A stretch of DNA of 64,000 nucleotides from Terriglobus aquaticus. GTDB taxonomy: Bacteria > Acidobacteriota > Terriglobia > Terriglobales > Acidobacteriaceae. The DNA is taken from NCBI RefSeq assembly GCF_025685415.1, contig NZ_JAGSYB010000001.1:3534001-3598000 (forward strand), written 5' to 3'. The notes under the pieces were generated by a model, which saw nothing but the letters and a program-made list of their open reading frames with translations, was not told the DNA's origin and ran no database searches. Shown here one piece after another: positions 1 through 64,000 of the stretch (within the stretch, counting starts at the first letter, position 1; every line of letters starts with the position of its first letter). The position numbers and the translations under genes are program-made.

Positions 1-214
1 CTCGCCGCCGCTCCCAGCGGCTCACCAGCAGCGCGATCCACGGCGATCCCAGGGTTACGCTCAGGGCGTACGCCGTCACCAGCGTTCCCGCCTTTGGAAT
101 CGACACGGAAAAGTCCCGTGCCAGGTCCGGCAGCAAGCCCAGGATGATGAACTCGGTCGTGCCGATGCCAAACGCGGCAACCGCCAGCGCCAGCAGCGCG
201 CGATTCTTCAGCAT
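1..214 (-). CDS. MFS transporter, N-terminal part (cut by window edge)
   Basis: The 71 visible residues begin [16 protein letters not shown] and continue with GTTEFIILGLLPDLARDF, a pattern typical of the first membrane helix and loop of DHA1-type drug or sugar efflux permeases (AraJ/YdhP-like). A second hydrophobic helix follows. The ATG overlaps the purF stop in an ATGA, so the gene is probably translated by coupling to purF. Only the first two helices are in the window, so the substrate cannot be judged. The rest of the gene lies beyond position 1. Confidence 0.8.
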   Translation of the reverse strand, partial: MLKNRALLALAVAAFGIGTTEFIILGLLPDLARDFSVSIPKAGTLVTAYALSVTLGSPWIALLVSRWERRR

Positions 215-1689
215 CAGGCGCTTGCGACAGCAGGCAGGATCTCGTCCACATCCACCCACTGTGTCGGGTAATCGCCCGTGTAGCATGCCGTGCAGTAGCG
301 CACTGGCTTCTCATCCCCGATCGTGCAGGCGTGAATCAAGCCGTCCAGCGACAGATACGCCAGCGAGTCCGCTTCGATGAAGCGTGTGATCTCTTCCAGA
401 GAGTTGTTCGCCGCGATCAGGTCGCGCTTGTGCGGGGTGTCCACACCGTAAAAGCACGGCGACACCGTCGGCGGACAACTAATGCGCAGGTGCACTTCTT
501 TCGCGCCCGCTGCGCGCACCATGCGCACGATCTTGCGGCTGGTCGTGCCGCGGATGATCGAATCATCGATGAGCATCACGCGCTTGCCTTCCAGCAATGC
601 GCGAACGGGATTGAGCTTCATGCGCACGCCAAAGTCACGCACGCGCTGCTCCGGCTGAATGAATGTGCGGCCCACGTAGTGGTTGCGGATCAGGCCGAAG
701 TTGAACGGCACGCCGCTCTCCGATGCATAGCCAAGCGCAGCGGTCACACCGCTGTCCGGCACGGGCACGATCAGGTCCACCGGCACCGCGGACTCGCGTG
801 CAAGCTGCCGGCCCATCTCCTCACGGCTCTTCTGCACCCAGCGGCCGAAGATCTTCGAATCAGGCCGCGCGAAGTACACGTGCTCAAACACGCAGCTTGC
901 CTGCTTCGTCTCGCGGTTGAAGTAGCGCGACGTTACGCCGTCTTCACTGACCATGACCAGTTCGCCCGGCTCCACATCACGCTCGTATTTTGCGTGCAGC
1001 AGGTCAAAGGCGCACGTCTCGCTGGCAAAGACGAACGTGTCAGGCTTACCGTCTGTACCAGGAATGCGGCCCATCGAAAGTGGGCGGAAGCCATGTGGAT
1101 CGCGCGCCGCAAAGATGCGGTTGCGCGTCATCATGACGATGGAAAACGCGCCGTCCACTTGCGACAGGGAATCGGCAATGCAATCCACGAGCGTGGTCTC
1201 GCTGGAGTGCGCAATCAACTGCACAATGATCTCGGAGTCGCTGGTGGTCTGGAAGATCGCGCCGTCCCGTTCCAGTCGCTCGCGCGCGGTGCCCAGGTTC
1301 ACCAGGTTGCCGTTGTGCGCAATCGCGATCAGGCCCTTGGTCGATTCCACCTTGATTGGCTGCGCGTTCAGCAGCGCGGAATCACCGGTGGTGGAGTAGC
1401 GCGTGTGCCCGATGGCAAGGTTGCCAGGCAGCTTCGCGAGTACGGGGTCGGTGAAGATTTCACTCACCAGGCCCATGCCCTTCAGGTCATGGATGTCTTC
1501 GCCATCGGCGGTAGCGATGCCGCCCGACTCCTGGCCGCGATGCTGCAGCGAGTACAGGCCCCAGTAGGTCAGCCGCGCCGCGTCCGGGTGGTTGTAAATG
1601 GCCATGACGCCGCACTCTTCGCGCAGCTTGTCAAAGTGGTCGTCGGCCTCGTGCGCCTGCATGTCGAGTGGTTCCATTTCGTCGATCAT
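214..1689 (-). CDS. purF: Amidophosphoribosyltransferase PurF
   Basis: This enzyme catalyses the first committed step of purine synthesis, transferring glutamine ammonia to PRPP to give 5-phosphoribosylamine. The 491 residues show a short propeptide followed by the nucleophile Cys26 in CGVMAIY, so the N-terminus should be processed as in the Bacillus subtilis type. The glutaminase domain fills the first half. The PRTase PRPP loop reads [13 protein letters not shown]. Cysteines in [16 protein letters not shown] and [10 protein letters not shown] fit the four ligands of the 4Fe-4S cluster known in B. subtilis-type PurF. Both ends overlap neighbours by ATGA (purL upstream, an MFS gene downstream), indicating one transcription unit. 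Confidence 0.97.
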
Positions 1690-4277
1690 GCCAGCACCAC
1701 CTCTGCTTCCAGCGCCTCGTGCAGCGCGCCTTCTGTGATAGCCTTCAACTCCGCCAACGACGCGTCCAGAAAGTGTCCGCCCGGCGTGTTTACTTCCAAG
1801 CGGTTGCCGCCGGTTTTGCCAAGCGGGTAGCTCATCAGGCCAGCGTCAGTCACCAGCTTCTCCACCTTGCCGAGATTGTCAGGGGAGCAGGTGACCAGCA
1901 GATTGCCGTCTTCCAGGAAAGAATTTGCCAACGCTGCGGCGGGCGGTTCACCCGGGAACTGGATGCGAACGCCGATGCCGTTCGTAAGCGCACACTTCGC
2001 AAGCGTTACCGGCAAGCCGCCGCTGCCGATGTCTGCCGCGGAGTGCAGTAGCGATTGCGCTGCCGCTTCCGCCAGAAAGCGGTTCGCGGCGGCTTCGTCG
2101 CTCAGATCCAGAGCGCGCAGTTCGCCCCACTCGGCACCAAAGATCACGCGCGCATATTCGGTCATGCCCATGCGCGGCGGAATGGCGAACGGATCGCGCG
2201 AGGCTCCGGCTTTTTCCTTCGGAAAGATCAGAAGGATTGAATCGCCGCTGTGCTGAAATCCACTCGGGATGGCCTTGGTCACGTCGTCCAGGATGCCGAC
2301 GATGCCGAGCACAGGGGTAGGGTAGATGCCCTCGCCCTTGGTCTCGTTGTAGAGCGAGACATTGCCGCCGGTGATGGGTGTGCCGAGCGCGGTGCAGGCT
2401 TCCGCAATGCCGTCGATGGCGTTGGAAAGCTGCGCCATGATCTCCGGCTTTTGCGGATTGCCGAAGTTCAGGCAGTTGGTTGCGGAGACCGGCGTGGCGC
2501 CGGTGCAGGCCACCTTGCGCGCAGCTTCGGCAACGGCGTGCATCGCGCCCAGCTTGGGGTTCAGGTACGTCCATCGGCCGTTGCCAGCCAACGCCATAGC
2601 GATGCCGCGCTCAGGCTTGCCAGTCTGCGGATCACCTGTGCCCTTGATGCGGATGACGCCCGCCTCAGCCTCACCCGGTCCGAACACAGTGTTGGTCTGC
2701 ACCATGCTGTCGTACTGCTCGTACACGTAGCGCTTGGAGCAGATGTTCGCGGACGCCAGCAGCTTCTTGAGATCCGCGGTGTAGTCGCGCGGCTTCTGCA
2801 TCTCGGCCAGCACATGCGCGGGAGCCTCCGCGGCAATCGGCGCCTTCCAGGTACCCACGGGACGGTGATAGACCGGAGCGTCATCGGTGAGCGATTCATT
2901 GGACAGGTCCGCGACCAGTTCCCCGTGGTGGCGAACGCGCATGCGGTTTTCAGGAATTACGGTACCGACCACCGAAGCGTCGAGGCCCCACTTGTCGAAG
3001 ACGTCCAGCACTTCCTGCTCGCGGCCGGCGTGGGCCACCAGCAGCATGCGCTCCTGCGATTCAGAGAGCATGATCTCGTAGCTGGTCATGCCGGAGTCGC
3101 GCTGCGGCACCAGATCGAGTTCGATCTCGAGACCCACGCCACCGCGCGCGCCCATCTCACAGGTGGAGCAGGTAAGGCCGGCGGCGCCCATATCCTGAAT
3201 GCCGGCAACCGCACCGGTCTTCATCGCCTCAAGGCAGGCTTCCAGCAGCAGCTTTTCCAGGAACGGGTCGCCCATCTGGACGTTGGGCCGCTTCTGCTCG
3301 CTGCCTTCGGTGAATTCTTCGCTGGCCATGGTCGCGCCGTGAATGCCGTCGCGGCCCGTCTTCGCGCCCACGTAAATCACCGGGTTGCCGACGCCGGTGG
3401 CCTTGGCATAGAAGATCTCATCGTGGCGCACAAGGCCGAGCGCAAAGGCGTTCAGCAGCGGATTCCCGCTGTAGCAGATCTCAAAACGCGTCTCGCCACC
3501 CAGGTTCGGAACGCCGAAGCAATTACCGTAGCCAGCGACGCCATGCACGACGCCTTCCATAACGCTGCGGTTCTTCGCGTAGTCGATGGCGGCAGAGGGA
3601 ACAGGGCTGAGGGAAGAGGCAACACTCGCCGCGGATGCAGTCGCAGCGTCTGCTTCTTCTGAGGTGTCTTCGGTCGCGCCGTGGAAGGGCTCCGTCGCCT
3701 CGACGGACGTCTGAGCTGTTGCCTGAGCCCTATCGCCTGATCCCTGCTTCTCCGGCAGCAGCGGGCCGAAGCGCAAGGAATCCATTACAGCCAGGGGTCG
3801 CGCGCCCATGGTGAAGATGTCGCGCAGAATGCCGCCCACGCCGGTTGCGGCGCCCTGGTACGGCTCAATGTAGCTGGGGTGATTGTGCGATTCAATCTTG
3901 AACGCGCAGGCCCAGCCGTCGCCCACGTCAATAATGCCAGCGTTCTCGCCCGGACCCTGTACCACCGCTCCGGGGCCGCTGGTGCGATCGCCCTTCGTCG
4001 GCAAGCGCTTCAGGTGAACGCGGCTCGACTTGTACGAGCAGTGCTCTGACCACATCACGCTGTAAATACCCAGCTCCGTCAACGACGGGGTGCGGCCGAG
4101 CGCGGCGAGGATCTTTGCGTACTCGTCTTCGGTAATGCTGTGGGTTTTCAGCAGCCCGGCAAGCTGTGCGGGCGTTGCCTGAATGGGCCTGGGTACGTCG
4201 TGCGGGGCGGACGGTGCAACCGGTGTTCCCGTGACCGCGACCTCCGCCTCGTGGGTGCTGGCTGTGGGCTGGCTCAC
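1686..4277 (-). CDS. purL: Phosphoribosylformylglycinamidine synthase II, with a low-complexity insert
   Basis: This is the synthetase subunit that converts FGAR to FGAM in purine synthesis. Recognisable blocks are [15 protein letters not shown] (residues 71-85), [20 protein letters not shown] (about 127-146), [14 protein letters not shown] and the C-terminal AIRS-like half. At 863 residues it exceeds the usual length of about 740. The excess is an N-terminal extension of roughly 30 residues plus an Ala/Ser/Thr/Glu-rich stretch at about 172-231, inserted between the DSLRFG strand and [12 protein letters not shown]. The start is GTG, inside a GTGA overlap with the upstream kinase; the next in-frame ATG falls within the catalytic core. 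No purS or purQ is present in the window, although small PurL normally needs both as partners. Confidence 0.95.
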
Positions 4278-5770
4278 ACAGCTAGTGTCGCACGCTCCTC
4301 CTGTGCAATCGGAGTGCTGGCCGGTTCTCCCGGAGGAGTTGCCGGCAGGTAGAGCACAAACTGCGTGCCGGACGCACCCTGCCGCGTGCTGCTGGTGAAC
4401 TGCATCGTGCCGCCGTGACGCTGCAGGATTTCGGCCGAAATGGAGAGACCCAGCCCGGTGCCACTGGCACCCTTGGTCGTGAAAAACGGCTCAAGGATGC
4501 GCGCCTGGTCCGCCTCAGAGATACCCTGGCCGGTGTCGGCGGCAACCACCTGCACGCCGTCCTTGTATTTCTGCACGGACAGGTCCAGCCGGCCTCCCAG
4601 CGGCATGGCGTCGATCGCGTTGCCGACCAGGTTGGCAAAGACCTGCCGAATCTCACCGGCGCGGCACGTCACTCGCGGTGCGGCGGGATCCCAGTCCTTG
4701 TTGACGACGATGCCCGCCCTCTTCAGCCGTTTGTCAAAAATCACCAGCGCCGATTCAAACAGTTCGGCCAGTGACGTGGAGGTGGGCGCGCCCTGCTGAC
4801 GGTAGAACTTCAGCGTATGTGCCGTAATTTCGGCAATGCGGGCAAGTTCGTCCTGCGCCATACGAAGGTATTCGCGCTCGGCCTCGCCAACATTGCCGTG
4901 CTCGGCCAGATACAGCAGGTTTGTGACGGCTTCCAACGGATTGTTGATTTCGTGAGAGATCGAGGCGGCGATCTTGCCGGCCGCGCTCAGACGTTCCGCA
5001 CTGCGAGTAGCTTCCTGCGCGGCGAAGCGGGCCTGGTTTGTCGCTTCCAGCAGGCGCACCTTGTCCCGCGAAAAGACCACCAGGAGTCCAACGGTGAAGA
5101 TAAGCGCATTCCCAACACCAACGCGCCCCAGTTCCGCACCGCTGAACGAGTTCGGACCGACCACGCTGGTTGCGCCTGCAGGCAGCATCATCGCAAACAT
5201 ACCGGTGTAGTGCATGCCGCAAATCGCCAGACCCAGTACCAGCGAAGCGATAGCCTGGCGGCGTGCGCTAAACTCGCCCCGTCCACTGCGGCGGAACAGG
5301 TCCAGCGCAACGAACGATGCGCCAAACGCAATCAGCGCAGACAGCAGCACCAGCGGCCGGCTCCACATCTCGGGCTCCGTGAAGCGCAGGGCGCTCATGC
5401 CGATGTAGTGCATGCCGCAAATGCCTGCCCCAACCAGCAGGGCTCCGGCCAGCATGTGGTTGCGCTTCGCTCCGGCGCGATGGCGAATAGTAATGCGCAC
5501 TGCCAGCCATGAAGCGACCACGGCGGCAAGAACCGACAACAGGGTTCGATCCAACGCGTAGTACAGCGGAAAAGGCGGTTTCCACGCCAGCATCCCGACA
5601 AAGTGCATGGACCAGATGCCTAGACCGAGCGTGGCACCGCTGATGAAAGTCCAGAGCTCGGGCCGGGTGCTGTAGCGCGTGTGTTCGATCGACTCGAACG
5701 CGACGTAGCCCGCGAGCGAGGCGATGACAAACGAGAACAAGACCGTCCACAAATCGAAGTAGCCGGGCAA
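4274..5770 (-). CDS. MHYT-domain membrane sensor histidine kinase
   Basis: This 498-residue membrane kinase has an N-terminal seven-helix-type MHYT sensor, with three motifs reading MHFVGM, MHYIGM and MHYTGM. Such motifs are proposed to bind a metal and sense gases (O2, CO or NO). The kinase core follows: H-box [20 protein letters not shown]-box [10 protein letters not shown], and G-boxes DTGQGIS and GTGLGLSI. I chose a TTG start at 5770 because it gives PGYFDLWTV as the natural N-terminus of this domain and has GGAG nine bases upstream. The frame stays open upstream only as a shadow of the aldo/keto reductase. No response regulator is adjacent. Its stop overlaps the purL start. Confidence 0.88.
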
Positions 5771-5808
5771 AGCGAGTTTCTCCGCCCCCAGCTTACAGGC
5801 GATAGCCG

Positions 5809-6861
5809 TCAGAAGGCACGGTGAACTTCCGCTCCGGCGAAGATCATTTTCTTGCCCGCCGGCGAGAAAAAGCGGTCCATGCTGGTGGGTTCGGTCGCGC
5901 TTGCCCGGTCCAGTGCCTCCACCTGCTCCCGCGAAAGTTGCAGATCGAGCGCCGCCAGATTGCTGCGCAACTGCTCGACCGTCTTCGCGCCCAGAATGGT
6001 CGAGGTCACGCCTGGCCGACTGTACACCCAGGCCAGCGCCATCTGGGCGAGGTCTAAGCCAGCCTCGGCAGCCACCTGCCGCACGCGCTCCAGCACCTGC
6101 CAGTTCCGCTCCGTGAACTTCTGGAACGAGGGGAGGTTCAGGTCCAGCCGGCCGCCTCCCTGCTGTGCGCTGCCGCTGGCGTTGCGCGAATACTTGCCGG
6201 CCAGAAAGCCTGCTGCCAGCGGACTCCAGGGCGTAATGCCCATGCCGCACACCTCCGCCGCCTTCACGTATTCCGCTTCGATCTCACGGCTGGTCAGCGA
6301 GTACTCCATCTGCAGGGCGATCGGGCCGGGAACGCCCCGTGCCTCCGCCAGCGTCGCTATGCGTGTGGCGTACCAGGCTGGCACGTCAGACAAGCCGAAG
6401 TAGCGAATCTTGCCAGCGCGAATCAGGTCGCCCATGGATTGCAGGACTTCGTCGATCGGCGTCACCTGGTCCCAGGCGTGCATCCAGAGCAGGTCCACAT
6501 AGTCGGTGCGCAGGCGGCGCAGCGATCCCTCCAGCGCACGAATGAGGTTCTTGCGGCTGTTGCCGCCCAGCAGCGGCCGTCCCGGGTTGGGGTTGAAGGT
6601 GTACTTGGTCGCCAGCACCACGTCGTCGCGCAGTCCGGCCTCCGCGATGTAGCCACCCAGCAGTTCCTCGCTGCGGCCCTTTGCATACACGTCCGCCGTG
6701 TCAAGGAAGTTGCCGCCGGCGTCGATGTAGGCGCGGAAGACCTGCTCGCTCACATCGTCCGGCGATCCCCACCGCGGCGTTCCGAAGGTCATGGTGCCCA
6801 GGGCAACGGGAGAGACCAGGAGGCCGGAGCGGCCCAGGGTACGCAAATCGTTCGGCTTCAT
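5809..6861 (-). CDS. Aldo/keto reductase (first copy)
   Basis: An NADPH-dependent oxidoreductase with a TIM-barrel aldo/keto reductase fold, about 350 residues. It begins KPNDLRTLGRSGLLVSPVALG. The catalytic tetrad is visible as the D and Y of FLDTADVY, K in LATKYTFNP and H in DLLWMHAWD. TSTILGAKTVEQLRSNLAAL is the usual cofactor-binding C-terminal segment. The ATG at 6861 was preferred to an upstream one because the extra 37 residues are Arg/Cys-rich and unlike the family. The gene is divergent from the SseB-like gene, with 68 bases between them. Physiological substrate unknown. Confidence 0.9.
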   Translation of the reverse strand: MKPNDLRTLGRSGLLVSPVALGTMTFGTPRWGSPDDVSEQVFRAYIDAGGNFLDTADVYAKGRSEELLGGYIAEAGLRDDVVLATKYTFNPNPGRPLLGGNSRKNLIRALEGSLRRLRTDYVDLLWMHAWDQVTPIDEVLQSMGDLIRAGKIRYFGLSDVPAWYATRIATLAEARGVPGPIALQMEYSLTSREIEAEYVKAAEVCGMGITPWSPLAAGFLAGKYSRNASGSAQQGGGRLDLNLPSFQKFTERNWQVLERVRQVAAEAGLDLAQMALAWVYSRPGVTSTILGAKTVEQLRSNLAALDLQLSREQVEALDRASATEPTSMDRFFSPAGKKMIFAGAEVHRAF

Positions 6862-6929
6862 CACCGCATTGGATGCTCCGCAGCAGCAGAGGCGGCGCGG
6901 CGCAGCGGCGGACCGTATGCTGAACGAGC

Positions 6930-7316
6930 ATGGAACCATCCAACGATCTCGATCGGGCGATCCTAGCGGCACGCGCCGGGAGCTTGTCGCAGCAGGACTT
7001 CATCGCCGCCCTGGTCCACAGCACAATCGCCGTCCCCAGCCGGACGGAGGTGCTCACCGAACTGAGCGAGATCCGACCCATCCTGCTCGACAAGGGGAAC
7101 GAAACATTCGTCGCCGCATTCACGGAGCCGTCCTATGCGGACGCATTCCGGCACATGGCGGGCTTCTGTGTCGAGATCGAAGCCTTGGCCTGGCTGCGGG
7201 CTATCCCGCGCGACATCGGCCTGGTGATCAATCCGGGCATGGACGCGGCCATCCAGTTTTCAGCCGCGGGGGTTCAGCAGATTGTGCGTAACTTCTCGCC
7301 GGTGCCAATCAACTAG
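6930..7316 (+). CDS. SseB-domain protein
   Basis: A 128-residue soluble protein. Its layout matches the SseB N-terminal domain: LDRAILAARAG, then an LVHSTIAVPSRTEV strand, LLDKGNETFVAAFTEPSYAD, and a C-terminal GLVINPGMDAAIQFSAAGVQQI. In other bacteria the SseB domain occurs in enhanced-serine-sensitivity and type III secretion proteins, but most single-domain members have no assigned role. It is monocistronic, sits between divergently and convergently oriented neighbours, and no clear ribosome-binding site precedes the ATG. Confidence 0.75.
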   Translation: MEPSNDLDRAILAARAGSLSQQDFIAALVHSTIAVPSRTEVLTELSEIRPILLDKGNETFVAAFTEPSYADAFRHMAGFCVEIEALAWLRAIPRDIGLVINPGMDAAIQFSAAGVQQIVRNFSPVPIN

Positions 7317-7359
7317 CCGGTTCCGCAGGCCGCGCCGTTCGTTGCCTTGGAGCGGAGCA

Positions 7360-7803
7360 CTATCGCCCGGTGGAACCAAAGCCGCCTGCACCGCGGACCG
7401 TCGCCTGCTGCGAGTCGTCCATCGCGGCGACTTCGACAAACTCCGCCTCGATGCGCCGCACTAGGCGCAACTGTGCAACCCGGTCTCCTGCGGCCAGGGT
7501 CACCGGAGCATCCGTCACATTGATCAGCACAACTTTGATTTCGCCGCGGTAGCCCGGATCGATCACGCCTGCCAGCGTGGTGATGCCTCGCATGGCGAGT
7601 CCGCTGCGGTCCTCGACCAGCGCACCATATTCGGGAGGAAACGCCATCGCCAGCCCGGTCGGAACTACGCAGGTCTGCTGCGGCATCACCGTTGCGGGAG
7701 CAACGCTGTACAGGTCTGCGGCCAAGTCACCGTATGGGCCATGGTGCGCGTAACGCGGCAGTTTGGCGTCGGGGTGCAGGCGGGCAACGGAGACCTGAAG
7801 CAT
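7360..7803 (-). CDS. dut: Deoxyuridine 5'-triphosphate nucleotidohydrolase
   Basis: Trimeric dUTPase, 147 residues, hydrolysing dUTP to dUMP and pyrophosphate. This keeps uracil out of DNA and supplies thymidylate synthesis. All five family motifs can be placed: AADLYS (I), EDRSGLA (II), GVIDPGYRGE (III), GDRVAQLRL (IV) and the phosphate-binding tail GAGGFGSTG (V), which closes over the active site. Length and motif spacing are normal. A small zinc-ribbon gene lies 51 bases upstream on the same strand and may be co-transcribed. Confidence 0.97.
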   Translation of the reverse strand: MLQVSVARLHPDAKLPRYAHHGPYGDLAADLYSVAPATVMPQQTCVVPTGLAMAFPPEYGALVEDRSGLAMRGITTLAGVIDPGYRGEIKVVLINVTDAPVTLAAGDRVAQLRLVRRIEAEFVEVAAMDDSQQATVRGAGGFGSTGR

Positions 7804-7854
7804 GGGGTCAGCATACCGCTGCCGACGGCTTACGCCTGTGGAAGCCAGCAGAGA

Positions 7855-8058
7855 TCAGGTCTGTTCGTAAGTCTGAACCGCGCGCCTATGGCGGCGCGAT
7901 TCACCGCGGTCCCGCAGCATGGTCCGGGCGCTGCAAGCGCGGCAACGCCACGGATACATGCCGACCAGGGCAAAGACGAACCTCTCCATGAAGCCCTGTC
8001 GGCTGCTCCGACGCAGATTGCTGTGCCCGCATCCGGAACAAACACGTTCCACCATCAT
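7855..8058 (-). CDS. Small zinc-ribbon protein
   Basis: A 67-residue protein with two CxxC knuckles, CSGCGHSN and CRACSART, separated by a hydrophobic stretch (GFMERFVFALVGMYPW). The layout resembles short zinc ribbons common in Acidobacteriota that carry a single hydrophobic segment between the knuckles. The ATG at 8058 has an AGGAG five bases upstream, which decides the start. The frame is open further upstream, but an alternative ATG there sits directly against an AGGAGG with no spacing. Function unknown; a nucleic-acid or protein contact is only a guess. Confidence 0.7.
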   Translation of the reverse strand: MMVERVCSGCGHSNLRRSSRQGFMERFVFALVGMYPWRCRACSARTMLRDRGESRRHRRAVQTYEQT

Positions 8059-8247
8059 CTGCACTCCTGCGTTACCCGGTTTGCGGCTGGGGAAGACAAA
8101 CCACATCCTCCTAACTGCACGCAATACTCCGTTAGACGCAATTTGGGGAACTTGGACCGAATCGGAACTGTATTTTTCTGACACACCGGAGCGTTCGGAC
8201 CGGCGACTGCTCCTCGCGATCCGAACACCCCGGCTGCGGTGTGTCTG

Positions 8248-9291
8248 CTACCGAACGGACGGTGGAATCGGGTTCCGCTCCTGAAACTGCCGCTGGTGCC
8301 AATACGGGTACGGCACCGGGCGGTCGCTAGCCGCGTCCAGTGCGGCGACCTGCTCGCGCGTGAGCCGGAACTCCGCCGCGGCAAGGTTCGCCTGCAGCTG
8401 CTCTTTCTTGCGGGCTCCGATGACGAGGCTGCTGACCGTGGGCTTCTGCAGGAGCCAGTTCAGCGCAATTTGGGGGACCGACTTACCGGTTTCGGCCGCA
8501 ACCTTGTCCAGGGCGTCGACGACCTTGTACAGGTATTCGTCCTCCACTTCGGGCCCGGCGTCGGCTCCACCCTGGCCGATGCGGCTGTCCTTGGGTGCTG
8601 GCTGCCCGCGGCGAATGCGGCCGGTCAGGCGTCCCCACCCGAGCGGGCTCCAGACCAGGCACCCTACGCCCTCGGCAAGGCCCAGCGGCATCAGTTCCCA
8701 CTCGTAGTCGCGACCCACGAGGGAGTAATAGGCCTGGTGCGCCACGTAGCGCGCCCACCCATATCGTTCGCTCACGTCCAGCGATCGCTGCAGGTGCCAT
8801 CCACTGAAGTTGGAGCAGGCGATGTAGCGCACCTTGCCCTCGCGCACCAGCTTGTCGAGCGTGTTCAACGTCTCTTCGATCGGGGTCAGGGCATCGAACG
8901 CATGCATGTGGTAGACGTCGATGTAGTCCGTCTTCAGGCGCTTGAGACTGCCTTCAACCTGCTGCGTGATGTGCAGGCGCGACGACCCCACGTTGTTCTC
9001 GCCGGGGCCAAAGCGGAAGGTAGTCTTGGTGCTGAGCAGAACGGACTCGCGCGGGAGGTGGGAGATGGCTTCGCCCAGAACTTCTTCCGATGCTCCGTTC
9101 GAATACACGTCCGCAGTATCGAAGAAATTGACGCCTGCTTCCATGCAGGTGTCGATCAGCTCGCGCGCCTCCGCGACGTCTGAGGTTCCCCACTTTTTGA
9201 AGAAGTCGTTGTTGTGGCCGCCGAATGTGCCCGTGCCGTAGCACAGTACCGGGACCTGCAGACCGCTCTTGCCTAGCTGTCGAAACTCCAT
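8248..9291 (-). CDS. Aldo/keto reductase (second copy)
   Basis: A 347-residue aldo/keto reductase of the YajO/potassium-channel-beta-like group. Tetrad residues lie in NFFDTADVYSNG (D, Y), LLSTKTTFRFG (K) and DVYHMHAFDALTPIEE (H). LVWSPLGWGRLTGRIRRG and SSLVIGARKKEQLQANLAA form the NADPH site. It is clearly diverged from the copy at 5809-6861, so this is not a recent tandem duplication. Downstream lie the zinc ribbon and dut, about 190 bases away. Substrate unknown. Confidence 0.9.
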   Translation of the reverse strand: MEFRQLGKSGLQVPVLCYGTGTFGGHNNDFFKKWGTSDVAEARELIDTCMEAGVNFFDTADVYSNGASEEVLGEAISHLPRESVLLSTKTTFRFGPGENNVGSSRLHITQQVEGSLKRLKTDYIDVYHMHAFDALTPIEETLNTLDKLVREGKVRYIACSNFSGWHLQRSLDVSERYGWARYVAHQAYYSLVGRDYEWELMPLGLAEGVGCLVWSPLGWGRLTGRIRRGQPAPKDSRIGQGGADAGPEVEDEYLYKVVDALDKVAAETGKSVPQIALNWLLQKPTVSSLVIGARKKEQLQANLAAAEFRLTREQVAALDAASDRPVPYPYWHQRQFQERNPIPPSVR

Positions 9292-9334
9292 GCAAGTTCA
9301 GATGCTCGCGAGCGCGCGAGGGCACAGCGTCGAA

Positions 9335-9713
9335 CTATGCCGCGCGGGCTTCAGTCTGCTGCTGCAGCTTGGCTTCGATTACGGAAACGCGCTCCGCCAG
9401 CGCGGAAACCTGCTTGTAGACCACAAGCTCATTCTCTGCCTTGCTCTGGTTGATGGCTGCCAGAAGGGCGTGGAACTGTGCGTCAGTGCGGGCGTGCGAG
9501 GCCTCGAACTTGTCGCTGATGTGCCGTTCCAACGCTGAGATCTGCTCAGAGAGGCGCTTGTCGACCGACGCTATCTGCTCGGAAAGCCGCTTGTCGACGG
9601 ACGCGATCTGCTCGCGCAGCGACTCGACCTTTACCTTCAGTTCACGCATCCGGAGCAACCACATCCTGAATGGCTGTCTTGACGGTCTGAACGATGTTTT
9701 CGCCGCTGCTCAT
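9335..9713 (-). pseudogene. Coiled-coil protein gene broken by a frameshift
   Basis: A well-formed start (ATG at 9713, GGAG four bases upstream) opens MSSGENIVQTVKTAIQDVVA but stops at a TGA (9642-9644) after 23 codons, just after APDA. A second frame continues without a gap as RELKVKVESLREQIASVDKRL. Joining the two would give a continuous protein of the APD-x-RELK coiled-coil type that I recognise from Terriglobia. One base too many or two too few near 9645-9652 explains the break. The second part carries an 11-residue coiled-coil unit (EQIASVDKRLS) twice plus a diverged third copy. It could be a real pseudogene, a sequencing error, or programmed frameshifting, which is least likely because no slippery site is seen. 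Confidence 0.65.
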
Positions 9714-9745
9714 GCGTCTCCAGTGTACCTTCGCCCCGCCTGGAA

Positions 9746-11761
9746 TCAAGAGGCCTGCTGGGAGGCTTCAGCCGTTTCCACCGGCTTATCGGGCTGGGAC
9801 TGGTAGATCTCTTCTACCCGCGCGACCGTGTCGATCTCGTCCAGCGGTTTGTCGCGGCGAATCTGGAGGATGCGCGGGAATCGCAGGGCGAAGCCGCTGG
9901 CGTGACGGTCGGAACGCATGATGTTGTTGAACGCGACCTCCAGGATCATCAGCGGCTCAACCGTGCGGAAGTGGCCATAGTCCTCCAGCGTGTGCGCCTT
10001 CAGCCACTCGGTCAGTTCGGCGATCTCCGCGTCCGTCACACCGCTGTATGCCTTACCCACATTCTTCAGCAATCCGTCGGCGTCGCGCACGGCAAAGGTG
10101 TAGTCGCTCAAAAATTGCGACTTGCGGCCGTTTCCGTATTCCGCGCCGGTGATCACGACATCCAGCGTGTCGAGCGTGCGCTTCAGTTTTACCCAACTGA
10201 TGCCGCGCCGGCCCGGTTGGTAGGCCGAACTCAATGCCTTGATCATCACACCTTCGTTGCCGCGGTCGCGGGCGGAAACGTAGGCGCGATCCAAGTCTTC
10301 GGCGCTGGCGGCGTGGCGCACTTCGCTCAGCAGCAGCCGCTGTTCGCCCTGCGCCTTGCTCACGCCATCGTCGACAAAGAGCCCACCTTTCGGCATGGGC
10401 GCGGGCGTTTCCAGCGGCGAACACGTGACGCGCTCAATGCTGTTGACCACAGCCTGCAAACGCTGCCGGCGCTCGCGCAGCGGCAGGTCCAGCAGAAGCG
10501 AACCTCCCGCGAAGAGGATGTCGAAACACATGAAGACTACGGGAGTTCCGCGGCGCACGTCGTTGGTCACGCGCTTGCGGCCGATACGGGGGCTGAGTAC
10601 GGCAAAGGGAAGCGCGCGGTGCTCGCGCACGTCCCACGCCAGCACCTCACCATCGAGAATCAGCCCTGAGCCGCTCGCGTCACCGAGAACCTCCGGCGTC
10701 ACGCGGGCAAAGGCTTCGGCGATCTCCGGATAGCTGACCGTCACGTCTTCGCGGTTGCGGGAGTACAGCGCGACGCGCCCCGGTTGTGACGCATCGCCGC
10801 AGTGCAGTTGCACGCGCATGCCGTCATATTTGTCTTCAATCTGCGCGTCAATGTGCACCGCATCCAGCGCAATCTGCTCGCGCTCGACCGGGTCGTTGGA
10901 GTCAGCGGGCGCGTTTTCCTCGACGGGCTGCTCTGGCACATCTGCCTCCGCGGCAGCAACCTTTTTCTTGCGCTTCTTCGGCTTTTCCGCGGCCTCGTCG
11001 GGCTCAGGTTCAGGCACTGCGGAGAAGCGCTTCACCGCCTCTTCCGGCGTGTCCACCGGCGACGCCAGCATGAACCCGAGCGGATGGAACAGCCGCATAC
11101 GCGCCTCGGCAAGGCGCCCCTGGAAGGCTTTGCGTACCGCGTCCGCCAGGTCGGCTTCCAGCGTGATGGCATTGCGCACGGCCTCTAGCGGCTGCTCGCT
11201 GGCGACTGCGACCGCTTCCTCGATCAACGCCTGCTTCACGCCGATGCGCATGTCACCCAGCATGAGCTTCACCAGGTACTTGGCTTCCACGGGCGTCGCG
11301 ATGCGCAGCAGGTCCGTCAGCAGCTGCTGCCGGATTGCCGTCGTCTTCGCGACGGCGATCTCGGCAAAACTCTCGGCAATGCCTGCGTAAGTGAGTGACG
11401 GCGCAGGCGTGTGGCCCTTCTCCGCCCACAAGTCTCCTGTAGCAGCGCCCAGGTCTCCATACCGGCGAAACGCCGCGGTGAACTCTGCATCCGTCGGGTT
11501 CACGATGTCGCGGATCACGCGCGACATCATCGCGCCGCCAATGCTCAACTTGCGGGCGTCGAACTCGGCGAAGGGTGTGCCTGCCAGGTACATCGCGAAC
11601 AGGCCGGCGTCGCGCAGGCCGTCTTCCGCCTCGCCACGCTCGGCTGTACCGGCATCCCGCGCTGCCAGCAAGCCGGCCGCAATGGCCGCTCGTTTCTTCA
11701 GCTTGCTGCTGGTGGCGGCCAACTCGTCGGCCAACTGTGCCATGGGAAGGTAAAGGCTCAT
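9746..11761 (-). CDS. ATP-dependent DNA ligase
   Basis: A 671-residue ligase that seals nicks using ATP, probably in repair, alongside the NAD-dependent LigA that most bacteria carry. Residues 1-240 match the DNA_ligase_A N-terminal helical domain (FAEIAVAKTTAIRQQLLTDL, LMLGDMRIGVKQ). The adenylation lysine is Lys311 in EDKYDGMRVQLH. LDGEVLAW, FDILFAGG, GVMIKALSSAY and SWVKLK are motifs III to V. The C-terminal OB fold includes NNIMRSDRHASGFALRFPRI. A Lys/Glu/Pro-rich linker at about 248-296 (including KPKKRKKKVAAAEAD) sits just before the catalytic lysine. The ATG at 11761 begins MSLYLPMAQLADEL; upstream in-frame codons look non-coding. Confidence 0.93.
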   Translation of the reverse strand: MSLYLPMAQLADELAATSSKLKKRAAIAAGLLAARDAGTAERGEAEDGLRDAGLFAMYLAGTPFAEFDARKLSIGGAMMSRVIRDIVNPTDAEFTAAFRRYGDLGAATGDLWAEKGHTPAPSLTYAGIAESFAEIAVAKTTAIRQQLLTDLLRIATPVEAKYLVKLMLGDMRIGVKQALIEEAVAVASEQPLEAVRNAITLEADLADAVRKAFQGRLAEARMRLFHPLGFMLASPVDTPEEAVKRFSAVPEPEPDEAAEKPKKRKKKVAAAEADVPEQPVEENAPADSNDPVEREQIALDAVHIDAQIEDKYDGMRVQLHCGDASQPGRVALYSRNREDVTVSYPEIAEAFARVTPEVLGDASGSGLILDGEVLAWDVREHRALPFAVLSPRIGRKRVTNDVRRGTPVVFMCFDILFAGGSLLLDLPLRERRQRLQAVVNSIERVTCSPLETPAPMPKGGLFVDDGVSKAQGEQRLLLSEVRHAASAEDLDRAYVSARDRGNEGVMIKALSSAYQPGRRGISWVKLKRTLDTLDVVITGAEYGNGRKSQFLSDYTFAVRDADGLLKNVGKAYSGVTDAEIAELTEWLKAHTLEDYGHFRTVEPLMILEVAFNNIMRSDRHASGFALRFPRILQIRRDKPLDEIDTVARVEEIYQSQPDKPVETAEASQQAS

Positions 11762-11894
11762 CGTTGCACCCGCTACCCATAGATGCGCCGCGGCGTCCCG
11801 CTGTCGTAAAGCGGCGGGACCCCAGCCTGTCAGACCGTGTATCCCGGCGCATCCGAAGGTGTGGTGCGCGGCCTTGGCCCGCTTGGAGATAGGT

Positions 11895-12440
11895 ATGGCT
11901 GGAGAGTTGAAAGGAAAGAAAGTTGCCATTCTGGCAACCGACGGTTTTGAACAGGTCGAACTGACCGGACCGAAGCAGAACCTGGAGGAAGCCGGTGCCA
12001 CCGTCACCGTGCTTTCCGTGCAGGCGACGCCGAAACAGATCAAAGGCTGGGACAAGACGGATTGGGGCGAGTCCGTCGACGTGGATGCGCAGGTGAGTGA
12101 GGCGGATCCGCAGCAGTTCGACGCCCTGGTGTTGCCTGGCGGTCAGATCAATCCCGACAAGCTGCGCATCGACGCCGATGCGGTGAGCTTCGTCAAGCGG
12201 TTCGTGGAGACCGGCAAGCCCACCGCTGCGATCTGTCACGGGCCGTGGACGCTGATCGAAGCGGGCGTAGTCAAGGGAAAGACCATGACCTCCTGGCCGT
12301 CCGTTCACACCGATCTGCAGAACGCCGGTGCGAACTGGGTGGACAAGGAAGTGGTTGTCGATGGACAGTTCATCACCAGCCGCAAGCCCGAAGACATCCC
12401 CGCGTTCAGTCGCGAGATCATTCAGGCACTCAGCAAGTAG
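11895..12440 (+). CDS. PfpI/DJ-1 family class I glutamine amidotransferase-like protein
   Basis: A 181-residue protein of the PfpI/YhbO type. Most members are linked to general stress resistance, and deglycase or protease activities have been reported. The nucleophile elbow is AAICHGPWTL, with the cysteine followed by His. An acidic partner is present in ILATDGFEQVEL, and LVLPGGQINPDKLR is the usual oxyanion-loop strand. The start at 11895 has GGAG six bases upstream. It is transcribed divergently from the DNA ligase gene and ends in a strong hairpin. Confidence 0.92.
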   Translation: MAGELKGKKVAILATDGFEQVELTGPKQNLEEAGATVTVLSVQATPKQIKGWDKTDWGESVDVDAQVSEADPQQFDALVLPGGQINPDKLRIDADAVSFVKRFVETGKPTAAICHGPWTLIEAGVVKGKTMTSWPSVHTDLQNAGANWVDKEVVVDGQFITSRKPEDIPAFSREIIQALSK

Positions 12441-12446
12441 CTACGG

Positions 12447-12489
12447 AAAAGCAGCAGACCTCCCGGAGTGTCCGGGAGGTCTGCCGCTT
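12447..12489. terminator. Bidirectional rho-independent terminator
   Basis: A perfect 14-bp stem (12454-12467 with 12471-12484) encloses a GTG loop. On the plus strand it is followed by CGCTTT. On the minus strand the tail reads TGCTTTTCC. It lies between the convergent PfpI-like and MFS genes and can serve both. Confidence 0.88.
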
Positions 12490-12508
12490 TGGTGCCGGGA
12501 TCGATCTT

Positions 12509-13831
12509 CTACATCTCAAACATCGCCGGCTCTGCGTCTGGGAGAGACGGCGGCCGCCGGTAGATCTGCTTCTGACCCGTCACATGCCGCAGCACTGCAA
12601 GTGCCACCAGCAGCACGGACAGCCCGCTGATGCCGTTGACGCCAAGGTGCTGCCAGGCCAGCGTGCTCAGGGCCGAGGAGATCGCCGCGCCAGTGAAGTA
12701 GCTGACCATGTAGACCGTGTTGATACGCGAGCGTGCGTCGGGCCGCAGCGCAAAGATGCGTGTCTGGTTCGCAATCTGTGACGCCTGCGCGCCCACGTCC
12801 ATCACGATCACGGCGACAGCCAGCAGTGCCAGGTACAGCCACACCTGCAGGTGGGCGGTGTGCTCCTGGTGCTGGGCCAGCCGCTCTGTGCCGTAGACCA
12901 TGCAGTAGGACGTGCCCAGGATCGCCAACGCCATCGACATGACATAGCGCGGTCCGCGCTGGTCGCTCAGTTTGCCCGCAAACGACGCCATCAGCGCACC
13001 TGCCGCGCCCACCAGGCCGAAGCTGCCCGCAATCCCCGCGCCCAGCCCGTGCGCTTGCAGCGCGAATGCGAGCGTATTCCAGAACACGGAAAACGAGCCA
13101 AAGACGAGCGCGCCCATCAGGCAGCTTTCGCGCAGCAGCGGCTCTTCGCGGAAAACCGTCCACAGCGATCGCATGGCGTCCGCGTAGCGCAGCTTCTGCT
13201 TGGGCGGCAGTACCGGCATCAGCCGGCGAATTGCCGGTGCAAAGCCCGCGGAGATGATCGCCGCGATCAGAAAGACCACACGCCAGCCAGGGATGTTCCA
13301 GCGCGTGCCGCGCTCCAGGTACACCACAGCGTCGTTGATCCAGCCAGCAAACGTACGTGCCAGCAGCACGCCGAGCAACAGGCCGGTCATCACAATGCCG
13401 ATCGCCTTGCCACGCTCCTTTGGCTTGGCCAGGTCGGGCGCAATGGGCAGAGCAACGTGCGTGACACAGGCGAGCGCGCCCGCAACTGTGCTGGCCAGCA
13501 CTAGCAGCGGCAGGGTGGGTGCTACGGCCACCAGCAGCAGCGCAACCGCAACGGCGGCATACAGCTTCGTCATCAGGCCGCGGCGTTCCACAATGTCGCC
13601 CAGCGGAACGCAGCACAGCAGGCCGGCGGCGTAGCCCACCTGCGTCGCTACCGCAACCAGGCCGGCCTGTGCGGCACCCACGTGGAAGCTCGCTGCGATC
13701 TCCGGCAGCAACGGCTGCGCCAGGTACATGGTGGAGACGCCCACGCCGCAGCACATGCCCAGGAAGGCAAGTGGAGCTTTGGGCTGAACAGGGACTGAAG
13801 TTGGCGAGGAGGCGTCGGATCGTGCAGACAT
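12509..13831 (-). CDS. MFS transporter (YnfM-like)
   Basis: An inner-membrane major facilitator of about 440 residues with twelve predicted helices. LGDIVERRGLMTK after helix 2 is the MFS motif A region, and DLAKPKERGKAIGIVMTG is the corresponding loop region near helix 5. The overall pattern resembles YnfM/arabinose-efflux-type DHA1 permeases. I took the start at 13831 (MSARSDASS, with GAAAGAG upstream) rather than an ATG 45 bases earlier that would overlap murQ and add an Arg-rich leader. It lies 16 bases downstream of murQ, so the two are probably co-transcribed; a role in sugar or muropeptide-derived solute traffic is possible but unproven. Confidence 0.9.
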   Translation of the reverse strand: MSARSDASSPTSVPVQPKAPLAFLGMCCGVGVSTMYLAQPLLPEIAASFHVGAAQAGLVAVATQVGYAAGLLCCVPLGDIVERRGLMTKLYAAVAVALLLVAVAPTLPLLVLASTVAGALACVTHVALPIAPDLAKPKERGKAIGIVMTGLLLGVLLARTFAGWINDAVVYLERGTRWNIPGWRVVFLIAAIISAGFAPAIRRLMPVLPPKQKLRYADAMRSLWTVFREEPLLRESCLMGALVFGSFSVFWNTLAFALQAHGLGAGIAGSFGLVGAAGALMASFAGKLSDQRGPRYVMSMALAILGTSYCMVYGTERLAQHQEHTAHLQVWLYLALLAVAVIVMDVGAQASQIANQTRIFALRPDARSRINTVYMVSYFTGAAISSALSTLAWQHLGVNGISGLSVLLVALAVLRHVTGQKQIYRRPPSLPDAEPAMFEM

Positions 13832-13847
13832 CGTGGCTCTTTCGATG

Positions 13848-14771
13848 TTACGCCGCGGTGCCCGGCGCGGCCGCAAGCGCAGCGCGCAATACGCCGTTCG
13901 CAGCCTGCAACTGGGCTTCGGCCTGCTCGCGGCTGCCTCCGCGCGCGGCCATAACGATTGCAGTTTTCACGTTGCCGCCCTCGCGCAAAAGGCCGCTGGC
14001 CCGCTCGCGCGACACACCCGTGACCTCCATCACAATGCGCTCCGCACGATCGACCAGCTTGGCATTGGTCGGGGCGACGTTGACCATCAGGTTGCCCAAC
14101 ACATAGCCCAGCTTCACCATCAGGCCGGTGGAGAGCATGTTGAGCACCAGCTTCGTCGCCGTGCCCGCCTTCATGCGCGTGGAACCGGTGATTACCTCCG
14201 GCCCGGTGGCCGGTGTGATCGCGAGATCGGCTGCCTGCTCCACCGCCGACCCCGGAACACACGAGAGCCCGATCACGAGGCAGCCCGCATCGCGTGCGTG
14301 CTCCATGGCACCCAGCACGTAAGGCGTGCGCCCGCTCGCCGCGATACCGACCAGCACGTCCAGCCCTGCGGATTGGCCGAAGCCATTGGCCACCAAGTCC
14401 TGCACACCACGCTCGCGCGAGTCCTCCGCGCCTTCCTCGCTCACGCGCAGCGCCGGGTCGCCTCCCGCGATCAGACCCTGCACCATGTCGCGCGGGACCG
14501 AGTAGGTGGGCGGACACTCCGACGCGTCCAGCACACCGAGCCGGCCGCTGGTGCCAGCGCCGATGTAGTACAGCCGGCCGCCCTGGCGCACCCGCTCCGC
14601 AATCGCGTCCACCGCCTGCGCGATCGCCGGAATCGTCTCTGCCACGCGGGCTGCGACGGTTGCGTCTTCCTCGTTGATCAGTCGCAGCATCTGCTCCGTC
14701 GGCAGGGTGTCAATGTCGGCGGAGCGCGAGTTGCGCGTTTCGGTCAGCAGCGTGCCCAGGTTGGCTTCCAT
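13848..14771 (-). CDS. murQ: N-acetylmuramic acid 6-phosphate etherase
   Basis: This cytoplasmic SIS-domain enzyme cleaves the D-lactyl ether of MurNAc-6-phosphate, giving GlcNAc-6-phosphate and D-lactate during peptidoglycan recycling. Of 307 residues, the signature YIGAGTSGRLGVLDASECPP (about 68-87) and the downstream GSTRMKAGTATKLVLNMLST are both intact, as is EGAEDSRERG. Length is normal for the family. GGAG lies two to three bases before the ATG, unusually close. A possible sugar-type MFS transporter gene follows on the same strand. Confidence 0.97.
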   Translation of the reverse strand: MEANLGTLLTETRNSRSADIDTLPTEQMLRLINEEDATVAARVAETIPAIAQAVDAIAERVRQGGRLYYIGAGTSGRLGVLDASECPPTYSVPRDMVQGLIAGGDPALRVSEEGAEDSRERGVQDLVANGFGQSAGLDVLVGIAASGRTPYVLGAMEHARDAGCLVIGLSCVPGSAVEQAADLAITPATGPEVITGSTRMKAGTATKLVLNMLSTGLMVKLGYVLGNLMVNVAPTNAKLVDRAERIVMEVTGVSRERASGLLREGGNVKTAIVMAARGGSREQAEAQLQAANGVLRAALAAAPGTAA

Positions 14772-15018
14772 GACTCCAGTATCCGCGATCTCGCTGGCGT
14801 CCTCTGTAGTGCGGTCTCACGCCGAGTGGTCCAGCTTCATGACCGGGTTGCTGCGCGGATGTGAGCGCGTCAACATCTGCGGCGGACCAATGAAGAACCA
14901 TGCAGAAGGTGCGAGATGGCGAAGGTCTGTGAGTCCATCACAGCCACATCCCACAGTCGCGGCTGCATCTGACTTTTCGAAACGGAGCGAATCAATCCTC
15001 CCGCAGAAAGCGAGCCGC

Positions 15019-15861
15019 ATGCCTTACTTCCAAGCAAAAGACGGTACCAACATTTACTTCTACGATTGGGGTGCCGGAGCGCCCGTGGTGCTGATCCACG
15101 GCTGGCCGCTTTCGTCCGCGTCGTGGGAGTACCAGGCGCGCGTGCTCGCCGACTCCGGCTTCCGTGTCATCGCCTACGATCGCCGTGGTTTCGGTCGCAG
15201 CGACTGGGCCGCCAGGGGCTACGATTACGACACGCTCGCCAGCGACCTGAACGACCTGATGGAAGGCCTGAACCTTTCCGGTGCAACGCTGGTCGGCTTC
15301 AGCATGGGTGGCGGCGAGGTTGCGCGCTACATCGCACGCTATGGCGAGTCGCGAGTCGCAAAGGCGGCGTTCGTGTCGGCCGTGACGCCCTACCTGCTGA
15401 AGACTGACGACAATCCCGACGGCGTGGACAGGAAAGTCTTTGAAGACATCTACGCCCACCTCATCAAGGATCGTCCGGCATTTCTGCAGAGCTTCGCCGA
15501 GAAGTTCTTCAACTACTCGGCGCTGCACCACACCGTCTCGTCGGCGCAGTTGCAGTTCGCCGGCCAGCAGGCGTTCATGGCCTCGCCGGATGCAACGCTG
15601 AAGCTGGCGCATGCCTGGGCCGAGACGGACTTCCGTGGCGACGCGACGAAGATCACCGTTCCGACGCTGATCATTCACGGCACCAGCGACAAACTTGTGC
15701 CGATCGAACACTCCGGCGCGCGCATGAAGAGCCTGGTCGCCAACAGCGAACTGCTGGAGTACGACGGCGAGCCGCACGGCCTGACCAACACCGCGCCCGA
15801 CAAGCTGAACGAGGACCTCCTGCGCTTCCTGCGCGCACCGGGCCGGGTTGCCGCCCTGTAA
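15019..15861 (+). CDS. Alpha/beta hydrolase (non-heme chloroperoxidase/arylesterase type)
   Basis: A 280-residue alpha/beta hydrolase. The nucleophile elbow GFSMGGGEVARYIARYG places the serine. LIIHGTSDKLVPIEHSG supplies the aspartate and DGEPHGLTNTAPDKLNEDLL the histidine. The oxyanion region is VVLIHGWPLSSASWEYQ. The cap-domain pattern matches the cofactor-free haloperoxidase/arylesterase group. The start at 15019 (MPYFQAKDGTNIYFYDWG) is where family members begin; the frame is open upstream but looks non-coding. It is divergent from murQ across about 250 bases in which I see no convincing promoter. Confidence 0.92.
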   Translation: MPYFQAKDGTNIYFYDWGAGAPVVLIHGWPLSSASWEYQARVLADSGFRVIAYDRRGFGRSDWAARGYDYDTLASDLNDLMEGLNLSGATLVGFSMGGGEVARYIARYGESRVAKAAFVSAVTPYLLKTDDNPDGVDRKVFEDIYAHLIKDRPAFLQSFAEKFFNYSALHHTVSSAQLQFAGQQAFMASPDATLKLAHAWAETDFRGDATKITVPTLIIHGTSDKLVPIEHSGARMKSLVANSELLEYDGEPHGLTNTAPDKLNEDLLRFLRAPGRVAAL

Positions 15862-15959
15862 ACTTGCGGGCTGTAGCGACACAGAGGCGTGGCCGACGAG
15901 GCCGCGCTTTTCTGTTGCAACCCGCGCCGGCTCCGGTATCCTGCCGCCGGCGGTCTCCC

Positions 15960-17168
15960 ATGCAAAGCACGTGCATCATTGGCGGTGGACCTGCGGGCAT
16001 GATGCTTGGCCTTCTGCTGGCCCGCGCCGGTCTGCCGGTCACCGTGCTTGAGAAGCACAATGACTTCTTTCGCGACTTTCGCGGCGACACCACCCATCCA
16101 TCCACGTTGCAGGTAATGCACGAACTTGGCCTATTGCCGGGCCTGTTGCGGCTGCCTCATACCGAGCTGCGCCGCGCCAGTGCGGTGGTCGGCGGCAGAA
16201 CATTTCCAATTGCCGACTTCACCCATCTTCCCGTGGCCGCTCCTTTCATCGCGCTCATGCCGCAGTGGGACCTTCTGAACTTCCTCGCCGAACGGGCCGC
16301 CCGATATCCCACCTTTCAGTTGCGCATGGGGCACCAGGCGACCGGCCTGCTCTACGACAGCACCGGCCAGGTCAGTGGAGTAACGGTGCGCACTGCGAAC
16401 GGCGAGGAGAGTCTGCGCGCTGACCTGGTGGTCGGCTGCGATGGCCGCCATGCCACGTCCGTTACTGCTGCGCACCTGCCTGTTGTCGAAACCGGTGTTC
16501 CGATCGACGTGCTCTGGTTCCGCATCCCGCGGCAGCACGACGATCCGGAAAACGGTCTGGGCTATGTGAACTTCGGACACCTGGTCGTTCTGATCAACCG
16601 CGGCGGTTACTTCCAGGTGGGATTTCTCATCCGCAAGGACGGCCTTCCAGGCTTGCAGCAGCGAGGCCTCCCTGCGTTTCAACAGCTTCTGGCGCGCATC
16701 GTTCCTTTTCTCGCGGGCAGGGTCGACTCGCTCCACTCGTGGGTCGACATCAAGCTGCTTACCGTGCAACTGAACCACCTCGAGCGTTGGGCCGTTCCCG
16801 GTCTGCTGTGCATCGGCGATGCTGCGCATGCTATGTCTCCGGTCGGCGGCATCGGCATCAACATCGCCATTCAGGATGCGATTGCCGCGGCCAACCGGCT
16901 GGTACCGGCGCTGCAGCGGGATGCCGTAACCGTGCACGATCTGCTGAGTGTGCAGCACTATCGCGAGGCCACCATCCGGCGCACCCACGGCTTCCAAAGA
17001 CTGGCGCACAAGGTCCTAAATCAGATCCTGCAAGCCGAAGGCGCGATGCGGCCCCCGCTGGCTATCCGCGTGTTGACGCGTCTGCCGGGCGCGCAGCGTC
17101 TGGCCGGGCGCCTGATCGGCATGGGGCTGCAACCGCAGCACGTCCAGACGCCGGAACAGGCTTTCTGA
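15960..17168 (+). CDS. FAD-dependent monooxygenase (PHBH fold)
   Basis: A 402-residue flavoprotein of the para-hydroxybenzoate hydroxylase fold. The N-terminal dinucleotide site is TCIIGGGPAGMMLGLLLARA. The middle DG motif is LVVGCDGRHATSV. The second FAD motif is CIGDAAHAMSPVGGIGIN. It resembles aromatic-ring hydroxylases such as those of polyketide or ubiquinone pathways, but the substrate cannot be predicted. It follows the hydrolase by 98 bases on the same strand, so the two may act on the same aromatic or haloaromatic compound; that is inference. Confidence 0.92.
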   Translation: MQSTCIIGGGPAGMMLGLLLARAGLPVTVLEKHNDFFRDFRGDTTHPSTLQVMHELGLLPGLLRLPHTELRRASAVVGGRTFPIADFTHLPVAAPFIALMPQWDLLNFLAERAARYPTFQLRMGHQATGLLYDSTGQVSGVTVRTANGEESLRADLVVGCDGRHATSVTAAHLPVVETGVPIDVLWFRIPRQHDDPENGLGYVNFGHLVVLINRGGYFQVGFLIRKDGLPGLQQRGLPAFQQLLARIVPFLAGRVDSLHSWVDIKLLTVQLNHLERWAVPGLLCIGDAAHAMSPVGGIGINIAIQDAIAAANRLVPALQRDAVTVHDLLSVQHYREATIRRTHGFQRLAHKVLNQILQAEGAMRPPLAIRVLTRLPGAQRLAGRLIGMGLQPQHVQTPEQAF

Positions 17169-17226
17169 CAACTCTCAAACAAATGGCGTACCATGCTCCC
17201 GCAACCAAAACAGGGGAAAACATCGA

Positions 17227-18552
17227 ATGCCGTCACGCCGAGAGTTTCTGGGGAACGCCGCCACCGCCGCCGCGGGTCTCGCCATTGCAGCCAACGCCAA
17301 GAGCTATGCGCAGATTGCCGGCGCGAACGAGCGCGTTCACTTCGCCGTAATCGGCCTGAACAGCCGCGCCTACGCGCACCTGTCGTCGTTGAAGGCCAAC
17401 AAGGCGGACGCCCGCATCATCGGTGTTGCCGATGTAGACACGGTGATCCTCGACCGGTTCGCCGGCCGCACGGCGACGGCCATGGGCGACGCTCCGCGCA
17501 AGGAGCAGGACTTCCGCAAGCTGCTGGCCAGCAAGGACGTGGACGTAATCACCATCGCCACGCCCGATCACTGGCACGCGCCCATGGCCATCCTAGGCCT
17601 GCAAGCGGGCAAGCACGTGTATGTGGAGAAGCCCTGCAGCCACAACCCGCAGGAAGGTGAGTGGCTGGTCGCTGCGCAGAAAAAGACCGGCAAGCTGTGC
17701 CAAATGGGATCGCAGCAGCGCTCGCACAAGGCCACGCAGGAGATCGTTGCCAAGATCAAGTCTGGCGCGATCGGCAAGCCCTACTGGGGCGAGACCTGGT
17801 ACGCCAACACCCGCAAGCCCATTGGCGTCGGCAAGCCCATCCCGGTGCCGGCAACGCTCGATTGGGACCTGTGGCAGGGCCCAGCTCCGCGCGAGGCCTA
17901 TCGCGACAATGTTCATCCCTACAACTGGCACTGGTTCAAGACCTGGGGAACCGGCGAAAGTCTGAACAACGGCACCCACGAGGTCGACGTGGCGCGCTGG
18001 GCTCTTGGTGTGGAGTACCCGAACAAGGTCACTGCCGCCGGCGGTCGCTACGCCACCCACGACGACTGGCAGTTTTACGACACGCTCGACACCAGCTTCG
18101 AGTATCCCGATGCCTTGATCACGTGGAAAGGCTCCTGCATCAGCGGCAAGAAGACCTACGGCCGCGATCGTGGCACCGCTATCCACGGTACTGAGGCGAC
18201 CGCGGTGATCGACCGCGGCGGATGGGAGATCTACGACCAGAAAGACAAGGTCATCGACAGCTACAAGCAGCCGGCGCACGCAGCGACGTCGTCCGCGGAC
18301 ACGGTCGGTGCCGACAGCATGACCGACGCGCACTTCGCCAACCTGATCGCGGCCATCCGCACCGGCGAAAAGCTGAACCAGCCCATCGCGCAGGGCAACG
18401 TGAGTACAACGCTTGTACAACTGTCGAACATCGCCTACTTCTCGCAGGCCGTGCTCACGCTAAACCCGGAGAACGGACACGTCACCGGCAACAAGCAGGC
18501 CGAAGGCATGTGGGGCCGCAACTACCAGAAGGGGTGGGAGCCAAAGGTTTAG
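17227..18552 (+). CDS. Tat-exported Gfo/Idh/MocA family oxidoreductase
   Basis: An NAD(P)-dependent sugar or inositol dehydrogenase-like protein of 441 residues. The N-terminus carries a twin-arginine signal (SRREFLGNAATAAAGLAIAA), so the folded enzyme is exported with its cofactor. The Rossmann start is VHFAVIGLNSRAYAHL, and the conserved family motif is YVEKPCSHN. In WHWFKTWGTGESLNNGTHEVDVARWALG the His of the usual active-site helix is present. Tat-exported members with bound nucleotide are common in Bacteroidota and Acidobacteriota and are linked to carbohydrate breakdown. AGGGG precedes the ATG. It ends in a 4-base convergent overlap with the next gene. Confidence 0.93.
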   Translation: MPSRREFLGNAATAAAGLAIAANAKSYAQIAGANERVHFAVIGLNSRAYAHLSSLKANKADARIIGVADVDTVILDRFAGRTATAMGDAPRKEQDFRKLLASKDVDVITIATPDHWHAPMAILGLQAGKHVYVEKPCSHNPQEGEWLVAAQKKTGKLCQMGSQQRSHKATQEIVAKIKSGAIGKPYWGETWYANTRKPIGVGKPIPVPATLDWDLWQGPAPREAYRDNVHPYNWHWFKTWGTGESLNNGTHEVDVARWALGVEYPNKVTAAGGRYATHDDWQFYDTLDTSFEYPDALITWKGSCISGKKTYGRDRGTAIHGTEATAVIDRGGWEIYDQKDKVIDSYKQPAHAATSSADTVGADSMTDAHFANLIAAIRTGEKLNQPIAQGNVSTTLVQLSNIAYFSQAVLTLNPENGHVTGNKQAEGMWGRNYQKGWEPKV

Positions 18553-19346
18553 TTCGCCAGCCCGCGTGACGCAGCTTCTGCTTGGAGCTGAAGATCTCTC
18601 CGCTTCGCCAGAAAGATCAAAGCTCCAAGAGGCACGCCTGCGAACAAATACCAGGGAGCATAATCTACGCGGCTCGCATTAGCTGGTGGTATCGCAATCC
18701 AGAACAGCCGAAAGCCAAACTGGCTCGTCTGCCAGTTGAAAGACAACTGGCAGACGCCGAGAAGAGTAAACAGTAGCCAACGCCACTTCTTGCGAAGTGG
18801 TGTCCGAATGCAGAGGACGAAGGCGTAGAGCACCAGGCCGCCACACGCGAGCGTCAACACCGCCATGCAGTCGTTCCAAAACGGCTTACCCGCAAAGGTG
18901 AAACGGTTCGTCTCCTCTAACGACCGAGTAAGTCCGGTGGCATGGAAGCCGACGACCACGGGAGCATTCTCTTTCCTGATTCGCACGTTCGTGACAACCC
19001 AGGTAGTGTCGTTGAAGCCGTACTCCGTTATGACTTCAGAGTTCAACTGACTGCCGGACCGCAGCGAATGATAGCCGATGGTTTTCCGAGAGGTGGGCGG
19101 ACCTTCGGGAAAGAGTGCCTGCATTTTCGCCAGAGTTGGCTCTGTAGCGCCATCCCGCAACGATGCATCCATCTGTTGTTCGATCGCTTGAAAATCGCCG
19201 GAGCGCAGAAGCCCTATCAGCTTTGCCGACTCGCTTTCGTCCGCAGATCGCTCAGTAGCTGTCGAATTGCAGCCCGCGAATGTAAGGGCCGCGAGCATGC
19301 AGGTGCAGCAAAGGATTGTTCTTCTTCTGACCACGATGCGCACCAT
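18549..19346 (-). CDS. Predicted lipoprotein with C-terminal membrane helices
   Basis: I do not recognise a family. The 265 residues start with a basic segment and a hydrophobic stretch ending in the lipobox LTFAGC (Cys at about 26). A soluble region of about 130 residues follows, containing IGLLRSGDFQAIEQQMDASL, which resembles the start of DUF3887/DUF4019-like domains. Two or three hydrophobic segments then occupy the C-terminal third (AVLTLACGGLVLYAFVLC and WYLFAGVPLGALIFLA). The mix of a lipid anchor and C-terminal helices is unusual. It ends in a convergent TTAG overlap with the oxidoreductase gene. Confidence 0.7.
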   Translation of the reverse strand: MVRIVVRRRTILCCTCMLAALTFAGCNSTATERSADESESAKLIGLLRSGDFQAIEQQMDASLRDGATEPTLAKMQALFPEGPPTSRKTIGYHSLRSGSQLNSEVITEYGFNDTTWVVTNVRIRKENAPVVVGFHATGLTRSLEETNRFTFAGKPFWNDCMAVLTLACGGLVLYAFVLCIRTPLRKKWRWLLFTLLGVCQLSFNWQTSQFGFRLFWIAIPPANASRVDYAPWYLFAGVPLGALIFLAKRRDLQLQAEAASRGLAN

Positions 19347-19367
19347 CTTACGATGGCGCGCATCATG

Positions 19368-21221
<1,854 letters not shown>

Positions 21222-21289
21222 AATGAGTTCTATTTTATGTCGCGCTGCCGAACGGGGCTGTAGCCCGCGCTCAGAATCGGCCGCAGCGA

Positions 21290-21865
21290 TCAGTCGTGGC
21301 GTGCCGCTCCTGAGAGTTCCTTGGCTAGCCACAGACGGCCGGAGGCCCAGTCCCGATTCGCTGTCGCGGTTGAGATTTGGAGAAAGTCTGCCGTTTCCTG
21401 CACAGAAAGCCCACCGAAGATGCGCAGCTCCACAACCCTGGCCTGGCGCTCGTCAAGCTTCGCCAAGCGGTCCAGCAGTTCATCCACCTCGCTGAACAGG
21501 ATCGCTGGAGCCGCCGGTTCCGGCGTTTCGCTCAGGCACAGGGTCGTGTCCTCGCCGCCCCGCTTGCCGGCTTCTTTCTTCTCCTGGTGTGTGCGAAGAA
21601 TGCGCCGCATCATCTGTGCGGCGACACCGATCACCTGTGCGCGATTGGAAAAGTCGAGGCTGTGCTGGCTGAGTAATCGCAGGTAGGCCTCGCTGATCAG
21701 GGCCGTAGGCTGCAGCGTGTGGCCGCGCCGCTCGTTGCTCATGAAGATCGCAGCGACGCGATGCAGCTCCTCGTAAATCACCGGCATGAGCGAGTCGAGC
21801 GATCGTTGCGCCCCGGAGATCGCCCCACCCGGTTCCAACATCCTGTCCTGTTCCTGCGTTTGCAT
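21290..21865 (-). CDS. ECF-type RNA polymerase sigma factor
   Basis: A 191-residue ECF sigma factor. Region 2 covers [18 protein letters not shown] to [23 protein letters not shown], the pattern typical of the TIGR02999-like ECF group in Acidobacteriota and Planctomycetota. Region 4 is the helix-turn-helix [20 protein letters not shown]. Members of this group often neighbour receptor-type Ser/Thr kinases rather than a classical anti-sigma gene, and some ECF sigmas are switched on by phosphorylation. No anti-sigma gene adjoins it, and such a kinase lies at 27210. It is divergent from the Ig-like protein gene over 180 bases. Confidence 0.92.
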
Positions 21866-22045
21866 CGACTGTGTCAGTCCAAGGAGAAATCAAAAGCCAG
21901 AGAAGAAATCTCGAGAAACCATCGCATCGCGCGATACGAACCGCTGACCGTTCCGGCGTTCTCTGTAGACAACAAATTCTGCCACCCGCCTTCACGAGTG
22001 TGTCCATACTCGCGCCGACGTGCGTGGTTTTGCAAAGGAATTCGC

Positions 22046-25000
22046 ATGGTCGCCAGCGGTTTTCTCCCGTCCCGCCCTCGTCACGCGCTGCTTGCCCGTT
22101 GTGCGCGCGCAATTTTCTGTTCCGCGTCGGTTCTTGCTACGGCCGCCGGCATCGCTCAGCAAGCTCCGCCAGCGGTTCAGGGGACGTCCGTGCCCGACGC
22201 AGCGGTTCCTGCCGTGATCTCTCCTTCGGTGTACGGGACCACCTTCTATGTCCTGAATCAGGACATGACCTCGCTCGCGCACTCCACGGCATCGTCGTAC
22301 CACGTGACGTGCCCTGCGCCAGCAGCAGCGACTTCGCCCTCAAGCCTGCCCAAGGCTCTCGCCAACGACACGCAGAACGGCTACGTGGTCGGGCCCGACG
22401 CGAACTCGACCGACGCGCTCACCGGGCTGCTGTTCGGCAGCAGCACCTGCCACACCACTGCTTCCAGCACGCTGCAGGGTGCCGCGCCGGCTCAGGCCTT
22501 CATCGCCAACGACGAGTTCCACGGGCGCGCCTTCACGCTTAACGCCTCCAGCTCCGGCGACCCAGACATCCTCACGCAGTACAGCAACCTGAGCACGGGA
22601 ACCGGCGACTCCATCAGCCGCACCTCTCGCACCAGCCTGGACAGCGGCGCGCAGTACACCTCCTTGCTAGTCGACGGGCGCGGACAATACGGCTTGGTCA
22701 TCGCCACCGAGCGCAAGACGGGCACCAGCCCTGGCAATCTGTGGGTCTACAGCCCAGGCATCAGCACTGCGTTCAAGATACTGGACCCCGCCGGCAATCC
22801 CTTGCCCGCCAGCAACGCCTTCATCGTCCCGGCGGTGAACGACGGCGGCGGCGACCTGCTGATCCTCGTGAACCAAGACAACTTGACCGCCGCCAACCTC
22901 GCTTCGGCGCCGCAGGACACAGTCCCGTTCACCATCATCGATCTCGGCCAACTGCAGCGGACCTTTTCCGCTGTTGTTGCCAGCGGCAACACGGTCACGT
23001 TGCCTTTTGTGAAGCAGATCAAAGCCACGCAAAACTACGCTGCCATGCTCGGCGCGGTATACGACCCCGTGTCCCGCCTGCTGTACGCGGTGGTCGGCAG
23101 CGGCTCGAACTCGGCGAGTAGCCTGCTCAGCTACAACCCATACACTCCCGACACGCCCAACGAAACCGTCGTTGGCGACGTGTCCACGGTTCCGTACACC
23201 TTCGGCGCCTATCCGCAATTGGCCGTCAACAGCGCTTCCGGAACGCTGCAGATCCTCACACCTTCGCCGTCGGCATTGTTCACCATCGGCATTACCGGGA
23301 CCGGCAACACAGCGGTCCAGGTAAACGGCACGCCTTTCAACGATTCCAACTTTCAACCGACCTATATTGCGGCGAACCCACTCTTCGGCCAAACCTATGT
23401 CGCGTCGGGCGACGGGCAGGTCGACATCCTCACGAAACCCTCTGCTTCACCGCTCCAGGCCAACCTCACGCTGAACGGGTCTGACACCGCCACTGCCGGG
23501 TCCAGCTACTACCTGCGCGGTCTGGCTCTGTACTCGCAGGGCGACAGCTCGCTCATCGGTGCAACCGTCACCATCACTGCAACGCCCGCGGGTGGATCAC
23601 CCTTTACGCTGGCCTCCACGACCGTGGGAGCCCTGGCGTACCCGGGCGGCAGCGTCCCCAGCCTCTCATTCACGCTGCCCGGCGTGTACACGCTGGTGGC
23701 CACGGTGCCCGCCACCGCCACACACGCGGCGATCACCTCCAACACCATGAGCGTCACCGTAGGTGACACGGCCAAGCCGTATCCCGGTGTATACCCCACC
23801 ACGCTTTCCCTCAGCGTGCCTGCCACCACCTCCAGCACCACCGTCACGGCGGCGCTCACGCTGGCAGGCAGCACGTATGCGCCCGGCGGCCGCATCGTCA
23901 TCAACGACGCCTCTGGTACCGAAGTGGGCCGCTACACCTTTACCGGCGCCGCCACGGCGTACCCGGTCCAGGTCTCTCTGACCCTGCCGCAGGGCCCGTC
24001 CACCTTGACGGCGGTCTACAACGGTGACGATCAGAACGCCGGCAGCGCCTCTTCCCCGGCCAGCATTACAGTTGGCGCCAGCTCCAGCCTCACCACACCC
24101 ACGCTCGCGCTGTCCGTGCCAACCTCCGCAACCGCGGGCGCAACCCTCTCCGGAACCGTGGCTTTCGTTTCCACCACCACGGACGCACCCACCGACACGA
24201 TCAGCATCTACGCCGTACCCGCGGGCACCACCACACCCATCACCCTCGCCACCATCCCCGCGGCGCAGGCCTTCACCACCGCCGGCAAGACGTTCACCTT
24301 CACCGCTCCAGCGGCAGGGCAGTACACGCTGCTGGCCTACTACCCCGGCGACAGCAAATACAACACCTCGCAGTCAAACCTTGGCTCGCTCACGGTCACC
24401 GCTCCCGCCGTAGCGACTACCGTTTCACTGAGTGGCGTAACCAACCAGGTTGCGGGCACCGGGTTCAACCTCTACGTCCGACTCACGAACGCGCAGTCCA
24501 CCGCAACCCCGACCGGGAACATCACAGTCCGGGGCGGCGCAACCAATGCCGTGGTTGCTACAGTCAGCGCTGCCCAGGCGCTTGTCTCCGGCGGCTTCGG
24601 CTTCCCGGTCACCCTGAGCATCAACGGCAGCTATACCTTCACGGCGTCCTACCCGGGCGACGCGAACTTCTCGCCTTCGACGGCTTCCCTTGTCGTGCAC
24701 GTGAAAGCGACACTTGCCCTGACCAACCTGTACGTGCCTGCTGGCGAAGTAAGCGGGACGAAGATCACCGGCACGCTGAACACCACGCTGGCTCCCGGCC
24801 TGCTGCCACCCACGGGCACGATCACCATCGTCGCGACAAAGGTCAGCAGCGGTGCTCAGACCACGCTTGCAACCATCGATGCTGCGACTACGGTTACCAC
24901 GCCCAACATCAGCTTCCAGTACCTTGCACCGGCTCCGTCCGGCCTGTATCGCGTGGACGCCAACTACAGCGGTGACGATAACTTCGTCGCGTCCTCCGCA

Positions 25001-26215
25001 CCCTTCATCAACTTCAATGCTTCCGATCCAACTACCATCCCAACGACTCTGGCGCTCAGTGTGCCGGCAACGTACCCGCCGAACGCCATCCTCGACGTCG
25101 GGGTTCAATTAGGGGCTCCAAACGCTGGGACGGCAGTTCCCAGCGGCAACATCACGGTTACGGTCAGTAAGCCCGGCACCACGATTACCCAGCCCAGCCC
25201 CGTGCCCGCGTACCTCGCGTTTACATCGGTCTGCCCGTGCGCTTCGGTTACGCTGACGGACCCTGGCACTTACACCATCACGGCTGTGTATGCCGGCGAC
25301 AGCAAGTTCAGCGGTTCGACCCAAACGGGCACGGTTCTGATCCAGCGCTCTACCGTTGCGATCCACTTAACCGGACCTGCCACGACAACCACGGGAGCTG
25401 CAGCGACCTATAACGTTGCACTTACCGGCTCCATTACTTCTCCCAATGCTGGCATCCTTCTAAGCTCCAAGGATGCGTCCGGCGCGAATGGTCCCTCCGG
25501 TGTGGTCTCCGGCACCAGCGGCTCTTCCGTGCTCACCTTCCTGACCGCAGGCACGTACACCATTACGGCCAACTTTGCCGGTGACGTTTCCAACCAACCT
25601 GCTACCGCAACGTTGACCACAGTAGTGACGGGCGCGCCGGCCGCTGGCTTCTCTATGACGCTCGACAACGCTTCAACTTCGAGTGTCAACACAGAACTCA
25701 CATCCAACACCGTCGTCGATGTTCCGTTTACGATCGCCGCACTCAATGGGTATAGCGGAACGGTCGTAATGGACGGCAGCCTGACGGAGATCGATGGTGG
25801 TCAACTCTCTGAGGACGCGTTCATCTACTACCTGGTCGACAGCAACGGAAATTCGGTTGCCGGCAATCTCGGAATTCGAGCAGTCTCCGTGACGCCTACC
25901 AGCACCGGATTGCACCTCAAGGTGCGCATGGCTGGTGAGAATGCACACTCTGCACTGCGCTCGCCGTTCGAACGGTCTCGTCGCCTTGTGCTGGCTGGGC
26001 TCTTCTTCGGGGGCGGCCTACTTCTGTGGCCACGGCGGCGGCTCTCCCCGCGCTTGCTGTGTTTATTACTCATCCTCTGCGCGATCGCGGGCGGCGGGGC
26101 TGTGGTGTCTGGCTGCGCCGCTTCTGAGGGCGTTCTACGGGTAGTGGTCACGGCGAGAAATCCTGCGACCAATGCGACCCAAACCATCTCCTTCCCCGTG
26201 CACTACACGCGATGA
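22046..26215 (+). CDS. Large secreted Ig-like domain repeat protein
   Basis: A 1389-residue surface protein. A long signal peptide ends near ATAAGIAQQA. Residues about 40-480 are Gly/Ser/Thr-rich with a repeated-strand pattern compatible with a beta-propeller. About 480-1290 is a string of bacterial Ig-like (Big_3-type) modules, each ending in a YxGDxx signature. The C-terminus has a hydrophobic helix (LVLAGLFFGGGLLLW), an Arg-rich stretch, a second hydrophobic segment ending VVSGCA, and a final beta-like segment. The start at 22046 is fixed by AAGGA six bases upstream. Adhesion or matrix binding is the usual guess for such proteins in Terriglobia. A hairpin terminator follows. Confidence 0.88.
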   Translation: MVASGFLPSRPRHALLARCARAIFCSASVLATAAGIAQQAPPAVQGTSVPDAAVPAVISPSVYGTTFYVLNQDMTSLAHSTASSYHVTCPAPAAATSPSSLPKALANDTQNGYVVGPDANSTDALTGLLFGSSTCHTTASSTLQGAAPAQAFIANDEFHGRAFTLNASSSGDPDILTQYSNLSTGTGDSISRTSRTSLDSGAQYTSLLVDGRGQYGLVIATERKTGTSPGNLWVYSPGISTAFKILDPAGNPLPASNAFIVPAVNDGGGDLLILVNQDNLTAANLASAPQDTVPFTIIDLGQLQRTFSAVVASGNTVTLPFVKQIKATQNYAAMLGAVYDPVSRLLYAVVGSGSNSASSLLSYNPYTPDTPNETVVGDVSTVPYTFGAYPQLAVNSASGTLQILTPSPSALFTIGITGTGNTAVQVNGTPFNDSNFQPTYIAANPLFGQTYVASGDGQVDILTKPSASPLQANLTLNGSDTATAGSSYYLRGLALYSQGDSSLIGATVTITATPAGGSPFTLASTTVGALAYPGGSVPSLSFTLPGVYTLVATVPATATHAAITSNTMSVTVGDTAKPYPGVYPTTLSLSVPATTSSTTVTAALTLAGSTYAPGGRIVINDASGTEVGRYTFTGAATAYPVQVSLTLPQGPSTLTAVYNGDDQNAGSASSPASITVGASSSLTTPTLALSVPTSATAGATLSGTVAFVSTTTDAPTDTISIYAVPAGTTTPITLATIPAAQAFTTAGKTFTFTAPAAGQYTLLAYYPGDSKYNTSQSNLGSLTVTAPAVATTVSLSGVTNQVAGTGFNLYVRLTNAQSTATPTGNITVRGGATNAVVATVSAAQALVSGGFGFPVTLSINGSYTFTASYPGDANFSPSTASLVVHVKATLALTNLYVPAGEVSGTKITGTLNTTLAPGLLPPTGTITIVATKVSSGAQTTLATIDAATTVTTPNISFQYLAPAPSGLYRVDANYSGDDNFVASSAPFINFNASDPTTIPTTLALSVPATYPPNAILDVGVQLGAPNAGTAVPSGNITVTVSKPGTTITQPSPVPAYLAFTSVCPCASVTLTDPGTYTITAVYAGDSKFSGSTQTGTVLIQRSTVAIHLTGPATTTTGAAATYNVALTGSITSPNAGILLSSKDASGANGPSGVVSGTSGSSVLTFLTAGTYTITANFAGDVSNQPATATLTTVVTGAPAAGFSMTLDNASTSSVNTELTSNTVVDVPFTIAALNGYSGTVVMDGSLTEIDGGQLSEDAFIYYLVDSNGNSVAGNLGIRAVSVTPTSTGLHLKVRMAGENAHSALRSPFERSRRLVLAGLFFGGGLLLWPRRRLSPRLLCLLLILCAIAGGGAVVSGCAASEGVLRVVVTARNPATNATQTISFPVHYTR
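24017..25588 (+). repeat. Six Ig-like modules marked by a recurring YxGD signature
   Basis: The [YF]xGD codon signature begins at 24017, 24341, 24650, 24965, 25289 and 25574. Spacings are 324, 309, 315, 324 and 285 bases, all multiples of three. The variants read YNGDDQ, YPGDSK, YPGDAN, YSGDDN, YAGDSK and FAGDVS. Repeat length is therefore about 95-108 residues. The copies are well diverged at DNA level, so this is an old array rather than a recent tandem expansion. Confidence 0.85.
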
Positions 26216-26219
26216 CGGT

Positions 26220-26258
26220 TCGGGCGTCGAGAGCTCTCCCAGGGTCTCGGACGCCCGA
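26220..26258 (+). terminator. Probable terminator after the Ig-like protein gene
   Basis: A 13-bp imperfect stem with one bulged base, between TCGGGCGTCGAGA (26220-26232) and TCTCGGACGCCCGA (26245-26258), starts a few bases after the stop codon. The T-tract is weak (TTCTGCG), so termination may be inefficient. Confidence 0.6.
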
Positions 26259-26342
26259 TTCTGCGTGTTCCTCAACTTCACCGCATGTGTCCGATTGCTC
26301 GTTCACATCTGTTGACCTGACCCGAAACCATTCGGAATCGCC

Positions 26343-27176
26343 ATGCTACAAATCCTCAAGCTAGGCCCATTCAGCTTTTACACTTTTGGCCTGCTCTTCG
26401 CCGCCAGCATCTGCCTGGGCACGGCTCTGTTTCTTCGCTACTTTCGTGAGCACAGCATCCGCGTCAACCCGGTCTCGCTCTCGACCACGCTGATCGTTGC
26501 GGGATTTCTGGGCGCAAAGCTGGACAACTTCCTCGTGCTCTCCACGTACCTACTGCACCGCGACACTGCGGGGCTGGACTTCTTCCGCGGCGGGTACACC
26601 TATCTTGGTTGTGTGCTCGGCGGAGTTCTGGCAGGCGTGGCCTACATCCATCTGCATCGCATGCCGTGGCTGCGCTCGCTGGACTCGCTGTATAGCATCG
26701 CGCCTGCCTATGCTCTGGGCCGTGTCGGTTGTTTCCTGGCCGGCGACGGCGACTACGGACAGCCCTCTACGTTGCCCTGGGCTGTCGCCTTCCCGCACGG
26801 TCTGACACCGTCTCTCGTGCGCGTTCACCCGACGATGCTCTACAGCTCACTGTGGGAGCTCGCGATATTTCTCATCCTCGTGCGAGTGGATCGCAGACAG
26901 AGCAGGCCCGGCGTATTGTTCGGGTCGTACCTCCTGCTCAGCAGCGCGGGCCGCTTCAGCGTCGAGTTCCTGAGCCGCAATCTCGTGCTCGCATGGCGAA
27001 TGACCGAAGCCCAGGTGGTGAGCCTCGTTCTCTTCACGATAGGCTGCGTGACGCTGATCGCCGTTTCAACGCTGCCCGGCAAAGCAATAGCCCTGCTCGC
27101 ACGCCCGACGCTCGACTCCGCAAAACGCCTGCGCAAAATGCATGACGGGTCCGTGGCCTGCGTGGTACATCTCTAA
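26343..27176 (+). CDS. Prolipoprotein diacylglyceryl transferase paralogue (Lgt-like)
   Basis: A 277-residue integral membrane protein with about seven helices. The segment RVHPTMLYSSLWELAIFLIL matches the Lgt HPTQLYE block, and GGYTYLGCVLGGVLAGVAYI matches the early G-rich helix. The Lgt signature GR-x-GNF-x-NGE is replaced here by GRVGCFLAGDGDYGQPSTLP: the arginine is kept but the Asn residues are not. It is either a diverged Lgt or a paralogue acting on another acceptor. Its place between an Ig-like surface protein ending in VVSGCA and a receptor kinase suggests a dedicated role in that module; this is inference. Confidence 0.78.
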   Translation: MLQILKLGPFSFYTFGLLFAASICLGTALFLRYFREHSIRVNPVSLSTTLIVAGFLGAKLDNFLVLSTYLLHRDTAGLDFFRGGYTYLGCVLGGVLAGVAYIHLHRMPWLRSLDSLYSIAPAYALGRVGCFLAGDGDYGQPSTLPWAVAFPHGLTPSLVRVHPTMLYSSLWELAIFLILVRVDRRQSRPGVLFGSYLLLSSAGRFSVEFLSRNLVLAWRMTEAQVVSLVLFTIGCVTLIAVSTLPGKAIALLARPTLDSAKRLRKMHDGSVACVVHL

Positions 27177-27209
27177 CCATCCTCATCGCCTCAGCACAGG
27201 AGCACCCGA

Positions 27210-29804
27210 GTGACCGCCGCACACTGGGCTGAAGTTCGCGCGTTACTGGAACAGACGCTGGAGCTGCATCCCGCCGAACGTGAATCGTTTCTTGCCGCCT
27301 CTGCCGCCGATCTTTCCGTTCTCACCGAAGTGCACCAACTGCTCTCGTTTGAGGACTGGGCAGCGTCTGCGTTCTCCATCGACGCCTGGCAGCACGAGAC
27401 ACCTCGCCCGCTTCCGGAAGGCGCTCTCGACAACTCGACCTTCGGCAGCTACCGCATCCTGCGCCAGCTTGGCCGCGGTGGCATGGGTACGGTCTACCTG
27501 GCAGAGCGCGCCGACGGCACCTACGAGCAGAAGGTCGCCGTCAAGGTCCTGCAGGAAGAGATCTTCACCCCTGCACTGGCAGAACGCTTTCGCCGCGAAC
27601 GACAAATCCTCGCGCAACTCGCTCATCCCGGCATCGCCCGTTTGCTGGATGGCGGCGTGCTTGCGGACGGCCGCCCTTACCTAGTGCTCGAGTACGTGGA
27701 CGGCATCCCCATCGACCGCTATTGCGACGAGCATGCGCTCACCCTAACGCAACGCCTGCGCCTCTTCCTCCGCGTTGCAGAGGTGGTTCAGTCCGCGCAT
27801 CAGCAACTGGTGTTGCACCTTGACCTGAAGCCGGCAAACATCTTCGTCACGACCGAAGGCGAACCACGGCTGCTCGACTTCGGCCTGGCACGCATCCTGT
27901 CCAACGCCGAAGCTCACACCGAAACCACGGTCCGGCAGCTGACTCCGCGCTACGCCAGCCCTGAACAGGCAAACGGCTCATCGCTTGGCGTAGCCAGCGA
28001 TGTCTTTTCATTGTCGACGCTGCTCTACCGCCTGCTGACCGGAACGCTGCCGTATCCCATCGAAGAAGTCCTTCCACTCACCGCCATTCGCATCCTGAAT
28101 GAGACGGCGCCGCAAGCACCCAGCCTGCATAACCCGGAGCTGAAAGGCGATCTCGACAACATCCTGCTGCAAGGCCTGCGCAAGGAACCGCAGCGGCGCT
28201 ATCCCACTGTTGCCGCACTTGCAGAGGACCTGGAGCGCCATCTGCAGATGAGGCCCGTGCGCGCCCACGCGGACAGCTTCGCCTACCGCGCAGGCAAGTT
28301 CCTGCGGCGCAACCGGCTGGAAGCCATCGCTGTGGCGGCAGCGCTTGCCGTGGTCGCCGGCAGCGGTGTTGCCGTGCTGCACTCCGCAACGGTTGCGCGG
28401 CGCGAGCGGAACGCGGCCGAGCGCCGTCTTGCCGACATTCAGAACCTCGCGCGCTTCTACGTGACGGATCTCTACGCATCGCTGAACGACATTCCCGGCA
28501 CCCTCACCGTTCGCAAACAGATGACGGCCGAGGCCGTGAAGTACCTGCAATCCATGCGGGAGGAGCGCAACGGAGATCCCAAGTTCTCGGTCGATCTCGC
28601 GAACGGCCTCTTTGAAATGGCCAAGACCGAGGGCTTTCCCAATCAACCCAGCCTTGGCGATCTGCATGGCGCACAAAGCGTTCTGAGCCTCGCCCGGCAG
28701 ATGGTGGAGCTGCACGCGCTGCAGGTTCCGGACGATCCGAAAACGCCCGCGCGCCGCGGCCTGCTTGACGCATCTCAGGCGAACATCTCCAACGCGCTGG
28801 GCGACGTAGCGGGCGCAGTCGCGCTGGAACAGAGAGCATGGGACGAAGTGCAGCCGGTGCTGCAAGGGCCCAAGTCCAATCGCTGGATGCAGATTGCAAC
28901 GTACTGCTTCTTCGACTCCATCTATCTCGCAAGCCGCGATCAGTTCAGCATGGCCGACCCTGCCGAAGCCCTGCGATGGGTCGACCGCGCCGAAGCTCTT
29001 CTGCTGGACCTTGGCCGCGACAAGCCGGAGTTTCGTCAGCAGCCCCTGTACATCACGCAGCTTGCGCAGGTCCGGTTCACCAAGGCGAATCTGCTGGATC
29101 AGCTGAACCGGGACGACGAGGCTCGCCAGTACTACCTGCAGGCCATGCACGATGCCGACGGACAGAACGCGGAGCACAGCATTGAAATCGCGGAGCACGT
29201 CCGCAAGTCCCATCTCCACTACGCGGAGTTTCTGCTCGCGCATGGGCAAGTCAAGGAAGCAGTGGAAGTGTCGGCAAATCTGCGGCCACCCGAAGCTCCT
29301 GCACGCACCGTGGACCAGGGCAACTTCGATGAATCCGAGTACGCGATTCAGACGCGGTGGTGGGCCGTGCTTCAGGCAGCACAGGGCAACACGCAGGCTG
29401 CACGGCTGTACATGGAGAAGAGCATCACTGCGTCCCGCCGCCTGATGAACTCAGCCCCCGAGGATCAGACACTGCGGAGCCTGCACGTGATCGGGTTGAT
29501 TCAGTTCGCCGGGTTGCCAGGAACGGATGCTACGACCGCTCGCAGCCTGCTGCTGGAAGCGCAACAGCTTCTGAGTGAGTTCACCTCACACCAGCCACTC
29601 GTGCTCGGGGCCAGGATGATGGAGGCGCAGGTTCAGCTTGGCTTAGCAAATCTTGCGAAGAAGAGCGGCGCAGCTACGGACCAGGAAGACCACCTGCGCA
29701 AAGCGCGGAACATCTTGGAGTCCGTTGCGAAGAACCGCCAACCCTTCAAAGATCTATCGCTGCTTCAGCAGCAGGCATCCGCTTCCATCACGCCCAAAAC
29801 CTAG
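27210..29804 (+). CDS. Receptor-type Ser/Thr protein kinase with periplasmic TPR-like domain
   Basis: An 864-residue kinase. Residues about 80-350 form the kinase domain: G-loop LGRGGMGTVYLAE, Lys112 in VAVKVLQ, catalytic loop LHLDLKPANIFV (203-214) and LLDFGLARIL (DFG at 223). The RD arginine is Leu (HLD), so activation may not need activation-loop phosphorylation. One membrane helix at about 372-392 (AIAVAAALAVVAGSGVAVL) is followed by about 470 helical residues of TPR-like type outside the membrane. The start is GTG with AGGAG seven bases upstream. It follows the Lgt-like gene by 33 bases. It is the likely partner of the ECF sigma factor encoded at 21290. Confidence 0.92.
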   Translation: MTAAHWAEVRALLEQTLELHPAERESFLAASAADLSVLTEVHQLLSFEDWAASAFSIDAWQHETPRPLPEGALDNSTFGSYRILRQLGRGGMGTVYLAERADGTYEQKVAVKVLQEEIFTPALAERFRRERQILAQLAHPGIARLLDGGVLADGRPYLVLEYVDGIPIDRYCDEHALTLTQRLRLFLRVAEVVQSAHQQLVLHLDLKPANIFVTTEGEPRLLDFGLARILSNAEAHTETTVRQLTPRYASPEQANGSSLGVASDVFSLSTLLYRLLTGTLPYPIEEVLPLTAIRILNETAPQAPSLHNPELKGDLDNILLQGLRKEPQRRYPTVAALAEDLERHLQMRPVRAHADSFAYRAGKFLRRNRLEAIAVAAALAVVAGSGVAVLHSATVARRERNAAERRLADIQNLARFYVTDLYASLNDIPGTLTVRKQMTAEAVKYLQSMREERNGDPKFSVDLANGLFEMAKTEGFPNQPSLGDLHGAQSVLSLARQMVELHALQVPDDPKTPARRGLLDASQANISNALGDVAGAVALEQRAWDEVQPVLQGPKSNRWMQIATYCFFDSIYLASRDQFSMADPAEALRWVDRAEALLLDLGRDKPEFRQQPLYITQLAQVRFTKANLLDQLNRDDEARQYYLQAMHDADGQNAEHSIEIAEHVRKSHLHYAEFLLAHGQVKEAVEVSANLRPPEAPARTVDQGNFDESEYAIQTRWWAVLQAAQGNTQAARLYMEKSITASRRLMNSAPEDQTLRSLHVIGLIQFAGLPGTDATTARSLLLEAQQLLSEFTSHQPLVLGARMMEAQVQLGLANLAKKSGAATDQEDHLRKARNILESVAKNRQPFKDLSLLQQQASASITPKT

Positions 29805-29910
29805 CCCGCTCCTGCCATCGATAGGTGTGGGCACTTCGTCGAGAAGCCCATGAAAGCAATCAAGTACAACTTGCCAGGGTGAGAGCAGATACCTCGGCCA
29901 ACGCGAGCAG

Positions 29911-31644
29911 CTATTTCGGAAACCACGTGAGCTGTACCGTAGCTCCGAATGGACGTCTTTGCTGCGAGTCGATGAGGGGCGCTCGGGTCAACTCCTGCTG
30001 AACGCTGCCTTTGATCTCCCACGATGCGCTTGGTCTCACTCGGGCATTGAAAGAGAAATCGTGCTGAGTCGTTCCGAGTGGAACAAAGTCCTTCGCTGCC
30101 TTCACCATCCTGTATTCCACCTGAAAGTCCTGTCTTGGCGAGCGATGGTAGGTGAGCCATGCATTCCCTCCCTTGTCCTCGCGGCCTAGGGGATCGCCGA
30201 GCATGAACGACCGGTTGGTGTATGCATCCGCGTAAACAGCTTCAGCGAAGAGAAAGCTACCGCCCACACTCTGCTTATCATCCACGTCGGTATAGGCGCC
30301 CTCCAACCTAAGATCAAGCTTCGGTGCACCGGGCAGACGAGAGATCAGCAGACCGGTTCTTACCGCTGCGCGCCTCGGATTCGACACTGGAAAGACGTTG
30401 TCGTGAACAAAGGTGTCGGCGTAGAGATCAAGAAGATGCTCCCAGGCTGGAATGCGGAAATCGAAATCGAAGGTGCTGAAGCGAGCGCCGGGATCATCTC
30501 GGGAGAGCTTGACGGCAGGCTGCACACCGGCGGGACTGAAGAAGCTGCGGAAGAACGTGCCAAGGGTCACAGGTACGTGACCCTTGCCGCCCCACAGCGC
30601 GGTGCGTGCAAAGCCGAACTCGATATCTTTCGTAGGTTTGAAGCTGGCTTTCTCCATGTGGACCCAGGGAGCGTTGGGCGTGTCATGCCCTTTCAAACTG
30701 CCAACGAAGAACTCGTAACGAAACGGGCCGGTGATGCGCGAGAGTACCGGAATATACAACGGTTCGATCCGGTTGATCCGAAAGGCATAAATAGGCTCCG
30801 CGTTGGTTGACCACGTCATCGCTCCACCACGGGCGGGGCCCAGCCATTCATCGCTCCTTCCAAAGCTCACTTGGTGCCCGGCGAGGTGCGCGGAGGCGAG
30901 TGCGTTGAGCATGCGGAACTGATCGCGCTGAGGAATGGGGCCGGCAGGGATCGTGAAATGAGGCACGGTTTGACTCACTCCGTCCCCAGCGGCAAGGATT
31001 GCAGCCACCTGCGCTGAGTAGCCCGGTGCACTGGGCGCGTGCTGGTACTCGCCGCGCAGGTACAGGTTGAAGCGGCCGCGAGTCACGTAACCGCTCGCAC
31101 CGACCAGGCCGTTCACACCCTGCTGGAAGGGACGCCCGTAATCGTTCACATACGTCTGGCCAAGATGAAAGCTGTCGTTGAGAACTGGACCGTTTATGCC
31201 ACGCACGCGTGCATACGCCTGCTCCACCACCGTCCGATGCGAGTCGAGCTGATTCAGCTCCGGCGCCAACTCTTCCGTGAGAGCTTTGTCCAGGGCAACA
31301 GACTCTTCCGCGTTGCCATAGTTGATCTCGTCTTCAGCAATGCTCTCGCGCGACAGCAGCAGAGCATGCGCGAGTGAGATGCGGGTATAAGGGCGCAACC
31401 CCACATAGAGGGTCGACAGGTATCCAAGCTCATGCAGACGCATCGCTGCTGAGTAGATCCAGCTATCCATCGGGATAGGAGGCGAGCCCGCCGTTCCACG
31501 TGAGGCCTCGATGATCCGCTCTCGATCCTGAAGGCTCAAGTCATCCTGTGCAGTAGCGGCAGCACTCAAAGCGATCTGCGTTCCCAGGACGGCAGCTACA
31601 GTCACAATGCGCTTACGCCAGGTATGACAACGTCTATCCAACAC
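29911..31644 (-). CDS. Capsule assembly Wzi-like outer-membrane protein
   Basis: A 577-residue protein with a signal peptide (RIVTVAAVLGTQIALSAAATAQ). An N-terminal helical region (DSWIYSAAMRLHELGYLSTLY) precedes a beta-barrel ending in an aromatic/basic strand QLTWFPK. The central segments GHQVSFGRSDEWLGPARGG and RYEFFVGSLKGHD are characteristic of Wzi-family proteins, which in Escherichia coli anchor group 1 capsule to the surface. The start is GTG at 31644. No capsule genes adjoin directly, but a glycan cluster begins about 4.6 kb away. No terminator was seen between it and the convergent kinase gene. Confidence 0.87.
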   Translation of the reverse strand: MLDRRCHTWRKRIVTVAAVLGTQIALSAAATAQDDLSLQDRERIIEASRGTAGSPPIPMDSWIYSAAMRLHELGYLSTLYVGLRPYTRISLAHALLLSRESIAEDEINYGNAEESVALDKALTEELAPELNQLDSHRTVVEQAYARVRGINGPVLNDSFHLGQTYVNDYGRPFQQGVNGLVGASGYVTRGRFNLYLRGEYQHAPSAPGYSAQVAAILAAGDGVSQTVPHFTIPAGPIPQRDQFRMLNALASAHLAGHQVSFGRSDEWLGPARGGAMTWSTNAEPIYAFRINRIEPLYIPVLSRITGPFRYEFFVGSLKGHDTPNAPWVHMEKASFKPTKDIEFGFARTALWGGKGHVPVTLGTFFRSFFSPAGVQPAVKLSRDDPGARFSTFDFDFRIPAWEHLLDLYADTFVHDNVFPVSNPRRAAVRTGLLISRLPGAPKLDLRLEGAYTDVDDKQSVGGSFLFAEAVYADAYTNRSFMLGDPLGREDKGGNAWLTYHRSPRQDFQVEYRMVKAAKDFVPLGTTQHDFSFNARVRPSASWEIKGSVQQELTRAPLIDSQQRRPFGATVQLTWFPK

Positions 31645-31854
31645 TCAACCTCATAATGTCCGCGGAACGCCGCCTGTGGAGCGTGGGACACCCTAATGCA
31701 TGGTAGCTCTCAAGCGCCCGTCGATGCGCGCTCCGGCCCTGACCACGTAGATCGCCAGAAGCTGCAGAACAGACGATGACCGGATGCTTTCCGATGCCCA
31801 AGATGAGTAACGGAGCAAATGGCTTCTGAGTGCAGCAGCGATGCTGAGATTTGT

Positions 31855-31931
31855 TGGTCGGGACGACTGGATTCGAACCAGCGACCTCACCCACCCCAAG
31901 GGTGCGCTCTACCAGGCTGAGCCACGTCCCG
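31855..31931 (-). tRNA. tRNA-Pro (anticodon GGG)
   Basis: Read on the minus strand, a 7-bp acceptor stem (CGGGACG with CGTCCCG) carries discriminator A and an encoded CCA. The D arm is GCTC/GAGC, the anticodon stem CACCC/GGGTG has loop TTGGGGT (anticodon GGG, reading CCC), and the T arm has TTCGAAT. C1-G72 and A73 are the expected prolyl identity bases. It lies alone between the Wzi-like and barrel genes; the flanking 31645-31854 holds nothing else I can support. Confidence 0.97.
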
Positions 31932-32020
31932 ACACGGGCGGCAAGAGGATTGCCGCGCAGGGTGTATGTCCTTCAGTGTACACGCGAGAGCCCGTCCTGC
32001 TCACCGCGGCGGCCCTCACG

Positions 32021-32596
32021 CTATTCCGGGCCAAAGCGGTTGTGAAAGTGGAACTGGTATCGCACGCCGGCGCTGACGGCCAGCGGATAAAACGAGTAGT
32101 TGTACCCGCTGAAATGCCAGGACTGGCGCTCCACTTCGCCGCGCACCGCCCAGGTGCGCGACAGTCGGTAATCCAGGCCGCCGCCGTAGGCCTTCACGAG
32201 CGATTGATCGTGGGTATACCCCGGCGTGGTCACGTACTGGAAGGCAATCCTGCCGTAGCCGACGTGGAACTGCGCAAACGGCTCGAAGCGGCCAAGGTTC
32301 ACCTGCGCGCGAGGTCCGCCGCCATAGAAGTATTCCCGCGAGACGCGCCCACCCGAGCCGACCGCGCGCAGGTCGAACCCCAACTGAACCGGATACATCG
32401 TGAACACATTGGCGGTGCCGCCCACGGTGGCGCCCGCATTCTTCAGGGCACCCCCATAGTCCGGCCGCACATACGATCCCGTGCCGTACGCGTACAGCCG
32501 AATGCCCTGGTAGGCCGTTCCAGTCGCTTGGGCAAGCAGCGAACTCGCCGGCACGACCGCAAGCAGGAACAGCGCCGGATGCACGCGGACCATCAT
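32021..32596 (-). CDS. Small outer-membrane beta-barrel protein
   Basis: A 191-residue protein with a signal peptide (MMVRVHPALFLLAVVPASSLLAQA) and alternating hydrophobic/polar strands such as YQGIRLYAYGTGSYVRPDYG and FAQFHVGYGRIAFQY. It ends in the strand AVSAGVRYQFHFHNRF. The pattern fits an eight-stranded OmpA/OmpW-like barrel. No ligand can be inferred. It starts 80 bases after the phytochrome gene on the same strand and might share its transcript, though that is unproven. Confidence 0.75.
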   Translation of the reverse strand: MMVRVHPALFLLAVVPASSLLAQATGTAYQGIRLYAYGTGSYVRPDYGGALKNAGATVGGTANVFTMYPVQLGFDLRAVGSGGRVSREYFYGGGPRAQVNLGRFEPFAQFHVGYGRIAFQYVTTPGYTHDQSLVKAYGGGLDYRLSRTWAVRGEVERQSWHFSGYNYSFYPLAVSAGVRYQFHFHNRFGPE

Positions 32597-32676
32597 GTGT
32601 CTTCTGACGCGATCCGTCGCGCCCGGGTCACCACCCGATGCTGTCTTTCCGCTCGCGAACCATCAACAAACGCCGC

Positions 32677-35316
32677 TTACTGGGAGGCGGACACGACCGG
32701 TTCCGAAGGATGCCGCGGCAGGCGTACCCGGACCGTGGTGCCCTTGCCCTCTGCCGAGTCGATTTCCAGCTTGCCGTGGTGACGCTCGACGATTTCGTGC
32801 GAGATGTACAAGCCCAGCCCGTTGCCCAGGTCGCCCTTGGTTGAAAAGAAGGGCTGAAACACATGCTTCCGCATCGATTCCGGAATGCCCGCGCCATCGT
32901 CGGTCACGCTCAGCACGGTATCGTCCCCGTCATACACGGCGTTCAGGGTTACGTTGCCGCCCACGCGCGCCGCGTCCAGCGCGTTGGAGATCAGATTTGC
33001 CAGCACCTGCCGAATCTGCCCGATGACGCCATGCACCACGATGTCTTCGGCATAGCGCTTGTGAACCGCGATCATGCGGTTGCGCGTCTTGCCCTGGAAA
33101 AGGCGCAGAACCTCGCCAAACATCGCGGATGCCAGGAAGTCCTCTTCCGCAGCGCGATCTTCCCGATTCCAGCGCAGCGTCTGCTTGGTGATGCCGCTGA
33201 TCCGCTCCAGCTCAGCTTCCGCCATGCCAATGTACTCGCCGGCGTTTCCGGTGTCGCCCGCTTCCAGCCGCAGCAGGTACATCAGGTTGGTGATGGATTC
33301 CAGCGGGTTGTTGATTTCGTGCGCGATCACGCTGGTCATGCGTCCGCTCAGGGCAAGCTTTTCCGCGATGCGCAGGGCATCTTCGCGCTCCCGCCGCTCG
33401 GTCAGGTCCAGCAGAAATCCAACCCAGCCCGCGGGCCGCTTGCCCACCCTGCGAAACGGTGTAAGGCGCACCAGGTTCCAGCGGTCGGCGCCGTTGCTGC
33501 GCACGCGAACCTCCGCCTCCAGAACTTCCCGTTGATCGACGACAGCCTCTTCCCACAGAGCCCTGACCCGGGCTTCGTCTTCGGGAGCCAGGCGGCCATC
33601 TCCGAACCACAAGCCGCTGTCGCTCAGGCCATCCTCTCGCCAGCGCTGATTCACATAGGTCAGCATGCCTTCCGCATTGCAGGTGAATACCTTGGTGGGC
33701 AGGCTGTGGGTCAACTGCAGGAACCGGGCAGAGCTCAGCTCGGCTTCTTCCTCCGCGCGCTGCAGGCTGATCGTTACCAGCGCATTGCGGAACTCTGTAG
33801 CGGATTCGGTTTCCACGTTGCTCCAGCGTTCGCTCTGGCCGTGAAACGTTTGCTGCCACTGGGCGAAACTGGTTCGCGGATGCAAGCGTTCGTTGCTGTC
33901 CACGTTCTTTACGGGTTCGCCGGCCCAGGTCACCGTTTCCAGAATCTCCGGCTTGAACCACAGGATGTAGCGCTGCGACAGATCTGAAATTCGAATTGCG
34001 AGCAGACCGCTTGCCTCCGCGGCGGAAGACGCGACCGCGGGCAGTTCGGCGCCCAGGGTGCGGGTTGCGTAGACCTCGAATTCGCCCTTGGTATCCAGCC
34101 AGTTCACAATCTGGGTCAGGACACGCTTCGGCGGCACCCGGCCCGTGGTGTACACCGTTCCGAAGTCCGACAAAGCCACGCCCGAGGCGTGCGTAACCTT
34201 CAGCAGCCGATCCATGCGGGTGGCGAGCGCCGGGATGTAGTCGGTTTCCGCCGCGATCTGCGTTAGCAACTCCCTCTGCACCGCATGGAACTCGACCAGG
34301 TCGTGCAGCCGGTCTGCCGTGCGGAACGCATTCAACTGCGTCCCAACCATCTTGGACAGCATGTCGCAGGCCGATCGGACCAGGAATGGAATCGTGCGTG
34401 GCTCGGCATGGTGGCCGCTGATCAGGCCCCACAGTTGGCCGTCCACCACGATGGACACACTCATGGAAGACAGCGTTCCCATGTTGCGCATGTACTCCAG
34501 GTGAACCGGCGATACGGAACGCAGAACCGAAAGAGACAGGTCAAACGCCGGAATCGCCTGCGTGCCAGCAGCAGCTGCACCCGGGTTCTCGGAGATACGC
34601 ACAATGGGAGACGGGGTGTAGTTCGCGTTGGGGATAATGCGAACGGTATTTAGGACGTACAGCTCGCGCGCCTGCGCCGGAATGTCAGTGGCAGGGAAGC
34701 GCAGGTCCAAGTAGCTGGGCAGGCGTCCGCTGTTCGACTCCGTCAACACGGTGCCGTGACCCTCGTTGTCAAAGCAGTACAGCAGGCACCGATCAAAGCC
34801 GGTCAGAGCGGCAAACTGGTCGGTGAACGCCTGGCACAGTTCCTGGCGGGTCTTCAGCCGCGCCAGGGTCCCCACAAAGTTGGTGATGACGGCGTTCATC
34901 ATCTCGGCGCCCACCAACCGGTCCTGGCGTTCGAACTCCAGGATGCGCGTGCTTTCCACGCAATGCGTGATGACCGAGAACAGTTCCTTCCGGATCTGGA
35001 ACGCGCCCAGGTAGCTGACCATGCCGGACGGGTCTACGCGGCAGTTCACCTGGCGAAGCGCCGCAAGCAGTTCGCGCTCAAACAGCAGATCCAGCGATCC
35101 ACCCAGGATCAGCTTGACCGGGACTCCAAGGAACTCTTCGGCATTCTCGCTGGCAAGAATGACGGTCTGCTGCTCGGCGTCCAGGCCAAGCAGGAACCCG
35201 TGCCGCTGGATCGCCCCCGGGGTGCGAATCAACTCCTGCGCGCAACCTTCCAGAGGGGTTGCAGGAACATCTGCTGGCTCTTGCGCCACTATGGGAGCGC
35301 TCAATTCAACTGACAT
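32677..35316 (-). CDS. bphP: Bacteriophytochrome photoreceptor histidine kinase
   Basis: A red/far-red light sensor of 879 residues ordered PAS-GAF-PHY-PAS-kinase. The biliverdin-linking cysteine is Cys25 in EGCAQELIRTPGAIQRHG. The GAF chromophore pocket has DLRFPATDIPAQARELY (Asp211) and SPVHLEYMRNMG (His272), with GLISGHH closing the pocket. The PHY tongue carries PRTSF (HPRTSFAQW). An extra PAS domain (TKVFTCNAEGMLTYVNQRW) precedes the kinase: H-box [20 protein letters not shown]-box NLISNALDAA and G-box GNGLGLYIS. The start at 35316 (MSVELSAPIVAQ) was preferred to an upstream Arg-rich one. The heme oxygenase gene lies 59 bases upstream and supplies the chromophore. No response regulator adjoins. 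Confidence 0.96.
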   Translation of the reverse strand: MSVELSAPIVAQEPADVPATPLEGCAQELIRTPGAIQRHGFLLGLDAEQQTVILASENAEEFLGVPVKLILGGSLDLLFERELLAALRQVNCRVDPSGMVSYLGAFQIRKELFSVITHCVESTRILEFERQDRLVGAEMMNAVITNFVGTLARLKTRQELCQAFTDQFAALTGFDRCLLYCFDNEGHGTVLTESNSGRLPSYLDLRFPATDIPAQARELYVLNTVRIIPNANYTPSPIVRISENPGAAAAGTQAIPAFDLSLSVLRSVSPVHLEYMRNMGTLSSMSVSIVVDGQLWGLISGHHAEPRTIPFLVRSACDMLSKMVGTQLNAFRTADRLHDLVEFHAVQRELLTQIAAETDYIPALATRMDRLLKVTHASGVALSDFGTVYTTGRVPPKRVLTQIVNWLDTKGEFEVYATRTLGAELPAVASSAAEASGLLAIRISDLSQRYILWFKPEILETVTWAGEPVKNVDSNERLHPRTSFAQWQQTFHGQSERWSNVETESATEFRNALVTISLQRAEEEAELSSARFLQLTHSLPTKVFTCNAEGMLTYVNQRWREDGLSDSGLWFGDGRLAPEDEARVRALWEEAVVDQREVLEAEVRVRSNGADRWNLVRLTPFRRVGKRPAGWVGFLLDLTERREREDALRIAEKLALSGRMTSVIAHEINNPLESITNLMYLLRLEAGDTGNAGEYIGMAEAELERISGITKQTLRWNREDRAAEEDFLASAMFGEVLRLFQGKTRNRMIAVHKRYAEDIVVHGVIGQIRQVLANLISNALDAARVGGNVTLNAVYDGDDTVLSVTDDGAGIPESMRKHVFQPFFSTKGDLGNGLGLYISHEIVERHHGKLEIDSAEGKGTTVRVRLPRHPSEPVVSASQ

Positions 35317-35375
35317 CGGAAGCCTAATAGGATGCGCGAACCGAGGGCGATGCAGCCTGCGCAATCACAGTTTTT

Positions 35376-35999
35376 CTAAGTCATGAACAAAGCGTTTTGG
35401 TCCGCTTCAGAGCTCTTTGAGAGGCACCGGCGGAACACGCCAAACATTTCCTTCGCCGCGCCGATCGCTTCGTCGCTGTAGATATCCGGCAGGTCCATCA
35501 GAACGCGCTGAAACTCCCGCCATTTCGGCACTGTGGAGGAGCCGTATCCGCGGAAAAAGGCGGTGCCTTCGCCGGCGGTCAGCCCCAGAACCGACTCCAC
35601 GTGGCTGGCAATGTACTGGCCTCCCAGCGTGGAACCCTCCACAACATACATGGCTCCCAGAAAACGGCCGGCTTGCTCTGGTGCGTCTGCGGGTGCGTCT
35701 GCCAGTAGATGCTCGATCTGCTCGACAACCCCAGCCGGGAGATCGCTCCGGAAATCCGCCTGGAAAAACCGGAGATCGGCTTCCAGCGCCGCGCGCCGGC
35801 TCCGTTGCCGCACCAGGTCCGCGTAGGCCGGTGGAACCCGTCTCGCCGCTACCGCTTCCCACGCACGGATCGCTTCATAAAAGCGTTGCAGCACAACCAC
35901 GTATTCCGCCCGTGTCAGGTCCGGGTGCATCAGGGGGACCATCGCTTCGGTCGCTTCGTGCTCGGGCCGCGTCGCCTCGCGCAGCAGCTTTGCATCCAT
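35376..35999 (-). CDS. bphO: Biliverdin-producing heme oxygenase
   Basis: A 207-residue oxygenase that opens heme to biliverdin, CO and iron. The proximal heme ligand is His14 in REATRPEHEATEAM, and the distal helix is YVVEGSTLGGQYIASH, with the conserved Gly pair that kinks over the heme. Length fits bacterial HmuO/BphO proteins. It lies directly upstream of the bacteriophytochrome gene on the same strand, so biliverdin supply for the photoreceptor, rather than iron scavenging, is the likely role. The 245 bases upstream (36000-36244) are shared with the divergent glycosidase gene; no clear promoter was recognised there. Confidence 0.94.
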   Translation of the reverse strand: MDAKLLREATRPEHEATEAMVPLMHPDLTRAEYVVVLQRFYEAIRAWEAVAARRVPPAYADLVRQRSRRAALEADLRFFQADFRSDLPAGVVEQIEHLLADAPADAPEQAGRFLGAMYVVEGSTLGGQYIASHVESVLGLTAGEGTAFFRGYGSSTVPKWREFQRVLMDLPDIYSDEAIGAAKEMFGVFRRCLSKSSEADQNALFMT

Positions 36000-36244
36000 A
36001 AATCAGGCCGCTCCCTGGCGCATCCGTACCGTTTTAGCCTAGCAAAGCCGTAGGCCTCCCGCCCCGCCTTCGATCCGCAGGACGGAAGCGTAAGCGAGCT
36101 CCGCCCGGAGACTAAATCCGCCGAAACCTGTGTCGCGAGCATCTACTTAGCTGTTACCCTGCATCTACAAAGCTGCATCCCGCTCCGGGTGCTCCATGCG
36201 CGCTGCCGGAACCTGCATGCTCCAGTGAGAAAGGGTCACTGCTC

Positions 36245-37270
36245 TTGATCGAAGCCGTCGTTGTCTGGAACGAGCCGAACAACCTGTCCCATTGGAACTT
36301 CCACCTGGACCCGGGCTGGCAGCAGTTCGCCGCCATGGTCAAAGAGGGTGCGGCGGCAATGCGCTCAGTGAACCCGGTGCTGCCCATCGTCCTGGGCGGT
36401 GTGTCGTCCGGCGACCCGGACTGGCTCCGCCTGCAGGCTGGCTACGGAGTCATGGAGCACGTCGATGCCGTTGCCATCCACGGCTTTCCGTTGGACTGGA
36501 ATCACTGGCAGCTCACCGAGTGGCCGGAAAAGATTCGCGAAGCCGAACAGGTCACCGGACGACCGGTCTGGGTCACAGAGGTCGGCTGCTCGTCCTTTGG
36601 CTTGGAGGAAGTCGCCCAGATGGGCTTCCGCCGCACGATCGATCTCCTGCGCGGCAGAACTCCCCGCATCCACTGGTACTCGTTGTACGACCTGCCGCCA
36701 AGCTGGCCCGCAGAAACCCGCCATAAAGAGGCAGAGGGCTCCAGCTATTACCGGCATTACTATTTGGGCCTCTTGCGCCACGACGGCACGCCCAAGCTGG
36801 CCGCCGCGGACTTCCCAACGGACGGCTCCGTGGGCCTGTGCCAGTGGTTCCACTGGCAGGACCATCGCCTCGACGATGCGGTCGCTTGGATGCGTGAGCA
36901 CGAGGTGCAAAATCTGCGCACCGGGCTGAGCTGGGCCGATGCGTACCGCCCGGACGCCGAGGCCTGGTTCGACCACGTCTTCACCCAGCTTTGGCCCTTC
37001 CAGGTCGCCATGACCCTGTGTTTCACGCCGGGGCACCTGGGCAAGGAAGACCACCACACCAGCCCGCCGCTGGACAACGCCGACTTTGCCGAGTTTGCCG
37101 CCTGGGCCGTGGAACGCTACGCCTCCCCTGGCCAGACCGTTCCGGTCAACCCCAACTCCCGATCGCTGTATGACCTTTCCCAAATGCGTCGCCGCCACGC
37201 CGAGCTGAACGCGCAGCACCAGGTCACCAGCCCCGCACAAGTCTCGAAAGAAGAGGTCCTCGCCGTTTGA
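36245..37270 (+). CDS. Clan-A-like glycosidase with TIM-barrel strands in swapped order
   Basis: A 341-residue putative retaining glycosidase related to GH39/beta-xylosidase-type barrels. The acid/base motif VVVWNEPNNLSHWNF comes at once (Glu10) and the nucleophile is Glu112 in PVWVTEVGCSS. Beta-8 is RIHWYSLYD. Strands expected at the start of such a barrel appear at the end instead: VGLCQWFHWQDHRLDDAVAWM (about 196-216), NLRTGLSWADAYRP and VAMTLCFTPG, with the alpha-3-like helix EFAAWAVERYA. So the order is beta 4-8 then 1-3. The start is a TTG at 36245 with AAAGGG upstream; codons before it look non-coding. The stop overlaps the epimerase start (TTGA), making it the first gene of the glycan operon. 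Confidence 0.75.
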   Translation: MIEAVVVWNEPNNLSHWNFHLDPGWQQFAAMVKEGAAAMRSVNPVLPIVLGGVSSGDPDWLRLQAGYGVMEHVDAVAIHGFPLDWNHWQLTEWPEKIREAEQVTGRPVWVTEVGCSSFGLEEVAQMGFRRTIDLLRGRTPRIHWYSLYDLPPSWPAETRHKEAEGSSYYRHYYLGLLRHDGTPKLAAADFPTDGSVGLCQWFHWQDHRLDDAVAWMREHEVQNLRTGLSWADAYRPDAEAWFDHVFTQLWPFQVAMTLCFTPGHLGKEDHHTSPPLDNADFAEFAAWAVERYASPGQTVPVNPNSRSLYDLSQMRRRHAELNAQHQVTSPAQVSKEEVLAV

Positions 37271-38424
37271 GCATCCAGAGCGCACAATCTCTCCCGTCCA
37301 CCCAGAAGCGCAACGTCCTCATCACCGGCGGCGCCGGCTTTGTCGGCTCGCACCTGGCCGATGGCCTCTTGCGCCAGGGCCACGCCGTCCGCGTTCTGGA
37401 CGATCTGACGCCCCAGGTCCATCCCGGCGGCGTCCGGCCCGACTACCTGTCCAACGACGTCGAGCTGGTCCACGGCGACGTGCGCGATCCCAACCTGCTC
37501 AAGAGCGTGCTGGAAGGCATCGACGTGATCTACCACTTCGCCGCCACGGTCGGCGTGGGCCAGAGCATGTACGAAATCAGCCGCTACATGAGCGTGAACA
37601 CGCAGGGCACCGCGGAACTGCTGCAGGCCGTGCTCGACACCAAGGCGCCGGTCCAGAAGATCGTCGTCGCCTCCTCCATGTCCATCTACGGCGAAGGCCG
37701 CTACGTGGGCGCCGATGGCAAGCGCTACGCTCCTCCGGTCCGCACCGTGGAGCAACTGAAGCGCGGCGAGTGGGAGGTTTCGGTCGGTGACTCCGGCGCG
37801 TTGAAGCCGGTTCCCACCGACGAGGACAAGCCTAGCGAGATCAACTGCATGTATGCCCTCTCCAAGCGCGACCAGGAAGAGCTCTGCATGATCTACGGCC
37901 GCACCTACGGCCTGCCGGTGACGGCCCTGCGCTTCTTCAACATCTACGGCACCCGCCAGGCACTGTCGAACCCGTACACCGGTGTCGCCGCCGTATTTGC
38001 CTCGCGCATGCTCAACGGCCGCCAGCCGCTCATCTTTGAGGACGGCGAGCAGCAGCGCGACTTCGTCTCCATCCACGACATCGTTCGCGCCAACATCCTG
38101 GCGATGGACGCCCCGAAGTCGAATGGGGAAGTCATCAACGTCGGCTCCGGGAACCCGGTTTCGATCCGTCGCGTGGCCGAACTGCTGGCCAACGCTCTGG
38201 GCAGCAAAGGCTTGGAGCCTGTGGTCACCGGTAAATACCGCGCCGGCGACATCCGGCACTGCTACGCCGACATCTCCAAGGCGCGCGCGCTGCTCGGTTA
38301 CGAGCCGCAGGTGACCCATGAAGAAGGTTTCGCCGAGCTTGCCGACTGGCTCGCCGGCCAGGAGGCCGAAGACAAGGCAGACACCATGCTGCAGCAACTG
38401 GCGGCACACGGATTGACCGCCTGA
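37267..38424 (+). CDS. NAD-dependent sugar-nucleotide epimerase/dehydratase (extended SDR)
   Basis: An extended short-chain dehydrogenase of 385 residues acting on a nucleotide sugar. The Rossmann motif is VLITGGAGFVGSHLADGLL, VVASSMSIYGEG holds the catalytic Ser, and MYALSKRDQEELC the Tyr-xxx-Lys pair. DFVSIHDIVRANILAM is the usual substrate-domain motif. It resembles UDP-glucose 4-epimerase or GDP-mannose-type epimerases, but has an unusual Lys/Glu-rich insert after the Ser motif (YVGADGKRYAPPVRTVEQL). The start is TTG, overlapping the glycosidase stop. The exact reaction is open. Confidence 0.92.
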   Translation: MSIQSAQSLPSTQKRNVLITGGAGFVGSHLADGLLRQGHAVRVLDDLTPQVHPGGVRPDYLSNDVELVHGDVRDPNLLKSVLEGIDVIYHFAATVGVGQSMYEISRYMSVNTQGTAELLQAVLDTKAPVQKIVVASSMSIYGEGRYVGADGKRYAPPVRTVEQLKRGEWEVSVGDSGALKPVPTDEDKPSEINCMYALSKRDQEELCMIYGRTYGLPVTALRFFNIYGTRQALSNPYTGVAAVFASRMLNGRQPLIFEDGEQQRDFVSIHDIVRANILAMDAPKSNGEVINVGSGNPVSIRRVAELLANALGSKGLEPVVTGKYRAGDIRHCYADISKARALLGYEPQVTHEEGFAELADWLAGQEAEDKADTMLQQLAAHGLTA

Positions 38425-38583
38425 GTGGCGCGGTAAACACAAGGAAGCAACCTTTTTGGTGCAACGGGTGTTCCTGTGCCGTGAAACCCGCATCTATTCC
38501 CATAAAGGTACAAAGAACAGGTACATTCGTTGGAGTACCCTGGAACGTCAGTTCGAGGCACGAAAGGTAATAACGCGACCAGA

Positions 38584-39717
38584 ATGGCAGTGCAGCGCGA
38601 GATCCTGATCACCGGTGGCGCCGGATTTGTCGGTGCAAACCTGGCAGCTCGGCTCCTTGCCGAAGGCGGCAACAACGTCGCCATCTTCGACAACTTGTCG
38701 CGTCGCGGCACCGAGCACAACCTGAGCTGGCTGCGTACCCTGCCCCAGGCGAAGAACCTGCGCTACATTCACGGGGACGTACGCAATGCGCAACAGGTGA
38801 GCGACGCCGCTCGCTACGCGACGCAGATCTACCATCTGGCTGCACAGGTCGCCGTGACGACCAGCATCACCGACCCCAAGTGCGACTTTGACACCAACGC
38901 GCTCGGCACCTTCCACGTCCTCGAAGCGGCGCGCCGGCACGGTCGCCAGCCGATGGTGTTCTTTACCTCGACGAACAAGGTGTACGGTTCGCTGGAATCG
39001 GTTCCGGTGGAAAAGGCCGGCACTCGCTATCGGGCCACGGATCGAAAGTTCATCGGAGCGGACGAGAGTACGCCGCTCGACTTCCACTCGCCCTACGGCT
39101 GCAGCAAGGGCGCGGCGGACCAGTATGTCCGCGACTACGCGCGCATCTACGACCTGCCCACCGTAGTCTTCCGCATGAGCTGCATCGCCGGCCAGCGCCA
39201 GTTCGGCAATGAAGACCAGGGTTGGGTCGCCCACTTCCTGTACAGCGTGCTCTCCGGTCGGGCCATCACGGTCTACGGCGACGGCCTCCAGGTCCGGGAC
39301 ATTCTGCACATCGACGACCTGGTGAATGCCTTCGTCGCCGCCCGGGACAACATCGGCAGCACCGCCGGGCATGTCTACAACGTCGGCGGCGGCATGGGCC
39401 GCGCCATCTCGATTCGCGAACTCCTCGAAAAGATTGAACGGCGCGTGGAGCGCCCTGCTCGGCTCGAGTTCAGTGACACCCGGCCCGGCGATCAGCCGCT
39501 GTACGTCTCGAACACCACCCGCCTCGAGAGCCACACGGGTTGGAAGGCCGCACTTTCACTGGATCAGATCCTCGACAGTATTGAGGCGTTCTACTCCGCC
39601 AACCGCGGCCTGATCGCGCAGCGACCCGCCGCTTCCGCGGATGCCAAACCGCTGTCCGACAAAGGTTTTTCGTCCGCGCTGTCCACCCCGGCGCTGGCCA
39701 CGGCGGAGGCGCGGTGA
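38584..39717 (+). CDS. NAD-dependent epimerase resembling CDP-paratose 2-epimerase
   Basis: A second extended SDR of 377 residues. EILITGGAGFVGANLAARLL binds NAD. VFFTSTNKVYGSLE and SPYGCSKGAADQYVRDYARIYDLP carry the catalytic residues. The TNKVYG wording and QVRDILHIDDLVNAF are typical of CDP-paratose/tyvelose 2-epimerases (RfbE type). I chose ATG at 38584; a TTG at 38530 (AGG eight bases upstream) would add 18 residues not typical of the family and cannot be excluded. Two AGGTACA heptamers (38506-38512 and 38519-38525) lie just upstream. The stop overlaps the radical SAM start (GTGA). Confidence 0.9.
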   Translation: MAVQREILITGGAGFVGANLAARLLAEGGNNVAIFDNLSRRGTEHNLSWLRTLPQAKNLRYIHGDVRNAQQVSDAARYATQIYHLAAQVAVTTSITDPKCDFDTNALGTFHVLEAARRHGRQPMVFFTSTNKVYGSLESVPVEKAGTRYRATDRKFIGADESTPLDFHSPYGCSKGAADQYVRDYARIYDLPTVVFRMSCIAGQRQFGNEDQGWVAHFLYSVLSGRAITVYGDGLQVRDILHIDDLVNAFVAARDNIGSTAGHVYNVGGGMGRAISIRELLEKIERRVERPARLEFSDTRPGDQPLYVSNTTRLESHTGWKAALSLDQILDSIEAFYSANRGLIAQRPAASADAKPLSDKGFSSALSTPALATAEAR

Positions 39718-41027
39718 AGTTTGCCCTGGTCAACCCGCATTGGTCGTGGGAGGGCTCGACCTACTTCGGCTCGCAGGCGCCCGTGGTCCCGCTGGAACTG
39801 CTGGGAGCGCGTGAGTTCCTGCGCCGCGCCGGCCACGAAGTCCTGCTGATCGACGCATTCCTGCTGAAGCTGACGACGGACGAAGTGCGCGTCCAGCTTG
39901 AGGGCTTCGGCGAAGACTTCCTTGTCATGCCCACGGCGAACAGCTACCTGTTCTGGCGCTGCCCGCAGCCGGAGCTCCGCGTGCCCCAGGCCTGGCTGCG
40001 CGCCCTGACCACCGGCCGCACGCACCGTCCCACCACCGTCATCATCGGACCGCATGGTTCGTCCACGCCTATCGCCACGCTCAATAAGACCGGCGCCGAC
40101 GTGGTTCTGCGTGGCGAGCCGGATTCCAACCTGCCGCTGCTGGCCACCACGCCGCGCTTCGCCATTCCGGGCTGCGTGTGGAAAGAGAACGGCCGCGTGA
40201 TGCAGGCCTCCGAGCCGCTCGGCGTGGTCGACATGAAGATGGTGTCGCACCTGGACTTTAGCGACTACCCCATCGAGCTGCACACGCACAAGCACCACAT
40301 CTTTACGCCGGTCGAAGGCCTGGGCGCTGAACTCGAATTTGCTCGCGGCTGCCCCTACGCCTGCACCTTCTGCAACAAGACACAGTTCCGCAACAAGTAC
40401 CGCGAGCGCGACGTCGCCGAGGTGGTCGCGGAGATCGACGCGCTGATGGCGCGCGGCGTCACCTACATCTACTTCATCGACGAAATCTTTGGCGTCGGCA
40501 AGAACGTACGCACTCTGCTGGAAGAGATCGCGAAGCGTCCTTCGCTGTCCATCGGTTTCCAGACCCGCATCGACCTGTGGGACGAGGCAGGATTCGACCT
40601 GCTCGGCCGCGCCCACTGCATCAGCATGGAGTGCGGCATCGAGAGCATCACCGAGCAGGGCCGCGACGAGATGAACAAGAACTGCAAGTACTCCACGGAG
40701 CGCATCACCGAGCTCCTGGTGTACGCAAAGACCCGCATCCCCTGGGTGCAGGCAAACCTGATCAAGACACCGCACGACAATCCCGAAGAGGTGCGCGCCT
40801 TCCAGGATCATCTGAAGGCCAACGGCGTCTGGGTCTCTGAGCCGGTGCCTATGTTCCCCTTTCCCGGATCTCCTGAGTACGTCACGACCTTCGGCGCGCA
40901 GCCGGACGACCGTGCCTGGGAACGGGCCCATGAGTTCTACCTCAATCTCTTCGCGGACAAGGGATTCTCCGACATCCAGGATCAGCAACCCATTCCGCTG
41001 CCTGAACTCGAGTCTGCATGCCGCTGA
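39714..41027 (+). CDS. Radical SAM protein with B12-binding-type N-terminal domain
   Basis: A 437-residue radical SAM protein. The N-terminal 160 residues have the Rossmann-like layout of cobalamin-binding domains (ALVNPHW, HEVLLIDAFL, TTVIIGPHGSSTP, GADVVLRGEPDSNLPLL). The canonical DxHxxG cobalt-ligand motif is not evident. The radical SAM core starts at Cys213-xxx-Cys217-xx-Cys220 (RGCPYACTFCNKTQFRNKYR). YIYFIDEIFGVG and SMECGIESITEQGRDEMNKN are later barrel strands. Such proteins methylate or rearrange unactivated carbons. With two epimerases upstream and glycosyltransferases downstream, a modified sugar is the likely substrate. The start is GTG, overlapping the upstream stop. Confidence 0.9.
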   Translation: MKFALVNPHWSWEGSTYFGSQAPVVPLELLGAREFLRRAGHEVLLIDAFLLKLTTDEVRVQLEGFGEDFLVMPTANSYLFWRCPQPELRVPQAWLRALTTGRTHRPTTVIIGPHGSSTPIATLNKTGADVVLRGEPDSNLPLLATTPRFAIPGCVWKENGRVMQASEPLGVVDMKMVSHLDFSDYPIELHTHKHHIFTPVEGLGAELEFARGCPYACTFCNKTQFRNKYRERDVAEVVAEIDALMARGVTYIYFIDEIFGVGKNVRTLLEEIAKRPSLSIGFQTRIDLWDEAGFDLLGRAHCISMECGIESITEQGRDEMNKNCKYSTERITELLVYAKTRIPWVQANLIKTPHDNPEEVRAFQDHLKANGVWVSEPVPMFPFPGSPEYVTTFGAQPDDRAWERAHEFYLNLFADKGFSDIQDQQPIPLPELESACR

Positions 41028-41188
41028 TTCGTTCCCAGGTTTGTTGCCCCCGATTCCGCTTTGCAAATGCCTGGTAGTGCCGTCTCTGCTTTGCCTAATT
41101 GCCTCGCCTGTTTGGCTCCCGCAAAGCCTCAATCGTTTGATCCAGCAGCACCTTTCGCTGCTGGTCCTGCGTTGACCCGGATGAGTTC

Positions 41189-42301
41189 ATGCGCATCCTG
41201 ATGACCACCGACACTGTCGGCGGCGTGTGGACCCAAACGCGAGAACTGGTTGCAGGTCTGCTGCGGGCCGACCCCTACATTCGCATCTTCCTCTTTGCCG
41301 TCGGAAGCACCTGCAGCCCGGAACAACTGGGCTGGCTGCGGGCCATGCGCGAGCGCAACCCGGGCCGGTTCGACTCCGCGGTTCACTCCGTGCCGCTGGA
41401 GTGGGAGCAGCGCAACGACCAGGTCGATCCGTTCGAGCCGCGCCTGCTCAGCATTGCGCGAACGTTTGCTCCGGAAGTCTTTCACAGCTCACAATTCTGC
41501 TACGGCGCTCTTCCGGTGGATTGCCCGCGCCTGGTGGTCGCCCACTCAGACGTTCTGTCCTGGTTTCGAGAGGTTCACGGAACAGAGCCGGAGCCGTCGC
41601 CCTGGATCGACCGGTACGTCTCGCTGGTGCGCCATGGCGTGGAGCAGGCATCCGCAGTCGTTGCACCCACCCGATGGATGCTGCAGGCCTTTCGTGATGG
41701 CTTCCCCGCTCCGGCACACACACGAGTCATTTACAACGGCGTCAGCTTTCGGCCTCGCCCACCGCAGGAGCGGCTGCTGCAGGCGGTGACCGCGGGACGT
41801 CTGTGGGATCAGGCCAAGAACGTGGCCCTCTTGCAGCGCCTGCAACACCCAGCCGTACCCCTGCTTGTCGCGGGAGCTTCGCAGCACGAGAACGAGACTC
41901 TGAAGTGGAAGGGCAGCGAGGCAATCCAATTGCTCGGCAACACCTCGCGCCGCGACCTGCTCTCGCTCTTCGCGCAATCGGCAATGTATCTGTCGACCGC
42001 GATCTACGAGCCATTTGGCCTTTCAGCGCTGGAAGCCGCGCGCTCCGGCTGCGCCCTGCTTGCGCTGGATATCGAATCCATGCGGGAGGTGTGGGGCAAC
42101 GCTGCCTTGTACTTCCGCACCGTCGAAGAACTCGCTGCAGCGATCGAGCACCTCGCCAGCTCGCCCAGGGCGTTGGCCCTGGCGCAGCAGCAAGCCGAGG
42201 CCACCGCCGCCCAGTACACGCGCGAGCGCATGGCAGATTCCTACCGCGCGCTCTATCGTGAACTGATGGATTCACCCCGGGGGAACTCTGCCGTTGCTTA
42301 G
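41189..42301 (+). CDS. Glycosyltransferase family 4 protein
   Basis: A 370-residue GT-B retaining glycosyltransferase. The N-terminal half begins RILMTTDTVGGVWTQTRELVAGLL. The nucleotide-sugar half shows RVIYNGVSF, VTAGRLWDQAKN and the GT4 E-x7-E motif YEPFGLSALEAARSGCALLA. It is probably cytoplasmic, extending a glycan on a nucleotide-sugar donor. It follows the radical SAM gene after 161 bases that contain an 8-bp hairpin (41142-41164), so transcription may be modulated here. Its end overlaps the next gene by eight bases. Acceptor and donor unknown. Confidence 0.92.
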   Translation: MRILMTTDTVGGVWTQTRELVAGLLRADPYIRIFLFAVGSTCSPEQLGWLRAMRERNPGRFDSAVHSVPLEWEQRNDQVDPFEPRLLSIARTFAPEVFHSSQFCYGALPVDCPRLVVAHSDVLSWFREVHGTEPEPSPWIDRYVSLVRHGVEQASAVVAPTRWMLQAFRDGFPAPAHTRVIYNGVSFRPRPPQERLLQAVTAGRLWDQAKNVALLQRLQHPAVPLLVAGASQHENETLKWKGSEAIQLLGNTSRRDLLSLFAQSAMYLSTAIYEPFGLSALEAARSGCALLALDIESMREVWGNAALYFRTVEELAAAIEHLASSPRALALAQQQAEATAAQYTRERMADSYRALYRELMDSPRGNSAVA

Positions 42302-43424
42302 CATCGCCATCTTTCTGCACACGTTGCGCTCCGACTGGAACAATGGCAATGCCCACTTCCTGCGCGGTCTGGCGCGCGAACTCGGGTCGCTTGGCCACAC
42401 CGTGCGCGTCCTTGAGCCGGTGACCAACTGGAGTGTCGAGAACCTGCGCACAGAGCCAAACGGCGAAGCCTCGCTGGCGCAGTTCGCCACGACGTACCCC
42501 GACATCGACCTGCGACTCTACGACCCGACTGACCCGGACCTGCGCAACGAGCTCATGCGCGAACTGCACGGCTTCGATGCCGTGATAGTGCATGAGTGGA
42601 ACGAGCGCGGACTGATCGATCTCCTCCTCGACCTGCGGTCGGAACTCGGCTTCCGCGCTCTCTTCCATGACACGCATCACCGCGCCTCCTCCTCACCCGA
42701 GGCGATCCGGTCGCTGCGTGTCGACGAGTTCGACGGCGTGCTCGCCTTTGGCGACGCGCTCACGAAGATCTACAAGGAGCGCTTCGGCATCACGGAGTGC
42801 TGGACGCTGCACGAAGCCGCGGACACCACCGTCTTCTACCCGCGCGAGGCGCCCACCGAGCAGGAGCTGATATGGGTTGGCAACTGGGGAGACGGCGAGC
42901 GGTCCGCCGAACTGCGCGAGTTCCTGATCCGTCCGGCCAGGCGTTTGCGCGAGCAATACGGCCCTGAGGGCTTTCGTGCCACCATCTACGGCGTGCGCTA
43001 TCCCGCCGACGGTCTGGCCGCGCTCGCCGATGCCGGCATTCGCTACGGCGGCTATCTTCCGAATCTCGCCGCGCCGGACGTGTACGCGCGAAGCCGCGTC
43101 ACGATGCACGTTCCGCGCCAGCAGTACAACGACGCGCTCACAGGCATCCCGACCATCCGCGTCTTCGAGGCGCTCGCCAGCGGCATCCCGCTCGTCTCCG
43201 CGCCCTGGCAGGACACCGAAGAACTCTTCCGCCCGGGCGACTTCACCCTCGTCTCAAACGGCGAAGACGCGTACGAAGAGCTGAACTTGCTGCTGGATCC
43301 CGAAGAACGCGACAACGCGCAGGCACAGATCGAACAGGGACTCGCCACCGTGCTCGCGCGCCACACCTGCGCGCACCGCGCGGCGCAACTCACGCGCATC
43401 CTCACCGAGGAGGTGCTGGGATGA
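42294..43424 (+). CDS. CgeB-like glycosyltransferase (first of three)
   Basis: A 376-residue GT-B protein of the CgeB type. It opens LSIAIFLHTLRSDWNNGNAHFLRGL, a wording shared with the copies at 44171 and 47251 (SWGNGHATTFRAL). The second half has ELIWVGNWGDGER, GGYLPNLAAPDVYARSRVTMHV and the donor-site IRVFEALASGIPLVSAPW. Bacillus CgeB is linked to spore-surface glycosylation; here the partner is unknown. The start is TTG inside the upstream gene. The stop overlaps the next start (ATGA). Confidence 0.87.
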   Translation: MLSIAIFLHTLRSDWNNGNAHFLRGLARELGSLGHTVRVLEPVTNWSVENLRTEPNGEASLAQFATTYPDIDLRLYDPTDPDLRNELMRELHGFDAVIVHEWNERGLIDLLLDLRSELGFRALFHDTHHRASSSPEAIRSLRVDEFDGVLAFGDALTKIYKERFGITECWTLHEAADTTVFYPREAPTEQELIWVGNWGDGERSAELREFLIRPARRLREQYGPEGFRATIYGVRYPADGLAALADAGIRYGGYLPNLAAPDVYARSRVTMHVPRQQYNDALTGIPTIRVFEALASGIPLVSAPWQDTEELFRPGDFTLVSNGEDAYEELNLLLDPEERDNAQAQIEQGLATVLARHTCAHRAAQLTRILTEEVLG

Positions 43425-43777
43425 CCTTCGCCCAGTGCAGCTGTGCATTGCTTTTCGCATCCACCTTGGTTTGCTCGGCAGCCACGCTGCACGGCCGGGT
43501 GAAAGACCAGCGGTGCGCGGTGTTGCCGCAGATGCAGGTCCGCATCCGCGCGACCTCGCCGCAGCAGGGATTAGAGCGCTCCGCTTCCACCGACGACGCC
43601 GGCAACTACACGGTTGATCTGCCCCCGGGCGAGTACCAGGTGTGCGTGCAGCGCGACGCACACGCCAGCCCCACCTGCACCGGCATCGCCATCTCCGCCA
43701 GGGGCGACACATGGATCACCACGCAACTGCGCGACACCGCGCCTGACCTCTCCAACTTCGGCAACCGCTGGTATTAG
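43421..43777 (+). CDS. Small secreted carboxypeptidase-regulatory-like protein
   Basis: A 118-residue exported protein with a short signal peptide (CALLFASTLVCSAATLHG) and a single Ig-like/CarboxypepD_reg fold. GRVKDQRCAVLPQMQVRIRA is strand A-B, and ASTDDAGNYTVDLPPGEYQVCV is the family motif. It contains six cysteines including the signal region, and two pairs could form disulfides. It is translationally coupled to the CgeB-like gene by ATGA, so it probably belongs to the glycan system, perhaps as a carrier or binding protein (inference). It ends in a 4-base convergent overlap with a reversed membrane gene. Confidence 0.75.
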   Translation: MTFAQCSCALLFASTLVCSAATLHGRVKDQRCAVLPQMQVRIRATSPQQGLERSASTDDAGNYTVDLPPGEYQVCVQRDAHASPTCTGIAISARGDTWITTQLRDTAPDLSNFGNRWY

Positions 43778-44172
43778 GGAAACTTGGTCGTGTTATGCGG
43801 GGTCGTATGCCGCAGACGCTTTACAAGACTCCAACTCCAGATCAGATTGACGAGTACGCCGACTGCGGCAGGACCATAAGGACCGTGACGAAACATCCAG
43901 GCGCTGACATACAAGGAGATCTGCAAGAGTACGAGCATGCCTACCGATAAGTAGCGATTCCATCTCGTCCGGCGAACCGGGCGTTCTCCGGCACGCAATC
44001 TTCTCCTAAAGTCCATAGCGATGAAGGCTAGCGCGACACAGAGGAAAAGCAGTATGACTACTGTCAGTTGGTCGCTGTTGACCACGCCCGTAAGTCCCAC
44101 TCCAACAGCAGCCAACACGGCAATCAAAAGCCAGATGGTGTAAGCCAGACGGTTCACGGAAAGAATGTACAT
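43774..44172 (-). CDS. Small four-helix membrane protein, reversed within the glycan cluster
   Basis: No family recognised. The 132 residues form about four hydrophobic helices: IWLLIAVLAAVGVGLTGVV, LTVVILLFLCVALAFIAM, YLSVGMLVLLQISLYVSAW and AAVGVLVNLIWSWSL. An Arg-rich loop (RRRLRAGERPVRRTRWNR) lies in the middle. Its ATG overlaps that of the next gene on the other strand (CATG at 44170-44173), and its 3' end overlaps the previous gene. It is the only opposite-strand gene between 36245 and 50775, and its plainer, less GC-skewed sequence suggests it was inserted later. Confidence 0.6.
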   Translation of the reverse strand: MYILSVNRLAYTIWLLIAVLAAVGVGLTGVVNSDQLTVVILLFLCVALAFIAMDFRRRLRAGERPVRRTRWNRYLSVGMLVLLQISLYVSAWMFRHGPYGPAAVGVLVNLIWSWSLVKRLRHTTPHNTTKFP

Positions 44173-45286
44173 GAAGATTTTCGCCTTCGGCTCGTCGCTC
44201 GTCTCCAGCTATTGGAACGGCGCGGCCACCTACTATCGCGGTTGTTACAAGTACCTGGCGCGCCTCGGCTACGAAGTCACCTTCGCCGAACCCGATGCCT
44301 ACGGCCGCCAGACGCACAAGGACGACGTTGATCTTTCGTTCGCGAACCTGGTCACCTACAAGCCCGTGGGCAGCGAAGGCGACTTCGGCCACGGTCCCGA
44401 CTACGATCACCTGCCGACGCTGCACGAGGTCTTTGAGGAAGCGCGCAAGGCCGACGTCGTCGTGAAGCACTCCGGCATCGGCGTGGACGACGCGCTTACG
44501 GAATCACTGATCCTCGAAGCGCAGCCGCACGCGCTCGCCATCTACTGGGACGTCGACTCGCCCGCCACGCTCGCGCGCATGGACGCGGACCCGAACGACA
44601 GCTTCCGGGCCGTTGTGCCACGGCTCGACGCGATCTTCAGCTACGGCGGCGGCCCCGTCTGCCGCGAAGGCTTCGAGCGCTACGGCGTGCAGCACTACAT
44701 CCAGGCCTACAACGGCCTCGACCCGGAAACGCACTATCCCGTCGCGCCCGATCCGAAGTACGCCTGCGATCTTGCCTTTCTCGGCAATCGCCTTCCCGAC
44801 CGCGAGGCACGTGTCGAAGAACTCTTCCTGCGCGCCGCCGAACTCGCACCCGACCAGACCTTCCTGCTTGGCGGCGAGGGTTGGGGCGACAAGCCGATGC
44901 CACCCAACGTGAAGTACATCGGCCACGTCCCCACCGCCCAGCACAACGTGCTCAACTGCTCCGCGCGCACCGTGCTCAACATCAACCGTGCCAGCATGGC
45001 GAACAGCGGCTTCTCGCCACCGACGCGCGTGTTTGAGGCCGCCGGCGCCGCCGCCTGCATGCTGTGCGACGACTGGCCGGGGCTCGATGACTGCTTCCAG
45101 CCCGACACCGAAATCCTCGTCGTGCGGAACGCCGAAGACGTCGTCCGCCATCTGCACACCCACGACGCCGCGGCCACCAAACGCATTGGCCAGGCATTCC
45201 TCCAGCGAGCCCTGCGCGACCATACCTACGCGCAACGCGCCGCGCAGGCCGACGATGCCATTCGCTTCCTCAGAGGAAAGCGATAG
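44171..45286 (+). CDS. CgeB-like glycosyltransferase (second of three)
   Basis: A 371-residue GT-B protein. It begins KIFAFGSSLVSSYWNGAATYYRGC. AIYWDVDSPATLARM (about 120-135), AIFSYGGGPVCREGFERYG and VLNINRASMANSGFSPPTRV are typical CgeB-family blocks, with FEAAGAAACMLCDDWPGLDD at the donor site. I took the ATG at 44171 (GGAAAG seven bases upstream) rather than one two codons earlier. Same family as its neighbours at 42294 and 47251, but well diverged, suggesting three different linkages rather than gene amplification. Confidence 0.9.
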   Translation: MKIFAFGSSLVSSYWNGAATYYRGCYKYLARLGYEVTFAEPDAYGRQTHKDDVDLSFANLVTYKPVGSEGDFGHGPDYDHLPTLHEVFEEARKADVVVKHSGIGVDDALTESLILEAQPHALAIYWDVDSPATLARMDADPNDSFRAVVPRLDAIFSYGGGPVCREGFERYGVQHYIQAYNGLDPETHYPVAPDPKYACDLAFLGNRLPDREARVEELFLRAAELAPDQTFLLGGEGWGDKPMPPNVKYIGHVPTAQHNVLNCSARTVLNINRASMANSGFSPPTRVFEAAGAAACMLCDDWPGLDDCFQPDTEILVVRNAEDVVRHLHTHDAAATKRIGQAFLQRALRDHTYAQRAAQADDAIRFLRGKR

Positions 45287-45313
45287 CATAGGCCTTCACC
45301 ACAGGAGGCCGCG

Positions 45314-45820
45314 ATGAGTGCTGAAGCAAAGCCGGAAGTGCCCTATGTGTACCTGCTCGAGGGCCGCGACGCAGGCGACGCGATGCGAACGACGCCGGGG
45401 GAACTGCAGGGGCTCTTCGCAGCGTTCTCAAGCGCGGAGATCGACGCGGTTCCCGCGCCCGGCAAGTGGAGCCTTCGCGAACAGATGTGTCACCTTGCCG
45501 ATTGCGAGATCGCCTGGGCGTGGCGGCTGCGCCAGACCTTCGGCGAAGACAACCCGGTGCTGCAGTCGTTTGAGCAGGACCCATGGGCGCGCGCTTACTC
45601 TGGCAAGTCCTTCACCTTCCCGGCTGCTTTCGAAACCTGGCGAACCATCCGCGAATGGAACCTTGCCTTCCTCGATGCGCTGAGCGAAGACGATAAGAAA
45701 CGGCCGGCGACTCATCCTTCCGCCGGTCCCATCACGCTGTGGAATCTTATCGAGATCGCGGCCGGCCACGATCTTCATCACCTCGCGTCTCTCCGCAAGC
45801 TCCGGGACAGCCGCGCCTGA
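45314..45820 (+). CDS. DinB-family protein
   Basis: A 168-residue four-helix-bundle protein of the DinB/YfiT type. The metal-ligand histidines are placed by KWSLREQMCHLADCEIAWAWR and IEIAAGHDLHHLASLR. Some members are thiol-dependent S-transferases and others are stress proteins of unknown activity. A good AGGAGG precedes the ATG. It sits between two CgeB-like genes with only short gaps, so it may be co-transcribed, but no functional link to glycans is evident. Confidence 0.88.
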   Translation: MSAEAKPEVPYVYLLEGRDAGDAMRTTPGELQGLFAAFSSAEIDAVPAPGKWSLREQMCHLADCEIAWAWRLRQTFGEDNPVLQSFEQDPWARAYSGKSFTFPAAFETWRTIREWNLAFLDALSEDDKKRPATHPSAGPITLWNLIEIAAGHDLHHLASLRKLRDSRA

Positions 45821-45872
45821 ACAGAGTTACGATGCATCAGTCGATCTGCAGACCTTTGGTGAGAGCACATCC

Positions 45873-47210
45873 ATGCGGCGTTTGGTGTTCCTGTTTCTTT
45901 TCGTTCTGTGGATCGGCAGCGGCACGTTGCGTGCGCAGGGAACTACGGCCGAGCACATCGCAGAACGCGCCGCCCAGGCCGAGATCAACGAAACTCCACG
46001 CGATGGCAACCTTCGCTCGTACCGCCTTCCGCTCGAGGACCTGACCAAGGCCGAGCACCTGGAGCACACGCGCACACTGCTCGAAATTGGTGGCACGGCG
46101 TGGGGCATCATCTCGCTTTACCTCCTGCTGCACTTCGGCGTGATTGGCCGCATGCAGAGCGCTGTCACTTCGCGCTTTCGCAATCGATGGGCGCAGGGCT
46201 TCGCCTTCTTGTTGCTGTTTCTGCTTGCAACGACCCTGCTGGGCTTACCCCTGGATGTGTACAGCCAACACCTGCGGCGAAGCTACGGCCTCTCTGTGCA
46301 GAGTTGGGCGAGCTGGCTCGGAGACCAGGCCAAGAGTTTCGGTTTGAGCTGGGCGATTGGCGGCCTGCTTGTCATGCTTCTCTTCTTCGTCATCCGCAAG
46401 GCGCCGCAGCGATGGTGGCTCATTTTCTGGGCGGCGTCCATTCCCATCACACTCGTGGCCATCCTTCTCACGCCCTACGTCATCGATCCGCTCTTCAGTG
46501 ATTTCGAGCCGCTCAACGCCTCGCACCCTGAACTCGTGCAACGGCTCGAACAGGTGGTCGAGCGCGGCCACATGAACATTCCGCCAGATCGCATGTTCCT
46601 GATGAAGGCGTCGGAGAAAAGCACAACGCTCAACGCCTACGTGACCGGCTTCGGCGCCTCCAAGCGTGTCGTTGTATGGGACACTAGCATCGCCAAGGGC
46701 ACGCCCGACCAGATCCTGTTCATCTTTGGCCACGAATCCGGCCACTATGTTCTGCACCACATTGCGTGGGGTATCGCGCAGTCCATGCTTGGCCTGCTTT
46801 TGCTGCTGGCCGTCAGCTACCACCTGCTCACACCGCTGCTGTGGCGCTACGGCACACGCTGGGGCATCACCGTCCAGTCGCAGTGGGGAGCGCTCGCCGT
46901 CCTCGTGCTGATCTTCAGCGTCTTCGGCGCGGTTACGCAGCCCATCTCAGAAGCCCTGAGCCGCAGCAAGGAACACGCTGCCGACGTCTACGGCCAGGAG
47001 GCCATTCACGGCCTGGTTGCCGATCCCAAGGAGGCAGCGCGGAGCGCGTTTCAACTCCTCGGCCAGACCAGCTTCGACGATCCCAATCCCTCGCCCATCG
47101 TGGAGTGGTGGACCTACTCGCACCCGGCCATCGGCCGCCGCGCCGCCTTCGCCGCGCACTACGATCCGTGGCAGCCCGGCATGGAACCTCGCTACTTCCC
47201 AAAGCATTAG
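45873..47210 (+). CDS. M48-family membrane metalloprotease (Ste24/CAAX type)
   Basis: A 445-residue zinc protease. A signal-like N-terminus is followed by several membrane helices (FLLLFLLATTLLGLPLDVY and GGLLVMLLFFVIR among them). The zinc site is HESGHYVLHH, with the third ligand in SRSKEHAADVYGQEA. FLMKASEKSTTLNAYVTGFG is the conserved M48 block before the active site. In eukaryotes Ste24 trims CAAX proteins; bacterial relatives act in envelope quality control. It lies between glycosyltransferase genes with short gaps, perhaps by insertion into the cluster. Confidence 0.92.
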   Translation: MRRLVFLFLFVLWIGSGTLRAQGTTAEHIAERAAQAEINETPRDGNLRSYRLPLEDLTKAEHLEHTRTLLEIGGTAWGIISLYLLLHFGVIGRMQSAVTSRFRNRWAQGFAFLLLFLLATTLLGLPLDVYSQHLRRSYGLSVQSWASWLGDQAKSFGLSWAIGGLLVMLLFFVIRKAPQRWWLIFWAASIPITLVAILLTPYVIDPLFSDFEPLNASHPELVQRLEQVVERGHMNIPPDRMFLMKASEKSTTLNAYVTGFGASKRVVVWDTSIAKGTPDQILFIFGHESGHYVLHHIAWGIAQSMLGLLLLLAVSYHLLTPLLWRYGTRWGITVQSQWGALAVLVLIFSVFGAVTQPISEALSRSKEHAADVYGQEAIHGLVADPKEAARSAFQLLGQTSFDDPNPSPIVEWWTYSHPAIGRRAAFAAHYDPWQPGMEPRYFPKH

Positions 47211-47250
47211 CCGCGCCACGTCCGCTTGCAGCTTCTACAATGAAGCTCGC

Positions 47251-48333
47251 ATGAAGATCGTGATTCTCGGCCTGTCCATCACCTCGTCCTGGGGCAACGG
47301 CCACGCCACCACCTTTCGAGCGCTCTGCCGCGAGCTCCATCGGCGCGGCCACAGCATCACCTTCATCGAAAAGGACGTCGAGTGGTACCGCTCGAACCGC
47401 GACCTGCCGGAGCCGCCCTACGTCAAGCTCTGGCTCTATGAAGATTGGCAGCGCGACGGCATCGGCACGGTGCGCGACGCCATCCGGGACGCCGACAGCA
47501 TCGTCGTCGGCTCCTACTTTCCAGACGCCATCGCGGCCACCGCCCTCCTCCAGCAGGAAGCGAAAGCGCCCGTCCTCTTCTACGACATCGACACGCCCAT
47601 CACCATCGCTGCTCTGCGCCTGCACGGCCAGTGCGAATACCTGCGCGCACAGGACATCCCGTTTTACGCGGCGTATCTCTCCTTCACCGGCGGACCCACG
47701 CTCATGGAGATCGAACAGCGCTTCGGCTCTCCACGAGCCGTTCCGTTCTACTGCTCCGTCGATCCCGAGGCCTACCACCGCACTGCCGTGCAGCCGGAGT
47801 TCGCCTGCACCATGAGCTACCTTGGCACTTACGCCGCTGACCGCCAGCCCAAGCTCATGGAGCTGCTGAACGCTCCCGCCGCCGCCCTGCCCGGCGAGCG
47901 CTTCCTCGTTGCCGGCCCCATGTATCCCGCGGACACGCAGTGGACCCGCAACGTGGTCACGCATCCGCACCTGCCGCCATCCGATCATCCCGCGCTCTAC
48001 TCTTCCTCGCGCTGGGTGCTCAACCTCACGCGTGCGGACATGGTCGCCGCCGGCTACTCGCCCTCGGTGCGCCTCTTCGAGGCCTCGGCCTGCGGCGCGC
48101 CGATCCTCAGCGACGCGTGGCCCGGCATGGACGAGTTCTTCGCCCCGGGCAAGGAGATTCTGCTCGCCTCCAGCACCGATCAGGCGCTCAGCATTCTTCG
48201 CAACTTCGACGAAGCGGAAGCCCGCCGCATCGGCGAAGCCGCCCGCGAACGCACGCTGGCCAAGCACACTTCCGCCAGACGCGCCGAAGAGTTCGAACAG
48301 GTCATGAACGGCATCACCTCTGCAACCACTTAG
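47251..48333 (+). CDS. CgeB-like glycosyltransferase (third of three)
   Basis: A 360-residue GT-B protein beginning KIVILGLSITSSWGNGHATTF. Family blocks include VLFYDIDTPITIAALR, YLSFTGGPTLMEIEQRFG, and WVLNLTRADMVAAGYSPSVR with FEASACGAPILSDAWPGMDE. The start at 47251 is where the family begins. A TACAAT lies nine bases before it and a four-codon reading frame ending in ATGA overlaps it. It resembles the copy at 44171 more than the one at 42294 in its DIDTP/DVDSP motif. Only 12 bases separate it from the GH92 gene. Confidence 0.9.
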   Translation: MKIVILGLSITSSWGNGHATTFRALCRELHRRGHSITFIEKDVEWYRSNRDLPEPPYVKLWLYEDWQRDGIGTVRDAIRDADSIVVGSYFPDAIAATALLQQEAKAPVLFYDIDTPITIAALRLHGQCEYLRAQDIPFYAAYLSFTGGPTLMEIEQRFGSPRAVPFYCSVDPEAYHRTAVQPEFACTMSYLGTYAADRQPKLMELLNAPAAALPGERFLVAGPMYPADTQWTRNVVTHPHLPPSDHPALYSSSRWVLNLTRADMVAAGYSPSVRLFEASACGAPILSDAWPGMDEFFAPGKEILLASSTDQALSILRNFDEAEARRIGEAARERTLAKHTSARRAEEFEQVMNGITSATT

Positions 48334-48345
48334 TCACCTGCGACA

Positions 48346-50775
48346 ATGGCACGCATGCGTGTTCTTCGCACCGTCGCATGCCTCTGCCTTCTTGCTGCGC
48401 CACTCGCCGCGCAACGAAGCTCCACCTATGCGGACGTAGACCCGTTCATCGGTACCGGCGCGGAGGGTCACACCTTCCCCGGTGCATCGCTGCCCTTTGG
48501 CATGGTGCAGCTCTCGCCCGACACGCAGATCCGCCCCGTCAAGCAGAGCTACAAGTGGGCCGCCGGCTACCGCTACAGCGACACGACCATTCTCGGCTTC
48601 AGCCACACGCACTTCAGCGGTGCCGGCCACTCCGACTTGGGCGACGTACTCGTCCAGCCCATCAGCGGCGACGTGCGTCTCGATCCCGGCGACATCGACA
48701 AGCCCGAGAGCGGCTATCGTTCACGCTTTCAACACAAAACAGAAGAGGCGCACCCCGGCTACTACGCCGTCACGCTGGACGACTACAACGTCCGCGCCGA
48801 ACTGACCGCGACTACGCGCGTCGGCGTGCACCGCTACACTTTTCCAGCAGGCAAGCCCGCGCACCTGCTCATCGACCTGCGCTCGTCCATCTACAACTAC
48901 CCCGGCAAGGTCCTGTGGTCGTCGCTGCGCATCCGCCACGAGGGCGATGGCAGCACCACACTGACCGGCATGCGCGAGACCCGCGGCTGGGCACCCGCAC
49001 GCCAGCTCTTCTTCGCGATGAGGTTCTCCGCGCCGGTCACCGGAACCCATCTCTACAACCGCGAAGACCAGCCCATCCTTTACCGCGGCTTCAAGACACC
49101 CGGCGACACGCCCGAAGACACTCAGGCCATCGAAGGCCGCGGTATCGTCGCAGCGGTTGACTTCGCCAGTGCGCAAAAGCTGATTGTGAAAGTCGCGATC
49201 TCGCCCGTTAGCGAAGCGAACGCCCTCGCCAACATGCAGGCCGAGGTTCCCGCCTTCGACTTCGACGCGGTGCGTACGCAGGCCCAGCAGCGTTGGCAAG
49301 ACGTGCTCAGCATCCTGCGCGTCGACGCCGACGAGCCCACGCGCAAGACCCTCGCCACCGCGCTCTACCACTCGCTGCTCGCGCCTTCCATCGCCATGGA
49401 TGCGAACGGCGACTACCGCGGTCCCGACCACGCCGTGCACCATGCCGACGGCTTCAACTTCGTCAGCTCGCTCTCGCTCTGGGACACCTACCGCGCCGAG
49501 CAGCCGCTGATGACGCTCATCGAACCGCCGCGCGTCACCAGCGATCTCGTGCGCTCCATGCTCGCCTCGCAGCAGCAATCACCCTTCGGCATTCTTCCCG
49601 TGTGGCAGTTCGCCGGCATCGAGACGTGGTGCATGATCGGCTATCACGCCGTGCCCATCCTCGCCGACGCCATCATGAAGGGCATGGACAAGCCGGGCCC
49701 CGACACTCCCGGGTTCGACGCGAACGCCGCTCTCGACGCCATGGTCGCCTCCGCCGACTACCGACCCTACGGCCACATCGGCGAGTACATCGACAAGGGC
49801 TACATCCCCATCGACACGGGAGCGCCCGGTTCGCACGACGAGTCCGTTTCGCAGACCATCGAGTACGCCTTTGACGACTGGACCATCGCGCAGGTCGCGC
49901 GCAAGCTGGGCCGCAACGACATCGCCGACCGCTTCACCAAGCGCGCAGGCTACTGGCGCAACGTCTTCAACACCAAGGATGGCTTTGCCGAACCTCGCCT
50001 CGCCGACGGCAGCTATCGCAAGCCCTTCGACCCCGCCAAGGCCGGCGCCGGCTCAGGCTTCACCGAAGGCAACGCCTGGCAGTACTCCTGGTACCAGCCA
50101 CAGGACGAGCAGGGCCTCATCCAACTGCTCGGCGGAGACATCGCGCTCGTCGATAAGCTCGACAAGATGTTCGACCAGCACGTCGATCCCAAACAGTACG
50201 CCGACGTCGAAGACATCTCGGGCCTCATCGGCCAGTACATCCACGGCAACGAGCCATCGCACCACCTCGCGTATCTCTACAGCTACGCGGGCCAGCCCTG
50301 GCGCACCGACGAGCGGTTGCAGCAGATCATCAGCTCGCAATACCAGCCCACGCCCGACGGATTGGTGGGCAACGACGACCTGGGCCAGATGTCCGCCTGG
50401 CTGCTCTTCAGCGAAATGGGTTTCTACCCCGTCGCTCCGGGCTCCAACCAGTACGTCATCGGCCGCCCCTTCGCCCGCGACATCGACCTCCAACTCGGCA
50501 ACGGAAAACACCTGCACATCGTGGCGTCGCAACTCATCGACGAAAACAAGTACGTGCAGTCGGTCATGCTCAACGGCAAGCCAATTGACCGCGTCTACCT
50601 CACCCACGACGAACTCATGGCGGGCGGCACCCTGCGATTCGAAATGGGACAGGAGCCCAACCGCAAGTGGGCCGTCAGCCCCGCAGCCCGCCCTTACTCG
50701 ATGTCGTCCCCTGGCTCTTCCGATCAGCAGCCACGCAGGGTGAAGGCGCCGCGCAGCCGGCACTTGTGGCGTTAG
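48346..50775 (+). CDS. GH92-family alpha-mannosidase, exported
   Basis: An 809-residue calcium-dependent exo-alpha-mannosidase of family GH92. A signal peptide ends near LLAAPLAAQ. The N-terminal beta-sandwich has DPFIGTGAEGHTFPGASLPF and GFSHTHFSGAG. The catalytic alpha/alpha toroid has SLWDTYRAEQPLM, GNEPSHHLAYLY and GNDDLGQMSAWLLFSEMGFY, all family signatures. The tail after RPYSM is about 23 residues, longer than usual and Arg-rich. Following the glycosyltransferases by 12 bases, it probably trims mannose-containing glycans outside the cytoplasm, either recycling the cluster's product or feeding on foreign glycans. Confidence 0.95.
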   Translation: MARMRVLRTVACLCLLAAPLAAQRSSTYADVDPFIGTGAEGHTFPGASLPFGMVQLSPDTQIRPVKQSYKWAAGYRYSDTTILGFSHTHFSGAGHSDLGDVLVQPISGDVRLDPGDIDKPESGYRSRFQHKTEEAHPGYYAVTLDDYNVRAELTATTRVGVHRYTFPAGKPAHLLIDLRSSIYNYPGKVLWSSLRIRHEGDGSTTLTGMRETRGWAPARQLFFAMRFSAPVTGTHLYNREDQPILYRGFKTPGDTPEDTQAIEGRGIVAAVDFASAQKLIVKVAISPVSEANALANMQAEVPAFDFDAVRTQAQQRWQDVLSILRVDADEPTRKTLATALYHSLLAPSIAMDANGDYRGPDHAVHHADGFNFVSSLSLWDTYRAEQPLMTLIEPPRVTSDLVRSMLASQQQSPFGILPVWQFAGIETWCMIGYHAVPILADAIMKGMDKPGPDTPGFDANAALDAMVASADYRPYGHIGEYIDKGYIPIDTGAPGSHDESVSQTIEYAFDDWTIAQVARKLGRNDIADRFTKRAGYWRNVFNTKDGFAEPRLADGSYRKPFDPAKAGAGSGFTEGNAWQYSWYQPQDEQGLIQLLGGDIALVDKLDKMFDQHVDPKQYADVEDISGLIGQYIHGNEPSHHLAYLYSYAGQPWRTDERLQQIISSQYQPTPDGLVGNDDLGQMSAWLLFSEMGFYPVAPGSNQYVIGRPFARDIDLQLGNGKHLHIVASQLIDENKYVQSVMLNGKPIDRVYLTHDELMAGGTLRFEMGQEPNRKWAVSPAARPYSMSSPGSSDQQPRRVKAPRSRHLWR

Positions 50776-50814
50776 TCCGACTCATGAAAGCGGCAGGACT
50801 TCCACTCGCGCTCT

Positions 50815-51777
50815 CTAAGGAGTGATCGGTCCGTCCTTCGTCGGTACGCCGAAGTCCGGCGTGCCATCCGCCTTCCACGTGAACCTCTTCGCCCGTGTGG
50901 CGCGGGCCCGTGGTGTCGGGTCGTCGGTCGACTTCGCCGCATACAGCAGCCACCACGTTCCGTCCTTGCCCTCGGCAAAGGTGCCACGGCCCGGTCCCCA
51001 GATGCCGTGCTCGGGAGACGCCGTAAACACCGGTTCCGGAGCCTTCGTCCAGTTCGCCGCCATCAGCGGATCGCCACCCTTGAAAGTCAGCAGCCCCAGG
51101 CAGTAGCGCGGCGATGCCGTGTCCGATCCGGAGAAGACCACGAACGTCTTGCCAGCGTGATACAGCGCCGTCGGCCCCTCGTCCACCGGGTAGTTGCGCG
51201 TCGTCCCCGCGCCCTTTTCCCACGGGTACTCGGGCTTGGCGATCAGCGACTCCGGCCCAGCCGGCTGCATCGGCCCCTGCAGCCGCACCATGTGGATCTC
51301 GTTCGCTCCGCTGTCGACCGTCACATACATCAGGTAGTTCCTGCCACTGACGGTCAGCAGGGAAGGGTCGATGCTCGCGCGCCCGTTCAGGTCCAGCGCG
51401 CCGCGAAATGTGTAGCTGCCCAGGGCATCCGCCGTGTTGGACTCCAGCACATAGATTGCGTGCGGCTTGCCCGGCATGCGCCCCGTGAAGTAGATCCACC
51501 ACCGGCCGTCCATCTTCCAGATCGTCGGTGACCAGATCTCCGTCAGGCCGTCCGTCGGCGTAAATACGACCTTCGACTCCGACGCCGCTGTCGGCACCGT
51601 CGGCCCGCTCCAGATCGTGATGTTCCGCCCCGTTGTGCCCAGCAGCAGGTAACGCCCCTCCACCGGGTGCAGGGTGATGAACGGGTCCGCGTGATCCAGG
51701 ATCGGATTGGCCGCGGTCTGCGGCAGCGCAGCCCACGGTGTCAGCAGCAGCGCAAGCGAAAGAATCCAGCGGGTCAT
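50815..51777 (-). CDS. GH43-like glycosidase, exported
   Basis: A 320-residue five-bladed beta-propeller glycosidase, convergent with GH92. A signal peptide (WILSLALLLTPWAALPQ) is followed by the three expected acids: base Asp in ILDHADPFIT, pKa-modulating Asp in ASIDPSLL and acid Glu in VDEGPTALY. Family members are mostly alpha-L-arabinofuranosidases or beta-xylosidases. GIWGPGRGTFAEGKDGTWWLLY is the last blade. It lies at the far end of the glycan cluster on the opposite strand. Confidence 0.9.
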   Translation of the reverse strand: MTRWILSLALLLTPWAALPQTAANPILDHADPFITLHPVEGRYLLLGTTGRNITIWSGPTVPTAASESKVVFTPTDGLTEIWSPTIWKMDGRWWIYFTGRMPGKPHAIYVLESNTADALGSYTFRGALDLNGRASIDPSLLTVSGRNYLMYVTVDSGANEIHMVRLQGPMQPAGPESLIAKPEYPWEKGAGTTRNYPVDEGPTALYHAGKTFVVFSGSDTASPRYCLGLLTFKGGDPLMAANWTKAPEPVFTASPEHGIWGPGRGTFAEGKDGTWWLLYAAKSTDDPTPRARATRAKRFTWKADGTPDFGVPTKDGPITP

Positions 51778-51865
51778 GCTTTGTCTTGACTCCAGTTGCG
51801 CTCCAGCTTAGTCCAGCGCGCCCACGCTCGTCCTGCAATCCGGGCACAGTTCGTACAATCAACTC

Positions 51866-54088
51866 ATGGGCCGCATCCGCGTACTGTCCGACCAGGTTGC
51901 GAACCAGATCGCCGCAGGCGAGGTCGTCGAGCGCCCCGCCTCTGTCGTCAAGGAGCTGCTCGAAAACTCCGTCGACGCCGGCGCCACGCGCATCCGCATC
52001 GAGGTCGAAGGCGGCGGCCGCAAGCTCATCCGCATCACCGACAACGGCTGCGGCATGGGCCGCGACGATGCCATGCTCGCCTTCGAGCGCCACGCCACCT
52101 CCAAGCTGCGCTCCGCCGACGACCTCCTGCACATCAGCACGCTCGGCTTCCGCGGCGAAGCCTTGCCCTCCATCGCCTCCGTAGCACGCGTGGAGCTCGA
52201 CACCCGTGCCGCCGAAGACGAGGTCGGAACCCGCATCGAGATCGTCGGCGGCAAGATGACGCGCGTCGAAGACGCGGGCGCTCCCGTCGGTACCTCCATC
52301 GCCATCCGCGACCTGTTCTTCAACGTGCCCGCGCGCAAGAAGTTCCTCAAGTCCGAACCGACGGAACTCTCGCACGTCGCCGCGCTCGTCACGCATTACG
52401 CCCTCGCGCATCCGGAAAAGCACTTTGAGCTGCACACCAGCACCAACGCCCTGCTGGTCGCGCCCACCGTGCGCGACGCCAGCGAGCGCCTCTTCCAGGT
52501 GCTCGGCCAGGACATCAGCCGCGACATGCTGCCCTGCGCCGCAGAGATCGACTTCGCCCGCGCCGGCCTGCCCGAGCCGCCACCTTGGAAGCGCGACGCG
52601 GACTACACGCCGCCCGAGCCCGGCTTCCTGCGCGTGCGCGGCTTCGTCTCCAAACCCGAACTGCAGAAGCTGAACCGCGGGTCGATCTACGTTTTCGTGA
52701 ACGGCCGCCAGGTGCGCGACCGCCTCATCCTGCACGCGCTGACCGAGGCGTATCGCAACATCCTTCCGCCCACCTCGTTCCCGGTCGTTCTGCTCTTCCT
52801 GGAAATGCCGGCCGCCGAGGTCGATGTAAACGTGCATCCGGCCAAAACCGAGGTGCGTTTCCGCCAGTCCAGCTTCGTGCACGACTTCGTTCGCGACGCC
52901 GTGCGCAACACGGTCATGAAGGCGCGCCCGGCCGCCGGCTTCCTCACGGCTCTCGGCACCACCACCGTCGAGCCGGGCCGAGCGGGCCGAAGCTTTGGCG
53001 ACGCTGCCCAACCCGCCGACCCGCAGGCCGGCGACAACCTCTTGAACGGTCGCGAAGACGGCATCGAACTCGACCCAATCCTGCGCGGCCCCGGCCCTGG
53101 CAGCGACGCCCCGTGGAGCGAGCACCAAATCCAGGAAGCAATGTCCGCCGAAGAGGGCGAGCGTGCCGCCCGCGAGCTCGCCCGCACCAGCGATCCGGTC
53201 GACGCAAACGACGCCTTTCAGCTCACCGCGCTCCGCAATGCACCCATCCCCGGCCGTCTCGCCTTCAGCGACCCCAGCCCGCTTCCCGCCTCGGAGTACG
53301 ACCCGCTGCTCGGCATCAGCCACTTTCCGGACGAGACCGACCGCGCCTCCGACGGACGCGAGACCGACGTGGCGGCGCAACCGGCGACTCGCATTTCGCA
53401 ACTGCCGACCAACCACACCGACCCGCATCGGGCCACCCACCTGCCGCCCGGCACCGCCACCCGTGCCCCGCAAGCCGACCGCATCGAAGACACCGCGAAC
53501 CTGAACGGCCTCGCCAACCTGCGTCCCCTCGGGCAGGTGCAGAACTCGTTCATCCTCGCCGTCAACGAAGAAGGCCTTTGGATCGTCGACCAGCACGTCG
53601 CGCACGAACGCATCCTTTTCGAAAAGGTCATGCGCGAGCGCGACACCGAGCGCGTGCAGCGGCAACGGCTGCTCATGCCCCTGCTCATCGACCTGCTCCC
53701 CGCGCAAATGGCCAATTTCGCCCTGATGGCAGAGGAGCTCGCCCGCAACGGCTTCGAGGCGGAGCCCTTCGGCCCGCGCACCCTTGCTGTCCGCGCCGCC
53801 CCGGTGGGTCTCGAGGGTAAGGAACTCGAACTGACCCTGGCCGAACTGCTGCAGGCCGACGAGGACGCGCCGCAGGCCGACAACTACGAGGCGCGCCGCC
53901 GCCGCATCGCCGCCTCCATCGCCTGCCACGCCGCGGTCAAGATCAACATGCCGCTCGAAAGCAGCAAAATGCAGTGGCTTTTGGACGAACTGGGCAAAAC
54001 CGAGAACCCCATGGCCTGTCCCCACGGCCGACCCATCGCTCTGCGGTATTCTCATAAAGAGATACAGCGGGCCTTTCAGCGCATCTAG
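51866..54088 (+). CDS. mutL: DNA mismatch repair protein MutL
   Basis: A 740-residue mismatch-repair ATPase that couples MutS recognition to strand incision. The GHKL ATPase core is intact: IAAGEVVERPASVVKELLEN, DAGATRIR, DNGCGM, and ATSKLRSADDL with TLGFRGEALPSI. A variable Pro/Asp-rich linker (about 375-535) joins the C-terminal domain. There the motif VDQHVAHERILFEK matches the DQHA-x2-E-x4-E endonuclease motif apart from Ala to Val, and CPHGRP near the end is the zinc-site motif. This suggests an incising MutL, as in bacteria without MutH. No Shine-Dalgarno is present; a TACAAT ends six bases before the ATG. Confidence 0.96.
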   Translation: MGRIRVLSDQVANQIAAGEVVERPASVVKELLENSVDAGATRIRIEVEGGGRKLIRITDNGCGMGRDDAMLAFERHATSKLRSADDLLHISTLGFRGEALPSIASVARVELDTRAAEDEVGTRIEIVGGKMTRVEDAGAPVGTSIAIRDLFFNVPARKKFLKSEPTELSHVAALVTHYALAHPEKHFELHTSTNALLVAPTVRDASERLFQVLGQDISRDMLPCAAEIDFARAGLPEPPPWKRDADYTPPEPGFLRVRGFVSKPELQKLNRGSIYVFVNGRQVRDRLILHALTEAYRNILPPTSFPVVLLFLEMPAAEVDVNVHPAKTEVRFRQSSFVHDFVRDAVRNTVMKARPAAGFLTALGTTTVEPGRAGRSFGDAAQPADPQAGDNLLNGREDGIELDPILRGPGPGSDAPWSEHQIQEAMSAEEGERAARELARTSDPVDANDAFQLTALRNAPIPGRLAFSDPSPLPASEYDPLLGISHFPDETDRASDGRETDVAAQPATRISQLPTNHTDPHRATHLPPGTATRAPQADRIEDTANLNGLANLRPLGQVQNSFILAVNEEGLWIVDQHVAHERILFEKVMRERDTERVQRQRLLMPLLIDLLPAQMANFALMAEELARNGFEAEPFGPRTLAVRAAPVGLEGKELELTLAELLQADEDAPQADNYEARRRRIAASIACHAAVKINMPLESSKMQWLLDELGKTENPMACPHGRPIALRYSHKEIQRAFQRI

Positions 54089-54352
54089 CTGCCCGCTGCA
54101 CCGCCCAGGCGGGTTTGTGCGACGTCTCGGCCCGGCGGACTCCCGGGTCAGAAAGCCAACGTAGGACGGCTGGGAAGCCATCGGCTGCGCGCCTTCATCA
54201 CACATCAGAACAATGTCCGGCAGGCACGTCGCGGGTAGTCTCCGCCTCGTCCGACCTGCCCCGAACAGCCCGGCGACATCAGCCCGGCACGCACATCCGG
54301 CACCGGCCGGATCGCACCTGCGGCATCGACCGCATCGAAAGGCACGCATCCC

Positions 54353-57124
54353 ATGGCAGCATCGCAGCAGAACATCACCGCGCGGCAACTCACCCGCGCC
54401 CGCGAAGCGCAGTTCCATCGCAATGGCGAACCCCTCCAGACCACCGAAGCCATCCGCGAGTGGGTCGAAACCGCAGGCCTCCTGCCGGTCTACCCGTTGA
54501 CCCAGTTCCAGGCACCCATGCCTAGCTTTGCGGAGGCCGTGCTCGGCCGCACCGAAAACAACTGGGTAGTTCCCTCCAAGCGCGTCGCCTCTGACGACCG
54601 CACCGAGGCCTTCGATGACAACAGCGAGTTGGAAGACCAGGACCTCGGCGAGGACGAAGAACCCGAAGAAGACTTCGCCGAAGACGACGACGCCGACTCC
54701 ATTGCCGAAGATGAAGACGAGGACTTCGACGACGCTGAAGATGAAGGCGACGAAGAAGACGAAGATTCCGACGTCGAGAACGAGACTGACGAAGACGACG
54801 AGTCTTCGGAAGACGAGTTGGAACCAGCCACTACCGAAGGCGATGAAGCCATGCTCGCCGGCGATGGCAACATCCCGTCCGACCCGGAGACGATGCTCTC
54901 CGACGAAGATGAGTTCGCCGAGGACGAAGGCGATGAGATCGCCGAAGAAGACCGCATCCACGCTGACGGCGACCCCACGCCGAACGATCTGCGCGAGGGT
55001 TCCACCTCCAGCGAAGGCACCGAAGAAGAGCCTGCAACGCCTCCCGTCAACGGCTTCTCGCCCGAAGAGCGCGAGACCGTCTATCGCGCCCTCGCCCGCC
55101 TCATTGAAGACGGCTCCGTCGTCCCGCTGAACCTTCTCGGCAACGCAACCGGTGAACCCGACTACATCGTCCCCGCCTCTGCCTTCTCGTTCGTCTACAC
55201 GCTACGCGGCGACAAGAACTGGAAGAACGAGCCCGCCACCACCGGTCCCATGCGCGTTTCACCGCTGGCGGTCAAAGTCTTCACGCTGCTGAAGGAGAAG
55301 GGCGCCATGGCGCCGCACAAGCTCACCTCGCTTCTGGGCCAGGGCATCACCGACTCGGCCACGCTGCGGGCACTCAATGAGCTTTGGTCCATCCAGCGCG
55401 TCATCCCGCTTCCGAACGCCGATGGCGAACCGGCCAAGTGGGAACTGATCACCAACAAGTTCCTGCGCCAGCTCAAGTCCGGCGCCAACGCCGGCCAGCC
55501 CACCGCGCTCTCGGCGCTGCTGTCGCTCTACCTGCACCAGGCCATCGCAGCCAGCACCGACGACATGGAAATCTTCCTCTCGCCGTTGGCCGCTCGCTCG
55601 CGCGTTCGCGAGGTCGTACACGGCCTTTCTGCTACGCGTCAGTTGGACGAGATCGTTGTCGAGGGCAAGACCCTTCTGCACATCGCTGGCGAACTGCCGG
55701 CTCTTCCCGCCGACGACTCCGCCCCGGTTGCCTCCATGCCGCAGCGTTCGCGCTACGAGCAGGACGACCGCCGCGCCGACATGCAGGACCGTCGCGAACG
55801 CTTCGGCGATCGCGGAGACAGCCGCCCGCCGCGCCGCTCGTTCGGCGGCGGAGACGATCGCCGTCCGGCGCGCCCGTCCTTCGGCGGCCGCAGCGATGGT
55901 CGTAGTGACAACCGTGGCGAGCGTCCGTCCTTCTCGCGCGGTGACCGCCCCAGCTACGGTGACCGTCCGCGCAAGCCGTTCGGCGAACGCAAGCCCTTCG
56001 GAGATCGCAAACCGTTCGGCGAGCGCCAGGCCTCCGGCGACAACGGTGGCGAGCGCGAGCGTCGTCCCTTCCAGCGCCGCGAAGGCGCGGGCGACCGCGG
56101 CGGCTTTGCCCCTCGCGAGAACCGTGGTTTCCAGCCTCGCGAACGCAGCAATTTCGCTCCTCGCGGTGACCGCGAAGGGTTCCAGCCGCGCGAACGCAAC
56201 AACTTTGCCCGGCCCTGGGATGACGAGCGCCCGCGCCGTGCCGAGGGTGACGGCGAGCGCCGTCCCTTCACGCCGCGTGAAGGTGGAGAGCGTCGTCCGT
56301 TCACCCCGCGTGAAGACCGTGGCGAGCGTCGTCCATTCACCCCGCGTGAAGACCGTGGCGAGCGTCGTCCGTACACGCCTCGTGGCGACCGCGGCGGCTT
56401 TGCTCCCCGCGAAGATCGTGGCGAGCGCCGTCCATACACTCCCCGCGGCGACCGTGACAACGGCTTCGCACCGCGTCGTCCGTTCACCCCGCGCGAAGGT
56501 GGCGAGCGTCGTCCGTTCACCCCTCGCGAAGGTGGCGAACGTCGTCCGTTCACTCCACGTGAAGGCGGTGAGCGCCGCCCATTCACCCCTCGCGAAGGCG
56601 GCGAACGTCGCCCGTTCACTCCCCGCGAAGGCGGCGAACGTCGCCCGTTCACCCCACGCGAAGGTGGCGAGCGTCGTCCCTTCACCCCACCCGAAGGCGG
56701 CGAACGCCGTCCGTTCACGCCACGAGAAGGTGGCGAGCGTCGCCCGTTCACACCACGCGAAGGCGGCGAACGCCGTCCGTTCGCTCCTCGCGAAGGCGGA
56801 CGTCCGTCGTTCGGCGGCAATCGTCCCGCCTTTGGTGGCCGCCCACGCTTTGACCGCGAGGGTGGTGGTGGCTCGGACCGCCGCGAAGGTGGTTTCGGCG
56901 ATCGCAAGCGCTTCAGCGGCGAGCCCGGAGAAGGCCGCCCCAACTTCAAGTCGGGCGCCCATTCTGCTGGGCCGGGCGGAGCCAAGTTTGGCGGCTCGGG
57001 CTTCGGTCGCGACCGCGGCAAGGGCGCACCCGGCAAGTTCGGCAAGCCGGGCTTCAAGCCCTCCTTCCGCGGTCCTGGCTCCGGCCCGGCTCGCGGTGGC
57101 GCTCCCAAGCGCCGCCCGGAGTAG
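54353..57124 (+). CDS. Acidic/winged-helix/RG-repeat protein of unknown function
   Basis: A 923-residue protein I cannot assign to a family. Residues 1-75 are mixed helical (ITARQLTRAREAQFHRNGEP). Residues 80-228 are almost wholly Asp/Glu/Ser. Residues 235-450 look folded, with a winged-helix-like stretch (RVSPLAVKVFTLLKEKG and SLLGQGITDSATLRALNELW), perhaps of the HTH_42/YcaQ type. From 465 to the end it is Arg/Gly/Pro-rich and disordered: RRSFGGGDDRR-like units, then nine 11-residue units of GERRPFTPREG, then a Gly/Phe tail. Opposite charge at the two ends and RG repeats suggest nucleic-acid binding and condensate formation. AAGG lies nine bases before the ATG. A strong terminator follows; cmk and a cold-shock gene come next. 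Confidence 0.85.
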   Translation: MAASQQNITARQLTRAREAQFHRNGEPLQTTEAIREWVETAGLLPVYPLTQFQAPMPSFAEAVLGRTENNWVVPSKRVASDDRTEAFDDNSELEDQDLGEDEEPEEDFAEDDDADSIAEDEDEDFDDAEDEGDEEDEDSDVENETDEDDESSEDELEPATTEGDEAMLAGDGNIPSDPETMLSDEDEFAEDEGDEIAEEDRIHADGDPTPNDLREGSTSSEGTEEEPATPPVNGFSPEERETVYRALARLIEDGSVVPLNLLGNATGEPDYIVPASAFSFVYTLRGDKNWKNEPATTGPMRVSPLAVKVFTLLKEKGAMAPHKLTSLLGQGITDSATLRALNELWSIQRVIPLPNADGEPAKWELITNKFLRQLKSGANAGQPTALSALLSLYLHQAIAASTDDMEIFLSPLAARSRVREVVHGLSATRQLDEIVVEGKTLLHIAGELPALPADDSAPVASMPQRSRYEQDDRRADMQDRRERFGDRGDSRPPRRSFGGGDDRRPARPSFGGRSDGRSDNRGERPSFSRGDRPSYGDRPRKPFGERKPFGDRKPFGERQASGDNGGERERRPFQRREGAGDRGGFAPRENRGFQPRERSNFAPRGDREGFQPRERNNFARPWDDERPRRAEGDGERRPFTPREGGERRPFTPREDRGERRPFTPREDRGERRPYTPRGDRGGFAPREDRGERRPYTPRGDRDNGFAPRRPFTPREGGERRPFTPREGGERRPFTPREGGERRPFTPREGGERRPFTPREGGERRPFTPREGGERRPFTPPEGGERRPFTPREGGERRPFTPREGGERRPFAPREGGRPSFGGNRPAFGGRPRFDREGGGGSDRREGGFGDRKRFSGEPGEGRPNFKSGAHSAGPGGAKFGGSGFGRDRGKGAPGKFGKPGFKPSFRGPGSGPARGGAPKRRPE
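56501..56797 (+). repeat. Nine tandem 33-bp repeats coding GERRPFTPREG
   Basis: Nine consecutive units of exactly 33 bases encode GERRPFTPREG; one unit has FTPPEG and the last FAPREG. Third-codon positions vary widely between units (GGT/GGC, CGT/CGC, ACC/ACT/ACG/ACA) while the residues stay fixed. A partial unit precedes, and looser 33-45-base relatives (GERRPFTPREDR, GERRPYTPRGDR) extend upstream to about 56260. Confidence 0.95.
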
Positions 57125-57173
57125 GGCTGCTTCACTCAAAATGGTCCGAGCCGTCCCGGTGAAACCAAGACCG

Positions 57174-57207
57174 AAGGACCTGCCACATCGGCAGGTCCTT
57201 TCTGTTT
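57174..57207 (+). terminator. Rho-independent terminator before cmk
   Basis: A perfect 11-bp stem (57174-57184 with 57190-57200) and a five-base loop ACATC are followed by TCTGTTT. It ends the transcript of the acidic/RG-repeat gene. Confidence 0.88.
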
Positions 57208-57316
57208 GCGGCGGCAACCGCACGCCAGCGCCACAGCTCTGCCAGATGTGGGCGCAGCACTCCTGCCCGACCTTGGAATCCGCAGATCCAGCGGCTGCTT
57301 GCGGCACAATGAAGGT

Positions 57317-58051
57317 ATGCCTTTCTCCGCTGCTCCGGCGCCGTCGCCATCCTCGCGCATCATCGCCATCGACGGTCCGGCAGGCGCAGGCAAGAGCACC
57401 GTGGCCGCGCACCTGGCTCGTCACTTCGGCCTGCTCAACCTGGAAACCGGCGCCATGTATCGCGCGCTGGCGCTGAAGGCTACCGAGCGCGGCATCCCGC
57501 TGGACGACCCCGCAGCCCTGACTGCGCTGACCGCGGAGACCACCATCGCGCTCACGCCTGGCGACGGTGCAAACCGAGTCTTGCTGGACGGCCGTGACGT
57601 GACCGCCCTGCTGCGCACGCCAGAGATTACGGCCGCAGCCTCGCGCGTGAGCGTTCACCCCGGCGTTCGGCATTGGATGGTCGCCGCCCAGCGCAGCATG
57701 GGCCAAACTGCCCCGACCGGTGTGGTCATGGAAGGTCGCGATGTCGGTACCGTCGTCTTTCCCGACGCGACCCTGAAGCTCTTCCTGGACGCTTCCGTCG
57801 AGGCGCGCGGCGACCGTCGCTTCCTCCAGACGGGTGTCACCCCGGCGGCCCAAGCCGAGGATCGCGACTCCATCACGCGCGACATCGCCGCTCGTGACGA
57901 GCGCGACCGCACCCGCGAGGTCAGCCCCTTGCGACCCGCGGACGATGCCGTTCGCATCGACACCACCGCCATGACGCTGGACGAGGTGCTGGACCGGGCC
58001 ACCGCTCTGGTCGAGGCAGCATTGCAAAACACCTCCAACCCGGTCCGCTAG
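57317..58051 (+). CDS. cmk: Cytidylate kinase
   Basis: A 244-residue nucleoside monophosphate kinase that phosphorylates CMP and dCMP with ATP. The P-loop is IAIDGPAGAGKSTVA, the substrate segment is LNLETGAMYRALAL, and VVMEGRDVGTVVFPDATLKL is the characteristic Cmk block. The lid has RDSITRDIAARDERDRTRE. Length is slightly above the usual 220-230 because of an Ala/Pro-rich N-terminus. The ATG at 57317 begins MPFSAAPAP; the frame is open upstream into the terminator, which argues against an earlier start. Confidence 0.96.
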   Translation: MPFSAAPAPSPSSRIIAIDGPAGAGKSTVAAHLARHFGLLNLETGAMYRALALKATERGIPLDDPAALTALTAETTIALTPGDGANRVLLDGRDVTALLRTPEITAAASRVSVHPGVRHWMVAAQRSMGQTAPTGVVMEGRDVGTVVFPDATLKLFLDASVEARGDRRFLQTGVTPAAQAEDRDSITRDIAARDERDRTREVSPLRPADDAVRIDTTAMTLDEVLDRATALVEAALQNTSNPVR

Positions 58052-58112
58052 CCTGCCGCAAACGCGGCATCCGCCAAGCTTGCACGCCGTCGAAGGTCGC
58101 CCGAGAAGCGGG

Positions 58113-58140
58113 TTGACCTTGCATTTTCCTGTGCTAAAGT
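58113..58140 (+). promoter_or_regulatory. Sigma-70-type promoter of the cold-shock gene
   Basis: TTGACC (58113-58118) and TAAAGT (58135-58140) are separated by 16 bases in a locally T-rich stretch of a GC-rich gap. Transcription would start near 58147, giving a 5' leader of about 80 bases ahead of the cold-shock gene. Confidence 0.65.
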
Positions 58141-58229
58141 AGCCGCAATCGCGCAGAGAGTTTCTACCAGCACCGGCCACAGCCGGCGCGGCTCTGTCTC
58201 TGCACGAGCCAACTTGAGGGAGGCGGCAC

Positions 58230-58430
58230 ATGGAGCGTGGCACGGTGAAGTGGTTCAACGACGCAAAGGGATTCGGGTTTGTCAGCCGGGAGAACGGCGA
58301 AGACGTCTTCGTTCACTATTCCGCGATCAATGCCAACGGCTTCAAGACGCTGCAGGAAGGCCAGACCGTTCAGTTCAACGTGATCAAGGGGCCAAAAGGC
58401 TGGCAGGCTTCGGACGTTCAGCCGCTGTAG
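58230..58430 (+). CDS. Cold-shock domain protein (CspA family)
   Basis: A 66-residue single OB-fold nucleic-acid-binding protein. RNP1 is KGFGFVSR and RNP2 is DVFVHYSAI; the N-terminal [14 protein letters not shown] and the C-terminal [10 protein letters not shown] are standard. It melts or protects single-stranded RNA, often as a cold-induced or general chaperone. GAGGGAGG upstream of the ATG is a strong ribosome-binding site. It has its own promoter (58113) and ends in a 14-bp hairpin. Confidence 0.98.
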
Positions 58431-58436
58431 TTCGCT

Positions 58437-58470
58437 GGAAGGAGCTGGGCAGCGCAGCCCAGCTCCTTCC
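58437..58470. terminator. Hairpin between the cold-shock and TonB-receptor genes
   Basis: A perfect 14-bp stem (58437-58450 with 58457-58470) has a six-base loop and starts six bases after the cold-shock stop. No T-tract follows on either strand, so it may act as a transcript-stabilising hairpin or a weak terminator. Confidence 0.65.
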
Positions 58471-58496
58471 TCGCACCAAAACCCGCGTGTCACAGC

Positions 58497-61232
58497 CTAG
58501 AAGCTGTAGCGCAGACCGGCTTCCACACGGCGACCGTTGTCGGCGGCGAACGGAACACCGAACAGCGGAGAGTTGAAGATGCCGCCCACCGAAGTGACAT
58601 TGGTGTGGTTCAGGAAGTTCGACGACCGCAGGTTTACGGCAATCGCCTGCGGATGGTCGGCTTTGGTGTTGCGCGTCAGCGGAAAGGTCCGCGACAGGTT
58701 GCCGTCCATGTAGAACGCCCAGGGCAGCACGCCGCGGTTGCGCGAAAAGACGGCTGTTCCTCCCGTCGCCACCAGCAGGCCGTACCGCGTCTGCACCGCA
58801 CCCGGCGTGCCGGCAGCGGCATACTGCGGCCGGTCGTTGAAGTTGCCGTCGCCGTTGTTATCGAACCCGGTCGTGATGTTGTAGCGCCGGCCTCCGTTGG
58901 CATAGCCATCCATGCTGAACTGCAGCTTCCACGGCAGGGTGACGCTGGCATTGCCAAAGGCCTGCCACGGTGCATTGTCCGATCGGCGGGCAAACTCGCC
59001 AGCATCGGAGCGCGGATTCTGCGGTGTGAAGAACGTGTCGTCGTTGGTGTCGTCGATCTGGTCCAGGTGCACCGCGCCCGCAAAGAACTGAACCCGCTTC
59101 AGCTTGTGGTTCTCAATGCCACCAAAGATGAAGTCAAGCCGGCCCTGACCGCTCGCCTGCACCTGCAACAGATTCAGGTTGGGCGCCAACGGCCTCGGTC
59201 CCGTTGGGCTGCCGTTCAGCGGGGCGTTGATGTTGTTGCTGCGGCTGTAGTTCCAGAACCGGCCATAGCCCAGGTCGGTCATCAGGCTGAAGCCATGCGG
59301 CAGGTCGCGAGTGCCGCCGATGTTGTAAATGCCGTACAGCGTGTCCGACAGGTGGGGTGCCAGGGTGCGCGCGGAAAAGATGGTCGTCGCGTTGCCGGAA
59401 TAGGGCGAGCCGTACACCGGGTTGTAGACCGTGCGCGTAACTCGTTGCACGCCGTCCTGCCGCTGGATCTCCGCCCATTCGCTGCGATTGAACTGGCCGC
59501 CAAACATACCCGCGTGCGCGTGCACCGTCCACTTGGGCTCCTTGCCCGGCGCCCACAGAATGCCTAGCCGCGGCGTCAGCACGTCCGTTAGCAGGGGCTT
59601 GTCTTGAATGAAGTACCGCAGCCCGGCCGACACCATCACGCCGTGCGACAGCTTCCAATCGTCCTGCACATACAGCGCCGCCTGCGTTTGGTGAAAGTCG
59701 ACCTCCGGATTCCCGGAGACCCCGGTAAAGGCCGTGGGTGTTCCGCCCGGGAGCCCGGCCAGCGCGCGCCGGTACTGCTCCAGGCCGCTGATGGTGGTAG
59801 TCTGCCCGGCCACGGCCTGGTTGCTGCTGTTCAGCACCGGCGCCGTGCCCCCGCCGAACACATAGGCGCCGTTGAAATCCGTTGTCAGGCGGCGGTGTTC
59901 GTCGTTCAGAAACAGTTGCAGGCCGGCCTTGAAGGTGTGATGTGCCGTGGAAAGAATCGCGTCGTCGTTGATCTCCGTGCGCAGTTCATGAATGCGTTGC
60001 GCCCCGATGCTTGCCCCGCCGCCGGTGAACGCGCCCGCTACCTGCACCTGTGCCGCCGTGGACGCAGGCGTGTCGTTCTCGCCATCCCAGCGCAGGCTTA
60101 CGCGAGCCTCGTGCATCAGGTTGGCGTTCACGGTGGTCACATTGGAAAAGCGAAGTGTGTGGTCGTACTGCTGGCTGCTGTAGCCGGATTCCTGCAGCGT
60201 GGTCCCGCCCACGCCCACGTTGTCCAGGTTCGAGACGGAGCCCGTGTACCCGATGATGAACGTATTGCGTGGCGAAAGCTGCCAGGTCACCTTTGCCGTC
60301 GGCTGCCACAGGCGCTGCGGCGTGGCCACGTTCGCCACCACGTTCACCGGGGCGCCGTTGGAGCCAAGAGCGACCGCGTTCACAACGGCGAAGTTGTCGA
60401 TGCGCCGGTACTCGAGCGACGTAAAGAAGTCCATCGAGTCTTTGCGCAGCGGGCCGCCCAGTTCAAAGCCATAACGCTGCTTGCCGATCGCCGCCTTCGA
60501 GTTTGAGAAGGGATCGCGTGCGTTCTCCCAAGGGCTGCCGTTGGTTGTGAACAGCGCACCGTGGTAAGTCTTCTGCCCCGGCTTGGTATAGATCTCCACG
60601 CGTCCGCCGTTGCCAAAGGGCGGCTCCCGGTACTCGGCGGAGAACAGGTCAGGGTTCACCTTGATGTACGCGATCGACGCCTTGGGCGGCATGTGCGTCG
60701 AGTCCTGGAATCCGTCCACGGCGATCGTCGCGTTGGCGGGATTGCCGCCCATGCCCGACGCCATCTGCTGCACCTCGCGCAGGAGGTCGTCCGGGTCGTC
60801 GGCAAGTTGCTCCAACTGCTTGCCTTGGATCTGGTGGCTCGGCCCGGCGGAGTTGGGAGACGATGCCGCGTCGGATGTGTCGGCATCCACGTCCACCGTC
60901 GTCTCCGTGGCCGGAGTCAGCGTCAGGTCCAGCGGACCTCTGGCAGGCACCTTGATCTTCAACGTCACCGGCGCGAAGCCTTCCGCTCCCACTTGCAGCG
61001 TGTGTGCACCGGTAGAGAGGCACGGCAACACGAAGCGCCCATCCGGCCCGCTCTGTACGGGCGTGCCGCTGTCGATGGAGAGGGTGGCATTTGGCAGCAG
61101 GGCAGCGGTTGTATCGCGAACCGTACCGCTCAGCGCCGAACCGGTGCACGCAGCCTGCGCCAGCAGCACGGGCGGGTGGGGAAGCGCTGGAGCGCACAGC
61201 ATCGTCAACGCAAGCAGAGGGGTTCGCTGCAT
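58497..61232 (-). CDS. Oar-like TonB-dependent outer-membrane receptor
   Basis: A 911-residue outer-membrane receptor. After a signal peptide, residues about 30-115 form a carboxypeptidase-regulatory Ig-like fold (LSGTVRDTTAALLPNATLSID). A plug-like domain follows (LREVQQMASGMGGNPANATIAVDGF), then YIKVNPDLFSAEYREPPFGNGGRVEIYTKPG, a block typical of acidobacterial Oar-type proteins. The large barrel ends in the aromatic GRRVEAGLRYSF. Substrates of this expanded acidobacterial group are mostly unknown; polysaccharide fragments or large organics are assumed. It precedes no transporter genes. Confidence 0.92.
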   Translation of the reverse strand: MQRTPLLALTMLCAPALPHPPVLLAQAACTGSALSGTVRDTTAALLPNATLSIDSGTPVQSGPDGRFVLPCLSTGAHTLQVGAEGFAPVTLKIKVPARGPLDLTLTPATETTVDVDADTSDAASSPNSAGPSHQIQGKQLEQLADDPDDLLREVQQMASGMGGNPANATIAVDGFQDSTHMPPKASIAYIKVNPDLFSAEYREPPFGNGGRVEIYTKPGQKTYHGALFTTNGSPWENARDPFSNSKAAIGKQRYGFELGGPLRKDSMDFFTSLEYRRIDNFAVVNAVALGSNGAPVNVVANVATPQRLWQPTAKVTWQLSPRNTFIIGYTGSVSNLDNVGVGGTTLQESGYSSQQYDHTLRFSNVTTVNANLMHEARVSLRWDGENDTPASTAAQVQVAGAFTGGGASIGAQRIHELRTEINDDAILSTAHHTFKAGLQLFLNDEHRRLTTDFNGAYVFGGGTAPVLNSSNQAVAGQTTTISGLEQYRRALAGLPGGTPTAFTGVSGNPEVDFHQTQAALYVQDDWKLSHGVMVSAGLRYFIQDKPLLTDVLTPRLGILWAPGKEPKWTVHAHAGMFGGQFNRSEWAEIQRQDGVQRVTRTVYNPVYGSPYSGNATTIFSARTLAPHLSDTLYGIYNIGGTRDLPHGFSLMTDLGYGRFWNYSRSNNINAPLNGSPTGPRPLAPNLNLLQVQASGQGRLDFIFGGIENHKLKRVQFFAGAVHLDQIDDTNDDTFFTPQNPRSDAGEFARRSDNAPWQAFGNASVTLPWKLQFSMDGYANGGRRYNITTGFDNNGDGNFNDRPQYAAAGTPGAVQTRYGLLVATGGTAVFSRNRGVLPWAFYMDGNLSRTFPLTRNTKADHPQAIAVNLRSSNFLNHTNVTSVGGIFNSPLFGVPFAADNGRRVEAGLRYSF

Positions 61233-61373
61233 TGTGGCCCTACCAATCTATTTGTTCCGAAATTGCCGGCGCCTTGCGCCGACATAGACCATTACGCAGA
61301 ATCTGCAGGTCCGGTTCCTGAAAAGATCCACCAGAAGCCGCCCTTTGTCCACAGCCTGCACGCTGGCCCATGA

Positions 61374-61406
61374 CGCAAAAAGGGCGAGCCCTTAGGCTCG
61401 CCCTTT
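61374..61406 (-). terminator. Terminator of the ferritin-like gene pair
   Basis: A 12-bp stem (61379-61390 with 61395-61406) and a four-base loop are followed, on the minus strand, by a run of T (TTTTTGCG). It lies 20 bases after the stop codon of the second ferritin-like gene. Confidence 0.9.
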
Positions 61407-61426
61407 CGCTGTTCCGTCCTGCGTGC

Positions 61427-62458
61427 TTAGCTGATGTCGCCGTTGAGGCCGTTCGGGAAGAAGCCGCCCTTGGCGCCCGATGCGCTCGCGTACACAATGT
61501 CCAGCACCTGCTGCGGCGTGCGGCCGAAGCAAACGTAGTTGCTGTAGGTGTACGTGGTGGCGTTCGCGGCAGTCAGCTTGCCTTCGTCGTCGATGTTGGA
61601 GGTCAGGTAAGGACCGCCCACACCGTTCAGCGGCGCGGTGATCTTGTAGTTGATGCCGAAGTCATCCTGACCGGTCAGGCCTGGAGCGTCGGTCGGCAGC
61701 TTGCCCAGCGTACCGTCGACCGTGGCGCGCACGTTCGAGATCGCGTTGGCGACCGACAGCGCAACACCCTGGCCGCCACCGCCCACGGTGACCAGACCCT
61801 GATCGACCTGGGTCAGCAGCGTGCGAACGATGCCTGCGTGGTAGGCTTCCACCGCGTGAATGCCAGCGGCAGCCGTCAGGTTCGTCTTGGAGATTGCGAG
61901 AGCGCCGCCGTGGTACGCGGTCACACCCACATCCTCAAAGATGTAGGAACCCAGCAGGAAGTAGAGGTCATTCGCGAATGGATCGTAGTTCGGCACACCC
62001 GCCAGGCTGCCCAGAGTGACGAAGCTGGACTGCAGGTTGATGGCCGGCTGCGCCACAGCAGCGGTGCCCAGCGCGCCTTGCAGGAAGGTCACGTGGTTGC
62101 GCTCTTCCAGCGCGATCTCGAGACCGTAGGACTGCACCGCTGTGTTGACAAAGGGAACCTTGGGGTTCGCCTTCACCGTCACAGCACCGGCGGTGCTACC
62201 GCCCAGGCTGATCGGCTTGTTGGCGGACTTGTCAGCCGTCACGCCCTCGGTTGCCAGCGTGTAGAACTGTGCTTCCAGGTACTCCAGGTTCAACGCAAAG
62301 TTCAGGATCTGCGTGTCGTTCAGCGTGGCCGGAACTGCCGCTGCGGCTTTCTTCTCGCCGCCCAGCGCAGCCGTCGCCGCCAAAGCGCCTGCCCCGAGCA
62401 ATACGGCCCGGCGGCTGGCAATGATGGAATCAAGCATTTTTGTTTCAGTGGTCGCCAT
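61427..62458 (-). CDS. Exported ferritin-like domain protein (second of pair)
   Basis: A 343-residue protein with a twin-arginine-like signal (SRRAVLLGAGALAATAALGG). It contains a four-helix bundle of the Ferritin_2 type: ILNFALNLEYLEAQFYTLA, EIALEERNHVTFLQGAL and GIHAVEAYHAGIVRTLL supply Glu/His metal-ligand candidates. It ends GGFFPNGLNGDIS, as its upstream neighbour does. Proteins of this type are often called desiccation-related, without proven function. A GGAG five bases upstream fixes the ATG. It lies 18 bases after its paralogue and ends before a strong terminator. Confidence 0.88.
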   Translation of the reverse strand: MATTETKMLDSIIASRRAVLLGAGALAATAALGGEKKAAAAVPATLNDTQILNFALNLEYLEAQFYTLATEGVTADKSANKPISLGGSTAGAVTVKANPKVPFVNTAVQSYGLEIALEERNHVTFLQGALGTAAVAQPAINLQSSFVTLGSLAGVPNYDPFANDLYFLLGSYIFEDVGVTAYHGGALAISKTNLTAAAGIHAVEAYHAGIVRTLLTQVDQGLVTVGGGGQGVALSVANAISNVRATVDGTLGKLPTDAPGLTGQDDFGINYKITAPLNGVGGPYLTSNIDDEGKLTAANATTYTYSNYVCFGRTPQQVLDIVYASASGAKGGFFPNGLNGDIS

Positions 62459-62476
62459 GGTATCTCCGGAAAAAGC

Positions 62477-63412
62477 TTAGGAAGCAGTCGTCTTGATGTT
62501 GCCGTTGAGGCCGGCAGGGAAGAATCCGCCCTTCGACAGGCCCGCACCCGTTGCGCCGTACGCAATGTGCAGAACGTTGTCGACAGAACGCGCGTACCCG
62601 ACAGACGTGTTCGGATCAGCCTGTACGATCACAGAGGCTTTTCCGGCTCCACCAATGCTGACCTGGGTTTCCGTGCTGCCACCCAAGGTTCCACGTGCCG
62701 CAATCAGCTTGTTGTAGTTGCCGATCACAGTCGAGTCGCCCGTGGCAACAATCAGGGTGCGCAGTGACGCGGAGTGATATGCCTCTGCCGCCTGGATGCC
62801 GGCAGCCACGTTCAGGTTCTGCGTGTTGGTGAGCAGGGCAGCCGCACCGGTGTACGCTTCCACACCATTGTCTTCAAAGCCCAGAGCCGCGCTGAAGTAG
62901 TTCAGCATGCTTGCGAACGGGTTGAAGCCGGTCAGGCCAGCCGCCGTCGCGAGTCCGGTGAAGCCCGTCGTGTAATCCAAGGCCGGCGAGGAGATCGGCG
63001 TTGCACCCGCGGCTGTCAGCGCCGCACGCAGCGTGCGGATGTGCTGCAACTCCTGCTGGGCGAACTCGACCGCAATCTGCTGGTAGAACGCATTGGCGCT
63101 GCTGAAGCCGGCAACCGGTCCCGTGAAGGAGATGTTGACGTTGCTGCCAGCACCACCGTCGGCAGTCGGTACACCCTGTCCTGTGACCGCGCGCAGGTAG
63201 AACTCTGCTTCCAGGTACTCCAGGTTGAGAGCGAAGTTGATCACATCGACGTCGGTCAGTGCGGTCGCTGGCGGAGTGGTTGGCTGGGTCGGGGTTGTGG
63301 TCGTGCTGCCGCCGCAACCGGTCAGGGTCGCCGCGGTGGCCACACCGGCTCCGGCCAGGAAACCGCGCCGGGAGAGTGCTCGATTGACAATCTGATTTGT
63401 GAGTTGATCCAT
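62477..63412 (-). CDS. Exported ferritin-like domain lipoprotein (first of pair)
   Basis: A 311-residue paralogue of the next gene. The N-terminus combines a twin-arginine motif (SRRGFLAGAG) with a lipobox (TLTGCGG), suggesting Tat export and lipid anchoring, followed by a Thr/Pro-rich linker. The ferritin-like bundle has INFALNLEYLEAEFYLRAV, VEFAQQELQHIRTLRAAL and GIQAAEAYHSASLRTLI. It ends GGFFPAGLNGNIKTTAS. ATG 63412 and GTG 63415 both fit an AGGAG upstream; I list the ATG. The upstream 63413-63689 has two AACGTWTGAG direct repeats (63436 and 63463), possibly regulatory, and no gene that I can support. Confidence 0.88.
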   Translation of the reverse strand: MDQLTNQIVNRALSRRGFLAGAGVATAATLTGCGGSTTTTPTQPTTPPATALTDVDVINFALNLEYLEAEFYLRAVTGQGVPTADGGAGSNVNISFTGPVAGFSSANAFYQQIAVEFAQQELQHIRTLRAALTAAGATPISSPALDYTTGFTGLATAAGLTGFNPFASMLNYFSAALGFEDNGVEAYTGAAALLTNTQNLNVAAGIQAAEAYHSASLRTLIVATGDSTVIGNYNKLIAARGTLGGSTETQVSIGGAGKASVIVQADPNTSVGYARSVDNVLHIAYGATGAGLSKGGFFPAGLNGNIKTTAS

Positions 63413-63689
63413 CACGGGGACTCCTGTGGAAGTGGAACGTTTGAGTACTCGGAAAAGCGTGAAACGTATGAGAACGGGATGTAGGAAGCATCCCTGCTGC
63501 GTTAAGTTGCGTGTCGGCTACGGAATACCTTCAGCAGATGAAAGCCGATGTTCGGTCCTTGCAATACGGCCTTCGTACATCGTCCAGCACAGTAGCTTGA
63601 TCTGAGTGCATCGCGCAAGCCTAGCGTTTAGAGAACGTATGGGAGGCAGGTTTGGATGTATTGCCACGCATTCTCTAGCGCGGCAGATC

Positions 63690-64000
63690 CTACTGCGAGG
63701 CGCAGGTGAACAGCGTGAAGAGAGTACTGCTCGCACCGCCCGACGCCGCACCCAGGTCCACAAACTTGCCGCCCAGATCGACAGACGGGCTGATCGCGCA
63801 GGTTGACGCGCCGGCAGCGATGTTGCTGCAGGTGGCAACCGTTGAAAGGTTTGCCGCGGGATTTGTTCCGGAACGCAGGATCATCGCCGCGCCACGCGCA
63901 CCCGTGTTGTACAGCGTCACCGAACTCACCATGCACGAGCCAGGCATCAGCGTCATCAGCGCCGGCGACTCCGACGCTTGCGTCAGGTTGTTTGCGACGG
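63690..64000 (-). CDS. C-terminal part of an unidentified, probably secreted protein (cut by window edge)
   Basis: The 103 visible residues run to a stop at 63690 and the frame is open to position 64000. The sequence is rich in Ser/Thr/Ala/Gly, with four cysteines (in GSCMV, ATCSN, STCAI and FTCASQ) and beta-like alternation (SSVTLYNTGARGAAMILR). An exported, disulfide-bonded beta protein is plausible. I do not recognise a family. The true start lies outside the window, so the ATG at 63956 should not be taken as the start. Confidence 0.6.
   Translation of the reverse strand, partial: VANNLTQASESPALMTLMPGSCMVSSVTLYNTGARGAAMILRSGTNPAANLSTVATCSNIAAGASTCAISPSVDLGGKFVDLGAASGGASSTLFTLFTCASQ

Follow-up and report, generated by a model that had tools for sequence, protein, structure and literature searches.

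Within the window, by which we mean the whole 64,000-nucleotide stretch of Terriglobus aquaticus DNA that was analysed, one gene very probably encodes a naturally circularly permuted (beta/alpha)8 glycosidase, with the strands predicted in the order beta4-5-6-7-8-1-2-3. Judged by its sequence the protein is of clan GH-A type, and its nearest relative in the PDB is PslG, a GH39 enzyme. In the rearrangement that we propose, a short linker near residues 186-196 would now connect the ancestral ends, which lay behind alpha8 and ahead of beta1, and the chain would have been opened anew between alpha3 and beta4. The barrel would still close, with beta3 beside beta4, so that the beta4 end would carry Glu10 and the beta7 end Glu112, in the places where a retaining beta-glycosidase needs them. 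The order, the conservation, the modelled closed barrel, the collinearity after rotation, the single clade, and the cluster context were computed, as described below.

An intact gene and its conserved order

The glycosidase gene (36245-37270, + strand, stop codon at 37268-37270) is one intact open reading frame with a TTG start that encodes 341 amino acids. Conservation runs from the start codon, and relatives share the start residue. The initial annotation had described a protein that opens at WNEPN and continues past Glu112 to HWYSLYD, with segments from the start of a barrel placed last, and the sequence reads as it was quoted. WNEPN occupies residues 8-12 and includes Glu10, WVTEVG bears Glu112, and HWYSLYD spans residues 143-149, whereas CQWFHWQDHRLDDAVAW, LRTGLSW, and TLCFTPG come last, within residues 199-263. 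The final 48 residues (294-341; 37124-37267, + strand) are a variable tail outside the barrel. It is modelled with low pLDDT, most relatives do not have it, and otherwise it differs.

We scanned one genome per species, which gave 305 stretches encoding relatives, and kept the best 80. All of these best 80 of 305 have the same order, as had been asked of homologues, from residue 1 (residue 2 in one of them) to about residue 293, and they are 53-84% identical to the window protein. Relatives occur in Acidobacteriota, Myxococcota, Pseudomonadota, Verrucomicrobiota, Gemmatimonadota, Nitrospirota, and other phyla. Their frames begin M(V/I)EAV..WNEPN, and many end at residues 293-296 with ..RRYA. 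An alignment of 38 sequences has 87 invariant columns, including Glu10 and Glu112, which are invariant in all of the permuted sequences aligned. This shared order among the kept relatives, together with the invariant columns, is far from chance.

Linear-profile families miss or mislabel such proteins. The Pfam match of the window protein is to Glyco_hydro_cc (PF11790; E 1e-5), with partial coverage, and none of the NCBIfam models covers the permuted family. Members encoded next to TIGR04290 methyltransferases bear the NCBI label "beta-xylosidase" or "glycosyl hydrolase", which does not mention permutation.

A CATCTACT(T) motif lies 105 nt before the start at 36245, at about 36140. It is also upstream at L001, L002, L004, L009, L016, and L023. 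In the window and some Acidobacteriaceae relatives it is 79-165 nt upstream of the gene, in DNA that is otherwise not conserved, and it is possibly a promoter or a regulator site.

The predicted barrel and its rotation

AlphaFold2 modelled the window protein from 38 sequences with a pLDDT of 85.6 and a pTM of 0.84. A model of a 295-residue relative from Sorangium cellulosum So ce26, encoded at L061:5001-5885, has the same eight strands (pLDDT 91.3, pTM 0.90); the alignments for both predictions held fairly close relatives only (about 54% identity or more). All coordinates that follow are on the + strand. The chain begins with beta4 (residues 2-7), which together with WNEPN covers 36248-36280 and includes the putative acid/base Glu10 (36272-36274), an invariant residue aligned to the WNEPN of PslG. 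Next are beta5 (residues 48-54; 36386-36406) and beta6 (residues 75-80; 36467-36484), and the alignment shows an invariant HGFPLDWNHW after beta6. The putative nucleophile Glu112 (36578-36580), again invariant and aligned to IWSTEWG of PslG, is in beta7 (residues 108-113; 36566-36583), which is followed by beta8 (residues 142-145; 36668-36679). The post-beta8 loop (residues 155-171; 36707-36757) is highly conserved, with invariant residues, and is modelled with low confidence (pLDDT below 50 at 155-170 in the window protein and at 157-167 in the S. cellulosum relative). From the alignment and the best rotation point, residues 186-196 (36800-36832) would be the linker from the ancestral C terminus to the ancestral N terminus, and its length varies. 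Beyond it, and aligned to unpermuted relatives, are beta1 (residues 197-199, the start of GLCQWFHW; 36833-36841), which matches their N-terminal region, beta2 (residues 223-229, in the LRTGLSW region; 36911-36931), and beta3 (residues 253-259, in the TLCF region; 37001-37021). The conserved domain ends with alpha3 (residues 278-292; 37076-37120), the helix that adjoins beta4 when the order is unpermuted, and relatives stop near residue 294.

Residues 195-293 or so had been expected to supply strands 1-3 of the barrel that starts at the N terminus, and in the models they do. The same closed fold is therefore predicted, in two models, despite the rearranged order. Taken whole, the domain can be fitted on single TIM barrels of known structure, and on the de novo designed barrel 7uek the two models had Z scores of 13.6 and 13.4 over 214 and 217 of 228 residues. 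TIM barrels superpose in any register, so a whole-barrel fit alone is no proof of permutation, and our argument rests on the register of the catalytic residues and on sequence collinearity. Residues 1-195 of the relative fit residues 156-356 of PslG (Z 12.2-12.4, rmsd 2.1-2.2 Å, 175 residues, 23% identity). As modelled, the first strand falls on PslG beta4, and PslG beta1-3 are left to the C-terminal third. Foldseek alone gave weak partial matches only, which we did not count against permutation because it aligns sequentially.

We also compared PslG with native and rotated profiles built from the same nine sequences. The native profile matched it over residues 3-185 (31.5 bits, E 9e-7), whereas the profile rotated at residue 193 matched over residues 7-271 (49.5 bits, E 3e-12). 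In the rotated alignment the old N and C ends become the linker, and the new ends align on PslG without a gap, with query YAMIEAVVLWNEPN on PslG YPSVAAWQVWNEPN at the junction.

In plasmid records, a search found partial matches in Rhizobium, Paracoccus, and Tistrella, within long proteins labelled "NAD-dependent epimerase", each of which joins an unpermuted glycosidase (about residues 1-305) to an epimerase (about residues 320-660). Rhizobium etli RHE_RS22270, Paracoccus sp. AK26 FIU66_RS17910, and Tistrella mobilis TMO_RS19500 are the closest unpermuted relatives that we found, at about 33% identity to the permuted form, and they have the same glutamates and neighbours as the window gene. 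However, their strands are in the normal order, and the glycosidase is the N-terminal domain of a protein of 660-680 amino acids with an NAD-dependent epimerase as its C-terminal part. The native profile matched the Tistrella fusion as two swapped domains, 194-295 on 12-115 and 5-188 on 120-301 (162.6 bits; we give bits for this comparison because its E-values refer to three sequences). Two swapped domains were also the result for all three unpermuted relatives and for 13 more loci, which include a near-duplicate of Tistrella. In contrast, profiles rotated at residues 190-196 gave a single match to the fusions, with up to 171.5 bits (at 193), and other rotation points lowered the score or split the match. 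An alignment to unpermuted GH39-like proteins, rotated at about residue 195, had been suggested as a check; rotation at 193 yields one collinear match. Permuted and unpermuted forms are about 32% identical (27-37%), with 35 nearly fixed residues.

The initial annotation had offered two readings, a true circular permutation and a fusion that puts the second half of one barrel in front of another barrel's first half. The predicted fold, the rotation, and the order in homologues all favour the former. A half-swap would make the protein a hybrid or a pair of incomplete domains, and it would account for the order of the halves, taken by itself. However, we disfavour it, since one and the same unpermuted family is matched by both halves, at much the same score per residue (about 0.5 bits over 100 residues and 0.6 over 185). 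Furthermore, the rotated profile yields a single domain, on PslG as well, and the models show one complete eight-stranded barrel, not two separate incomplete domains. We therefore regard such a chimera as highly unlikely. We give practically no credence to a frameshift, a misassembly, or a wrong start, by which the true first half would lie upstream and the C-terminal segment would be a second domain. The TTG start codon and 43 more open codons before it (an open frame of 384 amino acids) speak for this, but conservation breaks off abruptly at the start codon: upstream of it the DNA is about 20-40% identical to that of four relatives, and from there on about 70-83%. Because there are just 43 open codons and identity jumps at this point, no first half is hidden upstream, as had been claimed. 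The ends are identical in independent genomes of many phyla, and the gene is intact and single-copy in its own genome (4.16 Mb, two contigs). The shared ends of relatives and the DNA conservation from the TTG refute an upstream frameshift that would restore strands 1-3.

Distribution of the permuted and unpermuted forms

The phylogeny of the circularly permuted barrel was examined with a tree of rotated permuted domains and unpermuted domains. All 38 permuted sequences formed one group (support 100/95), and 13 unpermuted fusions were grouped apart (96/90); the outgroup branches of this tree are very long, and we used the permuted/unpermuted split and left the root aside. The permuted family may have a single origin. 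Since the strands of PslG and of the unpermuted relatives are in the normal order, we take the permuted state to be the derived one. The new order could have arisen by tandem duplication and then loss of the outer halves; we found no tandem or doubled intermediates among the loci examined.

Six permuted genes were found in 297 Acidobacteriota genomes. The 337 genomes sampled from the class of Azospirillum (G297) have 7 permuted and 6 unpermuted fused genes, and the 195 sampled from the phylum of Pyxidicoccus (G301) have 26 and 5, respectively. Both forms are carried by G301 and G764, where the permuted copy is intact and lies on a different contig from the fusion. In each of the five myxobacterial unpermuted fusions that we examined (L143-L147, from G301, G751, G764, G765, and G777), Ala or Ser replaces the nucleophile Glu, in WITAAG, WITSAG, or WLSAAG, and one with WSAPE has lost the acid/base. 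Their glycosidase domains are probably dead, to go by these motifs. The alphaproteobacterial unpermuted fusions keep both glutamates.

Cluster context, probable activity, and known systems

The glycosidase stop codon has a 4-nt overlap with the gene for NAD-dependent epimerase/dehydratase 1 (37267-38424), and epimerase/dehydratase 2 (38530-39717) follows; these and all genes in this series are on the + strand. Both are Pfam assignments (Epimerase for the first), and cluster comparison pairs the second with the epimerase that other clusters carry in fusion with the unpermuted glycosidase. Next are a TIGR04295 B12-binding radical SAM protein (39714-41027; NCBIfam 573.7 bits, cut-off 400) and four glycosyltransferases recognised by Pfam (41189-42301, 42294-43424, 44165-45286, and 47017-48333), the last with a counterpart in related clusters. 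A GH92 glycosidase (48346-50775, +) and an M48/CAAX-type protease (45873-47210, +) are also present, among the glycosyltransferases at the cluster end. Directly upstream of the glycosidase, on the other strand, a bacteriophytochrome-like sensor kinase (32677-35364, -) adjoins a heme oxygenase (35376-35999, -), and they are likely a light-sensing pair.

At the best 80 of 305 loci, epimerase 1 was a neighbour in 52, epimerase 2 in 50, a TIGR04290 methyltransferase in 50, the radical SAM protein in 40, and each glycosyltransferase in 31-50; the flanks of these loci are often short, and the epimerase and glycosyltransferase matches include paralogues. The initial annotation placed the gene at the start of a conserved sugar operon. 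That holds in Acidobacteriaceae, but elsewhere the gene often comes after the TIGR04290 methyltransferase gene. In the window genome the TIGR04290 methyltransferase is at G000:C1:3806588-3807262, about 236 kb from the cluster. A 584-amino-acid protein (L083:12969-14723) to which neither Pfam nor NCBIfam gave a match is found repeatedly in the vicinity of the permuted glycosidase, at 11 of the 80 loci and in S. meliloti (31-47% identity). Our S. meliloti comparison used the record of a strain other than 1021. Our literature search found no paper naming TIGR04295, TIGR04290, or the S. meliloti locus tags that we presumed, and none tying the locus to the R. etli lipopolysaccharide genes on p42b.

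In plasmid records, genes for inositol-3-phosphate synthase and a histidine phosphatase are often beside the permuted gene. Because the inositol synthase is in many clusters, an inositol-containing glycan as substrate is a reasonable guess, no more. Paracoccus yeei has the permuted gene and a separate epimerase 2, and Paracoccus sp. AK26 has the unpermuted glycosidase-epimerase 2 fusion with the same kinds of glycosyltransferases and methyltransferase. The match between these clusters suggests that the permuted and unpermuted forms do the same job.

The protein has the marks of clan GH-A, with an invariant glutamate in WNEPN after the strand at residues 2-7 and another in the strand at residues 108-113, in the region aligned to the PslG nucleophile. 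Its similarity to GH39 is seen in both the rotated and the native match to PslG (E 3e-12 and 9e-7). However, beta4-8 precede beta1-3 in place of the canonical beta1-beta8 order, and therefore we call the protein GH39-like and do not file it under GH39. The acid/base of PslG is Glu165 and its nucleophile is Glu276 (PMC11912335). Because Glu10 and Glu112 correspond to this catalytic pair in the alignment, the activity is most likely that of a retaining beta-glycosidase or transglycosidase. The permuted protein has no N-terminal extension that could be a signal peptide, so it is probably cytoplasmic. We infer the activity, the retaining mechanism, the cellular site, and the substrate. We picture the surrounding epimerases, glycosyltransferases, methyltransferase, and B12-radical SAM enzyme as assembling an oligosaccharide, with the glycosidase trimming, releasing, or transferring a beta-linked sugar in the process. 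Where an equivalent cluster has the unpermuted version fused to epimerase 2, that protein probably takes this role.

We consider it likely that the protein has catalytic activity, as a glycosidase or transglycosidase, and that it serves this biosynthetic cluster. That it is a true permuted barrel acting mainly as a transglycosidase, building a linkage and not hydrolysing one, is possible but somewhat doubtful. The biosynthetic cluster and the lack of a signal peptide are in keeping with it, as is the fact that GH70, a known permuted glycosidase-type barrel, makes glucans (PMC4919382). However, no sequence feature found here separates hydrolases from transglycosidases, and PslG, the closest structure, is an endo-beta-glucanase (PMC11912335). 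There is less to be said for a permuted barrel without catalysis that serves as a sugar-binding or regulatory subunit. The myxobacterial fusions show that loss of the nucleophile happens in the wider group, but the invariance of Glu10 and Glu112 across the aligned permuted sequences makes this improbable here.

PslG of Pseudomonas aeruginosa (PDB 4zn2, 5bx9, 9g17) belongs to the exopolysaccharide (Psl) system and is the best PDB sequence match of the window protein. It has the same type of barrel, with WNEPN at beta4 and a Glu at beta7, but its strands run from beta1 to beta8 in a longer chain and identity is about 23%. The window protein is permuted, its conserved part is about 295 residues long, and nothing extends it at the N terminus. 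Its cut is at almost the same place as that of GH70, a natural permutation of a glycosidase-type barrel with the order alpha3-beta4 ... beta8-alpha8-beta1 ... beta3 relative to GH13 (PMC11046441). However, GH70 proteins are alpha-glucan enzymes and large extracellular multidomain proteins, and the window chain begins at beta4 and ends at alpha3. Pfam and PDB sequence searches gave no match to GH13 or GH70, and only the kind of rearrangement is shared. Transaldolase and class I aldolase, a TIM barrel pair whose relation has been discussed as non-sequential (PMC2213659), are a similar case but are not glycosidases.

We found no report of a natural circular permutation in clan GH-A or GH39, in a search that covered few subscription journals and is weak evidence of novelty. 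Even so, this is probably the first naturally permuted clan GH-A (GH39-like) glycosidase to be described. It would be a widespread family of single origin that shares its cluster niche with an epimerase-fused unpermuted counterpart, and its GH70-like cut would suggest that the beta3/beta4 side is favoured when glycosidase barrels are re-opened. The oligosaccharide cluster would thus contain a probably intracellular glycosidase. There are few good test cases of natural permutation within an enzyme family. Here, both topologies persist in comparable clusters, even within Paracoccus, and some genomes (G301 and G764) hold both. Because they coexist, it is directly testable how the order of the chain affects folding and catalysis. 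Furthermore, the near coincidence of this cut with that of GH70 relative to GH13 makes a convergent rule testable as well.

Follow-up and report, generated by a model that had tools for sequence, protein, structure and literature searches.

A conserved, uncharacterised sugar pathway in Terriglobus aquaticus combines a B12-type radical SAM enzyme with a circularly permuted glycosidase

The region of interest lies in a window of 64,000 nucleotides (the whole stretch of DNA that was analysed) from Terriglobus aquaticus. It carries part of a widely conserved gene system, and supports the initial annotation's proposal of an uncharacterised sugar pathway containing a B12-type radical SAM enzyme, two epimerases and CgeB-like glycosyltransferases. 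Our preferred, still tentative reading (probability roughly 0.4) is that the cluster encodes the larger part of a cytosolic pathway leading to a small, inositol-containing, methylated oligosaccharide, either soluble or linked to an anchor. Together with its partner genes elsewhere, the cluster provides a testable set of about twelve genes for two NCBI families to which no function has been assigned (TIGR04295 and TIGR04290), joined in one pathway by independent evidence.

Gene content and conservation of the cluster

All of the genes named in the initial annotation, including the three CgeB-like genes, were found in the window, and all lie on the + strand (Table 1). The overlaps that it quoted are also present—TTGA at 37267, GTGA at 39714 and ATGA at 43421—and a further overlap of 8 bases occurs at 42294. 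SDR1 and SDR2 are separated by 105 bases (159 if counted to the likely SDR2 ATG), and the radical SAM gene and the GT4 gene by 161 bases. All three CgeB-like genes exceed the PF13524 gathering score.

Table 1. Genes in the analysed part of the window (positions are those of the window)
Gene product	Position	Strand	Remarks
Glycosidase, GH39/PslG-like	36245..37270	+	PF11790 weak, 25.7 bits
SDR1, extended SDR of NDP-sugar epimerase/dehydratase type	37267..38424	+	PF01370 172.7 bits
SDR2, relative of CDP-tyvelose 2-epimerase	38584..39717	+	open frame from 38530
B12-binding-domain radical SAM enzyme, TIGR04295	39714..41027	+	CxxxCxxC at 213-220
GT4-type glycosyltransferase, weakly BshA/MshA-like	41189..42301	+	PF00534, PF13439
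CgeB-like glycosyltransferase A	42294..43424	+	PF13524 107.7 bits (cut-off 25)
'Small secreted protein', CarboxypepD_reg	43421-43777		
CgeB-like glycosyltransferase B	44165..45286	+	PF13524 124.3 bits (cut-off 25)
DinB	45314-45820		
M48	45873-47210		
CgeB-like glycosyltransferase C	47251..48333	+	PF13524 139.3 bits (cut-off 25); start ATG at 47251, open frame from 47017

The radical SAM gene has 168 relatives in GTDB genomes, and the same gene order recurs around them in Acidobacteriota, Alphaproteobacteria, 'Deltaproteobacteria', Cyanobacteria and Nitrospirae. Chance falls far short of explaining such an order; the neighbourhood is genuinely a conserved system. SDR1 was found in 59 loci and CgeB A in 56, the GT4 gene is conserved immediately downstream of the radical SAM gene, and the CgeB order A-B-C is likewise conserved, with C adjoining B in most relatives. 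In T. aquaticus, the DinB and M48 genes stand between B and C. Neither of these, nor the small secreted-protein gene that had been counted as part of the system, is retained here as a member: among the other loci searched, the secreted-protein gene has no match and the DinB gene one, while matches to M48 are confined to its own genome. We regard all three as bystanders.

The loci of relatives also carry genes for a TIGR04290 methyltransferase and a nucleotidyltransferase, together with a fourth CgeB and a phosphatase whose type (HAD, His-phosphatase or HD) varies with lineage. An inositol-3-phosphate synthase (IPS) is often present as well, and several loci include UDP-glucose dehydrogenase and UDP-xylose synthase. 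In T. aquaticus, about half of the pathway is encoded outside the window: a second locus (C1:3806537-3809197) contains methyltransferase, GT9-like and HAD genes, and a third (C1:1550112-1552768) the nucleotidyltransferase and the fourth CgeB. The product of the methyltransferase gene, at C1:3806588, clearly belongs to TIGR04290 (meth_Rta_06860).

Co-occurrence of the glycosidase, the radical SAM family and CgeB-like glycosyltransferases, the check proposed in the initial annotation, was strongly borne out across genomes. Among 396 Acidobacteriota genomes, TIGR04295 scores above its cut-off in 7 and TIGR04290 in 8, with all 7 shared (hypergeometric 2.8e-14), and the permuted glycosidase described below is present in exactly the 8 TIGR04290 genomes and in 0/16 other genomes tested. 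Both families (each of the NCBIfam 'hypoth_equivalog' type) were named by NCBI, and so had already been recognised by curators; the literature searched contained no mention of either, or of the gene combination. As far as searched, what is new is (i) the permuted glycosidase, (ii) the split genome layout, (iii) the variants without a radical SAM gene, and (iv) the inositol link.

A natural circular permutation in the glycosidase

What the initial annotation described as a swapped barrel reflects a genuine circular permutation: the glycosidase is a natural permutant of a GH39/PslG-like barrel of clan GH-A type. Its chain begins at beta-4 and runs through to beta-8, followed by beta-1 to beta-3; the canonical order, beta-1 to beta-8, is absent. 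The permutation is seen both against the canonical-order domain of locus L093 and against PslG, the best sequence relative in the PDB. An AF2 model gives an eight-stranded barrel (barrel pLDDT 85, pTM 0.84), with the two catalytic glutamates of clan GH-A, Glu10 and Glu112, at the ends of beta-4 and beta-7 of the (beta/alpha)8 fold; both are retained in 37/37 aligned relatives. For one structure prediction, the input alignment was without plasmid sequences. Foldseek aligned half of the barrel with GH-A enzymes in the PDB (TM at most 0.37), and since the program is order-dependent it affords no direct view of the permutation.

Like PslG, a GH39 endoglycosidase, the T. aquaticus enzyme has both catalytic glutamates and is encoded within a glycan-synthesis operon. 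Unlike PslG, it is permuted, has no signal peptide and is set in a radical SAM pathway. A non-exhaustive literature search for permuted clan GH-A glycosidases returned GH13/GH70-type cases only. With a canonical glycosidase fused to SDR2 in other lineages and a free-standing permuted one here, a single gene cluster provides a clean natural circular permutation.

The radical SAM enzyme and its SDR2 partner

The radical SAM protein matches TIGR04295 (B12_rSAM_oligo) across the entire model (1-422 of 422), at 573.7 bits against a curated cut-off of 400. It combines a CxxxCxxC motif, in which C213, C217 and C220 are invariant among 46 sequences, with an N-terminal domain of B12 type recognised by fold, as expected of a B12-dependent radical SAM enzyme. 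Pfam's B12-binding model misses the protein, and a search of its own genome returned other B12 proteins only. The best fold matches of its AF2 model (pLDDT 92) are TsrM, MgmA and CysS, each over the full length, and AprD4.

SDR2 is most similar to two CDP-tyvelose 2-epimerases, TaTyvE (9RL0, 280 bits) and StTyvE (1ORR, 270 bits); the next best match scores 119. The TNK segment is present in 62/63 family members and YxxxK in 63/63, and the window protein reads STNKVYG and YGCSK. In TaTyvE, mutants N125A and K126A are inactive (PMC13098431). SDR2 has the TNK segment and the SDR-triad Tyr and Lys of these epimerases, residues that TaTyvE cannot do without, and it shares their QGW loop. It differs from them at the cytosine lid (Tyr203-Asp204), where the SDR2 sequence NEDQGW keeps the Asp but has Glu in place of the Tyr that closes over cytosine. 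A second difference lies in its company: the SDR2 gene is paired with a radical SAM gene, and some other lineages have SDR2 and a glycosidase domain fused together. Minimal loci contain only SDR2 and the radical SAM gene, with either UDP-glucose dehydrogenase or the TIGR04290 methyltransferase, which ties the radical SAM enzyme to SDR2. SDR1 has the catalytic motif YALSK and a long insert behind SSMSIYG; its best PDB relatives, aligned in two pieces, are SDRs of UDP-sugar 4-epimerase type.

What the radical step does can be approached from two sides. Methylation is the activity of most characterised B12-radical SAM enzymes, and a methylcobalamin-dependent C-methyltransferase, giving a branched-chain sugar, is a serious candidate that falls somewhat short of even odds; it would be compatible with the inositol pathway. 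Consistent with it are the B12-dependent methylases among the best folds (TsrM at TM 0.66-0.70, MgmA, CysS) and the BchE and rSAM_ocin_1 C-methyltransferases among the profile matches. GenK offers an example of B12-radical SAM methylation on a sugar ring (PMC4039129). However, three genomes of one acidobacterial family (L108, L115, L119) have, in the radical SAM slot, a zinc-type alcohol dehydrogenase and a Gfo/Idh/MocA oxidoreductase, a pair that cannot methylate, and in three genomes of another family (L116-L118) the slot is empty. The slot therefore lends no support to the C-methylation proposed in the initial annotation. AprD4, moreover, scores almost equally (TM 0.65); it is a diol dehydratase that shares the fold of the B12 radical SAM methylases but does not methylate.

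Redox chemistry or epimerisation, on the one hand, and C-methylation, on the other, appear about equally likely, and the radical SAM enzyme is best read as one exchangeable tailoring step. In pathways related to that of butirosin, NAD-dependent dehydrogenases perform the oxidation step of the radical SAM enzyme BtrN, a precedent for a radical SAM/dehydrogenase swap in a cluster slot. BtrN itself oxidises 2-deoxy-scyllo-inosamine (PMC9012708). Both BtrN and the AprD4/AprD3 system of apramycin deoxygenation resemble the present cluster in pairing a radical SAM enzyme with a sugar or cyclitol dehydrogenase. There are also differences: SDR2 is an extended SDR of epimerase type, BtrN has no B12 domain, and AprD4, although the best PDB sequence match (33.5 bits), is only remotely similar (36.8 bits against its family model NF033070, below the cut-off of 500). 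The three versions of the slot—radical SAM, dehydrogenase pair and empty—constitute a natural experiment that can reveal unassigned B12-radical SAM chemistry.

A possible inositol-based product

In the proposed pathway, IPS would supply the acceptor, to which the GT4 enzyme would attach the first sugar, the part played by MshA in mycothiol synthesis; the phosphatase would then strip the phosphate. Three to four CgeB-like glycosyltransferases would lengthen the chain, drawing on nucleotide sugars that the nucleotidyltransferase produces and that are then modified by SDR1 (probably at C4) and by SDR2, a putative C2 epimerase working by oxidation-reduction through bound NAD. The radical SAM enzyme would come in at the step of SDR2, its substrate being either the nucleotide sugar that SDR2 uses or the nascent glycoside; other lineages swap it for the dehydrogenase and oxidoreductase pair, or do without. 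The TIGR04290 methyltransferase would cap the chain, and the permuted glycosidase would trim, edit or transglycosylate it inside the cell.

The acceptor is suggested by the position of IPS genes. In Azospirillum, Bradyrhizobium and other alphaproteobacteria, IPS lies within the cluster, and a markedly divergent IPS (24% identity) is located within about 5 kb of the block in five genomes of three families (G177, G259, G403, G407, G451; P ~4e-7 for three of six families). Position alone is informative, because IPS is present in 24/24 acidobacterial genomes tested, whether or not they carry the cluster. Given this ubiquity, and that IPS is unlinked to the cluster in T. aquaticus and other Terriglobia, inositol could be a lineage-specific addition; we infer it as the probable acceptor in T. 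aquaticus. Two further points count against the inositol pathway: the GT4 enzyme is just weakly MshA- or BshA-like (19.8 bits against a cut-off of 462.5, and 35.6 against 273.7, respectively), and UDP-glucose dehydrogenase and UDP-xylose synthase point to uronate or pentose donors that have no place in the scheme.

The cluster resembles mycothiol synthesis in having IPS, a GT4 enzyme and a phosphatase. A PIG-L deacetylase, a further point of likeness, and an additional GT4, reminiscent of GlcN-inositol chemistry, occur in three loci (L059, L075, L078), none of which combines PIG-L with the in-cluster alphaproteobacterial IPS. The cluster differs from mycothiol synthesis in its four CgeB-like glycosyltransferases, two NDP-sugar SDRs, radical SAM enzyme, methyltransferase and glycosidase, and neither the MshC ligase nor MshD occurs in the cluster neighbourhoods.

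A surface polysaccharide, or the decoration of LPS or exopolysaccharide, is an unlikely product. The initial annotation had suggested a surface glycan, and glycosyltransferases, sugar epimerases, UDP-glucose dehydrogenase and a glycosidase closest to PslG are indeed usual exopolysaccharide operon content. Yet the recurrent neighbour families include neither a flippase or polymerase nor an ABC exporter or initiating phosphoglycosyltransferase, and the core proteins, glycosidase and glycosyltransferases included, have no transmembrane segments or signal peptides, the glycosidase chain opening directly at a barrel strand. An unlinked transporter could still export the product. Slightly less probable is a chain (a glycosylinositol lipid, PIM-like) in which phosphatidylinositol, or some other inositol lipid, takes the place of free inositol as the base. 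Linked IPS and a GT4-type first glycosyltransferase would suit such a product, and a polymer exporter would be unnecessary, but the accompanying phosphatase, in its three types, fits a soluble inositol phosphate, and neither a PI synthase nor an acyltransferase recurs. A specialised metabolite from a mobile cluster, such as an aminoglycoside-like antibiotic or a signal, is the least probable: the patchy spread (7/396 genomes), the occurrence on plasmids in Azospirillum, Bradyrhizobium and Tistrella, the AprD4-like enzyme and the cyclitol synthase are set against the lack of recurrent aminotransferase, resistance and export genes and the spread of the T. aquaticus parts over three loci, unlike typical antibiotic clusters.

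If the inositol pathway holds in full, soil and aquatic bacteria of several phyla would share an intracellular metabolite of a new class: an inositol-based, methylated pseudo-oligosaccharide, with a sugar epimerised or oxidised by a radical SAM enzyme that an NAD-type dehydrogenase pair can replace, and edited by the first known natural clan GH-A permutant. So complete a picture is improbable. A hint, and only a hint, of a stress role comes from a survey, made without a control set, of the flanks of related loci, in which genes for general-stress SDRs, zinc ADH, YgaP/polyketide-cyclase and DUF892 proteins recur.

Gene content and conservation of the cassette

The ORFs listed by the initial annotation are all real and lie on one strand, and the overlaps TTGA, GTGA and ATGA are present as quoted; its gene-content observation is confirmed. 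Relatives of the radical SAM protein (rSAM) were sought in 84,980 GTDB species genomes, yielding 168, of which the best 80 loci were fetched, and surrounding gene families were defined by de novo ORF clustering.

Features of the cluster and related loci, with the number of fetched loci per family (counts are mostly lower bounds, as many contigs end early)
Feature	Coordinates	Strand	Match or remark	Loci
Permuted glycosidase (GH-like)	window 36245-37270	+	PF11790, 25.7 bits	50
SDR1 (extended SDR)	window 37267-38424	+	Pfam/NCBIfam search of window ORFs	59
SDR2 (extended SDR)	window 38584-39717	+	Pfam/NCBIfam search of window ORFs	64
rSAM	window 39714-41027	+	TIGR04295, full-length member, 573.7 bits (cut-off 400)	81
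GT4	window 41189-42301	+	Pfam/NCBIfam search of window ORFs	54
CgeA (CgeB-like)	window 42294-43424	+	PF13524	56
CgeB (CgeB-like)	window 44165-45286	+	PF13524	58, shared with CgeC
CgeC (CgeB-like)	window 47251-48333	+	PF13524; start at 47251	58, shared with CgeB
GH92-type gene	window 48346-50775		follows CgeC; position shared with L004 and L005 alone, the two nearest relatives	
TIGR04290 methyltransferase, GT9-like and HAD genes	C1:3806537-3809197		methyltransferase 371.8 bits (cut-off 300)	
Nucleotidyltransferase and fourth CgeB-like gene (CgeD)	C1:1550112-1552768		nucleotidyltransferase 74% identical to L007 counterpart	
Second CDP-tyvelose 2-epimerase homologue	L004:3386-4408		closest relative, upstream of cluster	
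SDR2 with N-terminal canonical-order glycosidase domain	L093:11956-14004		Tistrella	
Further canonical-order glycosidase paralogue	L105 (G177 C17:15120-15974)		outside cluster	

The gene neighbourhood is a conserved system. The co-occurrence raised by the initial annotation is found in other genomes, with the same ordered families (GH-SDR1-SDR2-rSAM-GT4-CgeA-CgeB-CgeC) recurring from Acidobacteriota to Nitrospirae; carriers of rSAM relatives also include alphaproteobacteria (Rhodoplanes, Skermanella, Mangrovicella), 'Deltaproteobacteria' and a cyanobacterium, and nine plasmid records hold the radical SAM gene. In two loci, genes look split in MAG contigs (rSAM in L046; GH and SDR2 in L066), probably through frameshifts or assembly errors.

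Several recurrent families have no copy in the window: a methyltransferase (43 fetched loci), a nucleotidyltransferase (23), an HAD phosphatase (15) and a GT9-like protein (24, of which a few are mis-joined). Other groups carry a second block, CgeD-nucleotidyltransferase-methyltransferase-GH, and this missing half of the pathway is elsewhere in the window's own genome, the window itself spanning C1:3534001-3598000. Among 396 Acidobacteriota genomes, TIGR04295 exceeds its cut-off in seven and TIGR04290 in eight, with all seven falling within the eight (hypergeometric 2.8e-14, treating genomes as independent and ignoring kinship); the permuted glycosidase is present in exactly those eight and in 0 of 16 others tested. 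NCBI had already named the two protein families, that of rSAM and that of the methyltransferase; in the literature searched, what appears new is the system as a whole, together with the glycosidase permutation and a radical slot whose occupant can be swapped.

A circularly permuted glycosidase

The swapped barrel described in the initial annotation is upheld by alignments, a rotation test and an AlphaFold2 model, all of which point to natural circular permutation of the glycosidase. Firstly, residues 5-187 and 191-293 align with 120-300 and 10-114, respectively, of the canonical-order domain fused to Tistrella SDR2; the two parts are exchanged likewise in a profile alignment with PslG (199-294 to 25-130, 2-152 to 131-300). 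Secondly, alignment scores rise by 16-44% when the sequence is rotated near residue 195, but those of an SDR control fall. Thirdly, the model is a complete eight-stranded barrel (pLDDT 85, pTM 0.84), for which Foldseek matches clan GH-A enzymes over a half-barrel only. Every aligned relative has a start codon seven residues ahead of WNEPNN; Glu10 and Glu112 are conserved in all 37 sequences compared, and hydropathy reveals no signal peptide.

SDR2 fusions also occur in L057, L059, L061 and L063. In several genomes the fused copy has lost its catalytic Glu (WNQPNN, WNHPNH, WANPEN; TQTG, TGAG) and is a predicted pseudoenzyme; most fusion loci also carry a free-standing permuted copy with catalytic Glu, and it is the permuted copy that appears to be active.

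SDR2 and an exchangeable radical step

By sequence, SDR2 is a relative of CDP-tyvelose 2-epimerase: its best match is 9RL0 (280 bits; next non-TyvE chain, 119). Across the SDR2 family the Tyr/Lys pair is kept, as is the TNK segment, which TaTyvE requires for activity (PMC13098431); the likely reaction is thus an NAD-dependent C2 epimerisation of a nucleotide sugar. The base-covering Tyr203 is replaced by Glu in the window's SDR2, so the nucleotide may be other than CDP.

The cobalamin-type domain noted in rSAM, though missed by Pfam, is supported by the nearest folds of its AlphaFold2 model (pLDDT 92): TsrM, MgmA, CysS, AprD4, OxsB and TokK. The modelled fold is compatible with methylation and other radical chemistry alike, and does not decide between them. 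Minimal loci, consisting of MT-SDR2-rSAM or of SDR2-rSAM plus UDP-glucose dehydrogenase only, imply that rSAM acts together with SDR2. Stand-alone operons of the latter type (L024, L029, L033, L036, L040; rSAM about 61-63% identical to that of the window) contain no glycosyltransferase and often lie near transketolase.

In six genomes the cluster lacks TIGR04295; the identical model is positive in seven Acidobacteriota genomes. In family f26 (G259, G403, G407; contig end limits G403), the position between SDR2 and GT4 is taken by two genes, one for a zinc-type alcohol dehydrogenase and one for a Gfo/Idh/MocA oxidoreductase (54-64% identity across genomes); the MocA protein's nearest match, inositol 2-dehydrogenase, is weak (103.5 bits, cut-off 355). 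In f88 (G450-G452; contig ends limit G450 and G452), GT4 directly follows SDR2 and the slot is empty. The radical step is therefore an exchangeable tailoring step. The initial annotation's view of an uncharacterised pathway that includes a radical reaction is borne out, but the C-methylated sugar that it proposed is one candidate product only, C-methylation being about as likely for rSAM as redox or epimerisation chemistry. Dehydrogenases in place of rSAM make redox or epimerisation chemistry plausible, for which BtrN, a radical SAM dehydrogenase acting on a cyclitol (PMC9012708), is a precedent; possibly, the dehydrogenase pair instead provides a different decoration.

Localisation and genomic context

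A cytosolic or lipid-linked product fits better than the surface glycan originally suggested: hydropathy predicts neither transmembrane segments nor signal peptides in the core proteins, and the recurrent neighbour families of the fetched loci include no flippase, polymerase or ABC exporter.

In Azospirillum, Bradyrhizobium, Rhodoplanes and one further alphaproteobacterium, the cluster itself includes a gene for inositol-3-phosphate synthase (IPS). In G259, G403, G407 (f26), G451 (f88) and G177 (f7), an IPS of a distant type is encoded no more than about 5 kb from the CgeD/nucleotidyltransferase/methyltransferase/GH block; such proximity in three of six families has a chance of about 4e-7 under uniform placement. 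Near the clusters are phosphatases of three unrelated types (His_Phos, HAD, DUF4202/HD), and L059, L075 and L078 carry a PIG-L deacetylase and a further GT4. By analogy, this context resembles glycosyl-inositol chemistry; the argument is weaker for the window's own product, since IPS is unlinked to the cluster here and found in every relative tested.

General-stress-type genes might hint at a stress metabolite. They adjoin the cluster repeatedly (L007, L016, L021, L023, L055, L062, L065, L072 and Tistrella L093), and comprise a general-stress SDR, DUF892, YgaP/SRPBCC and zinc ADH, with Ku and LigD in Tistrella.
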